NCBI GenBank assembly: GCA_963556145.1
Contig: OY744462.1
Span: 4,030,001 to 4,094,000 of the forward strand
DNA length: 64,000 nt
From: Hygrocybe punicea
Taxonomy: Eukaryota > Basidiomycota > Agaricomycetes > Agaricales > Hygrophoraceae
Direction of reading: 5' to 3'
Shown here piece by piece: positions 1 to 64,000 of this stretch. Position 1 is the first letter of the stretch. Every line of letters starts with the position of its first letter. The notes below the pieces were generated by a model. That model saw nothing but the letters and a program-made list of their open reading frames with translations, was not told the DNA's origin and did no database searches. Position numbers and translations under genes: made by a program.

Positions 1-8
1 CCTCACAT

Positions 9-46
9 CTCTCTCTAAGCTCTCTCGCATCTCTCTCTCTTTGCTG
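9..46. repeat. CT-rich microsatellite upstream of first gene
   Basis: Short imperfect (CTCTCT)n tract ending just before the ATG at 49. Pyrimidine-rich tracts are common in fungal promoters and 5' leaders, so this may be the leader of the adjacent gene, but it lies at the window edge. Confidence 0.6.
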
Positions 47-48
47 AT

Positions 49-1939
49 ATGGGATGGAAAGCTGTGAAACAACGTAAGGAGGAAACCAAAGCAAAACAAC
101 GGCGCACCACCCAAGGGCCTGCCACTTTTGTGCCAGATGGACCCACAATGGTGTCCGATGAAGAGATGGAGACGGAGCCTGTGGTAAAGACAACGAACGA
201 CAATATGAATGGGGTCAAGGCCATTGCAGAGCTGGGGAAACGAGTGAGATTTGTTACCACTACACGCACAACCCAATCACGTTCCTCCATCGCTTCAAAA
301 TCTGGAGATACCCTTTCCACACAGGCACATTCCAATGCAGAAGCATCAAAGCTGCAAAGCCAGGAAAAAACCTCAGTCAACGAAGTCCAGCATCCTGGGC
401 GTAAGGCGTCAAGTGGAGTCGCTGCCTTGCTTCAAAGGTTAGCCATGGATGATGTTTCTAAGGAATATGGTAAGGAATTTGGTGAGGAATTTGATGTCAA
501 TGAGTATGAGGAAGAGGAAAACTCCCAGGAAAGAGTTGATGAGGAGGAAGAGCTCAAGAGGTGGCGCATGACCAATGATAACGATGTCATCAAGTTCAAG
601 CCAAAGCTAAAGACCACAACTAGTAATAAGGTAGCAAAAGGGAAGATTACAGTGGAATTGAGTGAAAGTGATGATGATGACGACGGTGAGTTGCTTCTCC
701 ACAACAGAATGGGAATGATCTTACATTATCACATTTAATAGAACCATTCAACTTCACCGTTGAAATAAATGATAGATCGAAAGGGTCACGCACTGTGGAA
801 ATTCTGTCATCAATGCTGTCTTGGGGCGATTTCCAGCAAAAACTAGCAGAGGCACTCAACATATATCCGACATCACTACGGGCACAGTATCGATTCAGCT
901 CTGAGAATAAAGACTCACTGCCATGTGATCTCACCTCACAGCAACAATTTACCACTATGCTGCTACGTCTTCGTCCTCTGGTAGTCCCAGAAATGCTCAC
1001 CAATGGTCAGCATTCTGCAAGAAAAATGAAAGCTGTGGCAGTGCAAATCTTCAACAAAGGTGACAATCCTGTGCAAAATAATATAAAGGTCTGTAGCACT
1101 TTTGCTCGCGGCCATAACTAAATTAGTATCAACAGAAAAATCCTGGGGCTTCAAAGACGTCAACCGTCGGTGACAAGGAAATTGTAAAGTCCAATGGGGA
1201 TTTGTTCCATGAGCAAAAAGTTGCAGCTAGAAGGGCACTTATTGAAGCGCATTCGTGTGACATTCATAGCCTTCCCGACAAGCCTGTCCTATGTTGGAAA
1301 GATTCCCAGAACTCCTACTACCCCATTACCGAAAGTAACCTCAATTTATGGGCCACCAAGATTGTGTGTTTGGTTGTTTTATTCCAGTCAAATGACGCTG
1401 ACCTTTCACTGAAGGTCAGAGATCCCGGGAACAATACTATTGATGTGAAACCTGCGGAACTCAACTTCTACAGCAATGCACCACGTTCCAGGAATCCCGG
1501 CCGTCCAATAGCACAGACACAGGCACAGGCACCGCTGCCCAACCCAGGTTTTCCATATGGCTATTACCCCCCACCATATCCCCCGACATGGCCCGGCTAC
1601 AGTCAAGGCCCACCATCCACTCTCAATCCAGCACAAACTGCAGCAGTCGTGCCTATCAAAGTCAACTATCCCATGATAATTCCTTGGTTGAACTATTGCG
1701 ACCAACATCCTGATGGCTGTGGAGAAGATTTCAGTGCACATGCTGATAAATTCAATAAAGAAGGTTATCGCCGTCTCCACCAGCTTACTGGAGAACGTGT
1801 TTCTGTGGAAAAGTTGTCTGATTGGCGTGGAATTGGTAAAGGTACAGCAGATTTGTTAATACGTTATGCGGAAGAGGACTTGGAGTTGGTGAAGGCTGGA
1901 ACATTCACAATGACAGTTGAAGAGGACTTGTATGCGTAG
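49..1939 (+). CDS. Hypothetical Agaricomycete protein, three exons
   Basis: Function unknown. Exon 1 is about 49-685, exon 2 about 742-1059 and exon 3 about 1137-1939; both proposed introns are GT..AG (56 and 77 bp) and keep the frame, though the exact second donor (1060 or a neighbour) is uncertain. The N-terminal half is lysine/glutamate-rich and charged, with an aspartate run just before intron 1, which suggests a nuclear protein. The middle is proline/tyrosine/glycine-rich (around 1500-1640). The C-terminal 100 residues form a compact domain beginning IPWLNYCDQHPDG and ending in GKGTADLLIRYAEED. From memory, this C-terminal pattern recurs in many copies in ectomycorrhizal mushroom genomes, often beside transposons; no catalytic motif is visible. 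The ATG at 49 opens the longest frame. There are no internal stops within the exons, unlike most genes in this window. Confidence 0.7.
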
Positions 1940-2514
1940 AAACATGGATATTGTGACTTGGAAACCCTTTGTTGAGGAGATATGCTTTGAAACATAGATT
2001 TTTTTGTTAGTGGGAAGAACATATGAAGTATTCTGAATTAAATAGTTCTATGCCAGTAACAGTACACCCCACTACAATAAAGGTATTAGTGAGAGGGGGA
2101 CAGCTACAGTAAATGCTAGTAAATGTACTGCAGATGGGAAAGCTGTGTGCCGATCTGTGCAACCGTACTTCCATGCATGTTCTCATGTGAGCTGTCAAAA
2201 ATGTCTTTAGCACCTAGCAAATAAGCACTGGAGTGTACATACATAGTTTGACAATGGCTGATGCCCTCTGTGGCCTGCAAGGTCCAAGCGACTTCCATAC
2301 CCATTGCCAAATTTTCGAATTTGGAAATGGCTATATTAGAACAAAAATAAGTGGTCAACACCTTGGTTATGGGTATGGGAATGGGGATTTCAAACCACTA
2401 GTTGATATGTGCAAAACTTGCTGAGATATGGCCATCCAATTGTAGGGCCTTGGATGAAGTTGTAACTGTGGCGTTATACAAGGTCACGTGCAATACACAA
2501 TAATGAATGATTAT
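1940..2514. other. Intergenic, nothing recognised
   Basis: Non-coding, without recognisable repeats. It separates the 49-1939 gene from the abrupt left edge of Helitron copy A, where homology with the second copy at about 19.28 kb begins at about 2515. The helicase half expected to follow the Rep part of the Helitron is not present here. Confidence 0.5.
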
Positions 2515-4469
2515 CTGTACTCCACCACCACTGGTATGTCATTCTCAGGATACTGCTTCAAGTTTTCTTCTGAAATCTCCAAGTCAAGATAATCACAATG
2601 ATTCAGTTTCAACCAATTCAAAGCAGTGGCAACTTTGTTTCTTCTAATAAGCAATGGTGTTCTCTCAAAATCAGACTTGGTAGGCTTGCATGATCCTGTA
2701 TAAATGAATGCAAGTAATTCATCCAACTCATCAACAGGTGGGGGTAAAATGTCATAAATCTTTGGAGTTGGATTGGCAAATGTAATGGCATTTGCTCTCA
2801 TCTTGTGCATTCCTGAAGAAACCCTAACAATGCATCTATTGTGTCTCACTCTAGCAATTAACAGTTGTTCTACATAAGACAAATTAGTTAATTCATTAGG
2901 AATTTGTCCAAGCCATAAACCATTTGCCAGAGACATAGCTGGGCATTTTCCTCTGACCAAAGACTTGCAACACTTCTTGCAAATGCCACGGAGATCTTCA
3001 ATTATTATAGGGCTATCTGAAGATTCAATTGGATCATTTATTGAGAAGCGCTCCTTTTGAGTTATACCAGCTTCTTTCAAACAACTCAAATTCAAGTCTG
3101 TGCAGCTTAGCAATTGCAGGACTGGTGTTAATCTTTCATAGACAGCACAACCAGATTCAATAAATTTGTTGGGAGAGGCATCACTACAAAATCCTGAAAT
3201 TATAGTGTGTTGCAATTTTGCTGAAGGTGGATCAGGAGGGAATTGAATATTATCTCTGTATGTTTGAACAGCAATCTGATTTGTTTGTGCATGCTGCTCA
3301 GGGTGGTTCATGGTATGTCTTCTAACTGCATTTACCATATGTTGCAGATGCTTTTCATGATGATCAACTTTGAATTTTGTAACAGCTACAAGGTTTTGTG
3401 TTGCATGCTTCTCAGGATGTTGTAGATGAAATTTCTGCACAGCTGCCAGATTTTGTTTGCTATGTTTCTCTGAGTTTTCACTCTGAAATTTCTGCACAGC
3501 TGCTAGATGTGGTTTGGCATGCTTATCAGGATTTTCACTCTGAAATCTTTGTACAGCTGCCAGATTTTATTTTGCATGCTTGTCAGGATTTTGACTCTGA
3601 AATTTTTGGACAGCTGCCAGATTTTGCTTTGCATGTTTGTCAGGATTTTCACGCTGAAATTTCTGCACAGCTGCTAGATGTTGTTTGTCATGTTTCTCTG
3701 GATTTTCACTCTGAAATTTCTGCACAGCTGCTAGATGTTGTTTGGCATGCTTATCAGGGTGTTCATTGTGAAATTTCTGTACAGCTGCTAGATTTCGTTG
3801 TACATATTTGTCAGGATGTTGTGCTTTAAACTTATTGACTGCTCTGCTGTTTGAGGTTTTCTTGTGCATTGCAATTGCTTCTTCATCAATAAATTCAAAG
3901 ATTGATACAAATTCAGGACAGTTGGCGCACACATGATTCTGTATTGCAGTTTGAATTGATGCCAGATTCATTTTTGAATGGACAAGAATGCTATGATGAG
4001 CTGCAATTACTTTCAAATTGGCAATGGTCACCTTTGGAATCAACAATTCAAATGGGTGATTGACAATTACAAGTGATTTTTCAGATGATGATTCCAAGGA
4101 GAGAGCTTCATTTTTTGGCAGGTAAGAATGGAATTTACATTTAAATGCATCCATACTACCATTGTCATTGGTTGAAGCAGGCATCAGTTCATGAAGTGAG
4201 AATATATTTGCTTTGCCTCCACCAATGCATTCAATATCAATGTTAGGATTGCAGGATATATTGTCAGACTTGAAAATATCATATAATTTCGAAGTTTTAT
4301 TGCACATATAGTGACCAGCCATTTGAAAAGCTAGAAAATGATGCAGAACTAGGACAAACAGCAGTATTGCTCCATTTGCTAATATAGGTAGTTTGTTTAC
4401 ATATTTTAAGTAAGCTCTGAAGTCATGTCTTCTAAACAGATTCTGTTGAAGTTTCAACTTAATATACAT
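2515..4469 (-). pseudogene. Helitron Rep protein, N-terminal part (copy A)
   Basis: N-terminal part of a fungal Helitron replication protein, before its HUH nuclease. From the 5' side (4469 downward) there is a conserved region with the motif GGGKANIFSLHELMPAS, then about ten tandem copies of a 17-20 residue unit of the type AVQKFQSENPDKHAKQ (roughly 3840-3300), then a conserved region with paired cysteines (CKKCCKSL at about 2970) and the segment SGMHKMRANAITFANP. A frame break lies near 3567. Copy B at 18.7-21.2 kb has the same order with fewer peptide repeats. No HUH or helicase domain is retained, so the copy cannot act alone. The low-GC, alanine/glutamine-rich repeats expand and contract between copies. 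Confidence 0.7.
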
Positions 4470-4684
4470 GCACTTATTAGCAATGCTGGTTGTTCAATGA
4501 TACTCAGAAAGCAAAACAAACATGTTCAAGAAGATTCTGGTATATAGTTCAAATAGAAAAATTGGATGAGCTGATTTATAACTAGAAAGAACAAATTCAG
4601 TGCTGTTGTGGATATTTGTGATTTGTTCAAGGTTTGGTGATGTGAAAGAAGAGGTGGACTGGAGACCAATTTGATGAACAGAGA

Positions 4685-5060
4685 CTAAACTTGGTACTTA
4701 AGTAGGGTTTCATGCTTTGGCAAATTGTCTTTGTAAAAATTCAAAGTAACTGGGCATAGAGTGACATTTGGTATGACAGAGACAGTTGGTGTGACATGGA
4801 CATTTTGTATGACACTTGTAGGAGGCACAAGGCCAATCCCAGTGACAGCACATTGTGCCCAAGACATTGCAATGATAAAAATCATAAGACATTGTGACAT
4901 GGATAACATTTTTAACATTTTTGTGAACAGGTTTATAGTTTTTTTGAAAATCAAAGCTAGATAATAATATGGATATGTCAAATATAGCTGGAAAAGATGT
5001 ATAAAAAAACATATCAATACAAATTCCAGCACATGTCGTAAAAATCGAAAAAATCCACAA
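4685..5060 (-). pseudogene. Cys/His-rich N-terminal frame of Helitron (copy A)
   Basis: Reading frame with a dense cysteine/histidine cluster (CHWDWPCASYKCHTKCPCH) built on a five-residue CHTxC pattern, followed by PSYFEFLQRQFAK. It is closely matched in copy B (21.37-21.78 kb). A second frame across the same DNA is hydrophobic and gives a signal-like peptide, but the Cys/His frame is the more plausible one. It lies just upstream of the Rep N-terminal region and may be its first exon, giving a zinc-binding N-terminus. Function is not established; conservation between two diverged copies is the main support. Confidence 0.4.
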
Positions 5061-6340
5061 AATTTGGCATTTTAAAGCTATATATGAATATAATATGTAA
5101 ACATTTGATCATAGATGGTAAAAGATTCATACCTGAGCTAGAAAGGATCCACTGTAAACCTGTAGGTTAACAAATGAGCTTATACAATCTAAAAAGGTGA
5201 AAAACTGCGAAATTTCTACATACTTTGAATGTTGACAGGAAGATTGGCGACCAAATGATAGATTATATCAACCAATAACCATTTACACCAATAAAAGACA
5301 TTACCAGTGGTCCACGATACAAAACAGAGCCAGAGAAAAGAAAAAGCATGAAAATCTGAAAGATTTTTGACTTTTTTGTCTATAAAAGGAAAGATTATGT
5401 CAGCATTGGACCCTGAATGGTGCAGGTACATCACCTGATCAAAATCGCTGTTTTTCGGAGTCTGAATATCAAAAACTGAGCTTAAACAAGCCAAAAAGGT
5501 CAAAAAACACGGACTTAATGCAACAAATGAGGAAGGTGGTGGTTCAGGTTCAAGAGGCAAAAGCACAATAAGGTTCAAAGTCTGGGTTCAAATGGTGATC
5601 TGAAATGATTACATAATCATGATTACATAGGAAAAATGACCAAAACCAAAATTGGAATACAAAGTAATCTAACTATATTAGGTTTGTTTATTTGTATTTG
5701 TTTGTTATATGGCCAAGTTGCACTGTTACTCAGAAACGTCAGGTGATAATATTAGTAGGACCACATTTTATTTGGCTTTGTTTACATCTATTTATATTTG
5801 TTTACTAAAGCTCAAATAGGACCACAGAGACCAAAACACATGATGAAGTGTGTATTACTGCGTTATATAAGTAGATTTGTTACATGCAATGATCACTGTG
5901 ATGATTAGTATAAATTTTAGTACATATTATGTACAATTACCTTATGTGATTAGACTGGTCACATGTGACTATCACTGTTACGATCAGTGGTATACAATAT
6001 CTGAAATTACCATATATGGTTAGGATTGTCACATGTGACTGTCACATCTTGCCTGAAATGGTTATATTAGTCAGCAGTTCAATTTTCAGCTGATTCCGAT
6101 AAGAATTGAAGTCAGTATGAATATTTTGAATATAATTGGAAGGTAATTTGTCTCTTCTAAGGCAACCCATATTTGGATGATTATGTAAACTTGTCCAAAC
6201 ATGGCCAGAATCACATGTGATTGTACAGAATATCAAGGAGACTCATATCTCTTGCCTAAAAAAATTTTGTCTATAGACGATCAACTTTATCAATTAATCA
6301 ATTAATTAATTACGAATCCTCACTGAACCAGGTCTGATAA
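5061..6340 (-). other. Helitron 5' non-coding region with repeated GTCACATGTGAC motif
   Basis: AT-rich region shared with copy B (21.75-23.0 kb). At about 5860-6060 it has repeated blocks around TGGTCACATGTGACTGTCAC, each followed by a TATATGGTTAG-type motif. The same blocks recur in copy B (22.56-22.70 kb) and copy C (23.94-24.41 kb). CACATGTG is palindromic and could be a protein-binding site of the element (inference). Confidence 0.5.
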
Positions 6341-6344
6341 AGAA

Positions 6345-6375
6345 TGAGTCTTTTAATAAATTAAAAGAACTCGTA
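6345..6375 (-). repeat. Helitron 5' terminal hairpin (copy A)
   Basis: On the minus strand the end reads TACGAGTTCTTTTAAT, a two-base loop, then ATTAAAAGACTCGT: a near-perfect 14-bp stem. The same terminus is found at 23000-23029 and 24696-24726, and a diverged one at about 7217 on the plus strand. Hairpins at the 5' end fit Helitron2/Helentron-type elements better than canonical Helitrons. Confidence 0.7.
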
Positions 6376-7213
6376 ATTAAAGTTGTTCATGATATCTAAT
6401 TGTCTATTAGTGAGTTCATGATCAGTGAATGCTTCATCCCATGATTCCAGGTCACTTTTCAGGTCATGACCAGATCTCCATGGTTTGAACAGAGTGAGCA
6501 TTGTGATGTAATAGTATTCTCTATCTCCTCTATCACGTCTGGGCAATGAACCACCAACAAAGTTTGGAACAACATGCTTCTTATTTTTACTGGCTTCCAT
6601 ACAGTGTGTTTCATATAATGGGTGATCTTCTAGGAATAGATTGGTATCCTCTTGAACAAACTCAGTACTATCAGACTCATTGTCCTCTGAATCACATTCT
6701 ATGAAATTGTTATCATCTTTGATGTTCAGATCATCAAATTCTATGCTCAAGTTATTACTGGTAGATACATTAGATTTCAAAGTTTTTTTGTGAGTTGCAG
6801 TTGGTGGCTCAGATTCCATGACATCTAACTCATCATCACTGTTTATTTCATCATAAGCTTTTTGAATGTTTCTCTTGACTCTTTCTGCACCCTGCACCCA
6901 TTCATACAAATTTATGTCTTCATAATGAGCTGGTCTGTATATATAGTCATGCATAGCAGATAGTCCTATGAATTTTCCCTTTTGATTGTGCAGTACAACT
7001 TTTTCAGAGTCAACTTGCATGTCATCATTTTCATCTGGATTCCAAGCTTTCTGGACTTCTCTCACATAGTTTCTCCGATAAACAGGAATGAATTTGTGAC
7101 TGGTATAATGGTCAGGGTTGCCAAGTAGATACATTGAAGCCATTGGTCCACCAATTTCAAGTTTTGCAGTTAAAGCATTGATGATCTGAGTGATGAGTTT
7201 TCTAGCTTTGTCT
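6376..7213 (-). pseudogene. Helitron linker region between Rep and helicase (piece of master element)
   Basis: Reading on the minus strand from 7213, the frame begins DKARKLITQIINALTAKLE and runs through GGPMASMYLLGNPDHYTSH, DYIYRPAHYEDINLYEW, HPLYETHCM, VPNFVGGSLPRRDRGDREYY and TLFKPWRSG. This is the conserved segment between the Rep nuclease and the PIF1-like helicase in fungal Helitron proteins. It starts where the piece at 14183-14506 ends (SMKR, then DKARKL), so both are parts of one protein split by the 7214-14182 insertion. It stops at NNFN where copy A begins; the helicase is not found. An acidic, low-complexity stretch lies in the middle. Confidence 0.75.
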
Positions 7214-7555
7214 TTTTATGAGTTCTTCCATTTATGGAGGAATCGTTCTTATCAGTCCAGGATATATGGCAGTTCATCAGTAATTAATTAATTAATTCAT
7301 TGATTGATTGATTTTTGAAATCAACTATAGAGCCAAATTCTGCAATTTTACTCATTTTTTTTTCAGAAAAATCATGAATGAAATAGATGTTTTGAATTTT
7401 GTCCTCAATTATTTTCATAAATATAGGATTTATCTTGAGGTCATAAAAAATCAAAAACTGCTACGATAGACCAGAAGATCTCTACTCCCTGAAGTCTGAC
7501 AGCCAAACCACTAGAGGAGTGAGCAAGAGAGCCCCCATGGAATGTGAGTGTCACC

Positions 7556-7690
7556 CCAAAAGTGGTACAATGTGTCCCCTTATGCCATACTGACCCCATC
7601 CTCCTTATACCCCCCTATATCCAGACCTCTACCCCCAGACGACAGATGGCCAAACGGTAAGAGGAGCAGTGAGGGGGGTCTTAATGGAAT
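7556..7690. repeat. Direct repeat flanking the CACTA-like element, left copy
   Basis: The block around AGTGGTACAATGTGTCCCC, a pyrimidine-rich middle and an end in GAGGGGGGTC is repeated at 12118-12245 with the same order of motifs. It appears to be a tandem unit that the CACTA-like element split: the next unit begins TCACTCCAAA, is cut at 7707, and resumes AAAGTGGTACGATG at 12115. Confidence 0.55.
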
Positions 7691-7849
7691 GTAGGGATCA
7701 CTCCAAACACCAGGAAAACACAGGTTTACTTAATCTGACTTAATCAACTTAGTGGACTTAAACATACTTAAACACACTTAACCATAACTTAATTTTAACT
7801 AAGACCAAAAGTTCAACTTTTATACCAGTATAATGCTACTAGTAGTTGC

Positions 7850-8062
7850 AGTTAGTACTTGTGCTGGTTCTAGTGCTGGTGCTGGTGCTGTGCCAGTCTG
7901 TGTCCCTACTGTTATGCTGAGAAGTCGAAGAAAAAAAGCAAAGTCCATACTTTACCTTTGTTTGGTCCATGTTCACTTTTGTCTTCACATGCACCAATAC
8001 CAACACCTGCACCCACGCCAGAACCAGTGCCTATGCCAGTACCAGCATGGCATAGTGGAGGG
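7850..8062. repeat. GTGCTG/CAGCAC minisatellite block 1
   Basis: Degenerate repeats of GTGCTGGTGCTGG and, further on, the complementary ACCAGTACCAGCATGG. Related blocks occur at 10915-11260, 11390-11560 and 11850-11920, all inside the CACTA-like element. Confidence 0.6.
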
Positions 8063-8232
8063 CATCTTATAGGTAACAAAGTCCACCCGAAGTTTCTTCC
8101 TCATTGACATGCTTTTAGGACGGTGAAGACAATAATGAGAGCGATGACAATGAGGTGGAGGACAAGGATGGTGGAGGCAAGGACGGCAAGGCTGATGTCC
8201 AGGATAGCAAGGCCGATGTCCAGGATAGCCGG

Positions 8233-8387
8233 TGGAGTGGTAGCAAGTGCCTGGTCATGTGAGGAGGCTCCCACGGTTCGTTGTAGACAGATCCCTGTCA
8301 GTAGTCAGTCCCAATCAAGCCTTCCTCGTCAGCTCTCCAGCGAGACTCTCCAGCTAGCCCTCGGAGCAGTACCTCCGTACCACTCCA
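8233..8387 (+). repeat. LTR 1 of gag-only retroelement
   Basis: 155-bp repeat beginning TGGAGTGGTA and ending TACCACTCCA; its copy lies at 10762-10916. The ends are inverted repeats of each other, as usual for LTRs. A related solo LTR lies at 63618-63773. Confidence 0.75.
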
Positions 8388-8390
8388 ACG

Positions 8391-8415
8391 TGGTGATGAG
8401 AGTGGATTTGAACCC
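8391..8415 (+). other. tRNA primer-binding site of the LTR element
   Basis: The sequence starts TGGTGATGAGAG and runs into GGATTTGAACCC. TGG plus seven bases plus GGATTTGAACC is what a reverse complement of a tRNA 3' end (CCA, acceptor, T-arm) looks like, so complementarity may extend through the T-loop. The tRNA identity is not resolved. Confidence 0.55.
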
Positions 8416-8598
8416 AGCTTCTGTTTTCAGTGACTTCCAGCGATTTCCAGCGATTTTTCAGCACCCCAGCGATTTTCCGAGTACCGAGCACAGAGCACAG
8501 AGCACCACACACTGAGCAGTTTCCTGAACCCCAAGTGATTTTCCAAGCACTGAACGATTTTCCGAGCAACAAACATTTTCATTTTCTCGACCTACACA

Positions 8599-9985
8599 AT
8601 GACTACAAAAAGGAAACAAAAAGAACGAGTGGAGAAGGAAAAAACGCGGCGGAAAACCAGCACAAAAAACAAACCACAAACCACACCGCCAACAGCCCAT
8701 GCCAACCACATGCAGCCCACAGCGACGTGGACCCCAATGAGAGCAACCACAACGCCCACTGCCCCGGTGCCCAGCAACGCCGCTCGAACACCACCCGGCA
8801 CCTCCAAACGTGAACATTCAACAGCCCCGTTGCCCCACCTCGCTAGTTCCAACCACGTCAAGCCAAAAACGACATATGGGCCCCGAAACTCACCACAATC
8901 ACCATCCCACAATGCCAACCACCTCCAAACCGAGCACAGATGCGAATCCCCAGCGCCCACGGCTCTCGCCACCCCCAACCCAAAGCACCCTGGAGCAGAA
9001 TGCAGCCATGAGCTCCCACCAAAATACCCCAACCCGAGCATCCAAACGGCCCCATCCACACGTGAAAACGGGCCCCAGCACACCACAACGTGCACACCTC
9101 CACCAAAAACGTCGACGTTCATGCCCAAGCACGCCACATCATTATTGCCCACCCAAATGGCCCCACCCTCGCTGCAAAATGCGTCAGAACGCACCCCAAA
9201 CCCAACTGCCATGTTTACGTCCCCCACCCTCGCAACCACGCCCCAAGTCCCCACAACGTCAACAGCAACCCCGTCTACCATCTGGCAGGCCCCACCGCCA
9301 TCCGCACGCGTGCCCATCACGCCCAACATGACTGCCACGTCACGACTGCACCCAATGCTGCAGCCTTCACCTTCAATACCCGGACCATGGCCCCAGCATC
9401 CAACCACACCCACGTTGACCCAGGAACGGCCAATGCGAGCACCCATGTGCCCAAACAAACCCCAGTCCAGCCCAGCTGCTGCCGCCACGTCACCAACAAA
9501 CGTGAAGCACCACCAGCACTTCAGCCGCAACCCCAATGTACGGCCCCACCCCCATTGACCCAGAAACCACAGACACCAATGCCGGTGTGCCAAGACAAGC
9601 CCCAGCCCATGTCAAACGCATCCACCACGCCGTCCCACAATCCCAACCCCAGAACCCCGTCCCGCCCCTGCGCCATCCCAACCAGCACCCTTAACCCACC
9701 TCGACCCAAAAAACTCGCATGAATGCGAGTGTTCAACTCCCACCGGCACACCCACTCCCAGCACCACGAAACTGGCCTCGAAACCCTTCCAACGTGAACG
9801 TCCCATGCCTACACTGTCTAGACCCACCATTCCCATCTACCCTGACCCAAAACCAAAACACCAATGCAAGCGTCTTGTCCCCACACCGTACCACACTTCC
9901 AACAACCACCAAACACGCTACGGAGACCCTCACGGCCGAGCATGGCCTCTGCCATCCCAAATCGTGGAGTTCCTCACAGGAGAGA
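8599..9985 (+). CDS. Gag-like Pro/Thr-rich frame of LTR element (degenerate)
   Basis: The first ATG after the primer-binding site opens a frame of about 319 codons that starts with a lysine/arginine-rich stretch (MTTKRKQKERVEKEKTRRK) and then becomes a proline/threonine/histidine-rich low-complexity chain. The frame closes at 9558; similar composition continues in another frame to about 9985, which suggests a frameshift. The basic N-terminus could be an RNA- or membrane-binding part of a gag protein (inference). No zinc knuckle, capsid motif or enzyme is visible. The antisense strand also has long open frames here, a by-product of the biased composition. Confidence 0.35.
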
Positions 9986-10134
9986 ACTGAAACGAGAGGG
10001 ATGGTGCTCCGAGGTGAAACATCGAAGGGCAAGATGAGAAAAAGCAACAACCCACAAGCACGGAGGCACATACCGGGGACACACCACACGACAAAACATC
10101 CCAACCTGCGACTGCACATGAGGCAGACCCACCT

Positions 10135-10659
10135 ATGGCCACAAAACGATACACTGATGCATCTACACAAACGGAACCCGTGGAAACACCACCATCAGCA
10201 TACCACGACAATATCCCTGCCCCGAAAACCCAAGCCGTCCTTGCATTCAACATTCCCTGTCAAAACCATACCTGGCGCAACACCCGCCCCACCCACATCC
10301 CTATTTGGCGACCGAAGAGCATCCCTACCCTCACCTACCCCCGAGCACAAAATCCATGGTCCACACTGCACTGCCGTGTCCACCCTCAAAACCTTCCCCT
10401 GAGATACCCTGTACATAAACTCCCACCTCGTCATCAACCATACCCAACACATTTTGACGACTCCCCATTCCGAGTACAACCCCGCCATCTTCCCACCATC
10501 TCTATGCGAAACTCATCAAAACTTCCGGCTCGTGTCCATGACATTTCTCCTACCTTTTCCCAACCCTCTGTTTCTTTCCCATCTGTTTCTGGACAAATTC
10601 CCATTCCCTTTGATCCCAGTCTTGGACCTCCTTTGCTAGACCCCAGTGGAGTAGACTAG
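10135..10659 (+). CDS. Second Pro-rich frame of LTR element
   Basis: 174-codon frame beginning MATKRYTDASTQTEPVE and ending PFDPSLGPPLLDPSGVD, followed by a pyrimidine tract and the purine tract before LTR2. It lies downstream of the gag-like frame in another phase. The composition (Pro, His, Thr, Ser) resembles the first frame, and the two may be one broken gag. No domain is recognised. Confidence 0.3.
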   Translation: MATKRYTDASTQTEPVETPPSAYHDNIPAPKTQAVLAFNIPCQNHTWRNTRPTHIPIWRPKSIPTLTYPRAQNPWSTLHCRVHPQNLPLRYPVHKLPPRHQPYPTHFDDSPFRVQPRHLPTISMRNSSKLPARVHDISPTFSQPSVSFPSVSGQIPIPFDPSLGPPLLDPSGVD

Positions 10660-10761
10660 TTCCTTTTCCAGTCCATTTCCCTCTTTCCTTCCTCTTTCTT
10701 TTTTTTCTCTTTTCAGGTCTTTGATAGCGACGAGGACGTCGCTATGAGGAAGGGGGGCACT

Positions 10762-10916
10762 TGGAGTGGTAGCGAGTGCCTGGTCATGTGACGAGGCTCC
10801 CATGGTTTGTTGTAGACAGATCCCTGTCAGTAGTCAGTCCCAATCAAGCCTTCCTCACCAGCTCTCCAGCGAGACTCTCCAGCTAGCCCTCGGAGCGGTA
10901 CTTCCATACCACTCCA
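10762..10916 (+). repeat. LTR 2 of gag-only retroelement
   Basis: Copy of 8233-8387 with several substitutions, of the same length and ends (TGGAGTGGTA .. TACCACTCCA). Divergence between the two LTRs points to an old insertion. Confidence 0.75.
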
Positions 10917-11930
10917 CCAGCATGGCAATGGGGATGGCAGTGGTTGCGACCACGACAATAGGACAAGCAGGATGGCACAAGCAAGACGGCGACTAGGACG
11001 ATGAGCACGAACACCCCACCAGCACACACACCACGGCAGTACCAGCAAGCAGTGTTAGTGCAGGCCAGGAGGAGCAGTGCTGGGAGCAGCCAGCATGATG
11101 GTGAGGATGTGGCGAGGTGGAATGTTTCAAGTAAGCCAAGCTGCTTTCTTCTCTTGCCACTAGCAATACTCACATGGGTACCCATGCCAGTGTCAGTTCT
11201 AGCACCGGCACCAGCATTAGCACCAGCAACAGCATCACCACTGGCAGTGCCGTGGCATGTGTTTCTGCAGCAGCGCTGCTATTATGGGGGGCAAAGTGAT
11301 GCTGGTGGGCTCTCATAACGTACTGCTTACCCTCTCTGCTGCTGCCCTTTGAGAAGTTGACATCCACAGCTCATTCCAACATGCACCTACTCCACTGCCC
11401 TCGCACGCGCCAGTTCCAGCATGGCACACCGATGGCACCAGCACAGCACACTGACGGTACCAGCATGGCACAACAATGGTGCCAGCTGGCACTAGCACCA
11501 GCACCCATGCCAGTACCAGCATGGCAACAGTGCCAGTGCTGGTGGTGATCACGAGGATGAGGATGATGGAAACAAGGTCTTTAAATGTACCAGCGCAGAG
11601 CAAATGTCTATCCTTGTAAGCCCTTTTATTGACTCGCTCTCCATGCAATCATCAACTGATCATTTTTGTTTCAGGCTGCTATTATGGGGGGCAAAGTGAT
11701 GCTAGTGGGCATGGGCTCTCATAATGTACTGCTTCACCTCTCTGCTGCCACCCTTCAAGATGTCGACATCCATGGCTCATTCCAATATGCAAACACCTAC
11801 TGCCCTCACCCTTCTTGCCTCTGGCAAACTCAAAAATGATCAGGACAGGCATCAGGACCAGGACCAGGACCAGTGACAGTGCCAGGACCAGTGCAGGACC
11901 AGCACTAGCACCAGTAATGCTTAGTTGTAG
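10917..11930. repeat. CAGCACCAG-type minisatellites and a 115-bp direct repeat
   Basis: Stretches of ACCAGCACCAGCATGGCA-like repeats at 10917-11260, 11390-11560 and 11850-11920. A longer block beginning CTGCTATTATGGGGGGCAAA occurs twice, at about 11276-11390 and 11677-11800, in the same orientation. No gene is seen. Confidence 0.6.
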
Positions 11931-11939
11931 TAGCCTAGT

Positions 11940-12114
11940 AATCATTCATTAAAACTATAATTTTATTCATAAAAATAATGGAATAAGTGAAATTAAGTAG
12001 ATGGACCTTCTTAATTCCACTTAATCACTTAACTACTTAAAAAGCCTTAATTTATAAAATAAGTTGGATTAAGTCAGATTAAGTCAGATTAAGTAAACCT
12101 ATGTTTTCCTGATG
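11940..12114. repeat. Right subterminal region and TIR of CACTA-like element
   Basis: Many short CTTAAT / ATTAAG motifs lead into the right inverted repeat. The left end (7708-7800) has the mirror set. Such subterminal repeats are transposase-binding regions in CACTA elements (known for the family; inferred here). Confidence 0.55.
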
Positions 12115-12117
12115 AAA

Positions 12118-12900
12118 GTGGTACGATGTTTCTCATTGCGTTGTACTGACCCCCTCTTCCTCATGCTCCCCCATACACGAGATCTCTATCCCTTGCAGCC
12201 AGACGGGCAAACCAAGTGGGGACCAGTTAGGGGGGACCCCCTTTACCTCATTTGTGTCCACCATGAGGGCTCAGTGGATCCTGTCCTCTGTGTTCATGCT
12301 TCGTGCACCTCTGCCAACTTTTTCACAACCAGAGGTCAGTACTGACACGTAGTTTTATTAGTTTCCTCAGTTTTCTTAGCTGCGTAGCATAGAAGGGTGG
12401 CTATCTGAGCCATGGAAGGTGTGATTGTGCAGTCTGTGCATGATTCCCTTTCACCCTTCTGAAATCAATGGAGGGGGATGGCTGTCTGGGCTGTGGAGGG
12501 TGTGGTTGTGCAGTCTGTGCACGGCCCTCCTTCAGTCTCCAATATAAGTAGAGGGGGCAATCCGTGCCATGGGAGTTGTAATTGTGCAGTCTGTGCATCA
12601 TTCACTTCCACCCTCTGGATGTGTGGTTTTGAGGATGGTCTCACTGGACCCTTCGATGACTCGAGACCGGGACTTCATCAGACCTCCCTTGAGACTTGTC
12701 TAGAGCACTGAGTAAAATTTAAAATAAGGCTGGTCTCTCTGGAGCCTTTAAAGACTTGACACTGAGACTTTGTTGGACCTTCCTTGACACTTGCCTGATA
12801 TTGTCAGAGTTTTATTCAATTCTCTTGAAAATCACCTAATATTTGCATGAATAATGTAATAATGGCATGTCATACAACAAAAGAGATGGAGGCTGTGTGT
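12118..12900. repeat. Right flanking repeat and 88-bp tandem repeat; otherwise non-coding
   Basis: 12118-12245 repeats the block at 7556-7690. At 12385-12610 a unit of about 88 bp containing GTGATTGTGCAGTCTGTGCA occurs three times with divergence. A second small duplication (GGACCTTCCTTGA / GAGACTTGTCT motifs) lies at 12630-12790. No gene is recognised. Confidence 0.5.
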
Positions 12901-13017
12901 ACTAGCTAGGTGTTGATAAAAGGGACATGGGAGGGGTCATGTTTATGGTGAATAGAGAGCTAAGAGCAAACCAGAAAACATGTTGACATGTCAAACAATG
13001 ATTAATCATATTTTCCC

Positions 13018-14085
13018 ACAGGTAAAACAAATGGAAAAACATTTTTTCTCAACTTGAACAACATTGCTATAACTTTCAAACACCTCATCCCTACTGCTGA
13101 GTTCAGAGAACAAGAGCTTCTTGATGACATTACAAGATTGAGATATAAAGCCACATTGCCAGAACATATTGCACAAAATGTTTGGTCATTAATCATTCAA
13201 AATCTTCAATAATGGAAAGGCACTGAATATGTTCCTGTTAAAACAGATGCAACTTTGAAGTGGTCAGACAGTGATACCCTGGTGATTGCTCCCATAGCAG
13301 TCAGTCCATAGCACATCATTGAGAAGAACAAAAATAAGCAAGCAACCATGTCAACTTCTACTCCTTTGATCGCCGCAAAAGGATCTATTCCACATTTGTC
13401 CAGGAAGCATTTGTTGGAAACTGGTGAACTGCCAGCAGCTAAAAAACAATGAACAAATATGTCAGCTTCCCCAGCAGGTTTGCAGTGGGATGAAAACAAT
13501 TACAGTTGTGCATATGATTCTATCCCGGTTGTATTATTTGATCTCTGGAAGGAAAATCAGTTAGTATGGTCTGAAATGATATGAATAATTATCTGACTAC
13601 TTTATCTGATGGCTTCTCAGATATATTGAAAGGCAATATAACATTTGTGCAAATCAGAAATCAATTAATAGCTGTTTTGCATGATGAGCATCCTGCAATG
13701 GGACCTGTTGGAATCAGTGTTGCCACTCTAGCCAAGGATCTTTTACATATAGACACCGTAGTTGCATCTTTTCAGCATCAATATACAAGGTGTAAATTTA
13801 CTGAAAAACCAGTGGATAATCAACTTGGTTATGTTTTACATGAAGAAACTTCAGTTCAAGAGTCTACTATGAATTGGATGCAAACATTGTCCTAACAAAC
13901 ATGTAGAAGATGTTTCAAGTGTCAATCTGATATTTAACAATTCTTATTCTACAATAAAGTTCCACCTGTGCTTATTCTTGAATTTCCATTCATGGACATT
14001 GAGACCAGTCTGATACTTGAGTTGGAGACTGACAAAAGCATTAAGTTATTGGGGTTGAAAGGAATTGTGTATTAGTGTTCCTCAA
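13018..14085 (+). pseudogene. Cysteine-peptidase-like protein at 3' end of Helentron-like element
   Basis: A single frame can be followed from GKTNGKTFFLNLNNIAITF through WDENNYSCAYDSIPVVLFDLW (about 13490-13550), then MNNYLTTLSDGFSDILKG, HDEHPAMGPVGISVATLAK, a pair of cysteines (QTCRRCFKCQ) and LILEFPFMDIETSLILELE. The NYSCAYDS segment looks like the nucleophile region of USP/OTU-type papain-fold peptidases, and Helentrons often encode an OTU-type cysteine protease downstream of the helicase (family knowledge). Several in-frame stops (about 13210, 13308, 13450, 13581) and loss of the expected histidine region mark it as dead. It sits on the plus strand within 100 bp of the element's 3' end, where such a gene is expected. 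The peptidase clan is not certain. Confidence 0.5.
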
Positions 14086-14129
14086 AATGATTTATATGGT
14101 AATTGTAGGTCGGTGGAGGGTAAAGAATG

Positions 14130-14182
14130 GACCTTTGGGAAGAACTCGTTCATGCCATGTGAAGCACTGGCCCTCTAAACAA
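14130..14182 (+). repeat. Helentron-like 3' end motif
   Basis: GAAGAACTCGTTCATGCCATGTG, AGCACTGGCCC and CTCTAAACAA. The same motif on the other strand lies at about 23318-23365 and, diverged, at 23722-23765. GAAGAACTC is the inverted form of the 5' terminal GAGTTCTTC. Confidence 0.5.
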
Positions 14183-14506
14183 GTCTTTTCATGGATCCTC
14201 CAAGCATTTCTGAGTTTCTGTCAAACACACTTCTAATGGTATCAAATATGCTATAGGTTTTCAATCCAGGTTTTGTAATATAGTCAGAGATATATGCTAC
14301 AATGGCTTTGATTGCAGTACCAGAAAGAAGACTTGTAACATCAGAATTGCAGTGAAGTAGAAATGTTACAAGTGGTGTCAATGTATTGATCCAAGCTTCA
14401 CCCTTTTTCATATTCAATGCACCAGTTTTTGGGTCTACTTGTGTTGATTCAAACAAAGGTCTGGGAAATCTAGCTTTGCATTTACCATGTTTGTTCATGC
14501 AACTGG
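14183..14506 (-). pseudogene. Helitron Rep, Y2 nuclease segment (master element, piece 2)
   Basis: Minus-strand frame starting PSCMNKHGKCKARFPRPLF and containing IVAYISDYITKPG (14271-14294), which is the YxxxYxxK two-tyrosine catalytic motif of Helitron Rep proteins, then IFDTIRSVFDRNSEMLGG and SMKR. The upstream part of the same protein lies beyond the hAT element and ends KVQRKDR: removing the hAT and one 8-bp duplication rejoins the frame without a gap. Downstream the protein resumes at 7213 (DKARKL). The nuclease active site is thus complete in sequence but physically split. Confidence 0.8.
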
Positions 14507-14514
14507 GTCTGTCT
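14507..14514. repeat. hAT target-site duplication, left
   Basis: GTCTGTCT, identical to 17912-17919. Eight bases is the diagnostic length for the hAT superfamily. Confidence 0.85.
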
Positions 14515-14848
14515 TAGTGTTGCCACGGCTCGGTCCGGAACCGTTAGCCGTTGGAGCCGGACCGATAATTAGCCGAGCCGAGCCGTTCACTCAGCTAACA
14601 GTTAAACCTCGGCTTAGCCACGGCTAGCCGTTATTAGCCGTTACCAAATATCCAAATTAGGAAATTTAGGTTTCCAGCCTTTTTGCTGGCTACAACTTCA
14701 CTTGGATAACCCTCTGCTGCCTCCCATACCTCACGAACATGTACAGCCACAGTTCACAAGGTTTTCAGGTGTTTCTTTTTCTTTTTGCGTATCTCCACAT
14801 AGCCTACCTATGTACATGTACATGTATATGAAAAATATGAAAAATACC

Positions 14849-15120
14849 TATTTCATTGTCTTCCTGAATAGATCCATATTAAGCCTCAAACTTGGCCCGT
14901 GTAAGAATTTCTGAAAAGTCATTGCCATCCTTGAACGACTCGATTTCGATCCTCATCGACTGCTGACAACATCCACTTAGCCTTCTCGACCTCGCGCTTG
15001 AGCTTGCCCATTGCACTCAAGTTCAGCGACACATCAGTACCTGTCTTCTTCTTGTACGCCTTGACAAGATGGTCGATAACGCGGTTGTAAAAGTCCTCGC
15101 CTCCAAGATGAGCAAAGGAG
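14849..15120 (-). pseudogene. Captured HSP70 (ER BiP/Kar2-like) exon fragment
   Basis: Minus strand: AHLGGEDFYNRVIDHLVKAY, then [30 protein letters not shown], a one-base shift, [24 protein letters not shown], a second small shift, then [11 protein letters not shown]. This is the HSP70 nucleotide-binding domain from the HLGGEDF motif onward, about 90 codons; KKKTGTDV and LFRKTMK point to the ER paralogue (BiP/Kar2) more than the cytosolic one. Both edges are abrupt and there is no start or full domain, so it is host coding sequence picked up by the hAT element (Pack-type capture), not a gene. Similarity is high despite two shifts, so capture is probably not ancient. Confidence 0.85.
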
Positions 15121-15249
15121 GGAGAAGCCACCATGCGCTGGGGTCGGATGCGCAGACATCGAGGGAGGCGAGACATGGTAGTAAATTTGCAGAACGATTG
15201 TCGTCATGGTCGTTGTCGTCATGACAGCAGTTGTCGGTGTTGGTGTTGT

Positions 15250-17390
15250 CATACGAGGTGTGGGGGGTTGGATCATGTCGTGGGTGGTCGAAATCAGCGG
15301 CTGGAAGGTGCAGGAACCACCGAAAAAACTTGGGGGGGGTGGGGGGACAAATTGATGGCACGGGCGATTGGGAAGCGCCAGCCTGTCGTTTGTGGGCTAA
15401 ACGAGGTGCGCAGGGTTGTACCATGCCATGGGTGGTCGAAATCGGCAGGTGGAAGGTGCAGGAACTGCCGAAAAAACTTAGCAGGGGGGTGGGGGACAAA
15501 TTGATGGTGCACGCGATTGGGAAGCCCCAGCCTGTCATTTTCGGGCCATATGAGGTGCGGGTGATTGTACCATGCCGTGGCTGGTCAAAATCGGCAGGTG
15601 GAAGGTGCAGGAACCGCCCAAAAAAAACTTGGGGGGGTGAGGGGGACAATATGATGGCGTGGGTGATTGGGTAGCCCCAGCCTGTCGTTTGCGGGCTAAA
15701 CGAGGTGCGGGGGATTGTGCCATGCCGTGGGTGGTCGAAATCGGCAGGTGGAACTGCCGAAAAAACTTGGGAGGGGGGTGGGGGACAAATTAATGGTGCA
15801 GGCGATTGGGAAGCCCCAACCTGTCGTTTGCGGGCTAAACGAGGTGCGCAGGGTTGTACCATGTCGTGGGTGGTCGAAATCAGCGGGTGGAAGGTGCAGG
15901 AACCACTGAAAAAACTTGGGGGGGGGTGGGGGACAAATTGATGGCGTGGGCGATTGGGAAGCTCCAACCTGTCGTTTTCGGGCTAAACGAGGTGCGGGGG
16001 GTTGGATCATGTCGTGGGTGGTCGAAATCGGCAGGTGGAAGCACCAGGAACCGCCAAAGAAAACTTGGAGGGGTGGATGGGCAAAGTGATGGCGCGGGTG
16101 GCTGGGCAGCCCCGGGCTGTCGTTTTCATGCCGAACGAGGTGCAGGGGCCTGTGCCATGCCATGGGTGGTCGAAATTGGCGGGTGGAAGCAGCAGGAACG
16201 AATGCAAAAAAGGTGGTTGAGGTTGGGGGGCAAAGTGACGGCGCGAGTGATTGGGCAGCCCCGGGCTGTCATTTTCAGGCCGAAGGAGGAGTGGGGGTTG
16301 TACCATGCAGTGGGTGGTCGAAATCGGTGGGTGGAAACAGCAGGAACCGCCGAAAGAAATTTGGGGGTGGGTGGGGTGGACAACGTGATGGCGTGGGCGA
16401 TTGGGTAGCCCCAGCCTGTCGATTTCCGGCTGAACGAGGTGCGGGGGGTTGTGCCATGTCGTGGGTGGTCGAAATCGGCCAGTGGAAGGAGCAGGAACCA
16501 CCGAAAAAAAATTGGGGGGGGGTGTGGGACACATTGATGGCGTGGGCGATTGGGAGGCCCCAGCCTGTCATTTTCGGGCCAAGCGAGGTGCGGGGGCTTG
16601 AAGGATGCCATGGATGGTTGAAATCGGCGGGTGGAAGGTGCAGGAATCACCAAAAAAAACTTGGGGGGGTGAGGGGGACAATATGATGGCGTGGGTTATT
16701 GGGTAGCCCCAGACTGTCGTTTTTGGCCCATACGAGGTGCAGGGGATTGTAACATGTTGTGGGTGGTTGAAATCGGCGGGTGGAAGGTGCAGGAACCGCC
16801 GAAAACAACTGGGGGCTGCTGTGGGGGACAATGTGATGACACGGGCGATTTGGAAGCCCCAGCCAGTCGATTTCCGGCCAAACGAGGTGCGGGGCATTGT
16901 GCCATCTCGTGGGTGGTAGAAATCGTCGGGTGGAAGGTGCAGGAACCGCCGAAAACAACTTGGGGGTGCTGGGGGGGACAATGTGATGGCATGAGCGATT
17001 GGGCAGCCCCAGCCTGTCGTTTTCGAGCCAAACGAGGTGCGGGGGATTAAGAGGTGCTATGGGCAGTCGAAATTGCTAGGGGGAAGCAGCAGGAACCGCC
17101 CAAAAAAACTTGGAGGAGGTGGGGGGGGCAAAGTGATGGCGCGCGCGATTGGCTGGCACCAGCCTATCATTTTGATGTGAAACGAGGTGCGGGGGTTCAA
17201 AGATGCCTTGTGTGCTCGATATCAGTGGGAGGCAGCAGCAGGAACCGCCGAACAAAGCTTGGAGGAGGTGGGGGGGTGCAAAGTGAAGGGACGCGCGATT
17301 GGGCAGCCCCGGCCAGAAGTTATCAGTCCAAATGAGGTGCGGCATGCAGTGGGCAGTCGAAAGCGACGGGTGGAGACAACAGAAGCCGCC
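15250..17390. repeat. 148-bp minisatellite, about 14-15 copies, inside hAT
   Basis: The motif AACGAGGTGCGGGGG recurs at about 15250, 15403, 15550, 15698, 15839, 15987, 16135, 16285, 16434, 16585, 16733, 16882, 17032 and 17181, that is every 141-151 bases. Each unit also has GGGTGGTCGAAATCGG, CAGGAACCGCCGAAA, a G run and a GCCCCAGCCTGTCG box. Units diverge by roughly 10-20 percent by eye. Long open frames across the array on both strands are periodic artefacts. Confidence 0.88.
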
Positions 17391-17911
17391 CGATGAACTG
17401 GGGAAGTAAATCACAACAAAATGACAGTCACCTCATTTGATGTAGTGCTGTTGCCGTCGTTGCCACTGCTGCTGTTTGCCGTCGCCGTGGTCATTGGTCA
17501 TTGCTGCTGCTGTCCGGGCGGCTGTTGCCTCGAGATAATTTGTGCTGTAATCAGAAATAAGTTGGTAGTAAAAAAAAAACAAAGATTCAAGAAAAGACAT
17601 AGTGGGAGTGGGCACGTTGCCACTTCATTCCTCGCCCCTCTGCTGGTCGCCATTGGCCTTTGTTTTGGGTTGGCCTGCGTTGTCGCGAGCTGGTGTGGCT
17701 GTGGCTGTTGGCGTGGTGTCACTGGTGTGCTCCGCATGTTTGTGTGGTGAGATTGGTGACCTTGGTGGTTGTCCGCTATTAATTTCCTTTTTTGGATGGC
17801 TAACCGTGGTTTAGCCGTTCCACAACGGTCCGGTCCGGCTAACAACCCATATATGGGTTAGCCGTTGTTAGCCGTAGCCGAGCCGAGCCGGACCGAGCCG
17901 TGGCAACACTA

Positions 17912-17919
17912 GTCTGTCT
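17912..17919. repeat. hAT target-site duplication, right
   Basis: GTCTGTCT, matching 14507-14514. Confidence 0.85.
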
Positions 17920-20900
17920 TTTCTCTGAACTTTCTCATTGTTAGCACTATTTCTGCCACAATTATGAACATTGGAGTGTAAAATCAAATGATCAACAGTG
18001 TTTTCAAATCTCTTCCACCATGAATTCACCTGTTTGCAATCATGACAATTGTTGTTACTGTTCACATCATGCCTAATCATACACATAGGTGGGGGTGCTT
18101 CAGGCAGAGTCTGAGTGGGATCCTTACAGTCTTCTTGTTCAGACTTTAGGTTTACTTTAGCTTTGACTTCATCCATAGTTCCAGTCTTGAATTCACCAAT
18201 GTGCACACTTTCCAAATACTCTACAAAGGCTTGCTGAAAGTTTGAGGTGGGATCCATTATTTTGTCTCTGATTTCTTGGGGTGACAAACATCCTTTGAGC
18301 CATAGTAGTATGTGCATGTGAAGTGTGAGACGTCCTTGTTGCTCCACTGTGCCATAGTATGCCTTGGTGTTGCCATAAAAGCCAGAATGCTTTAAACCAA
18401 GTCCCAGGACATGTTTGATAAAGAGCTCTACCATAAAGTGAAAGAATCTAGCACCAGCCACTGGATTTTCTGCAATAAGTCCATAGCGCTCATCATATCC
18501 TCTAAGCTCAGGTGTGAATGTTTCTTTTGTATCAGCATAATATAGGGAGAGTGGATGCATGTTATCAGCTGGTGAAAATGTAATGAACCAGGAAGATGCA
18601 CCTACAAAGGACATCAGAGACCATACTTCATTTCTCATGTATTTCTTGCTTGTGAGTGATCCTTTTACATGACTTCCTACATGATCAATATCTTTAATTA
18701 ATTGGAAACAAAGCTTCTCTTCATCTGTTTCAGGAGTAACATGTTAATTATCTTCCATTTTTCTAGCAATGTTATTTAAAACTCCAAGATCAACATCCAT
18801 TAATCTTTGTGAGATGTGTTCAAATTTTGCTTTTTCAGCTAATAAATAGCCAGCTGTTGTAGACTCTTTTATTTGCTCATGGTTTAATGCAATCAAAGGA
18901 AAGTGGGGATCTTTCTGAAACCTCTTGTCATGATACATTAAAAAATGTCTCTTGTGTTTGATTTCAGAAATCTTTCCTTGAATCAGTGAGTTACCAATTC
19001 CACCAAGTCCATAGGGAAACAACCATGGCATCATTTGAGGGAACAACTGAGGATTATTGTAGATGGATTGTGGATCACTCTCATGTCCAATTGCCAGGAT
19101 CTTTTTATTATCCATCAAATGTTTTAAGGCAATGGCTTTTATGGCTTTGATACTTTTGGTAGAGTACTCTTCACCTGTGAGACCATGAACTACAAATGGA
19201 CACATGCCTGTCTCAGTGCCTTCTTCCTCTTCCATGTCATTAACAGCAGTGGCTTCTGGGTTTTTGTTGACAAAGGATTGTCTGTACTCTACCACAACTG
19301 GTATGTCATTCTCAGGATATTGCTTCAAGTTTTCTTCTGAAATCTTCAAGTCATAATGGTCACAGTGGTTCAGTTTCAACCAGTTCAAAGCAGTGGCAAC
19401 TTTGTTTCTCCTAACAAGCAATGGTGTTCTCTCAAAATCAGACTTGGTAGGCTTACATGATCCTGTATAAATGAATGCAGGTACTTGATCCAACTCATCA
19501 ACAGGTGGGGGTAAAATGTCATAAATCTTTGGAGTTGGATTGGCAAATGTAATAGCATTAGCTCTCATCTTATGCATTCCTGAAGAAACTCTCACAATGC
19601 ATCTATTGTGTCTCACTCTAGCAATTAACAGTTGCTCTGCCTAAGACAAGTTACTCAATTCATTAGGAATTTGTCCAAGCCATAAACCATTTGCCAGTGA
19701 CATAGCTGGGCATTTTCCTTTCCCCAAAGACTTACAACACTTCTTGCAAATGCCATGTAGATCTTCAATTATTACAGGGCTGTCTGAAGATTCAATTGGA
19801 TCATTTACTGAGAAGTGCTCTTTTTGAGTTATACCAGCTTGTTTCAAACAACTTAAATTAAACTCTGTGTAACTTTGCAATTGTGACACTGGAGTCAATC
19901 TTCCACAGACAGCACAACCAGATTCAATGAATTTGTTGGGAGAGGTATCACTACAAAATCCTGACATAATAGTGTGTTGCAATTTGGCTGAAGGTGGATC
20001 AGGAGGGAATTGAATATTATCTCTGTAAGTTTGAACAGCAATCTGGTTTATTTGTGCATGCTGCTCAGGGTGATTTATGGTATGTCTTCTAACTGCATTT
20101 AGTGTGTGTTGCAGATGCTTTTCATGATAATCAACCTTCAATTTTGTAACAGCTGCAAGGTTTTGTGTTGCATGCTTCTCAGGATTTTCCAGATGAAATT
20201 TCTGGACAGCTGCTATGTTTTGTGCTGCATGCTTCTCAGGATTTTCCCAATGAAATTTCTGGACAGCTACTTGGTTGTGTTTTGAATGCTTGGCAGGATT
20301 GTCACCCTGAAATTTCTTAACAGCTGCAAGATTTTGTTTTGCATTTTTGTCAGGATTTTCACTTTGAAATTTCTGTACAGCTGTAAGATTTGTTTTGCAT
20401 GTTTGTCAGGATTTTCACTCTGAAATTTCTGTACAGCTGCAAGATTTTGTTGTGCATATTTGTTGGGATTTTGTCCTTTGAACTTATTTACTGCTCTGAT
20501 GTTCAAAGTTTTCTTGTGAATTGCAATTGCTTCATTGTCAATAAATTCAAAGACAGATACAAATTCAGGGTAGTTGGAGCACACATGAGTCTGAATTGCA
20601 GTTTGAATTGATGCATGATTCATTTTTGAGTGTACAAGAATGCTATGACTAGCTGCAATCACTTTCAAGTTTGGAATGGTCAACTTCGGAATCAACAATT
20701 CAAATGGGTGATTGACAATTACAAGTGACTTTTCAGATGATGATTCCAGTGAGAGTGCTTCATCTTTTGGCAGGTAAGAATGGAATTTACATTTAGATGC
20801 ATCCATACTAGTATTGTCATTGGTTGAAGCAGGCATTAGTTCATGAAGTGAGAATACATTTGCTTTGCCTCCACCAATGCATTTAATATGAATGTTGGCA

Positions 20901-21181
20901 TTGAAGGATATATTTTCAGACTTGAAAATGTCAAATAATTTCAAAGTTTTATTGCAAATATATTGAGCAGATACTTGAAAAGCTAGGTAATGATACAGAA
21001 CCAAGAACAACAACAGAATGGCTCCATTGGCTAATATAGGTTGCTTTGTAACATATTGCAAGTAAGCTCTGAAGTCATGTTTTCTGAATAGATTCTGTTG
21101 AAGTTTCAACTTAATATACATGCACTTATTAGCAATGCTGGTTGCACAATGATACTCAGAAAGTAAAACGCACATGTTCAA
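17912..21181 (-). pseudogene. Helitron Rep protein with HUH motif (master element, piece 1)
   Basis: Replication-initiator nuclease of a rolling-circle Helitron. From 21181 downward it has: a conserved N-terminal region (GGGKANVFSLHELMPAS); seven or eight copies of a 17-20 residue tandem unit (AVQKFQSENPDKHAKQ type, about 20500-20150); a cysteine-pair region; the Helitron N domain (PQLFPQMMPWLFPYGLGGIG, KHKRHFLMYHDKRFQ); SSWFITFSPADNMHPL; and GRLTLHMHILLWLKG, whose HMH (18312-18320) is the HUH metal-binding motif. It ends KVQRKDR at the hAT junction and continues at 14506. Stops at 18744 and 19641 and a frame break near 20395 show decay. The helicase half is missing from the window. Confidence 0.8.
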
Positions 21182-21780
21182 GAAGATTCTGGCATATAGT
21201 TCAAATAGAAAAGAGGTATGAGCTGATAAAGAACAAATTCAGTGCTGTTGTGGATATTTGTGATTTTTTCAGGGTTTGGTGATATGGAGGAAGAAGTGGA
21301 CTGGAGACCAATATGATGAAATGGGATTAAATTTGGTAAATAAGGGTGATTTTCATACTTTGGCAAATTGTCTTTATAAAAATTCAAAGTAACTGGGCAT
21401 AGAATGACATTGTGTATGACAGAGACAGTTGGTGTGACAGGGACATTTTGTATGACATTTGCAGGAGGCACAAGGCCAATCCCAGTGACAGCACATTGTG
21501 TCCAAGACATTGCAATGATAAAAATCATAAGACATTGTGACATGGATGATATTTTTAACATTTTTGTGAACAGGTTTATAGTTTTTATGACAATAGAAGC
21601 TGGATAACGATATTTGTATGTCAAATATATCTGAAGAAGATAAATAAACAACATACCAATACAGATTCCACAACACATTACAGTACAAATGCAAAAATTC
21701 CAAGAAATTCCGCATTTTAAGGCTATATATGAATATAATATGTAAACATCTGATCATAGATGGTAATAGATTCATACCTG
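21178..21780 (-). pseudogene. Cys/His-rich N-terminal frame of Helitron (copy B)
   Basis: Counterpart of 4685-5060, with CHWDWPCASCKCHTKCPCH followed by NCLCHTQCHSMPSYFEF. Upstream residues include MSYDFYHCNVLDTMC. Two diverged copies keep the cysteines and histidines, which argues that this frame was translated and folded around zinc; it may be a first exon of the Rep gene. Function is inferred only. Confidence 0.4.
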
Positions 21781-22999
21781 AGCCAGGAAAGATCCACTGT
21801 AAACCTGTAGGTTAAGAAGTGAGCTTATACAATCTAAAAAGGTGAAAAAATGCGAAATTTCTACATACTTTGAATGTTGACAGGGAGATTGGCTAGTGAA
21901 TGATAGATTATGTCAACGAATGATAATTTACACCAATAAAAGACATTACCAGTGGTCCAAGATACAAAACAGAGCCAGAGAAAAGAAAAAGCATGAAAAT
22001 CTGAAGTATTTTCGACTTTTTTATCTATAAAAGGAAAGATTATGTCAGCATTGGACCCTGAATGGTGCAGGCACATCACCTGATCCAGATCTCTTTTTTT
22101 CAGAGTCTAAATATGGAAAACTGAGCTTAAACAAGCCAAAAAGGTCAAAATACATGGACTTAACACAACAAATGGGGAAGGTGGTGGTTCAGGTTCAAGA
22201 GGCAAAAGCGCAATAAGGTTCAGAGTCTGGGTTCAAATGGTGATCTGAAATGATTACATAATCATGATTACATAAGAAAATTGACCAAAACCAAAATTGG
22301 AATACAAAGTAATCTAACCATATTGGATTTGTTTATTTGTATTTGTTTGTCATATGGTAAGTCGCAATGTCACTCACAAATGTCCGGTGATCATATTTGT
22401 AGGAGAGCACTTTATTTGTCTTTGTTCACCACTATTTGTATTTGTTTACTAAGCTCAAAATCATATTACAAAGACTAAAACATATGATAAAATATGTATT
22501 ATAATGTTATATAATTAGATTTCTCATATGCAATGAAGTTTATGATAATCAGTACAAAATTTAGCATACATTATAAACAATTACCTTATAAGGTTAGACT
22601 GGTCACATGTGACTGTCACTGTGATAATCAGCATAAAATTTGGTATAAATTATGAGAAATTACTATATATGGTTAGATCGGTCACATGTGACTGTCACAC
22701 TATGCCCGAAATTGTTATATCAGTCAGTAGTTCAATTTTCAGCTAATTCCGATAAGAACTAAAGGCAGTATGAATATTTTGAATATAATTGGAATGTAAT
22801 TTGTTTTGCATGAGACATCCCATATTTGGATTCTTATGTAAGCCACTTCAAACATGGCCCAGATTTTATGTTGCATTCCAGCATAAGAAGTAGAATCATA
22901 TCTCTTGCCCAAAAAAAATTTCTCTATAGGCGATGCCAAAACATTAATGAATTAATGAATTAATTACAAATCTTCACTGAACCAGGTCTGATAAAGAAC
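21781..22999 (-). other. Helitron 5' non-coding region (copy B)
   Basis: Collinear with 5061-6340 of copy A, including the repeated CACATGTGACTGTCAC blocks (about 22590-22700). No gene is evident. Confidence 0.5.
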
Positions 23000-23029
23000 G
23001 AGTCTTTTAATAAATTAAAAGAACTCATA
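23000..23029 (-). repeat. Helitron 5' terminal hairpin (copy B, master element)
   Basis: Same palindrome as 6345-6375, with TATGAGTTC instead of TACGAGTTC at the very end. It marks the 5' limit of the master Helitron, directly against LINE coding sequence. Confidence 0.7.
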
Positions 23030-23310
23030 ACAGGATCAAGAAGGTTGATACAGAGACATGCCCAGAATGCACCCTAGCAAAGGAAACAGTACACCATTTC
23101 CTCTTCGATTGTCCACTTTACTGAAATGCATGCCACTCACTGACTAACAAACTTAGGACACAGGCCCGATCCCTCACCTACCTCCTCAATGACAAAAAAG
23201 GCATATCAGAACTGATAAAATATGTGTGCCACACAGGCAGATTAAAAGACTCCTTCGGTGACATTCGCAACCTGGCTAACACCTAACTGACCCCGATATT
23301 TAACAGCGCC
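23030..23310 (+). pseudogene. LINE retrotransposon 3' end (zinc-knuckle of RT/RNase H protein)
   Basis: Plus-strand frame NRIKKVDTETCPECTLAKE, then TVHHFLFDCPLY, a stop, then NACHSLTNKLRTQARSLTYL, LNDKKGISELIKYV and RLKDSFGDIRNLANT. The CPEC..HHFLFDCP pattern is the CCHC-type motif at the C-terminus of fungal LINE reverse transcriptase/RNase H proteins. The frame begins in mid-protein exactly at the Helitron terminus, so the Helitron probably landed in the LINE; the rest of the LINE is not found in the window. Confidence 0.75.
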
Positions 23311-23317
23311 ATCACAA

Positions 23318-24726
23318 TTAGTGGGCCAGTGCTGCACATGGCATGAACGAGTTCTTTTTTTCCCCTCCTCACTTTCATGATGAAGTAAATAATAATATTA
23401 AATTGCATAAAGCATGTTACATGTGATATAAGACATATAGCATATATTATATATTAATAAGCCCACCTCTCACCATAGCAACATAAAATGTAGAAAAAAT
23501 AAAACTGCATAGCCTGTCTCAAACTCCTCTCCCACTGTCATGTCTTCTTTGCTTCATCATTATGCATTATTCTCAGCCAAAAAAGCAAGCAACACGTCAA
23601 CTGTCACATACAACTGCCTTTAAGCAGTATGATAACAATTGACTTACATTTGCTCAACCTTACTTCTCCATAACCTTGCTGCACAACAGATGATGACATG
23701 AAGATAGCTGTGCTTGAGTGGGCCAATGTTGCATGTGGCATGAACAAAGTCTTGTTTCTGTCATTGGATTTTTATTTGGATGATTATTACGAATATTGAT
23801 AAGTGATTTTACTTGAAATATATAATTAGCATATAATATATACAGTGATATCACATTGAATTATATGTTTTAAGTAAAAATATCATTATATCATCTGAAT
23901 TACACTAATTTCTGCTTATATGGCTGATATTTCCATATATAGTAACAGTGGTCACATGTGACTATAACTCTTGTGATCACATCAAAATTTAGCATATATG
24001 GTGTAAAATTGCCTTATATAGTTAGACTGCTCACATGTGACTGTCACCATTGCGATCAGTAAAAAATTTGCTATACAATATCAGAAATTACCTTATATGG
24101 TTAGAGCGGTCACATGTAACTGTCACACCTTGACCGAAATGGTTATATTAGTCAGCAGTTCAATTTTCAGCTGATTCTGATAAGAATTGAGGTTAGTATA
24201 AATATTTTGAATATAATTGCATTTGTGTAATAAATATGATAAGCAGTATGTGATTTAGCATATATTACACAAAATTACCATATATGGTTAGACTAGTCAT
24301 ATGTGACTTTCACCATTATGATCAGCAGAAAATTTGCTATATAATATCAAAAATTGCCTTATATGGTTAGATTGGTCACATGTCACTGTCACACATGATC
24401 CGAAATGATAATATTAGTCAGCAGTTCAATTTTCAGCTGATTCTGATAAGATTTAAGACCAGTACGAATATTTTAAATATAATTGAAAGGTAATTTGTCT
24501 TTTTTGCAACAACCTATATTTGGATGCTTATGTAAGCTTGTCCACACATGGCCCCAACTGTATCTGATTTTCCAGTATCAGAAGTAGCATCATATCTGTT
24601 ACCTAAAAAAATTTTGTCTATAGGTGATCAACTTTATCAATTAATCAATTAATTAATTAATTACGAACCCTCACTGAACCAGGTCTGATAAAGAACGAGT
24701 CTTTTAATAAATTAAAAGAACTCGTA
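23318..24726 (-). mobile_element. Short non-autonomous Helentron-like copy C
   Basis: The minus-strand 5' end at 24726 has the family hairpin (24696-24726) preceded by the same AATTAATTAATTACGAA..CTGAACCAGGTCTGATAAAG stretch as copies A and B. At the other side, on the minus strand, AAAGAACTCGTTCATGCCAT then GCACTGGCCCAC gives the 3' end motif seen at 14130-14182. Between them are four or so CACATGTGAC blocks and no coding frame. A second 3'-end-like motif lies at 23722-23765. Length is about 1.4 kb. Alternatively the 3' motif is the tail of the adjoining LINE. Confidence 0.5.
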
Positions 24727-24739
24727 ACTACCTTTACCA

Positions 24740-25185
24740 AAAAAGACCCACCCCACCCCCACACACGCTCGCTCACATCAAGATCTTCGCTGCCCTTATA
24801 CCCACCCAGTCCAAATCACCTCATTTGACCGACTTGAACCCCATCAGTAGCACACCTACCCACATACCTTAACTTCTCCACCCTGTGGCCCTATCTTCTT
24901 TGTGCATGCCCGCTTCAGCAGCCGAGCACCTACTTGGCTAAGACCCCTCACACAGCACCCCTCGCTAGCACCATCGGACCCCCTCAACGTCAAGTCAGGC
25001 GTCTAAAACAGCATCAGAAATGCTGGGGCCAAGGGGGACTTAATCCATCTTGGTCACATTCGCAAACCAGAGGAGCAGGACTTGGGATGGATCCCAATTT
25101 TATTTACGTTCAGCCTACTTTAGCCTACATGTAACATCTGACATAGGGTACAACCCTGCGGGACAATAAACAGACACAAAAAAAA
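24740..25185 (+). other. A-tailed sequence, possible retrocopy
   Basis: GC-richer stretch ending GACAATAAACAGACACAAAAAAAAA with an AATAAA-like signal upstream of the A run, inserted next to the gag remnant. This would fit a retrotransposed transcript or SINE-like sequence. No coding region or tRNA-like promoter is recognised. Confidence 0.3.
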
Positions 25186-25189
25186 ATTA

Positions 25190-25690
25190 CCTCTTTATCC
25201 AGGGTCATAGACATGGAAACCATATCATCAGTGTGGAAGCCATTCTCATATGTGATGTTGCAATCACAGGTAGAGATTCTTCCTTTGTCGAGTAAGAAAC
25301 TGGTGATTCAGATGAATTCATGATAATATTTGTCAAGTTCAGCATGGTTTTGGATACTGTAGGTCATGCAGGTTTGCATGAGTCTTGCCATCGAGTAGCA
25401 GTAATCATCTTCAGTACTGGGATATAGTGCAACGACTGCATTCTTGACGGTGGCATAGTCGGTGGCAGAGGCAGAGAGTAAATGGGCCCAGAGTTCATAG
25501 TCACTGAGGGACGCCTATTGAAGACTGTGCTTAATGCATCCAGTGTTGTCAAGACCAGTATCAGCAGCAAGGATTTCTACTTGTTGAAAAAGCGGCATAA
25601 GGTGAGCGGGTTCCCATCAAAGGTAGGAGTGGTTGAGTGGCCATGAGTGGGCATTTGGCAGGTGATGGCCTGATGAGTGGCAATAGTAGA
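25190..25690 (-). pseudogene. Gypsy-type gag remnant
   Basis: Minus strand: TTPTFDGNPLTLCRFFN, then (after a shift) ELWAHLLSASATDYATVKNA, VVALYPSTEDDYCYSMARLM and QTCMTYSIQNHAELDKYYHE. The opening APxFDG..L.RF pattern and the DYxxFK..ALYP arrangement are those of Ty3/Gypsy gag proteins of Agaricomycetes. A stop and frameshift near 25575 and the lack of any pol region in the window make it a remnant. The element's 5' LTR would be expected at higher coordinates, where a candidate lies. Confidence 0.6.
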
Positions 25691-26075
25691 CATTGTGCAG
25701 GACGAGAGCAGGTGAGGTTATCTGTATGTGCAGAGGTCAGATATGCAGATGATGATGGTTCATAGGATGATGGTTCGATAATTTGCAGGTCAGGTGTTTC
25801 AATAATTCTGATGACAATATCTCAGATGACAATATTGCTCGTTGATGATAATTCGGTTGATGATAATTTGGACAATGAAAGACAATAGTATGCAGGTCAA
25901 TATTCAATAATATGGATGACAGAGGTTCCTAGGTCAGGTGTTCAAAGGCGAAGACGAAAGAGGGACACTAGATTTGGAAGGATTCATCAAGGGCGATCTC
26001 AAAGACATTAGTCATAATAGAAATCAAGAAAAAAATAACAATGACACTAGACTATTCCTTACGGTGGGCTCCAGA

Positions 26076-26806
26076 TGTAATGGCGAGGTCAGGTTGACTG
26101 TGGAATATATGTCCTAGCCTAAAGGGATGTCAGCGTAAAAGTGACAGGATAATCTGTGTCGAATGGTAGTAAAATAAGGGGCTTGAGAATATAAGTAAAG
26201 GCCACTGTCTGATACGATGATAACAGGTGAGAAATGATGAGGCCGATAATACTGATGATGGTGGGTATGGCGGGTCAGGTTGGGAACGATGAGTGGATAA
26301 TGAAAAATAGTCAAAAGCTGGTAATAACGAGTAGGAAAATTTAAGAGCTATGATGACAAGAGGTTCTAAGGGCTTCTAAATGATTCTGAGAAAGAGGGGG
26401 GAACTGGGTTGTTATTTTGTTACAGTTGTCGGTCACCGTTTTATAGTACAGAACCAAGGGTATACTACTTCGGTATAGGTTACTTCAGCTGATAGCAGAC
26501 TACAAAGGAGAAATGAAAAGGGAAGGAGAAGATGGGAGTTGCAAGGCAATGAAGGAACGAAGGAACGGAGAATGGAGAGGAAAATAGATATAGCAAAAAA
26601 GATAAAATTGAGAGGTATCTCCAATGGAACAGGGGTATATGAATGAGGCAAGTCCGATGTTGGTGTAGAAAGTCCGAAGAGTCACGTGCAATCGTTTTGG
26701 GCAGGTGAGTGGTGTCGCGGCGGTGAGCAATATACGTCAGGTACATAAGGTATACCCTGGGGTACCGGCTGGGCCTGGGCACCTCGATGGTGACCTTCAG
26801 CTAACA
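26076..26806 (-). repeat. Candidate LTR of the Gypsy remnant
   Basis: On the minus strand the region starts TGTTAGCTGAAGG and ends CCATTACA; two bases later comes TGGAGCCCACC, a plausible primer-binding site, then the gag remnant. TG..CA ends, position and primer site fit a 5' LTR, but no second copy is present to prove the limits; only the 26076 end is well supported. Confidence 0.4.
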
Positions 26807-27870
26807 ATAGAAGCGTCACCACCCCAATACATGGCCGTTGCCAGGCGGATTGCCTGAATGGGCACGGCTGGGCCCAAATTCCCAAAGACCAAGATCGGGA
26901 TCTCTCGCCCGAAAGTTCGGTTCTCCCCCCATCCAAACCTTCATCTCGTTGTCAAACCTTTGTCTCGTTGTTGTTCCCTTCTCCCTCCCATCTCCCTTGT
27001 GCCTCTCCCTCACTCCCTGCTCGTCGTGAGCACTGGCTACTCCCCCCTCTGTACTTTACTTATCCCCATAATAGGTTTCCTTTCCCTCCCCTCCCCCATC
27101 CTCACCACTTTCCCGGTTTGCCTTCTGAGCAAGCACATTGCCCTCCCTCGCGCTATCACATTCCCGCCACCTCTCCATGCCCTTAATATCAAGCTAGAGT
27201 CCCCCCTCTAGCTCTTGATGAGTTCCTACACTTTGCTTTTCCCCCTTGCTGCTGTGCTCATGTCTCTTTCACTCCCAGCCCTTCTTCCCCTTCCCTGCCT
27301 TGTTGCACCCCATCATCCGAGCCAGCCCTTGGCCCCAAGCCATGCTCAAACCCCCTCCACCCTCACCAACATTCAAAACTTCCCTGAGCATGTCTGCATT
27401 CCATTGAGGTAAGTTTTTCATTCAATTTTTTTTTTTTTTTTTTTCATTTCATTTTTTCTTTCTTCCCTTTGCTGTTGGGGGAGGGTCTTTTGGATGATCC
27501 AGAGACCCTTCCTGTTTGTTCTTCCTGCCCAGTTTGCTGGGAGGTGGTCAACCTTTTCGCCAACCACTTTGGTGGTCTTCGAGCGGAATAACTGTACCAT
27601 CTCCGTGGTAGCAGATTGTTCATGGGGGTTTTTTTGTTTAAAAAAAATTATATTTAATATGGGAGGTGGTCGACCTTTTCGCCACCCACTTCAATGGTCT
27701 TCGAGCAGAATAACTGTATCATCTCCGTGGTAGCAGAGCATTCACGGGCTTTTTTTTGTTTAAAAAAAATTTAATATGGGGGTTTTTCACCTTTCCTCCC
27801 CTTCTCTTCGCCTCTATTTTGCTGACACACTCTCCTCACCCCCAGAACCCATTCCAGCACCCTAAAATGT
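26807..27870. other. Pyrimidine-rich leader region and 125-bp tandem duplication
   Basis: 26900-27430 is strongly C/T-rich on the plus strand, ending in a long T run, with no convincing gene. A unit of about 125 bp starting GGGAGGTGGTC and containing CATCTCCGTGGTAGCAGA and TTTGTTTAAAAAAAATT occurs twice (about 27538-27659 and 27660-27778). This may be the upstream region of the Crypton-type gene. Confidence 0.5.
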
Positions 27871-27876
27871 GTCACC

Positions 27877-30800
27877 ATGTCTGAGAACATTGCCCCCAGC
27901 TTGGACCCCTCTCCACCCCCAATCAGCAAGCGTGGCTGCCTCACTTCCCACCGTGAGGGTAGCCCCGATGGTGCCACCACTATGGATCTTGCTTTGTTGT
28001 CAGAAGGGGCAGCAGAGGTTGCCCATGGCGGCCAAACCTGCCCAGTGCCCTCCATTGTGGCCCTTCCCCGTTCTGGTGGGACTGTCGAATGTGCCTGCGA
28101 GGGTCAAACCCCTCCCGCGTCTTTCAGCATGCCCCTGGGACCCCCCTCAACTGTTTCTGCTGGGATGCAGGCTGCTCTTGTCCAACTGGAGGTGGAGTCC
28201 CACGTGGTCCGGCAAAACCAGGCAAGGCTTGTCCAGGCCAACAAGCAGACCTCGAAGACATATCAATGTCACCTCAAGAACTACGAGAAGTGGTGGAGCC
28301 AGGACCAGTACTGGCTCACTCAGGGCTCTGGCTGTGGCCAGCCCATGCTGATACCAGCCTTCCTAGTTACACCAGCGAAGGCTGTGATGTTCCTGGAGCA
28401 CGAGATAGGCCGTGAAAAGGTGCGTACCATGTCCTTGTCCCCCAAATCATATATGCTGATGGGGGGCTCCTGCCAGCGAAAGTGTGGCAGCTCCAAGATG
28501 ATTGTGGGATCCTCGGTTGGCAAGTCCCATGTTGCGCAGACGATCTCGGCCCTTGAATACTGGCACTTCCAGCATCACCACCTCTACACACACATCCCGG
28601 AGGCACAGGCCTCGCTCCATAATGACAACCATATCCACACCCTGGAGGCCTGTTCGAAGCATAATGAGCCGAGACGGATCAAGCAATCATAGGGACTGAA
28701 GGCTGCTGGGAGCTCTTTGGGTAGGTTGATTCTACCTTCCTCGTTCTCGGCTTAGCTCTTATCTCAATTATTTATTTCTATTACAGATGCGTATACCTCC
28801 GAGGAGCTCAAGCGCTGCTCTCTCTGGTGCCTCACACAGTTTTCAGGTCCACGTCAGGTCCTAGTCGGCATCCATGACCATGCAATGCTTCTGCTTTCTG
28901 CCACAACTGCATTCCGGGGGGAGAGCATTCACATGCTCAAATGGTCTGACCTGTTCATGTCGGAGATTCCCATGGACGATGTCCACCTGGGTTACAAAGT
29001 GCCAGTAAGTGGCCAGCCTTCCTCTTGAGTGGGGTTGTTGCTGATATCAGTGGCCCCCCCCCCCCCACCTACCACTCCCCAGGTTCTTGCCACCCTTGCA
29101 GACAATGCAAAGCACAATCAACATGGCCGTGTTGACGAGCATGGGGCAATTAGACACCGATTGGTGGAGTTGTGCCCCATCGGTGCCATAGCACTCCTCT
29201 TTTTTGCCCACTTCAATGCAAACTCGGCACCTGTGCCAGACTTTGAGCCCATATTTGGCCAGCCCAACTATGGCGAGTATGGCTATCGTCCCTGGTACGA
29301 CAACTACCTCTTTTGGACCACGTTGGTCACCAAGAAAATGACCTACGACAGTCAGTTCTGCGGCATTGTGGCTGACCCTCCATGCTAACCTTCGCACTTG
29401 CCTGCAGATCATCATGAGCGTGTCGCAAACATGCACAAAAAGAACTCTGTCTCCCTCACGAAGGTCACCCACGCTGGGTGGTTCTACACTGTCCTAACCG
29501 CTCGGGCCCATGGTGCATCGTCAACGGGAACAAAGGCCCTCAGTGGCTGGAATGAGAGTGGCTCTTTCTGAAATGTCTATGACCATGCCCTCCCAGTCGA
29601 TGCTGTCCTTGCCGCTGCAATGTTCAATAGACGCAAGCCTGAGATGTACAGCCTGCCCAGAGAATCAATCAGTAGGTAAAAGCTTGCCCCCTTCTCTGTT
29701 GTGCCCAACTCCCCCATCTCACCAACTGAGTCATGCACAGAACTGCCTTCTGAGCTTCTTGCCACTGTGTTTCCTTAGGTCGAAGCCCAAGAGGTGGCAC
29801 TTGAAACCCAGGCTGCTGCTGATGCCCAAGGCCGTGACATAGCCCTAAAGCAATTTCTTCGGGTGCTCAGGTGACTCCGGGTCATGCTCCTTCAAGATGC
29901 CGCTGTGCTGTTCTTCCATCATCCTACCTCCCCAATCTTTCTGTTTGAACCTTTCAACACATCTGCCTTTGCCACCTTTGCCACCAGCTCCACAGCCATT
30001 CTCACCAAAGCAGAGCAGGATGCTGCTCTTGCCTTCGATGCCCTCCTGGAGCACCTGGTCTGCAGCATTCATGGCCTGGTGTTCGAAGTCACCCTTGCAC
30101 AGGAGAAGGAGAGGGAGGAGAACCAACGGAGGTGGAGTCTCATGAGTGAGCAATACCAGCAGGTGGAGGGGATGCTTGGGGTTCTCCTCAGCTCCAGAGA
30201 ATCACGCCGGGGAAAGAAGAACACGAAAGGTAGGGCACCCACCTGCTGTTTGCACCCCCCTCTAATTGACTGAACTCACGCAGCTCCCACTTTGCTGCCG
30301 CCACTGCCACCGCCATCACTGCCGGCCATCTCCATGCTAAGCTCAGGCCCTATGGTCACCATCAGGTTCACCAGGCTGCCTCCCGCATCAGAGGTGATCT
30401 CGCCATAGCCACATGCTGCTGGTGGGGACAGTCCACCTGTGGTGGTATTGGTTGGCCACCAGGAGAATCATCCACCACTCAGTGCACCAGAACCAGCCCC
30501 GGTTCCAGCTTTGGTCACTGGAATGGCCCACTCCACAGGTCATGTAGTGCCTGGTCAGCACCAGACTGCATGGATGGCTCTTCTGAACAAGTTTGGCACA
30601 GAGCAGGTCCTCAAGCACCAGTGGGAATGGGTGGAGAGTGGTTACCTGCCGTATTATTGGTACCAGCCCATCAGTCAGGTCTCTGACATCTGGACTGAGT
30701 GGGCCGAAGGACTGAATGGATTCTTGTCAGTGAGACAGCTTGTCGAGAACTGGGGGCCAAAATGGAGGCGAAACGAAGGTGGGCAGAAGACCGAAGGGGC

Positions 30801-31590
30801 ATGTCGGAAAAAGGTCGTGGACCTGATCATGGAGCTTTCGGGGAGGCCACGGTGGAGCACGGCCCTGGCCCTCTGCTTCCTTGCAGAAAAGTACGAGCCC
30901 AAATTCAAAGCACACAGCTTCTGCGACTACTTGCAGAAGAAGGGAGGTGTTGGTTATTAAGAGGTGGTTCGTCACCAGATTCAGCAAGATATTACCAACT
31001 CACTTGGTATCCCTGAAAATGAGATCACCCAAATGACTTGGGGATAGCTGAATCAGCCTGAGATATATCCTGGCCCAACTGGGATGGTTTAGGCTGATGT
31101 TCTCAGGATATATCCTGGCCCAACTTGGATGGTTCAGGCTGATGTTCCCAGGATATATCCTGGGCCAACTGAGATGGTCCAGGCTGATGCTGTCAGGATA
31201 TATCCTGGCCCAACTGAGATGGTCCAGGCTGCTGTTCTCAGGATATATCCTGGGCCAACTGAGATGGTTCAGGCTGGTGCTGCCAGGCTATATCCTGGCC
31301 TAACTGGGATGATTCAGGCTGGTGTTTCCAGGATATATTATGGGCCAACTGAGATGGTCTGGGCTGATGATGTCAGGATATATCCTGGCTCAACTGAGAT
31401 GGTCTAGGCTTATTGAGTCAGGATATATCCTGGGCCAACCATTACGACTCAGACTGGTTGCACATTCAAACATGACTGTCAAGTTCAGACCAATACTATC
31501 CATCCTGATTGTACTCCTGCTATAGATCATCCCCCACAATTGACTAAAATAGAATATGTGCAAGCAGATAGCTTCTTTTCAAAGCTAATC
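27877..31590 (+). pseudogene. Crypton-type tyrosine recombinase (Ndc10-like) with GCR1_C tail
   Basis: Tyrosine-recombinase protein of a fungal Crypton-like element. A low-complexity N-terminus (to about 28200) is followed by a helical DNA-binding region (TYQCHLKNYEKWWSQDQYW), then after an intron (about 28722-28783) the catalytic-type core: SEELKRCSLWCLTQFSGPRQ, MLLLSATTAFRGESIHMLKW, NAKHNQHGRVDEHGAIRHR, VTHAGWFYTVLTARAHGAS, TGTKALSGWNESGSF. These match the Ndc10 domain-2 / Crypton arrangement from family knowledge. Further exons lead to a GCR1_C-like domain (VSDIWTEWAEGLNGFLSVRQ; NWGPKWRRNEGGQKTEG). In-frame stops at 28690, 29569, 30958 and 31045 each lie one C-to-T change from Gln or Arg, so the gene is dead. 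After 31050 the frame becomes a 15-residue repeat. Confidence 0.7.
31040..31440 (+). repeat. 45-bp minisatellite encoding a 15-residue repeat (Crypton C-terminus)
   Basis: Nine copies of GGATATATCCTGGCCCAACT plus GAGATGGTCCAGGCTGATG. In the frame of the recombinase they code RIYPGPTEMVQADVP-type units. An inverted array with the same unit and the same upstream flank lies at 57780-58262. Confidence 0.85.
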
Positions 31591-31599
31591 ATATGAGCT

Positions 31600-32449
31600 T
31601 GGAGTTTCTTGAGAGGTTCTTTTTGTCAGCCAATGATGGTTAGTGCAGTCTTCATATGCACTTCAGGCTACCCCCAAGCCTGGGCAACTAGTTTCAACTC
31701 ACTCCTAGTACTGAACCATCTACATGTTGGTACAAGTACTGGGCAGCCCTGGGACAAAACCATCATTCCTGGGACCATACATTGGGACATCTTGTTTTCC
31801 CTGGTCCAGTATATGGGATGGCCCATGGGACGACATTTGGTGTTGTGGCCCCATGGGACATCCCTACCAGAGGAGGTGTCTGGGGGCATTTGGGACGCCC
31901 CTTCCATAGGTATTTAATAGAAAACTCAGAATGATGATAGCATCTAGTTGTAAATTTCAAGGCCTTGTCATGGCCACTATAGGTACCATGGGTGCTATAG
32001 CATAGTATAAGATTGTACATGCTTATTCATTTGAGAGTCACAGAGCTGATTCTTCTTCAGTTGTTTCCACATATAAAGACAGAAGGAGTAGGAGAGGAAA
32101 ATGGCTGGAGATGTTGGGTAATGAGATTGGAAAGAGGAGGGTGTGCTTGTAGTACCATCCCTTGTGCATGTGGCAATCTGAAGCTTGTAGGGGAGTGAGC
32201 AAGCAGAGCATGCATAATAAACAAAGAGAAGTGGGGCTACATATGCAGAGGTAGCTGGGTTGAAAATTGAACAAGTGTATTATGAAGAGGATTTGATCAG
32301 GATATCAGTGGTTATTACATTATTGGCTGTGCATACAATGGCTGACTGGGATGCAGATGCAGAGGAGAGATCTAATTTTCAATCTATGTTAAGGTTGGAG
32401 TGCTTCTTGAGGAAAGTGGACTTGGGCTTAAAGTAAGGCGACATCTCAC
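31600..32449. other. Non-coding spacer
   Basis: No convincing gene. 31730-31910 contains dispersed GGGACATCCC-like motifs resembling the units of the next array. The rest is unremarkable. Confidence 0.4.
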
Positions 32450-33125
32450 AGAGGCTTGGTTGGGACATCCCTCTTAGCTTCTGGGATATCCCTGTAAGCT
32501 TGTAGGATGTCCCACAGCCTTCTCTTGGACATTGCTGTCAGCTTGTGGGACGTCACAGTCGGGATGGGATGTCCCACAGCCTTGTCTGGGACATCCCTCT
32601 CAGCCTGTGGGATGTCCCAGCCAGCCTGTGGGACATCCCACAGCTTATCTGGGACATCCCTGTCAGCTTGGAGCCCTTTCAGCGTATCTTTCCCATGATA
32701 CATGGGTCAGCCAAGATGGACAATTCCCACTCCAAGTGGGCCAGCCAAACTCAGCCAACCAATATCTTTCTCCAGGGCAGATGGCTTGGCCGAGGGGTCC
32801 ATGTTCTGGTGGACATGAGTTGGCTGAAGCAGACGGATATATTGGCTGGCCATGGAACATGGATTGGCCAACCAGTGTGGGTATTTTGGCTGGCCATGGA
32901 ACATGGGTTGGCCGACTGGTCTGGGTATTTTGGCTGGCCATGGAACATGGGTTGGCCGACTGGTCTGGGTATTTTGGCTGGCCATGGAACATGGGTTGGC
33001 CGACCGGTCTGGGTATGTCGGTTGGCCATGGAACATGAGTTGGCCAACCGGTCTGGGTATTTTGGCTGGCCATGGAACATGGGTTGGCCGACATCACTGG
33101 GTATTTTGGCTGGCCATAGAACAGT
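32450..33125 (+). repeat. Left inverted-repeat flank of KDZ block (two minisatellites)
   Basis: 32450-32670 is a 38-40 bp unit around GTGGGATGTCCCACAGCC. 32690-32830 is a unique part (CAGCCAAGATGGACAATTCC .. GGCTTGGCCGAGGGGTC). 32840-33125 has seven copies of a 45-bp unit with TATTTTGGCTGGCCATGGAA and CATGGGTTGGCCGACCGGTC. From about 32580 to 33120 the same parts, in the same order, occur in inverted orientation at 52895-52450. Confidence 0.8.
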
Positions 33126-33486
33126 GTTGCCACACATGCAACAGGTGGTTTATATCTGTTCATTCCGGCATCTCTGAACATACCCACCTTACATCTTTGC
33201 AATCTTACACATTACATCTTTGCACTCTTACCCACCAATTGCCACGTTCCACCAATTTTGTACTTGCTCCTCTATCCCTTTGTTCTGGAATTTATCAATA
33301 TTCACGATTCATCATATTCTACTAATCACATCCTAGGCAAACTTTGCAATCCCTTGTGTCATCTATTTGTAATCCACATTGCTGTACATCACATGATTTC
33401 TCATCACATCATGTTAAACACGAGGCATTATTCCTTTGTTCCAGACAATGACATCTGCCTTCATTCTCCTCACTATTTGCCTAAAT
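33126..33486 (+). other. Upstream region of coiled-coil gene
   Basis: 361 bp between the left inverted repeat and the start of the next gene; AT-rich with repeated TTACACATTACATCTTTGC-like words near 33190. Likely to hold the promoter of the 33487 gene (inference from position). Confidence 0.35.
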
Positions 33487-35769
33487 GAAGTGGATCACCC
33501 CAGAGTTTACTAAGATCCTCGAAGACGGTTATCCCGATTTTAGGAGATCCACTGGTGAAGATCGTATTCACGTCCTGAAAGGAATCAGGAAACTTTTAAA
33601 ACAATCGACACAACAAACCAACACACCATGGCCCCCAAATATGCAAAAGGTTGGTATATTCTAATACTACCCTTCAGATCAACCTAACAGCATTATACCA
33701 TGAATTCAGAAAATTCAAACTTGGTACCACAATCATCGGTCAAAATTGGAGAGCGACACGGAGGATGCTCCAAAATATACAAGGAAGTGGAATGCAAGGT
33801 TGGTTACCAGAGAAAAAATGACCAAGGAAATCGACGCTAGGACTGTGGAGCTGTCTGGTGAAACCGGAGGAAAGCCAGGCTACATCAAGTACTATGGCAA
33901 AGCCTGGAGTGATATTTACCGTTCCTTGACGGAAGCAAAAAAACAAGAATTTGAAGCTCTTGCAGAGGCCTGGAACCAGCAAGGTCCACCCCTGGAAGTC
34001 AAAAGACGGTACTAATCATCTTCTTTAGCCTGCATGATGCTAATCTTGTACCTTATCCAGCCGAGCAGCAAAAGATTTTGGTAAGACAGTGATGAAGTTT
34101 ATGAAGGACATAGATGAGCAGATGGGAGTGAAAATATTTATGTTGGTGGGATATGAAGATGAAGATGGGACTGTGACCAAAGGAAAGTGGGTTGATTCCT
34201 GCTTGGTGTCAATCACGTACTTATCTTTATTTCCTGTGAGGTTTGAGACACTGGCCCCAGTACACAAGAAGTTCATCGGCCTCTTCAAAAATAATGGGGA
34301 TGACATTTGGACCAAATGGGATGAACATTTGGGTTCCCTCTTTAATCATGATGGTATGATCAGCCATTTTTCCATATGTCCTATGTAATGTGTTCCAGAG
34401 GAATCCAATGGAGCACAGACTGACAGTGAAGACAACGATGGCGGTCCAATGACCAGATACAACAAAAGCCTGCCATTCAAGCTTGAGATCGATGAGGACA
34501 GTTTTCCTATGGTACCCAATGTTACAAATATGTCATTGGTTGACATAAGAAACATGTTTAGATCACTGGTGACCATGTCCTATCATACGTACTTCGGCGT
34601 TGGCCAAGCTTACTGTACTCATATTCATATGAAGGTCGGATGTGTAACAACAGCATCGTCGCTGTTCCATGGGGCAAAATTGGACAAAATCGAAACCAAT
34701 ACATGGAGGACATCTACTTTCCCCCTCACATAGAACTGAAGGAACCATGGAAAATGAAACTTGATGAACTTTGGATGGTCCACCAATTTTGGTTGCAACG
34801 GTAGAAACTCAGTGAAAAACCCTTCCGATTTAAAACCGTCCTGAAGACCGACCAGAGAGCACCAAATGCATTCATGCAAAAAAAGAAGAAGTTCCATGCT
34901 GCTGCCGCTTTGGCCAGGACCGATTGTTCGGCGCCGTCAAACTCCAGTAGGGAAACCACATCTATCCCAGCAGAATCGAGCGCTATGGGAGCCCGTAGAT
35001 CCAAATCGAATGTTCCACCATTAAAGAAAGTCCACCCCAAGAAGAAAACACAAAATGCTGCCAATTCCAGCAAGGGCAAGCAAAAAGCAGTCAGTAGCGA
35101 AGAGGGCAACGATAGTTGGAGTGATGAGAGTGCAAGTAGTGGTAGCCTTGATGGGCGTGGTGGTGACAGCAAGATGGATGACAATCCATCGACGTTAAAG
35201 CTTCTGTGGATGAAAAAGAAAATGGAGAGACAAGTGAAGCAAAAGGAGCAAGCAGAACGGTTACTAGCACAGGAACGAGAGGTGACAACAGAGTTACAAG
35301 AAGTACAAGAGTGGGAGAGGCGAGAGGCCCAGAAGTGGGAGGCACGAAAGGCCCAGGAGGAGGCCAGGAAGAAACAGGTACGAGAAGCCCAGGAGAGAGA
35401 GGCAAGAGAGGCACGGGAGAGGCAGAAAAGGGAGGCACAAGAGGCTCAGGGGAGGGAGGCACTAGAGGCGCGGGAGAGGGAGGACAGGGAGGCACGAGAG
35501 GCCCAGGAGAGGGAGGCACGAAAGGCCTGGGAAGAGGCCAGGAAGAAACAGGTACGAGAAGCCCAGGAGAGGGAGGCATGAGAGGCGTGGGAGAGGGAGG
35601 CACGAGAGGCATGGGAGAGGGAGGCACGAGAGGCACGGGAGAGGGAGGAAAGGGAGGCACGAGAAGCGCAGGACAAGGAGGAAAAAGAAACACGGGACAG
35701 GGATGTTCAACAACAACAACGCCCAGGGAAGTTGGACAGCTCAAGAAATGCCAGTAAAAATGCCAGGTA
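33487..35769 (+). pseudogene. Hypothetical protein with long Arg/Glu-rich coiled coil (KDZ block cargo)
   Basis: Unknown function; several short exons. It starts MKWITPEFTKILEDGYPDF; further exons give KPGYIKYYGKAWSDIYRSLT, AKDFGKTVMKFMKDIDEQMG, FETLAPVHKKFIGLFKNNGD, then IVAVPWGKIGQNRNQYMEDI and YFPPHIELKEPW. The last part is a recurrent Agaricomycete motif of multicopy genes (memory, not search). The C-terminal 300 residues are a basic stretch followed by a long alpha-helical REAREAQEREAR-type repeat, certainly a coiled coil. Stops at 34802 (TAG) and 35579 (TGA), with perfectly continued frame on both sides up to a terminal TAA at about 35767, are each one C-to-T step from Gln/Arg. The helix segment around 33900 has a faint HMG-box look but lacks clear landmarks. 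Confidence 0.55.
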
Positions 35770-36147
35770 AAGCTGTCCTGTTTCAAAGGTGGGGATGCTG
35801 CTCACAATTTACATTACCAACAGCGGTCAACCTTTGCGACGATCTACATGTCACAAATAAGCTTCATGTATTGAACAAATAACAAATATATATATAGTAT
35901 TATATGTCAAAACATCCCAAAGTGACATGTCATGTACGCCACGGCCCCCAACGTGACATAACAACTTGAGACTCTACCCATACCTATTAATAGTTCGGTG
36001 CTTACAAAGAATACATTCAACATTTGGCAGAGAAGGCAGATGAGGCATTGCGATGTCAGGAATATACATGAGTAGGAAGCAGTAGGAAGATCCTCCTGGC
36101 GTTTCATGTCTGTGGAAGGTATTGGTAAATCTGTGTGAATGATGATA
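35770..36147. other. Convergent spacer
   Basis: Short AT-rich spacer between the 3' ends of the plus-strand coiled-coil gene and the minus-strand JmjC gene; the last JmjC exon may extend into it (a donor-like GTACGA follows the HWREDS codons at about 36185). Confidence 0.4.
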
Positions 36148-38740
36148 TCAGTGTATATACATGCTGATAAGGCAATTTATCGTACCTGAGTCTTCCCTCC
36201 AATGACGTTTCACAGGGGGTGTGGGGGGACGGGGTGATCCAGCGAAACCACTATACACTGCTTCACTGCCAGATGAGATGTCCATTTGATCATCATCCTC
36301 TCTCTCCTCACTGTCCACACTCTGGTCGTTTGACTTCCCCACCTTCTCAGTTGGTTCCTCCTCCTCTTCGTCCTCCTCCTGCGCCCCATCCCCATCCGCC
36401 TCATCCTCCTCCTCCTGCACCTCCCCCTCCTCCTCCTCCTCCCCCTCCTCCCCCCCCTTCTTCTCCTGCTGCTTCCCCTCATCACTGTCCACATCTTCCT
36501 CATTTGACATATCCAGCAGCCCGATCAGACTGTCCTCATACCACCAAGCTCCATCATTTGAATTTCCTACCTGCTCAGGTGGATCCTCCTCATCCTCCTC
36601 ATCCTCCTCATCCAGGCCAGCCACGTCCATTTCTTCTCCCGCATCTTCCCCAGCTACGTTGGCTGAATTTCCCACCATTACAGGTGGATCCTCTTCCCTC
36701 TCAGCGTCGACAGCCATGTCGTTTGAACATCCAACCGTTGGAGGTGGATCCTGGTTCTCCTCAATCGCCACATCCTCCACACCTGCATCCACTGAATTTC
36801 CCACCTTCCTAAATGGATCATCCGCCTCTTCCTCACCATCGGTGCCCTTCCCTTTGTCGTGCTCATTGTCTTTCCCCTTGTCCCGTGTATCCGTGTTATC
36901 CTGTACCTCACTTTCACCGGTAGTTGCGTTGACTAGCAGAATTGGATGAGGTGGAAAATCTAAGCATTCAACAAGAATGGGACTGATGGGTTCTACCGGA
37001 CGGGTCTGAATGTGTATTTTTGGGCTGGTCCAGAAGAATTCTGATGGTGGGGTCTGAGGAAGCTCATTCAGCTTTGGCACCAAATCTGGCCAATCGTTTT
37101 GAAAATGTCGGCAGACCGCTGACTCGACGGCTTTCGCTGTGCAATGTGCTGGTGCCATCACAACCCCATCCTTATCCCATTTATACCCAACAATCGCAGC
37201 AGATAGTTCCAAAAGATTTTGTTGGAAAATGTAAGAGGGGCTGATCCAGTGGTCTTCCATGAAGACAACAAAATGTTCCGCAAACCAGATTTGGAAACGT
37301 CTATATCTGCATCGTGCGATATTCTGTTCCTCAAGAATTTCAGCTGATATGATATGGTTGTAGGACGTCCTGTTGATGATATCAGCAAGCTCAATCAGGT
37401 TTCCCACAATCACAAGGTTGAGGAAGCCGTCTTCGGTTTCGATCTTGGGCATATGAGACTTGGTGAAGACAGTAGCTGTGCAGTGAGCATTTTAATCTTC
37501 CGGAGTTTGTAAACATCGACCAAAGTAGCTCACATGATGATTCGTGGTTGCCTGTGAAGTACTCAATCCACATGGTGAGAAGTCAGCGGAGAAATGTACG
37601 TGTCACATTATGCTCCGCGTTTGTGATGGTATGACTCATCACAAAAGTATGGATAATCCCATAACAGGTATCCCGTATAGTTGACGTCGCATAGAGATAA
37701 TGCCCATTGACAATGGAGTGCTCTACACCGAGGACATAACGCAGGGTGCACAGCCTCATGTAACTGTGTGTTTCAGCACACATCTCAGTGGTCACAGATA
37801 TATTCCCACTTACAGCACAGAACCCTTGGTGAGCAGTAATCCTTCTGCTTCCCACAAGCCTTTCCCACTATGTTTTCTCGGCTCCCACTCCTGAGGATAG
37901 GCCTTGTTAGTGGCAAGATTGCCAGCCTTGCAATCCCATTCGGCATCCCTTTGAGGCCTCATGAGGACCCAGTACTTTGTGCCAGTCCTGACAATAACCA
38001 CCATGCCAAAGCCATCATCGTCTACATGTGTCCAAGAAATGGCACGAGCTGTCACCACCGTTCCCCAAGCCAAATCGTCGTTTAAAGGCTGCTCGCGGAT
38101 AAACCACGGTTGGCCCCGGGTTTCGTGCCAAGCAACCTCAGATGATGACAGGGACCTTTTCACGAATAGACAGGTAAATGACGTGTTTGATCTTCGAAAC
38201 AAGGTTGCTCACCGAAATTTTGGAGGTGGGTCCAACGTCATATGACCCATGGGAAGGTCAAGGAAATTGAAAACCCTTTCGTTGTCAGGGTCAAGCACAA
38301 CCTGATATAATGTTTCCAATGTGCCAGGTTTGTTCATATTCTTGATGTCAGGCACCAATCGCAATTCAGCAACTAACAAAGGCACTTTAGTCGCTATGCC
38401 CAGACATCACTCCAGAAATGGACCTTGCACTGAACGAATGGACGACAAAGACCCCAATGTCTCCAAACCTTCCCTATCAAACTCCACTGTTTCTACAGGG
38501 GAATTGAGCACAAGGATGTGATGATGACGAAAGATTCCTTGAATTGTTGCAGCATCCATCGACTTGAAGATGTTCCATTCCACCACGAACACACATGACG
38601 CATGAGGATCATACATTTTTTCTCTTGCACTAGGCAGCCGATGTGGAGGAACCCCGTCAATGTAACTAGATCGGATCATTTCATATGTTTCCCGCAACAA
38701 TGCATGTTCCACTTTTGCCTGTATCGTGCTTACCAATTAA
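36148..38740 (-). pseudogene. JmjC-type 2-oxoglutarate/Fe(II) dioxygenase (KDZ block cargo)
   Basis: Member of the large Agaricomycete JmjC family; such enzymes hydroxylate proteins or demethylate histones, and the substrate here is unknown. Minus strand in order: IRSSYIDGVPPHRLPSAREK, HHILVLNSPVETVEFDREGL, NFLDLPMGH, an intron, then SWTHVDDDGFGMVVIVRTGT with the iron-binding HxD (HVD, 38020-38028), KYWVLMRPQ, an intron, and YVLGVEHSIVNGHYLYATST. At the expected second histidine (TPH in relatives) this copy reads CTLRYVL, with Arg encoded at 37739-37741. The following region (MPKIETEDGFLNLVIVGNL) is family-typical, and a long acidic tail ends the protein. A TGA at 38407 is one step from CGA. 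Confidence 0.7.
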
Positions 38741-38989
38741 CAATCAAACGGTACAAAATCAGACATCAACATACAACAACGGATGGTGAATGGTGCACAT
38801 GCTCAACGGGTTCGTGTAGAGCGTCACCATTATACATCGTGAGATGAACACCCTCTGATGCTCGCTTTATGAATCATCAGTGGGGTGGCACATCATCGAA
38901 CAACAAAAGACACAATGGGTGCTGGATGGCTAAACAAATCAGGTTCCCCATAATCCTATCAAAATATTCATTCATGACAAATGAGACAG

Positions 38990-41131
38990 TCTTGAATCAC
39001 TTACATCTCCGGTAAGGTTGATGATCACGTTCACTTTCTCTGGCGCTTTCTTATAGTCATCGTTGTCATTGTCGTTGTCATCACCTCCATCCTCGGGATC
39101 ATCACGTTTCTTGGACTTGGGATAACTCCTTGTTGACCAGCGAGTGGACCTTTTCTTCCTCCGATATGACCTCCCCGGCGCGACCACGACTTTCTCTTCC
39201 TTCTGGACTTTCTCTGCTTTCTGCTTCTCCTTGCCTTTCGAAGAGTCCCCGACCTTGTCCAACATTTTGGCCTGGCTTCGGGTCAACATAGAGCCCTGTC
39301 CACGTGAAGCAAGCTCCTTCAATGGTCCACCCCTCTTCTTCTTGTTAATTTTCAATTGAAGCGGTTCATCATCGCTGGAAAGAGGGTTGCCTGATGCAGG
39401 CTTGTCATTCTCGGCACTTTTTCCCTGCGGGCCTTTTTCTGCCTTAGGGTCTACTGGAACATTTTGTTTCGGTGCGACCGTAAGCTGACTAGCAGAGTTG
39501 GTCAGGTCCTCCACTTCCTTATCTTGCAACATCTGTTGTCAGTTCCAGTGATAAATGTAGAGACAGGCAGCGTATCCTACTGTCAAAACAAAACCAACTA
39601 AAGTCCTGTTCTGTTCCCTGGACGCTGTCCTCCAACAGATCGTATTCTTGGAGGAATACATTCAGCTCCTGCATCGCCGAAGAACCTAAACATATTCTTG
39701 TAATGGCCCTCCAAAGCGCCCTCTCTGTTTGAGCAAGGAATGGAGGCCTTTCATTCCCCAAGGCAAACGTGATCTTTTCCTTATGTCAACTACATCCAAG
39801 CTGGCACAAATAATGGACTCGCTGCCATGAGAGATGGCCGTGCATGAGCTTCATGATTGAAACGTCATGGGAGAACAGTAATTATGGGCGAATGTGTGAG
39901 GCTTAGGTGGAATAGATTTCTCATCCGATCATACATTAAACCTCCAAAAGACTTGGTGAGGGAATTGACAAATGAGTCTTGCAACGGTAGATCAACACTC
40001 TTGGCCATCCTGAAACCATGTGGATTATTTATTTGCAGCAGGTGTAATGTGATTGTAACGCAATCCCAACCTCTGTAGCTTCTCCACCCATGATGTGAAG
40101 TCGCAGTCTACATATGAGTTGCCCTGTTTTTGTACAAAGTCTGACACACATAGAACATAGAACATACGTCACATACCTGGCCAAACCAAGTGAATGAGAA
40201 TGCCAGAAGCTCTAGATTGAGGAGGATCTGGTTGATGTCGGAGGATTCGAGGTTGACAGATGCACGGTAAAGGATCCGGAGGCTCATTTCTACTTCTTTT
40301 TGGGCTGGTGTCAAGTGTGCTGGGAGAGCGACTGCAAAGATCAGGATGGTGTCCATACTGGACACCAATTTCTGCGGCACTGCGACGGCTGAAACACCCA
40401 CCACTTCTTGATCTTGTTGTGTGATTAATAGACTTTTGCATGTCATATGAAGCTTCGTGATCGGCTTACTCCAGTCTCTGAGAAATTTGTAGAGCTTCGA
40501 GACGGTGTACAAACATCACCTCAAAATGCCTTCTCAAATGTGAATGGTCAACTCACCTTGGTCAACTTCTCGCTCATCTGTGGTTTCGCTGATCTCCGAA
40601 TTACTTTGAAACTTGGATGATGGGGCAGCCCAACAGCGTCCATGAGCTTATCTAGCAGGGTATAGCGAAGGATTGAGTGAGCCACTACGAGGAGGTCATT
40701 CCGGTACACAGTAGTCCACCTTGCCACATTACGCATCACAGAGCCATCAGCAGAGAGGTATTCTTGGATGATTTGGCCTTTACATGAGATTTCACCTGTG
40801 GGATTCACATAATCCAATTGCTTTGCCAGGGCCTAGCAGACAAGTCGACTGTCAATGTTACAAGGTGAGAGATTTGACGCACCATCACAGCCAAGGTGGA
40901 CGGTGTGTTTCCTAGAGCAGACTAATTGCCAATTAAGGCTACAATAGCCTTCTCAAGTGAATCTTCAGCAAGAGGCGTGCCATTGACCCATGGGAAGTCC
41001 TGGAACACATTCATGCTTCGGAAATCACTGCCAGACATGACAGAGGCATGTAGAGAAGCGATTGACGGTGAAGAGGTGCTTGCTGATGAGGACATTGGCA
41101 AAATGTTTAATTTGAGTGTATCTGAGAGCAA
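38990..41131 (-). CDS. Upstream exons, possibly N-terminal part of JmjC gene
   Basis: Minus-strand exons with no recognised domain. 41131-40926 begins MLSDTLKLNILPMSSSASTS; 40817-40550 gives KGQIIQEYLSADGSVMRNVA and VVAHSILRYTLLDKLMDAVG; 40490-40180 gives KLHMTCKSLLITQQDQEVVG; 39761-39582 gives AMQELNVFLQEYDLLEDSV; and after a 48-bp GT..AG intron 39532-39000 codes a basic, acidic-patched segment (SYRRKKRSTRWSTRSYPKSK). That last exon ends INLTGD before a perfect GTAAGT donor, so transcription probably continues into the JmjC exons 250 bp downstream. The basic region looks nuclear. It could equally be a separate gene; exon limits are approximate. Confidence 0.45.
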
Positions 41132-41490
41132 TTTAAGAGAGGCTGAGGCTAGATGGTAGAGGTGCAGAAGGTAAAAAAAAATGACACATCAACTGTGATC
41201 ACGTGTGCCAGTGTGACCACATCACGTGAATTGCCTGGTAAGTACACACTTAAGTACACATTTCGAATTGACAGAGTTGTCAATGTCACAGAGTTGTCAA
41301 TGTAAAGCCAGGGAAATTCTCCGGACACTGTCTAGATATTTGTCAGCTGAAACTCATAGGTCTTTGTCATCTGTGAATGAGGATAATGACATTTAGTTCC
41401 ACACAGAGGTTTCTGACTACAGTCATACAAAGCATGCAACGGTAGCTGTTGTACTTTCACATTAGGATGATATCTCCCTTGGCACTATAG

Positions 41491-43168
41491 CTAATTCCAT
41501 CTCCATTCCTGTGATGCCAAAAACTCTGCATTCATCTCCCTTGCAAACACATTGTGTTGGCTCCAGGTGGGCTTGTCAATCTTGAGATGGTCATGTACCA
41601 TGTTTCGCATATAATGCACCATGCATATTCTTTCACCGCCCTCCCATCTGCCTACACTGTGACTGAGAACCTTGCCACAAATTTCGATGACAGTTCCTGG
41701 CGAATAAGAGAACGTAGCATCCAACTCAGGGATGGCTAGTTCCACATTCGTATGTGTCCCACAACTCGCCAGCAAATCATACCATTCTGGACACCCTCCA
41801 GCATCTCTGTGTCAAGTTGTAATCCTGTTAACGATAACGGCGATTCCAGTGTAAACAGATGTCCACTCCTTAGCATTTTCATGTGTTTCCACATTCTTGA
41901 TCATTTCGCCGTCCCGGATTTTCGTCACAGCCAGAAGGCCAGCTGTGTACAATGACTGATGGGTTAATGCAGTAACTGCATTGATGATCAGCTCACTGGG
42001 TTCGATTGCAGCCATCCACATGGTGGCTTCAGTTGTTCGAAGAGTTGTCGACGTGATCAACCTATCGGTAAGTCGCTGAAAAAAACAGACGGTCAGCTCA
42101 TGTAAATAAGACGACTAACTAAAGGTGTTACCTCTCTACCCTGAGAAAATCATGCTGCGGCAAAATCCACTGATCCTGGGTGAAATTGTGGGTTTGGAGA
42201 TGGAAAGAAAATGTTTGGATCTTTCTTCCATAGCGGATCTTTCCCTTTCTCAACTTTTTTGAGGGACTCGGAATAGGATTCTTCCAGAATTTCGGTTATC
42301 ATTTCAGCACTGACATTCAATTCCTCCTGTGTTGCAGTGGGTACTGTTAAAAACCATATTTCCTGGGGGGGCAAGTGACTCACAATACGTCTTGGAGTTA
42401 CAACATCAGGTAGATACCAGACCAAAATTGAACCACACGTGTCGATTACTGTTGCTGGTTCATTCACATGTCCGATGTGAATCTCCTGAAAAAACCTGAG
42501 TAGTTTTTCATTGTCAGCATCCGAAGTCTCCTTGATATTCTTCACTCGATTTGCCAGTCTATTCACATCCAAGGGCACAAGTACTTTGCCACAAGATGTC
42601 AGTCTAAATATGCCAACTTTCATGGCAGCAACGTACTAGGGTTCAAAATCGCGGCTGCCACAGTGAGGAGAACCCTCTCCAGTTCAGATTCTGAGACCAT
42701 TTCCGACTCTGAGAATGTTTCAGAATCTAGGGCTGAATCGCCCAAGACCTTGCTAACTGGAAGCTGATCCCTCAGCATCATCAAACGCAACCTGCAAAAT
42801 ATGTAAGATATGACATTGAAGCAGCATGGATCTGACCTCAGCCATTTGCATTCCTCTACAGGAGACTTCGGAGGGTGCATGCCCAACTTCCTATAATACG
42901 ATGTAGTGTTTGAGAGGATTCTTCTCATCCTCATCCACATGTGTTTCTTTAGATTCGGAGCCAGACCACAATCCGTTGTTTTCATGTTGACGGAAAGCGA
43001 GGTTTCCATTGCCTTGGATTGTGCATTCTTTGAGGGGATTCTGTCTGCATACATAATGGTTGAGAATTGAGATTGGTTGAGAATTGAGAAGGATGGTTTC
43101 ATTACACATGGTGGCCTTGAGGTGGTATAATTTAACATGGGGTTATGGTTAGAACTTTTAGCATTCAA
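41491..43168 (-). pseudogene. TET/JBP-family DNA 5mC dioxygenase (KDZ block cargo)
   Basis: Fungal TET/JBP enzymes oxidise 5-methylcytosine in DNA with Fe(II) and 2-oxoglutarate. Minus strand in order: serine/glutamate-rich N-terminal exons (43168-42650); PATVIDTCGSILVWYLPDVV; GSVDFAAA, a TGA at 42150, then FSQGRE; an intron; TALTHQSLYTAGLLAVTKIR; SVYTGIAVIVNRITT; a TGA at 41812; HRDAGGCPEWYDLLASCGTH with the metal-binding HxD (HRD, 41803-41811); FSYSPGTVIEICGKVLSHSV with the distal His (41659-41661); and GGERICMVHYMRNMVHD, where the Arg that binds 2-oxoglutarate is expected. The order and spacing fit mushroom TET/JBP proteins beside KDZ transposases. The stops are single transitions from Arg and Trp. 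Catalytic residues remain, but the gene is broken as it stands. Confidence 0.75.
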
Positions 43169-44805
43169 TAATTCGTTGCATACAGCAATTTCACCAATTC
43201 ACAGGCACAACTGATTGTGAAATAAAACACATAGAAAAAACAATCTCAATCCCAAGCAGATTCAGTTTATATGTATACAGAACATGCAAGTTTACTAGCT
43301 GATTGATACCTGTGCCATTTTGTGAACGATAGAATAGTCAAAAGTACAACGAGACTTACTTGTCTTGATATCAATGAGGCTGCCAGGCCTGCTGTGAGCA
43401 GGTTGCCCGGCAAGGAAGTCCAGGGGATTCACCCGCCCTTTCCTTCCAGGTTGACCGGCGGCAGCAGACGCCCATATCAGGGGACTGGCCACCACTGGGT
43501 GGGCACGCACTGATGCCACAACTCGTGCCAATGGAGAAGTTGTCTGAAACAAGTAACATTGTCAGCAGGGCTGTACCCCAACATAAAGCAGCTACCATAA
43601 GTGAATCACTACTACAAGACCACACATACCACCTGGGAGTCAACGTGTCAACGCAGGCAATATTAAACTGCAAAGACACACCCCGTGGTTGTAACTGGGT
43701 ACACCGCCAGGCCCACTGCAAGGAGGTTGCCTGGCAAGGAAATCAGGGGGATTCACCCACCCTTTCATTCCATTGACCGGCAGCAGCAAGTGCCCATTTC
43801 TGAGGACCAGCCACCACCGGGTAGGCATGCACTGATGCCACAATTAATCCAGGTGGAAAACGTGTCGGAAAGCTGTAGAAGATCAATCGCAGTGACAAAC
43901 AATCAGTTACTTACCAATATTCTGAATCGATGGAAGTCAGCGGAGACATAGCAAACCACTCACCATTTGGGTAGGAGAATGAGACATAATGCCAAATGCA
44001 TAGCATCCCAGAATGCGAGATTGTTGCCTGGTACAACAATCTCGCAGTGTGGAATGAACAATGATGAGGCGGAAAACAATGAACAAGGGAAAAAATAATT
44101 CAATGAGTGCTTGTGATTGGTTGTATTTGTTCATGTGACAAATGCGGTTGTGATTCATCACGTGAAGTGAATTCACTCACATGATGTGGCCAAGTTTGGA
44201 CGGTGTGACTCATCACTGTCCAAATTTATATACAGGCTGGCAACGTTGTAAATGGCACTGTTGTTGAGAAATGTAATTAGAACGATGTGAAAATTGTCAA
44301 TATAATTCATAATCTGGCTAGGAACATTGTGAATGGCACTTTGTTACCAAGACATTTAATTACAGCGTCGCTTCCAAATAATGTACACCAGTGCCTTGAA
44401 TTCAACCGCATTTGTACACGGTGTGCTGAACAAGAACATTCAGAAATTGGACTGAAGATCAAAGGATGTAGCAGACCTGTAGCAAAACTAGTGGCTAGGT
44501 GAATGAAATATCCCATACACATACGAACATCTTCATCCACACCAAACATGGGTGGCCAACCTTCTTTCAGGAACGGTGTTTGTGCAGGGCCTGCATCTTC
44601 CGATTGCGTCATGCCTGGCCATCAGACAGAATGACGTTCTTGTTCGGTGGTGGCCACATGAAAATATGCGAATAGATTTCAGGCACATCCCTACACAATC
44701 AAAAGTGGGTTCAGTATAATGTTCTACACAGATGGTGGGAAGCATTCAATGTCATGAACATGAGCAGTTTCACCAGGCAGCATATCAACAAGAACTGTCA
44801 TAAAT
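43169..44805. other. Region with 155-bp direct repeat; no clear gene
   Basis: A block containing CAAGGAAGTCCAGGGGATTC and CACGCACTGATGCCACAA occurs twice in the same orientation (43378-43535 and 43698-43855), diverged. 44280-44750 has short frames on both strands (for example TGGKHSMS-type plus-strand residues before 44800) that may be the decayed N-terminal part of the Ulp1 gene, but none is convincing. Confidence 0.4.
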
Positions 44806-44809
44806 ACGG

Positions 44810-44967
44810 TGTAGTAGGGACTAGGGGTCCCTACTGGTGCCTCAGTGGTCTCGGGGTGGTGTGACAAGCTGAGATCTCATAAGCTATCTACACACAAGGT
44901 AATCCTATGGAACGTGGGAACAGTCTCGTGATCTACTAGTAGTAGTGGGGCACTACCCACTACTACA
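44810..44967 (+). repeat. TRIM-like LTR, left
   Basis: 158 bp, TGTAGTAGGGACTAGGGG .. CCCACTACTACA; the termini are inverted repeats. It differs from the right copy by three substitutions. Confidence 0.9.
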
Positions 44968-46212
44968 TGTACCCCCCTCGAAAAAAACAGTGGTGTCCTC
45001 GCCACTGTGGAGCCAAAAAACCAACACTCACAAAAACTCCCAAACTCCAACTCAAAACTCCAACTCCGTCAAGGACTGATGAAACGCTGCCGACAGTGAT
45101 ATGCCCCCCAGTGGACGCCACCACCAGCTCAAGATATCACCTGCCGACCGAATCGCCTGTGCTCAGAGTGTAACTCTCGAAGGGACGTGAAAAACTCGTA
45201 ATGTGTTGGTGTGGCATGGGGTAGGGGTACTAGATACGGGGAATAACGAATGGGGATGATGACAATGTAGGCTAGATGGAGGGTAATGGGTAACAAAACA
45301 AAAATGGGCATGGGGTGATGAGATGGTATGGTGGTAGGTTAAAAAAGGACAACTTCGGTTCGTTTCGGTGAACTTGGGGTAACGGCGGGTCGTTGGGTGT
45401 TGAACGGGCTGTGGGGAGTCGAAAGGGTGAATGCGGGAAGGGGAACTTACGAAAAAACTAGGTGGATTGGTGATAACTCGGCTCTATGACGAAATATGGG
45501 GCTATGCGGGGCGATGAGGGGTGAACGCAAGGTTCTCCGGCCTCGCGCGTGGGTTTGTGGGATGTAACGGGGGTATGTGGGGCTTGGGGTGGCGAAAAAC
45601 GGGGGTCGGACTCTGGTGACGTGGCAAACGCGGGGGCTCTAAATCGGTGGGGGTGGCTTGCATAGGGCGTACATGGGGTACGTGGAGCTCTGGGATGCGG
45701 GCCGTTAGCGAAAAGGGCGCATTGAGCGCGCGTGTTGGAGGGCTTGGGTACACAGAAAATGGGGGTCGATCTTTTGGTGACGTGGCGCGTCGCTGGATGG
45801 CCATAAAGGCCGGCTACGTCCCTCTTGAGGTGACGCGAGTGGACGGGGGCTCTTGGTATGTCATACGTAGATTCGTGGGGTCGAGTGGTCGTGTTGTGGG
45901 GCTATGAACTATGAAGACGGGGCGGCTAAAACGGTGACTTCGGCTGTGCGTGGATTGGCCGTTTTGTCTTGAAAAATGGCGGCTATGGCGCTTCTGTCAG
46001 ACGCGAGGGCTCGCGGAGTGTCTGGCGAGGATGCGGGTGGCTGTGTAGCTGGGCATGGACGAAAAATGGGTGTTGCTCTGCAACTGGATAGTGAGACCGC
46101 TTGAAAAAAAAAAGGGCGCAAGAAAGCCAGCAAAAAGCTCAAGGAAAGCTCAGAAACGCCAGAGAAAGACAAGAAAAGCAATGGTGAGACGAATCACACC
46201 CTCATCACCAGG

Positions 46213-46370
46213 TGTAGTAGGGACTAGGGGTCCCTACTGGTGCCTCAGTGGTCTCGGGGTGGTGTGACAAGCTGAGATCTCATAAGCTATCTACACACAA
46301 GGTAATCCTACGGAACGTGGGAACAGTCACGTGATATACTAGTAGTAGTGGGGCACTACCCACTACTACA
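46213..46370 (+). repeat. TRIM-like LTR, right
   Basis: Second copy of 44810-44967, followed directly by the ACGG duplication. Confidence 0.9.
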
Positions 46371-46374
46371 ACGG

Positions 46375-47600
46375 CTTTGGAAAATTTCCTGGTACAGCGC
46401 CCTACCAAGGATAGAAGGGAGCTGTCATTTGCTGCAGTACAAGTGAACATTGAAACGCAGAAATATCGTAGTGTATTAGCCTCAAGAGAAATTACCTTGC
46501 GGAACGTTGATGTTGCGACTCAGGATGTGACGAAATAAGGTGAATTCTGACCAAATAAAAACAAATGCTCAGGGTGGCATTTGATTTCTAATCGCAAAGA
46601 TAGGACAATGTCTACCAATGGAATAAGTAATCTCAGAGATGGTGAGCAATATGCAATGCTCGGTCATTTTCCCCACGTCGTTGAGCGTGTACAACGGTCA
46701 TAGAAACGCTGTGACATCACGCATGTGATGTCACGTTTGGATGTTTACACGTGACATCATGCATGTGACATCACATGTGATGTCAACTTTAGGCATCACA
46801 TGTGGACCGGACTCTGCATCACATGATGAAAAAGCGTCTCTTTTTTCAACCATCACATGCATCTCCAAACAAAAATCTAATATGCCATCTCTTCATCTCC
46901 CTGTCCTTTTCACAGTCTCTGGTGGACACACCTACCACAAATCATTGGAAGGCGACACATCCATTGAATTTAAATGCAAAGGTTCATGGTAAATCATGGC
47001 GTGCAGCATCCTAATCATCACTTACTGTGGTATACCAGTGTGTGTTGCATTCTGACGGATGACAGCTCTGCAACCATGCAACTTTTGATCGAACGCGATG
47101 TTGTCAGTTGCCAGGTGATTGTTAGTCATCAAGAGCCCACCCTTGATATTCACATAATTTTGTAGGCCACAAAACCGAATGAAGAGCAGATACGCGGCTT
47201 GATATTGCATGTGCTCATGTCTCGACATATGGACAAGTCCACCTGCATGTTTTTAGGCCGAAAGAACGATGGTACTCCACCATTTCCATGAGGTTAGATG
47301 TGACTCCAATTGATACTCAGAAATTGTGTCAAAACATCAAATTGGCATTTATTTTGACAACGAGCACGCATCCTGGATGACAGATATGTATGCAGATTTG
47401 CTCAGTTTGCTCACCAGCACACTGGGGGAAAGTAGCATTGAATATTTACGGTCAGTATGACAAATTCATAATACCACAACTAATCTCTACTTCGACAGAA
47501 ACGATGTCGACACCAATGGCCGATTTTTGCAGTTAAATGAAAGGCCAGATGCGGTCATGTACATAACATAGCCATTGCCAGGGCCATCGCTCACTCAGGT
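46375..47600. other. Ulp1 upstream region with clustered TGACATCAC palindromes
   Basis: 46380-46535 continues a frame TALENFLVQRPTKDRRELSF that may be an N-terminal exon of the Ulp1 gene. 46709-46850 has at least five TGACATCAC / GTGATGTCA words in both orientations, several separated by GCATG or CATG, giving near-palindromes such as TGACATCACGCATGTGATGT. These resemble half-sites for bZIP factors or a structured terminus. The rest has no recognised gene. Confidence 0.4.
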
Positions 47601-47609
47601 GTTCTAGGG

Positions 47610-48637
47610 TTGAAAACACGTGTACCGTTGCAAAATACTCAGAGCGGGGTGCAGTTCCATGGATTTCATATCAACGTTTGGAAAAGGATTGGCTAGATGA
47701 CGAACTGATTAATTTTGGTACCCAGTAAGTATATTTCAACCCTCCAGTGCAGTAGCTTATTCCCTGTTTCAGCTACGCTCTGCAGAAAGCAGCAATCCAT
47801 CAACCAGATTTGCCAGAAAACATACACATATTCATTACTTTTTTCATGGAGAAATTGAGGTACACGTTGCTTGGTGGTTCATATAACTTAATTTCCTCTG
47901 AATCTGGACACAGGAAGAACGGTGTGAAGAGTTTGAAGAGGTGGATGAAGGCAATTGACATATTTTTGCTCCGATACTTGGTCTTTCCTGTTCCCACTGG
48001 GTGAGTGCAGACAGCTTTCGTGAAGGCAACATCTCACCTCACCATCAGTGACCACTGGTATTTGATTATCGTGACAAATCCTGGTGCATGTTTGTCACAA
48101 AGTCCTGCTGATGGACTGCACACGTAATTATCCATTTTAGCTTTGCCTTGAACTTACTCATCTTCAATTAGCGTAATATTTGTTCTCGATTCATTGCCCC
48201 CGGCGAACCATCATAAAGATATATCCCTGGTGTATGCGTGGCTGGCCGGCATTGCGATGAACACCAGACAGGTGAAAAAGCTGGCACATATCAAGAGAGT
48301 CACCCCCACGTCTAACGTCAGTGTTGCGACTGAATTGAAGATTTGTTTTCAGGTACCTAGACAGCCGAATTTTGACGATTGTGGCATCTACATGCTGCAT
48401 TTCCTTCGAATCTTCTTAGAAAACCCAATGGAAATGATGGACATCATGCTGGGTGACAAGAGTACCATCAAAGCTGCCAAAGATTTATGGCAAGACTGGC
48501 GAATACCCATGCTCCGTTGGGAACTCCAGGGGGCCTTGCGCAGGCAAGCTGTTCGCAATTGCCTTCAGGGGGATGTGCTGGACAGGGTTGTAGTGGAAGG
48601 AAAGGAGGGTTCATCCAGTGATGTTAAATTGGTCTGA
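47610..48637 (+). CDS. Ulp1/SENP-type SUMO peptidase (C48) (KDZ block cargo)
   Basis: Cysteine peptidase that matures or removes SUMO-like proteins. Exons in order: YQRLEKDWLDDELINFGTQ (the substrate-binding WLxDxxI motif); a GTAAGT intron; YALQKAAIHQPDLPENIHIF, ITFFMEKL; an intron; LKRWMKAIDIFLLRYLVFPV; an intron; DHWYLIIVTNPG with the catalytic His; an intron; FVLDSLPPANH with the catalytic Asp; and VPRQPNFDDCGIYMLHFLRI with the oxyanion Gln and nucleophile Cys (48360-48410). The complete H-D-C triad and order are those of C48 peptidases. No in-frame stop was found in the core, unlike its neighbours. The 5' end is unresolved; it may begin upstream of the TRIM-like insertion. The gene is 200 bp upstream of the KDZ transposase on the same strand. 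Confidence 0.8.
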
Positions 48638-48843
48638 GGTTGGTTTGAGACCCCAATGATGATATCAGATTCTGACAGTTCATCAGATTTATAACCTTGT
48701 CCTGTACTGAAATGTATTTGTATGTCAAGGCACGTAATTTATGTCATATTTATTATTTGCCATGTGTTTTGCCTCGTGCATTGGTCTTTATAATGCGTGT
48801 CATTTGCTCACTTTTTCCACACTCATCCAACTATTGTTCATCC

Positions 48844-51800
48844 ATGCTGAAATCGAAAGTCACTTCCTGGTCAGGAAAAAAAAAGGAATTTGCCAGAGAG
48901 GTTGAATTTATGGTGGTGGCAAAGAAACGAGGTGGAAAGACAGTCAAGGCTCGTCCAGTCATTCGTCAGCCAAGTCCTGTAAAACAATCAGAAAGGAGTG
49001 AAGATCCTCCCATGCCCTCAATGTCATTTGTGGAAGAGGAGAAGCCTCTGACAAGGAGACACCGAAATAAGAGTGGAAAGGTTGACACAACTATTATCTG
49101 TTTGACTTGATTTTGATTGCATGTCAATTAGACACAGAATGATGAAATGGAAGCCTGGAAAGTGATTCACAAGCAATACCTCTCCGAACTCTTATCATCT
49201 GAGGCCCCCCCTTCCGATGTTACGTGCCAGACATGTCTCATGGCTGATATGTCTATTTGTTGCCCTGATTGCTATGGTTGTCCTTCATTCTGCCAGCGTT
49301 GTTGTTTGCAGACACACAAGCATGATCCGTTCCACAGAATTGAGATCTGGAATGGCAAATGTTTCTTGAAATATGACCTTAATACGATTGGCCTGGTCAT
49401 GTGTCTTGGCCATGGTGGAGACAATTGTCCATCATACAGACATGATGGACAGGAGCCATCTGTCGAAGATACATCTGTGAGGGATATTTTAATGTCTGGC
49501 CTGGATGAGGAGGACAATTTGGAATTGGAATTGGGTGTTCACGCCAAGGAGGATATCCTCACTGTCACTCATATGAATGGAATTTACCAATGTCGAATCC
49601 AATGGTGCTTCTGCCCAGATGCCCCTACTCAAGACATTCAACTACTTCAAATGCATTTGTATCCTGCAACGGCAAAATGGCCATCGTCAGCCTTCACTTT
49701 CCAGCTCCTGGATCATTTCTACATTGATTCGATGGAGTGCAAAATGTCTGCAAACAACTTTTATAACAAGTTAAGGAGACTGTCTTCAAATGCATTTCCA
49801 GATACATTGCCAGTTCGTGATATACTTCTTCTTTGGTTACACAGTCCATACAGGACAAAGTACTGAGTTATGTTGTTCAGGATCGTTATCGTGAACTAAT
49901 GAGGGTCTCAAGACAGTGGCGGTACTTGAACCTCAAGAAACAATTTGGCTTTGGGCATGATACTGAGAGGGAGCCTGGTAATGGCAATCTGGCATTGTTT
50001 TGCCCTGCATGTCCCCAGCCAGGGATAAATCTTCCGCAGAACTGGATGGATAGACCTCATCAGTGGGTCATTCTGATCAGTTTTCATGTAGTACCTCACC
50101 AAACATGGAAACAGGTGGCTTTACAGGCCCAGCATCGTCGTCGACGGGAATTTCAAAGCTGAGCAGATTAACATGCGGAAGCCTGATGACGACGTTGGGC
50201 TTATTGATGGACAAGGCTATATGGTTGAGGATGCACCTTATCATGCTCATCTGGCAGCTTCCCTGGAGTCCAAAGAGGTATTTATCAAATTGTGAATTTC
50301 GTGAATGCTAAATCAATGATCCATTATCAGAGATCACAGTGCTCAAACCATAAGGCTGTCAACCAAGCCAATGCCAATCGGCATAACTTATATGCTACTG
50401 GAATCGGTGCATGTGCTTGTGCAAAGCATGGTTGCTTTGTACCACACAGTGTCGTCGACTTCCAGAAGGGTGAACGGTCAGTCATGTGTTTTGAGCTATG
50501 AATTGTCACAAATTTATTAAACAGCCTGCACCAGACGCATGAACATTGATTATTCGATATGCAATGCTCTCAATAGGCTGTGCCACAGTGGTATCAAGGA
50601 AGCACTGGTGGAATATGATATCATCTGCAGTTGGCTCATCAATTTTGCTAAAAGGGTTTCTGATTCTGACCACCTCACTCTCCCCGAGGCACTCGAGATC
50701 ATTGGGGCTGTGGGCAAGTTTCATCTTGGTGCACATGTTGCCAAGTGTTTTGCCCTATTCAGTCTCAACTTCGTTCATGGTGCTGGTCAGCAGGATGGCG
50801 AAATTTTGGAGACACTGTGGGCTATCATCAACAAGATTTCCAGTTTTATTCGTTTCATGTCAAAATCCCAACGACGTGAGATCCTAGATGACCTTATGAG
50901 GGATTCGAATTGGAAGAAGTTGGTAGGAATGGGTACGTGATTCACAGGCATGTCATCAATACAAATCATCACCATAGCCATCCCACAGTTCGGTCTTTGT
51001 TGAAAAGGTATGATAAAGCAGTAGATGGAATGCAGGAAATGAAGGCAGCCTTTGAGGAGCTTTCCGAAACTGTTGATGAGCAAGTGCTGTCACAGTGGAA
51101 GGAAGAAGAAACAAGGGCAATGGATTTCCATGGTGACTATTTGAGGGTATTCGACGTCAGAATGGAGAAAGGTTTGTCTTATAAAGTGTGGGTAATTTTG
51201 ACACGGTAATGATGTTTCACCAGCACCATCACAGGCCGAGATCAGGTTGAGACTGACCACAGGGAACCCCAAAGATGTAATGGCTGGTCAGGTGACCATT
51301 TTAAATGAAGGAATAAACATAGAACAAGCACAGTAGGATGTATCCTCATTCTCATCAATCGTCTCTTTGACATTTGTTTACCCTACAGGAATACTCTGAA
51401 GACAACTTCGAGTGCTGTTCAAAAAACGGGCAGTTTCACAGACAAGGCAAATCTGGAGGATCGTCGAAATAGGCTTCAGTCTCGAATCGATTCGTTCCAC
51501 AGAAAAATGCACGGAATACTGGGTGAATAAGTGGATGACTGTAATTTGGTGAATTGTGAATCAGATGCTGATGATTGGATCATGGATTTGGATGAGGAGG
51601 GCAAGGTAGATGAAGAAGATGATAACGTCACAGAATGGCCTGAAAACTGTTGACTTACAATGCCATCTACCTTGGGAATCGAGGAATGTGCTCGGCTGGG
51701 TTTGGAAAATTTGGCTGCTCAGGAGGTGGAACTCAGGGTGGGGCAAGCAAACGACTGTTTGGAAAACTTGAGGATGACACTGGGTGAGAAAATGGTAATT

Positions 51801-52407
51801 TTTCAAACCTCTGTCCATGGAGCAAACAGTCAGAAGAAGAAGACTCGAGCATGGGACGACATACATGCCATCCAGCAAAAAGTTTCCAAATATGCCACCA
51901 GCTACAGGCAGGCTCGTCGAGCATTGGTCAGTCTAGGGGGGAGTGCAGACATTTTGGATCGTTTCAAAGTGCTGAGGCAGGAGGATATCAAGATGAGTGG
52001 TGATATGCTTGAGGAGAATAGAGTGGGCCAGAGGAGTCACAAGCTTCCCTGGATCTGGCGGATGAAAGATAGGAATAATACTGGGGACAACGATTGGATG
52101 CAGGAAGGTAAATAATGGTTCTCCTACAGCAATTCATGGAAGATCTTACTGCTATACAGTGTATCGTGTAAACTGGCTCCATGGAAAGGCCAGATATGAT
52201 CGGTGGTCTGAAGAATTGCAAAACGTCAAGTCAGAAATGGGTAACACGATTCGTTGGTTGCAACACCAGGAAGTGCAATGGGAAGCACATCGTGACAAAG
52301 TTGGTCCCGGACTGAGGGGGCACATCTGTTATGCTGAAAAACAGATGGTAATGTGGAGGAATATGAGAGCACAAGCAGAAATTGCCTTTGCCAACAAGAT
52401 GGAGTAA
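48844..52407 (+). pseudogene. KDZ transposase with CxC2 domain
   Basis: DDE-type transposase of the Kyakuja-Dileera-Zisupton superfamily. Exon 1 (48844-49080) is basic; exon 2 (49132-49812) holds the CxC2 zinc-cluster (VTCQTCLMADMSICCPDC, FCQRCCLQTHKHDPFHRIEI) and SAFTFQLLDHFYIDSMECKM; exon 3 from 49881 gives DRYRELMRVSRQWRYLNLKK. The core follows: SIVVDGNFKAEQINMRKPDD with the first Asp (50143-50145), CSNHKAVNQANANRHNLYAT, GIGACACAKHGCFVPHSVVD, EYDIICSW with the second Asp, and GAGQQDGEILETLWAIINKI with the Glu. A long helical C-terminal region ends at 52407. At least seven short GT..AG introns. TAA at 51528 and TGA at 51651 interrupt the C-terminal region in frame; both are single transitions. 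All core motifs are present. Confidence 0.85.
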
Positions 52408-52449
52408 TATATATCATTAGAGAAGATTTAGTTCAAACTAAGATATTCC

Positions 52450-52895
52450 TAACCAACTGGACCATAACCATCTGCCAATAATGGCCAGCAAGCCAATATA
52501 TAGTATTCAGCCGACATAACCAGACCGGTCAGCCAATCCATATTCCATGGCCAGCCAAAATACCCTGGGCCGTCGGCCAACCCATGTTCCATGGCCAACC
52601 GACATACCCAGACTGGTGGGCCAATCCATGTTCCATGGCCAACCAAAATACCCAGACCGGTTGGCCAATATATCCCTCTGCTTCGGCCAACTCATGTACC
52701 TCAGAACATAGACCCCTCGGCCAAGCCATCTGCCCAGGAGAAAGATATTGGTTGGCCGAGATTGGCTGGCCCACTCAGAGTGGGAATTGTCCATCTTGGC
52801 TGATTCATGTTTCATGGACAAGATACACTGTAAGGTGTGCAGCTTGTGGGACACCCACAGCCTTTTCTGGGATGTCTCACCCTGCTCAGCATTTG
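52450..52895 (-). repeat. Right inverted-repeat flank of KDZ block
   Basis: Reverse complement of the parts at 32580-33125: on the minus strand GTGGGTGTCCCACAAGC, CAGCCAAGATGGACAATTCC, GGCTTGGCCGAGGGGTC, then four or so 45-bp units with TGGTTGGCCATGGAACATGG. It begins 43 bp after the transposase stop codon. Confidence 0.8.
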
Positions 52896-52899
52896 CTAA

Positions 52900-53040
52900 G
52901 TAATCATACCAATAAATCATTTATATCATATGTTATAACATAATTTTAAATAATTTACATTTAGCAACTTACTTAAAATAGACATTGCAAATCACATAAT
53001 TATTTTGCTTAATTATATACATATCTACATTATCATGAGG
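52900..53040. other. AT-rich spacer
   Basis: AT-rich, no features; outside the right inverted repeat. Confidence 0.3.
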
Positions 53041-53240
53041 GTAGGAGGAGGTGGTGATGGTGGAGAGAAGAGGAGAGGGGAAAATGACCAGGGGTAATGG
53101 AGGGGGTGGGCAAGGGGAGAAGGGCAGGAGGTGGATGGGAGGGGGTGGCAGGGGGCAGGAGATAGGCAGGGGGAGAAGGGGCAGAGGAGAGGGAAACGGG
53201 GGGAAGGGGAGGGAAACAGGAGGGAAACGGGGGGGACCTA
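53041..53240 (+). repeat. Purine-rich strand (GGGAGG/GGAGAA)n
   Basis: About 200 bases almost without pyrimidines on the plus strand, a homopurine tract of a kind that can form triplex or quadruplex structures. It is immediately followed by a splice-donor-like ACCTAAAAAATTACATACC (minus strand GTATGTAA). Confidence 0.6.
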
Positions 53241-53249
53241 AAAAATTAC

Positions 53250-53755
53250 ATACCGGGGTTACCCACATGTCCACGCCCCTCTGTGTCACCCTCGTCGCCC
53301 CTGTTGTCGTCATCGTTGTTCCCGACTGGCCCCATTCCCATTCGTGTTGCCGTAGCCATCCTGTTTGCCGTCCCTCGTCATTTCCATCCTCGCCGTCCCC
53401 ATTGTCGTCGTCCTCGTTGTCGCGGTCTCCGTTGTCGTCATCCCGTTCCCTCGTCCCGGCCGTCCTCGTGTCCGTTGCCTGTTGTCCCTGTCCCCGTTCC
53501 CGTCCTCACTGTCCTCGTTGTCGTCCTTGTCATCCCCATCCTCGTCGTTGTCGTTGTCGTTGTCGTCCCCGTTCCCATGTGGTGGCCCACGGCCGTCAGC
53601 CCTGTGCCGTTCGTGTTGTCGTTGCCGTCCCATTTGCCGTCCTGTCCTCGCCGTTTCCGTCCTCGTCATCCCTGTTGCCATCGTCCTCGTTGTCCTGGTC
53701 TCGTTGTCCTCATCATCCCGTTCCCTCATCGTTTCCGTCACCTGTCATCCATTGC
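53250..53755. repeat. GTCCTCGTTGTCGTCC-type short tandem repeats, left
   Basis: Hexanucleotide-based repeats (GTCGTC, GTCCTC, GTTGCC). The minus strand codes Asp/Asn/Gly/Thr/Arg-rich low-complexity peptide. It adjoins the left arm of the palindrome. Confidence 0.6.
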
Positions 53756-53759
53756 CCCC

Positions 53760-54636
53760 ATCCCCGTCCCCGTGCTCGCTGTCCTCATCGTCATCCTCGT
53801 CGTTGTCCCCATCGTCCTCGTCGTCCCTGTTGCCGTTGTCCCCGTCTCCGTCCCCATGCCCGCTGCCCTACTTGTCATCCTCGTCTTCGTTGCCCCTGCC
53901 TGTTGTCGTCTTCCCGTTGTCATGGTTCCCGGTTACCGTTGTCGTATTCCGCTTTCGCGCCGTCATCGCATTCGTTCATTCACCCCATCGTCCTCATTCC
54001 CATCGTCCTCATTCTTGCTGTCGTGGTCGTCCTGGGTTGCTCCCATTCACAGCTGCGTCCTCCGTCTCCTTGTTGCCCGCACCGCGTCTACTTGTTGTTG
54101 CTGTTGCGTTTGCATTCATTTGGTGTGGGAAAAAAAACCTACAAGTGTTTAAATAGTCAGTAGAATAAATGAACAAGATAAATAGAATACTTACCTGGGG
54201 TGCTCTGGCATCCACACCCGTTGTCGTGTCGTTGTTGAAAACAACAAGTGTTGTTGAACTCGCGCGCAAGAATTTCAACCGGAATTTGCCAATATCCAAA
54301 ACGGGGTCGAGTTGCCATATAGGGAAGGGTGGCTGGATTTTCTTATTATTATTATATATACTACAACACCTCAATGGCCAGGGCAAGACCCTGAAGAGAT
54401 GTAGGTATGATATACCTACTCCGAGAGGAGTTTTTGTATTTTATTTCATTTTATATTGGGAGATATTCACAATGCATTTTATGCCTCTGCCAAAATTGGA
54501 CCCTTAAACAGCTAACTTTGCAAGTACATGTCTGAAAAATTCAAAATTAATTCTAGGAGTACTAAGGAAGGTGTACATTGTGTTCCAGACAAGTGCCTGG
54601 TAGTTGGTGTGGCAAGGAATGAGTTGTAGCCAAAAT
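53760..54636 (+). repeat. Left arm of large palindrome
   Basis: Inverted match to 54718-55500 with an 81-bp spacer (54637-54717). Matching landmarks are CCAGACAAGTGCCTGGTAGT, TAGGTATGATATACCTAC, GGGGTCGAGTTGCCATAT and TTGTCGTATTCCGCTTTC. It holds a minus-strand two-exon frame: GVDARAPQ, donor GTAAGT, acceptor near 54130, then QMNANATATTSRRGAGNKET. Confidence 0.85.
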
Positions 54637-54717
54637 TGATTTGGAGCTTTGCGGACAATCAAAAGTCTGTATAAGCAGACACAATCATGAATGGAAGGTG
54701 AGTGACAAGTTCATCAC

Positions 54718-55500
54718 ATTTTGGCTCCAACACATTCCCTGCCACACCAACTACCAGGCACTTGTCTGGAACACAATGTACACCTTCCTTAGTACTCCTA
54801 GAATTAATTTTGAATTTTTCAGACATGTACTCGCAAAGTTAGCTGTTTAAGGGTCCAATTTTGGCAGAGGCATAAAATGCATTGTGAATATCTCCTAATA
54901 TAAAATGAAATAAAATACAAAAACTCCTCTCGGGGTAGGTATATCATACCTACATCTCTTCAGGGTCTTGCCCTGGCCATTGAGGTGTTGTAGTATATAT
55001 AATAATAAGAAAATCCAGCCACCCTTCCCTATATGGCAACTCGACCCCGTTTTGGATATCGGCAAATTCCGGTTGAAATTCTCGCGTGTGAGTTCAACAA
55101 CGACACGACAACGGGTGCGGATGCCAGAGCACCCCAGATAAGTATTCTATTTATCTTGTTCATTTATTCTACTGATTATTTAAACACTTGTAGGTTTTTT
55201 TTCCCGCACCCTCATGCCAAACGAACGCAAACAAGGCAACAGCAACAAGTGGACATGGATGCAGGCGACAAGGAGACGGCAGACGCAGGATTACACAGGA
55301 CGACTGGAACGCAGATGACGGAGTAAATGAACGAACACGATGACGGTGCGAAAGGGGAATACGACGACAGGAACTGGGAACCACGACAACGGGCAGGGGC
55401 AATGAATACGAGGACAGCGGGCATGGGCACGGGCACAGGGACGATGGAAACAAGGACGACCGGGACGGCAGAACGGGACGACAAGGACCACAGAGCCCAA
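54718..55500 (-). repeat. Right arm of large palindrome
   Basis: Inverted copy of the left arm, diverged by scattered substitutions. Plus-strand reading gives MATRPRFGYRQIPVEILACE .. GADARAPQ and then ATAAGT where the left arm has GTAAGT, so the donor in this arm is lost. Beyond 55500 the arms diverge into different repeats. Confidence 0.85.
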
Positions 55501-56140
55501 TGATGACGACGATGGCCCCACCAACGCCAACAGGCCAGCCAATGCCCAACAACGATGATGATGGCCCCACCATGCCCAACAGGGCAGCCAATGCCCAACC
55601 ATGACGACGATGGCCCCACTAATGCCCTAAAGACCCCCAATGAAGACGGTGGCCTCAACACTGCCCAAGCCACACCCAACAGGGCCGCCAACACCCCACC
55701 AATGCCCCAAAGCTGCCAACGCCCAACAACGATGGTGACAGCCTCACAAAGGCCCCCAACGATGACAGTGGCCCCAACAATGCCCAAGCCACACCGAACA
55801 GGGCCACCAACACCCAACGACGACGGCGATGGCCCCAAAGGGCCGTCAACGATGGTGGCGGCCTCACCAATGCCCAGCAGGGCCGCCAACAATGGCAATG
55901 GCCCCACCAACGCCCTAAGGGGCCCCCAGCCAATGCCCAAGGGTGACGATGGCCCCACCAACACCCGACGATGACGATGGCCCCACCAACACCCAACGAC
56001 GACGGCGACGGTCCCACCAATGCCCTAAAGGGCCCCCAGCCAACACCCAACAATGACAGTGGCCCCACTGATGCCCAACATGGCCCAACGACGATGGCGA
56101 TGGCCCTCATGGCCCTAACAACGAGCCCACCAGTAGGGCA
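55500..56140. repeat. GATGGCCCCACCAATGCCCAAC minisatellite
   Basis: Degenerate 20-40 bp units with GACGATGGCCCCACCAA, CAACAGGGCCGCCAA and CCCAACAACGATG. No gene; frames on both strands are compositional. Probably derived from the low-complexity coding region of the palindrome element. Confidence 0.65.
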
Positions 56141-57170
56141 CCAACACCTCACAAAACACGTGGCCGCATCAATTGATGCGTGTGCTGGCTTCACGAGGTA
56201 TGTAGCCTTCTTACTGGGTGTGGGACTGATGCCACCAGCATCAAAAATGAACTGAATGTTCCCTTATAATAAGCTTAAATATATAAGATTGCTTAGAATA
56301 AAATTACAACTATACTAGGACCTTTAAAGTCACCAACCCCAGACCCATGCCCAAGGAATAGTGGAGAGGCCACCCTCCTCACTGGTGACAGTCAAGGCTA
56401 GAATTGATGGCTCACAACCATCCAGAGGCTGCACCCAAACCAGGACTTCTGTGCCCTGGCATCAAGCAGAGAAATTCAGCTCTCTCTGCTGGGGTGAGTG
56501 GACTGGAAGTCGAAGAGCACTGAGGCCAAACACGAAGGTTTCGGGGTTTTTAATTGAAACTGAACAATCACATGATCTTAAACATGTGATTTTTGACGTG
56601 GCTAATTCCCAATCACATGACCTTAAACATGTGATTTTTGATGTGGGAATTATGAGTTTACTCAAAGTCTGAGTTACTACACTAGCAATCTTGCACAAAC
56701 TCTGTTTCAACTTTCTGAAGTTCATTCAAGCCTCTCTGATCTCTCTGATCTCTCTTACCCACTCTTACCCTCTAGTCTACCACATACTGAACAATTGCCT
56801 GAGCTACTGAGGAAATTCAGACAATTCTCAAGGCCACTACAACAAATATGTTCCTACCACAAACTGCTAATATTTTTGGAAAAAGAATGGTGCAAAGGAG
56901 GACTTGTTAAAATTGTTCTACTTGTACTGAGATTGAAGGAATGGGGAATTCAAATTCATGGGAAGGCAGCACATGAAAAATGGATAAAAGTTCAGCTAGA
57001 GGTAAAGTCAGTGTTTCAGAAAATTCTATCTGCTGAAAAATTGTAAGTGATTATTGGTGGATATGGTCAATAAAAACACTAATATCAGAAATTAGAAAGG
57101 AGTCTAAAATGCATATGGATTAAGAAGAGGCAAATGAGGAGGACCATCAAAAAAGAAATGACAAGGCATA
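56141..57170 (+). other. Sparse region with a 46-bp duplication and a small open frame
   Basis: 56560-56640 has two copies of a unit with AATCACATGATCTTAAACAT and GTGATTTTTGACGTGG. 56650-57046 is an open plus-strand stretch ending QICSYHKLLIFLEKEWCKGG .. FQKILSAEKL; it has no recognised domain and may be a fragment of a transposon protein. Confidence 0.35.
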
Positions 57171-57178
57171 CATATTTA

Positions 57179-57538
57179 TTGCTATTTGCAGGTATTTTGG
57201 CACATGTGAAATAATCACAAGATTTTGATGTTTTCAACATCAAAATTTAACTCCTTCAGTTTTCAGCAGAATCAGATGATTAGATTGGCTCTCTTGTAGA
57301 GCAATAACAAATGCATAAAAATCCACATGTTGAATATAGTCATTTATAAGCCAAACTGAGTATATATCAAACAAATTATTTCATTTGTATTACTAGCAGC
57401 TAGGAATCAGAATGTACTACAATTTTGCCTATCTAATCACCTGATCCTGCTCAAACCCGAAGGAGTTAAAATTGAAATGTTGAAAATATCATAAATTTGT
57501 GATTATATTACATGTGCCAAAATAACTGCAAATAGCAA
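57179..57538. mobile_element. 360-bp MITE with TA target duplication
   Basis: Starts TTGCTATTTGCAGGTATTTT and ends with its inverted match AAAATAACTGCAAATAGCAA; the inverted repeats extend about 80 bases each with mismatches (CACATGTGAAATAATCACAA, AACTCCTTC). TA lies on both sides (57177-57178, 57539-57540), consistent with a Tc1/mariner-type MITE. No coding sequence. Confidence 0.75.
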
Positions 57539-57779
57539 TAATTTCTCTACAAGTGATGAGTAGAAATAGGGGTTCTATCATTCTGTGAATGTATTGAGAA
57601 TAGAAACATGAAATATGGAACTTATAAATTGTATGTTGAAGTATATGATACTTTGTGAAGAATACACAGTGATATTATCTTTTTTGATGAATATAAATCT
57701 GTAAATAGCAGAAAATAAATAGTGAATTAATTATATAAACCAAACAATAATCTTCACCAGAAATTTTGCATTTGTGGAG

Positions 57780-58262
57780 GTGCATCAGCCTAGAAAATAG
57801 TGGGTGCAGGAGATATGCTGATAACATCAGCCTAGGCCATCCCAGTGGGGCCCGAAGTTATCCTGGAAAATCAGCCTAGATCATCCCAGTTGGGTCAGGA
57901 TATATCCTGAGAAAATCAGCCTAGATCAAATCAGCCTGAACCATGTCAGTTGGACCACAATATATCCTGAGAAGCTCAGCCTAGACCATGTCAGTTGGGC
58001 CAGGATATATCCTGAGAAAATCAGCCTGAACTATGTCAGTTGGGCCAGGATATATCCTAAGAATCTCAGCCTAGACCATGTCAGTTGGGCCAGGATATAT
58101 CCTGAGAAAATCAGCCTGAACCATGTCAGTTGGGTCAGGATATATCCTGAGAAAATCAGCCTGAACCATGTCAGTTGGGCCAGGATATATCTCAGCCTGA
58201 TTCAGCTATCCCAAAGTCAGTTGGGTGATCTCATTTTCAGGCATCCCATCTCAGTTAGTAAT
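57780..58262 (-). repeat. Inverted copy of Crypton C-terminal minisatellite and flank
   Basis: Nine or so units of TCAGCCTAGACCATGTCAGT plus TGGGCCAGGATATATCCTGA, the reverse complement of the 31040-31440 unit. At its right end 58195-58262 matches the flank at 30975-31045 in reverse (GGTGATCTCATTTTCAGG, AATATCTTGCTGAAT), so it is a second copy of the end of the recombinase gene. Confidence 0.8.
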
Positions 58263-59640
58263 ATCTTGCTGAATGTCCTGGGTTCGTATGGCGCTGTCAT
58301 ATCCATAATATTTATCAACTGTAGTACTGGTATCACTAACTGAACAATGCCATATTTGCTGAACTTTGGCACATACACCCCCCTCCCTTAATGAGAAACT
58401 TTGCCCCCAGAATCAGAAGGACGTTACTCTAAATGAGGACATCACCCTAAACGAGAAGTGTATCAAGCAGATATACATGGGTCACAAGATCGATGTATCT
58501 GGGGCCAGGACGCCACACGTGGGAAAGTTACCGGGGGGTGACCCGGTGATCACCAAAGGGCCGGGGACATTTGAACACGTGAGACATGAAATACTTGAGT
58601 AAAATTATTTTTTAACCTCGACATAATACGCTGTGTTGCACATCAGGAGTTTCAACATTTAGTCAGGATCTAAAGTTATTTCTAAAGTTAGCGGCAAAAT
58701 ATAATCTTTAGATTTTCATTTAGGCCAAGTCTAAATATTGAATTTAAGTCACGGATAAAGGATTGTCTAAATTAATAATAAAAATTCATCTTTAGATTAG
58801 TCCTGCAATCAAAATAATTATCAGCGCTAAATTGTGAAGGGAAGGTGTATTTTAGTTTCGAGTTTAATAACATTTGCTAGTCCAAATTTAGGCATCACTT
58901 AAAGGTAGGCCAGAATTAGAACTTTTGGTAGGGCTTTGGTAGGGTCAAAATAATAAATTTAATGGATATCAAAATATATGATTTCAGCAGTTATCAAAAT
59001 TCAAAATTTTCTGTCAGAACTCAAGTTATTGCATGCTCGTCGCCCGCCCATCGCCCACCCATCACCTGCCCATCACCCAGCCATTGCCCAACCGTCGCCC
59101 ACTCAATATTGCCAATATGGGGCCACAAATGCCTGTGGGTAGGATTACAGGTTGTTAGGGATGAGGCAGTGGATCTGACACCAGAACAGAGTCAGGTACA
59201 CGCTAAAGCGGTGGGATCGCTGTTCAGGGTTAGAAGCGACGAGGACGGCAGACCTTCTGCCCATGAGCTTGATCCCCTTGCCCTGCTCCTCCCGAGCAAC
59301 ACACCTCCCTTTACAGGTAGCTTTTAGCGTACCTGGATGCGACGGAAGAGTGATTAGCGTGTATCTCAATATAGCAATGGGTGGAGGAGGGAGCGCTGGC
59401 TGACCAATGCTGAACATCTCCTCTGGAAGTCCAAGTGTTACGCTATTACCATGGCCTGGGCTGTCACGCCATGCACGATTTACAAGGGTAGATTTTGCCA
59501 GGCCTTTCAGAGTGACATCAGGCAGAAGACTCAGGGGGATCTGCTTAACAGCACAGGTGAGGAAGGAGAGCAGACAGTGACAATGGGAGTGACCTGACCC
59601 ACGAGATCAGGTGAACGATGGGGATCACGATCGGGGGCGA
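58263..59640. other. Sparse region, no convincing gene
   Basis: A short plus-strand frame (58366-58602) has a duplicated NEDITLNEK motif but no known domain. 58620-58960 is AT-rich. 59035-59110 has short GCCCACCCATC repeats. 59140-59340 contains a few open codons. Nothing can be assigned. Confidence 0.35.
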
Positions 59641-59644
59641 CCAA

Positions 59645-59860
59645 GTTGTCAAAGAGCCTCTCTTCTGGTTCTCAACGGTTGAGTCGCAGTCGTGGACACC
59701 TACTCGTCACCCTCTCAACAGCTGAGCCGCAGAGAACTTACCTGGCACCCCATTTTCTCATCGGCTCTCTCAACAGTCACCTGACATCCCTTCTTTCTCC
59801 ATTGGCACCCTCTGATCAACAGCTCAGCTGTAGAGAACTCACTGTCGGTACCTTTACTCC
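59645..59860 (+). repeat. CTGAGCCGCAGAGAACTTACCTGG-type minisatellite, copy 1
   Basis: Units with CTCTCAACAGCTGAGCCG, AGAGAACTTACCTGGCACCC and CTCATC. The same family forms a larger array at 63130-63610 on the other side of the 60-62.6 kb gene. Confidence 0.65.
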
Positions 59861-59984
59861 ATTGTTGTTTGCAGATATATGTGTCGGGCAGAATGTTTTG
59901 TAATATTATTCATAATATATACATAAAGGGGGGGTGGGGTTGGCATTGCAATGACAATGATGAAGAGTGGCCATCGAGACACAC

Positions 59985-62613
59985 ACTAAGGAAAAACATG
60001 CCCTTTGAGAAATTGGCTCGCTGCATCCTCAAGTTTCTTGGCCAATCGAAGCAATCTTCCATGCCTCGGAAGCATCTCGTACCACTTCGCGGCAATCCTA
60101 CACGATGCTTTGTTCAGTCGGATGAGTTTGAGACATGTCTGGAACCAGTCTTCGGCAGCGGGACACCAGTAGCCAACGTTGAAAAGGCTCTTCTGCCACG
60201 TTGAGTGTTTTGGCCACCAAGAGAGATGGGAGACCTGCTTGCCCGATCCTACGTCATAGTTAGTATATGGCAGACTGAGTTAGAAAGAATAACTACCAGT
60301 ATACACCCTGTATATGCCACAGATGAGATCAAGCTCATCCTCATCGAGGCAGTCGTCAATGAAGATATTGTCCAAAGAACGAAAATGGAACACTTGTCCC
60401 CGTGCAAGGGCTGCATCAGAGGGACCAGTGGGGATGCACCTGGGGCTGACAAACTCCATCGCGAGTCGCCAGATAATACCGCCCTTGAGAATGGCCGTGC
60501 ATGCATGGGAAGAACGGAGGAAAGTGTCTCAAGCCGCTTCGTAAGCCACATAATCAGCAGCATCAGGCTGATAGCCTATTGCACGCATACCGAGAGAGAC
60601 GGGAGGGAGCAGAGGGTCGTGAATTGCTGAGTGTGGGGGGCAAGGGAGGAGGGTGTTGAAGGGGATGCCTCATGCTGAAAGAAAACAGACAACATCTATG
60701 ATACCCGTCATGCACGAGCAAGTGCACTGCAGCGCAGTGACTGGACAGTCTACTGTGAGCAGCCAGTCAATACTTTCGGCACCTTCAGCACCATTTGCAG
60801 CACAAAGGAAATATATTCTCTGTGAGTTGCTCGTTTCGTGTGACTCAATTGTGACGTAATGGTCTAGTCTTTCGTGTAGCGGATAGAGACTCAACGAGCT
60901 CAGGTCCCATGGCAAGGGCGGGGGCACATCCACTGGGTCATTACTGATCAAACGTGTGACGAAGGAAGCTATCAGGCCTTTGTATGCATCAGCTACCTGA
61001 GAGTGAGCATCCTGTAAAACATTGAGGGTTTGCTCCCACTCAGCAACCGATGCTGGAGGACCCTCGAAGGGGATGGTGCCAGCTTCCAAATCAAATCCAG
61101 TGCGCTCATAAAGATTGGCGTCGAGGGAGTTTCCAAAATTTGGAGCTGCCGCAGGGGTGTGGCGGTCGCCAATGCCATGGATGGAGAAGATATCTCGATG
61201 CCAGTGTTCAGCGGGAAGCGAAGCCACAGCCACAGGTATCATTTGACTCTCCGAGTGCTCGGTGTCCATGGGACCAGTAGGTTGCATCAGCTCTCCTTCT
61301 TCCAAAGGATCATCGTATTCATCATTACCGAACGGGTTCTTGTAATCCACCACATCAGGGGCAAATTTGGTGCAGATGTCCCATTCCCTCTCGAAGGCAT
61401 TGTACCACATATGCTCTGTTGACCTGTCTTCCCACAGATCCTCTATCTCTCGGTAGTTGACTCTCGTTCTCATGCGAAAGCCATCCACGTCCAACCAATG
61501 GAAGACGGCGGCCCCTCTCTTGCCTGGCGCACAGAAGTGCTCGCTTTCCATCTGCCGAGCTAGGTGAGATGCCCTTTCTTGTTCAGTCTCCAAGGCGGCA
61601 ACTTTCTCGTGGCGGGCCGTTTGCCAAACGAAAAATTCCTGCCACCTTTCCCCACACTTTTGGCGGGAACCCGGGCTTGGCTGGGGAAGTTGTTGAGCCA
61701 GTGGAGGCATCGTATTGTTAGGACCTGAGGGTGGCTGAGGGCTCCCTTCGGTAAAGGGCACAGCAGTCGATGCTAGTTGCTCTTCCCGCTGCTGCCGGAT
61801 CACAGCCTGGACCTGCGCGTTGTTCGGTAAATATTTCTGTGCCTCAGGTTGGGGTGATTCACGTAAGGGCTTGTCAAGGGTGCTCCAGACAATCCATACT
61901 GGGATGCCGACCCTTATGAGTCTTGGCAAATGGATTAGCCATTTGCACGTCTGTATGTGTATGACCGTGCCAACTCTTGGATTGTCCTCATCGAACCGAG
62001 CAATTGGCGAGTCCTGCAGTTGCCGAACCCACTTGGGGTGGATTTTGGTATCTTTGACGAGTATTTTCACCCATGAGGGATCATCTCTGTATGGAACATC
62101 CTCAAAGGTGTGGTGTGAGATGGCCATCGAGCATAACACCATGAGAGGGATGAAAGCGTCGCGAGCACACTTCCTGGCAGTGTGTTCGCGTTTATGGGAG
62201 TGGGAATAGCCGTATGTGCGAGGTATGGGGAAATGCTTGAAGTCGAGAGGGTAAAACCCACCAGGCGCTGTGCTCATTAGTTCCCGGGCAACCAGATGCA
62301 AGGAGTTCTCTAGGTCGCTCCACTTCTCACAAACTACAGCTCCCAGTTGGAACTCATTACAAACACGTTCGAGAGGAATTGATTTGTAGTCGTAGACTAG
62401 GCGCTGTAGTAATGGGTGATCGAATCGTATTGAGCGAGGTGCAAATGCCAGTTGTGGGAAGTCGTTGCAAGCCCAATTCAACTGGAAGCACCACTTTGGG
62501 TCGGGATCATCGCATTCGAAGAATTGGTGGTTGGGGAAGTTCATTAACGGTCCGGCATTCGGAGAATTAATGACATAATTGTCAATGAGGAAAGTGGTAA
62601 GTGGGGAATTCAT
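59985..62613 (-). pseudogene. Agaricomycete-specific hypothetical protein, 647-codon main exon
   Basis: Function unknown. The main exon starts at 62613 with MNSPLTTFLIDNYVINSPN and includes ARDAFIPLMVLCSMAISHHT, a basic, Gln/Pro-rich middle (about 61700), and ERWQEFFVWQTARHEKVAAL. After a short intron near 60670 (GTATCA..TTTCAG) come GYQPDAADYVAYEAA, a TGA at 60529, GGIIWRLAMEFVSPRCIPTG, NIFIDDCLDEDELDLICGIY, a probable 46-bp intron with a CTAAC branch motif, and SWWPKHSTWQK, WFQTCLKLIRLNKASC. The motif order is that of a multicopy mushroom family (memory). The TGA is one C-to-T change from Arg. The main exon itself is intact, so decay is recent. It is flanked on both sides by the same minisatellite. 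Confidence 0.65.
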
Positions 62614-62639
62614 CTGGAAAGCTTGTGAGTTAGATGGAG

Positions 62640-63040
62640 TCTTGCAGTATGGCCAGAAAAACTACTGACCTCTTTACGGGCCAAGCAAACGGGGGAGGGG
62701 AAGGCGGACAAGGTGGACAAGGCGGACAATGAAGGTGGAAGAGATCAATGAGATTAAGGGGTAAATGGGGATGGCAGATGGGTGATCACGAAGGTAGGGA
62801 CCAGGAGGACCAAAAAGTAAGCTCGCTCGTACTTTGTATGGGCGAACGATGGCAGAGACCAGATGCGATGGGAGTGACCTGAACCAGTAGGGGACCACGA
62901 GGGAACCAGGAAGGGGACCAGGTAGGTGACCACAAGGAAGACCAAAGGTAAGCTCACTAGTACTATGTACGGGCGAACGAGGAGACCTTGGAAGGGTAGT
63001 TGCTCGCTGGTACTTTGTACTGGCAAACGTTGAAGAAAAG
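62640..63040. repeat. Imperfect GGGGACCA / CGTACTTTGTA repeats
   Basis: Three diverged units with AGCTCGCTCGTACTTTGTAT, GGGCGAACGA and GGAGACC motifs. No gene. Confidence 0.5.
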
Positions 63041-63115
63041 AACACGACTAAGTCAGAAAACAACACGACTAAGTCAGAAAACAACACGACTAAGTCAGAA
63101 AACAACATGACTAAA
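63037..63115. repeat. 24-bp tandem repeat
   Basis: Four near-identical head-to-tail copies of AACACGACTAAGTCAGAAA; the high identity indicates recent expansion. Confidence 0.85.
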
Positions 63116-63129
63116 CTGACGCGTCAACA

Positions 63130-63612
63130 GGGACAAACATCCCAGCTCTTCACAACTGAGTCGTCAAAGAGCTCTCATCCAGTTCCCAATGGCTGAGCCA
63201 TAGAGAACTTACCTGGCACCCACCCATCTCCTCACCGTCGTCGTGTTGTACCTGGCGCTCCCATCTCATTATCAGCACTCTCAGCAGCTGAGCCGTAGAG
63301 AACTCTGGGCGCTCCCGTCTCCTCACCGTCGTGGACTCCTCATCATCGCCCTCTCAACGGCTGAGCCACAGAGAACTTACCTGGCACCTTGTCTACCCGG
63401 CGCTCCCATTTCCTCATTGGCAGGCACTCGCTCAATACCCCACCTGGCACCCCTCCTTCTTCATTGTCACCTCTCCACGGCTGAGCCGTAGAGAGCTTAC
63501 CTGGTGCTTCCATCTCAACCTTAATGGCAGCGCTTCGGTTCCACTGTCCTGGCACTCCCATCTCCTCATCAGCACTCTCAGCAGCTGAGCCATAGAGAAC
63601 TTATCTGGCACT
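63130..63612 (+). repeat. CTGAGCCGTAGAGAACTTACCTGG-type minisatellite, copy 2
   Basis: About eight diverged units with CTCTCAGCAGCTGAGCC, AGAGAACTTACCTGGCACC and CGCTCCCATCTCCTCATC, related to 59645-59860. Confidence 0.7.
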
Positions 63613-63617
63613 CCCGT

Positions 63618-63773
63618 TGGAGTGGTACCGAGGTACCACTCCGGGGGCTCACGCAGGACTCGAGGGAAAGGTCGACTGGATAGGAAGGATGGACTGACTA
63701 CTACATCGGGAAGGCTACTAACTAGGTCAACCGTGGGAACCTGGTCACGTGACTGGCAGGTCCCACTACTCCA
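63618..63773 (+). repeat. Solo LTR related to the 155-bp LTR
   Basis: 156 bp starting TGGAGTGGTACC and ending CCCACTACTCCA, flanked by CCGT on both sides (63614-63617, 63774-63777). Length, ends and an internal CTGGTCACGTGA motif (CTGGTCATGTGA in the other) relate it to the LTRs at 8233 and 10762. It begins with the palindrome GGAGTGGTACCGAGGTACCA. Confidence 0.6.
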
Positions 63774-64000
63774 CCGTCTCCACATCGGCCTCTCAACAGC
63801 CGTGCCGCGCCACGTTTCCATGAGTTCAGCTTAATCGCGCCCTTTCTCCATTCAATTTCATGACCATTTCCGTCCTGCAGAATACAATATTCCACCAGAC
63901 TATGTACAGTATTATTCGACCATCAGTTCCCTCCATACAAATTTCATCCTTGCTGGTTTCAGCACACGTATAATATACTTGTCTGTCTGCTGGACGAGCC
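63774..64000. other. Window end, nothing recognised
   Basis: Non-coding, no repeats seen. Confidence 0.3.

Follow-up and report, generated by a model that had tools for sequence, protein, structure and literature searches.

A KDZ transposon-like element of Hygrocybe punicea with a conserved set of TET/JBP, JmjC-like and Ulp1-type genes and a possible anti-silencing role

The locus described here, in a 64,000-nucleotide stretch of the Hygrocybe punicea genome (the window, i.e. the whole stretch analysed), raises the question of whether a KDZ transposase gene and the putative dioxygenase and SUMO peptidase genes around it form one mobile unit whose cargo counters silencing, as a first-pass annotation had proposed, or are random neighbours. 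Comparison of ends across copies placed the element at 32671-52839 of the window (20,169 bp), correcting the borders of 32580 and 52895 given originally, with the 7-bp target site duplication CAGCTTG on both sides (32664-32670 on the left and 52840-52846 on the right). Perfect 7-bp duplications were found in 10 of the 12 element copies examined, one of these ten (C2:4.27M) being judged by eye, and the termini were GAGCCC..GGTGTG in 11 copies and GAGCCA..GGTGTG in the remaining one. Similarity to the left end starts exactly at 32671 in 22 of the 39 other scored ends, and within 3 bases of it in 34 of the 39, and similarity to the right end stops exactly at 52839 in 25 of 39, the rest stopping no more than 4 bases beyond. 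These precise ends and 7-bp duplications bear out the proposal of one mobile unit.

The left end (32671-33123, plus strand) comprises the terminus 5′-GAGCCC and a subterminal 44-bp minisatellite that is inverted relative to the right end (52508-52839, minus strand), where the inverted minisatellite is accompanied by the terminus GGTGTG-3′. Two pairs of inverted arms, one 172 nt long (90%) and one 162 nt long (88%), are spaced 19.8 and 19.5 kb apart, and the inverted ends align over 350 columns with 83% identity, beginning a few bases inside the termini. The minisatellite-rich inverted flanks described previously thus stand as far as the inverted arms are concerned, but the GGGACATCCC-type minisatellite at 32461-32670 lies outside the element and is its pre-existing insertion target, because joining the flanks restores a continuous repeat unit (local score of 59; the best of 200 shuffles scored 50).

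Between these ends the gene order is HMG-like/coiled-coil (plus strand), JmjC-like (minus), TET/JBP (minus), Ulp1/C48 peptidase (plus) and KDZ transposase (plus), which confirms the gene set originally reported, by Pfam for KDZ, C48 and Tet_JBP and by motif for the JmjC-like gene. The KDZ transposase gene (49147-52407) is broken in the window copy; in the model of the C39 copy the predicted protein has 953 residues, with a possible extra upstream exon. Its transposase domain (PF18758) was detected with E=1.3e-26 in the window copy and E=6.7e-45 in the C39 copy, and a CxC2 cysteine cluster lies upstream of the catalytic core (E=4.4e-24 in the window copy). PMC7641404 places CxC2 next to KDZ in Pleurotus and attributes the CxC5/CxC6 clusters to Iyer 2014. 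The Ulp1-type cysteine peptidase gene (46882-48637) matched Peptidase_C48 with E=2.8e-14 in the window copy and E=2.3e-24 in the C39 copy, whose model displays, by eye, a His-Asp-Cys catalytic set (GDHWYL, VLDS and FDDCG). The TET/JBP dioxygenase gene (41491-43054), also broken in the window copy, is a CcTet relative; Tet_JBP was called with E=4.6e-11 in the window copy and, as PF12851, with E=4.4e-12 in the spliced C39 copy, and comparison of the element TET with CcTet (7vpn) gave E=6.7e-22, HRD and the distal His being conserved in the C39 copy alignment.

The JmjC-like gene (36148-41092), likewise broken in the window copy, would encode, as modelled from the C39 and C36 copies, a protein of approximately 1,200-1,400 residues that has a basic linker and an acidic tail, and its core exon (37813-38208, minus strand) contains the motifs W-x-H-x-D-D-D-G and G-x-K-x-W. 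The HMG-like/coiled-coil gene (33485 to approximately 35775) was labelled by eye, has 99 genomic matches and no Pfam match, and carries a stop in the window copy, with a partial model in the C39 copy. By eye, it also adjoins KDZ where a JmjC match is absent, for example at C8:1.01M. Iyer and colleagues reportedly linked TET/JBP to KDZ in basidiomycetes (in PNAS, in 2014), and their KDZ-TET/JBP elements are said to include additional proteins, one with a divergent HMG domain, which we take to be probably the coiled-coil gene found here.

Across the genome, 34 loci hold JmjC, TET, Ulp1 and KDZ in the same order and orientation (J− T− U+ K+). TET, Ulp1 and KDZ matches were all present within 25 kb of 38 of the 92 JmjC matches, whereas 200 random placements gave 1.9 such matches on average and 7 at most. 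Guessed lengths for three contigs (C27, C33 and C41) entered this random placement; those for C33 and C41 are close to the real lengths, and C27 is carried as a guess. For these counts, 7 of 99 JmjC and 49 of 119 Ulp1 matches were dropped as further pieces of kept places, 117 of 169 KDZ matches were kept after second pieces and the weakest of those listed had been left out, and all 122 TET matches were kept, 96 of them above the Pfam cut-off. The first-pass annotation had named two observations that would speak against a single unit: that no other locus carries this gene set with the transposase, which these 34 loci contradict, and that the inverted flanks occur independently of KDZ genes. The second holds in part, as 21 of 40 scored left ends have no JmjC, TET, Ulp1 or KDZ match within 25 kb, and a complete reading of two of these copies showed none of the genes inside. 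These gene-less copies with similar ends look like the non-autonomous copies of a DNA transposon, and therefore the reading of the locus as one unit stands. Among more distant KDZ matches, JmjC was found within 25 kb in 3 of 43. Subtelomeric relatives keep JmjC, TET and Ulp1; KDZ was not found with them. Another transposase may serve these loci; no Pfam transposase was detected in the frames scanned (minus frames of L042 and plus frames of L043).

Similar ends on gene-less copies also fit a scenario in which unrelated genes were simply caught between them, and Kojima 2025 (PMC12730594) describes TET genes as passively passed between transposons. A passive origin is at odds, however, with the single gene order at 34 loci and with the far lower figures from random placement. 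It is also at odds with the dN/dS values between subfamilies B and C, which were 0.177 for KDZ, 0.155 for TET, 0.225 for JmjC and 0.123 for Ulp1; these four ratable genes are under purifying selection between the subfamilies (dN/dS 0.12-0.23). In addition, a rearranged lineage keeps HMG, JmjC, TET and KDZ, with HMG and TET inverted, at protein identities of 49% for KDZ, 43% for JmjC, 39% for TET and 39% for HMG; Ulp1 was not found in this lineage. We rejected random neighbours, as the first-pass annotation had done, on gene order, random placement and dN/dS, and consider that explanation very improbable indeed. That the locus is a mobile unit with a conserved gene set is close to certain.

The identity of the JmjC-like protein was assessed by several approaches. 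The H-x-D ... K ... H order is present with JmjC-like spacing: H-x-D and K occur in elements A (the window copy), B, C and D and in the metagenome proteins P0002, P0003, P0010, P0012 and P0019, and the distal His occurs in B, C and D, with Arg at that position in the window copy; the subtelomeric F copy has lost the H-x-D. No Pfam model reached its cut-off for this gene in the window copy or the relatives tried; below the cut-off, JmjC_2 gave E=0.13 for the C copy and JmjC gave E=0.15 for the relative P0019. There was no JmjC model match for the B copy or for the D copy spliced by the exon-chaining script, and no JmjC call by Pfam for the window frames, the spliced C39 copy or eight members of A2, nor any by NCBIfam. 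A JmjC_2 match for the D type (E=8.2e-4) was discarded, as two splice residues had been set by analogy and the match was gone with the script-chosen splice. Sequence and profile searches of the PDB returned no JmjC for this protein. By hhalign, comparison with proteins from this genome that Pfam calls as JmjC gave non-significant E values of 0.22 and 0.16, the latter with the H-x-D and K positions in register, and comparison with a JmjC-like reading frame uncalled by Pfam gave a probability of 82%, which is weak evidence of identity. On the double-stranded beta-helix fold of JmjC oxygenases, AlphaFold models had pLDDT values of 29 (discarded) and 41.5 (used as a hint only); Foldseek against the PDB gave no match at E≤0.001 and no recognized JmjC protein in the best 50 of 708, and TYW5, a JmjC hydroxylase that acts on tRNA rather than a demethylase, was the only recognized JmjC-family structure among the 34 VIA matches listed. 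No significant family or fold match establishes JmjC identity, and the label that we use is weakly suggested by the H-x-D ... K ... H pattern and by hints, all of them weak, from profiles and fold.

The window copy itself is decayed. Nine codons that align with the C39 copy are in-frame stops, distributed over KDZ, TET, JmjC and HMG; the JmjC has Arg in place of the distal His; and a nested TRIM-like element of 1.56 kb occupies 44810-46370, with ACGG on either side and 160-bp direct repeats that are 98% identical. C-to-T changes in this copy affect 87 of 507 CpG sites and 53 of 3152 other C sites, being tenfold faster at CpG. This CpG-directed decay suggests the footprint of methylated cytosine, and thus that the element undergoes cytosine methylation. 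CpG depletion is not peculiar to the element, and the host has five matches to C5-methyltransferase domains in four places.

TET-bearing KDZ transposons are already known, and the feature that appears to be added here is the co-conserved JmjC-like and Ulp1 genes. As described in PMC12730594, the TET+ Kyakuja elements of Agaricomycotina share with our element a KDZ transposase, a CcTET-related TET/JBP and 7-bp target duplications, but they have 5′-CA..TG-3′ termini and no TIRs, whereas the element here has 5′-GAGCCC..GGTGTG-3′ termini and long, imperfect inverted ends rich in minisatellite. Zisupton, a KDZ relative with the same transposase superfamily, makes 8-bp duplications according to the same source, compared with 7 bp here. 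Plant Vandal/MuDR proteins and the SET methyltransferase genes of HarbingerS likewise place epigenetic-mark genes on mobile elements, with one anti-silencing factor each as cited in PMC12730594, whereas two oxygenase-type genes and one deSUMOylase-type gene are found here. The main text of PMC12730594 has no occurrence of JmjC, Jumonji, Ulp1, C48, SUMO, peptidase, protease or HMG, and among the literature matches listed, which did not extend to Iyer 2014, we recognized no report of JmjC or Ulp1 in KDZ elements.

We think it moderately probable, for the account as a whole, that the element is a Kyakuja-like DNA transposon of the KDZ type, approximately 20 kb long and TET-bearing, which moves by cut and paste with a fixed cargo; an anti-silencing function of the cargo genes taken together is slightly more likely than not. 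In such an element, an HMG-like DNA-binding protein, a JmjC-like dioxygenase, a TET/JBP dioxygenase and an Ulp1-type deSUMOylase would travel with the transposase; TET would oxidize 5-methylcytosine on the element DNA, the JmjC-like enzyme may remove or alter a repressive mark on chromatin proteins, and the peptidase may strip SUMO off repressors or the transposase complex. Together they would preserve the capacity of the element for expression and excision in a repeat-methylating host. The fuller version, in which a multi-layer cassette has been selected against DNA methylation (TET), chromatin proteins (JmjC-like) and SUMO-dependent repression (Ulp1), and the TET and JmjC-like pair has been inherited across transposon lineages differing at at least half of their residues, is a tentative reading that we place somewhat below an even chance. 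The full package appears not to be essential to a KDZ element, because Ulp1 was not found in the rearranged lineage and many KDZ copies are without JmjC.

The selection data show that the genes are needed, not what for, and the cargo might instead aid transposition or copy fitness by means other than anti-silencing: the HMG-like protein could bend the ends, the peptidase mature or protect the transposase complex, the JmjC-like protein modify protein or RNA, and TET help the transposase on methylated ends. The HMG-like gene beside KDZ at places without JmjC and the TYW5 similarity are consistent with such roles, but the activity on 5mC of CcTET, the studied relative, as given by Kojima 2025 (PMC12730594), and the methylation-type mutation footprint argue against them, and we consider this explanation unlikely. 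Less likely again is action of the cargo on the whole host genome, on all repeats or on genes, the element being one beneficiary of many. Oxidized methylcytosine in C. cinerea lies also on other transposons, retrotransposons and centromeres and not on the TET-bearing element alone (PMC12730594), and because retrotransposons are marked in this way a self-directed role for TET is not required; the many cargo copies within one genome fit such action too, but the linkage of the genes on one mobile unit, and the selection on them there, agree with the element itself being the one to benefit. Multi-layer anti-silencing may thus be taken as the best of the mechanisms considered.

If it is correct, one mobile element attacks several host silencing layers simultaneously. 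Fungi in which TET-bearing copies are numerous would then offer a test ground for the co-evolution of transposons and host methylation. The abundance of TET in such genomes would also be explained in part, many of the genes here belonging to a kept package and not being lone captures. Whatever the mechanism, a fixed pair of JmjC-like and TET genes on a transposon would represent a new family of putative oxygenases. The metagenome proteins P0001 and P0011 (JmjC-like) and P0023 (TET, 77% identical) have a common longest-contig value of 7711, and because these values are identical, linkage of the JmjC-like and TET genes is probable in a further fungus as well.

Within the Hygrocybe punicea genome (92.2 Mb in 42 contigs, with the window at C2:4030001-4094000), the element is a KDZ transposon of 20,169 bp, spanning 32671-52839 and delimited by a sharp loss of similarity at both ends. 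In 39 other scored left ends (out of 497 candidates), similarity was found to start exactly at 32671 in 22 and at most 3 bases off in 34, and in 39 other scored right ends (out of 313 candidates) it stopped exactly at 52839 in 25 and no more than 4 bases beyond in the remainder. CAGCTTG lies directly outside both borders, and a perfect 7-bp duplication is present in 10 of 12 copies, i.e. the window copy, the C39 copy and ten left/right pairs formed from scored ends (from a set with three or more further candidates), being absent at C41:3.47M and C8:4.08M; at C2:4.27M, where the first bases deviate, it was judged by eye. The joined flanks align across the junction to the adjacent repeat unit with a score of 59, compared with a maximum of 50 in 200 shuffles of the right flank, which indicates that the insertion split a tandem repeat. 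As joining the flanks restores the repeat unit, the stretch 32580-32670, which the first-pass annotation had assigned to the element, belongs to the target instead. The two ends form an inverted pair of arms (172 nt at 90% plus 162 nt at 88%, or alternatively 350 columns at 83%) that contain a 44-bp minisatellite. The left end of the divergent D lineage (C34:1.97M) was read and likewise starts with GAGCCCTT, followed by a different minisatellite.

One long copy of each further type was fetched, namely B at C39, C at C36 (lacking the left end), D at C34 and F at C8, and genes in B were modelled by chaining exons with homology support. The gene order in B is HMG-like/coiled-coil (+), JmjC-like (−), TET (−), Ulp1 (+) and KDZ (+), the KDZ and TET models being stop-free at 953 and 455 aa respectively. 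Pfam backs KDZ, CxC2, Tet_JBP and C48 in the element, and its TET protein matches the structure of CcTet, the studied C. cinerea enzyme, with E=6.7e-22 and conserved iron-site residues. The coiled-coil gene, whose protein matched no Pfam model, is one that we take to be HMG-like by eye and from the abstract of Iyer 2014.

Genome searches, run per family or by single exon, returned 99 JmjC matches (92 places retained), 122 TET matches (all retained, 96 exceeding the cut-off), 119 Ulp1 matches (70 places retained) and 169 KDZ matches (117 of those listed retained). All four genes occur in window order at 34 loci. Among 54 JmjC hits of at least 69% identity, partners within 25 kb were TET at 43, Ulp1 at 42, KDZ at 40, all three at 37 and none at 8; the 23 hits at 43-53% had TET at 12, KDZ at 13, both at 11, Ulp1 at 3 and none at 7, and the 12 at 30-44% had TET at 4, Ulp1 at 3, KDZ at 0 and none at 8. 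Three partial hits (51-78%) all had TET and Ulp1, and one had KDZ. These counts show that JmjC accompanies TET more firmly than Ulp1. The D copy, a member of the 43-53% lineage, carries HMG and TET in inverted orientation, and Ulp1 was found in it neither by homology nor by Pfam (six frames, 3.8 kb). Among metagenome proteins, two that are JmjC-like and one TET have the same reported contig size of 7,711, so that the pair is probably linked in another fungus.

The unit is a transposon with kept cargo, subject to CpG-type decay. Between B and C, dN/dS was 0.177 for KDZ, 0.225 for JmjC and, roughly given dS values of 1.15 and 2.26, 0.155 for TET and 0.123 for Ulp1; HMG (115 codons) was left out because dS was saturated. 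Against the window copy the ratios were 0.225 (KDZ), 0.405 (TET), 0.275 (JmjC), 0.213 (Ulp1) and 0.133 (HMG). In the single pair of window copy and B, dS varied threefold between genes (TET 0.089, JmjC 0.129, KDZ 0.215, HMG 0.297 and Ulp1 0.303), and this inequality hints at mosaic exchange between element copies. In 9,680 well-aligned columns out of 22,398, window-copy-specific C>T changes were ten times as frequent at CpG sites (87 of 507) as at C sites elsewhere (53 of 3,152), and B-specific ones four times (27 of 387 compared with 58 of 3,216); eight of the nine in-frame window-copy stops, aligned to B codons, are C:G to T:A changes. Such a pattern is the mark expected of deaminated 5-methylcytosine, and a C5-methyltransferase domain is matched five times in the host genome, at four places. 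The CpG observed/expected ratio is 0.49-0.51 in the element and 0.36-0.64 in its neighbourhood, so that depletion is not peculiar to the element. A nested TRIM-like element at 44810-46370 (160-bp direct repeats, 98% identical, with ACGG on both flanks) is less CpG-depleted (0.85) than its host element and is thus probably young.

For the 40 scored left ends (a minimum number), a hit to JmjC, TET, Ulp1 or KDZ lies no farther than 25 kb away in 19 and is lacking over that distance in 21. Two copies from the second group (L071 and L072), examined over their whole length, matched none of the five gene models; with 7-8 kb, shared element ends and an interior of low-complexity repeats, they are probably non-autonomous relatives. 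JmjC, TET and Ulp1 also lie subtelomerically in the element's order at C8:6289500-6302600 (L042-L043), C20:46661 and C39:5896844. At the C8 locus the JmjC has lost H-x-D, and homology searches over 33 kb there detected neither KDZ nor HMG. A second, distinct JmjC-like frame (HHDAAG ... GAKMW), with no Pfam call, lies in that subtelomeric stretch at L048:5919-6431.

In Kojima 2025 (PMC12730594), the Kyakuja transposons share the 7-bp duplication but lack inverted repeats and have other termini, whereas the element has inverted repeats and runs from GAGCCC to GGTGTG; we therefore call it 'Kyakuja-like'. What appears to be new is that TET is joined by JmjC-like and Ulp1 genes as a fixed cargo. 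The TET enzyme would counter methylation, the JmjC-like enzyme may work on chromatin proteins and the Ulp1 peptidase might target either SUMO-dependent repression or the transposase. That TET by itself lets an element evade silencing by methylation is a proposal of Kojima 2025; the three-layer scheme is a hypothetical extension suggested by the first-pass annotation, which no result here contradicts.

Elsewhere in the window, a 149-bp tandem array of approximately 14 copies occupies 15253-17342. Two related minus-strand genes with large open frames and tandem peptide repeats of the AVQKFHLENPEKHAAQN type, at 2511-4493 and 18744-21238, may represent two copies of a further mobile element.
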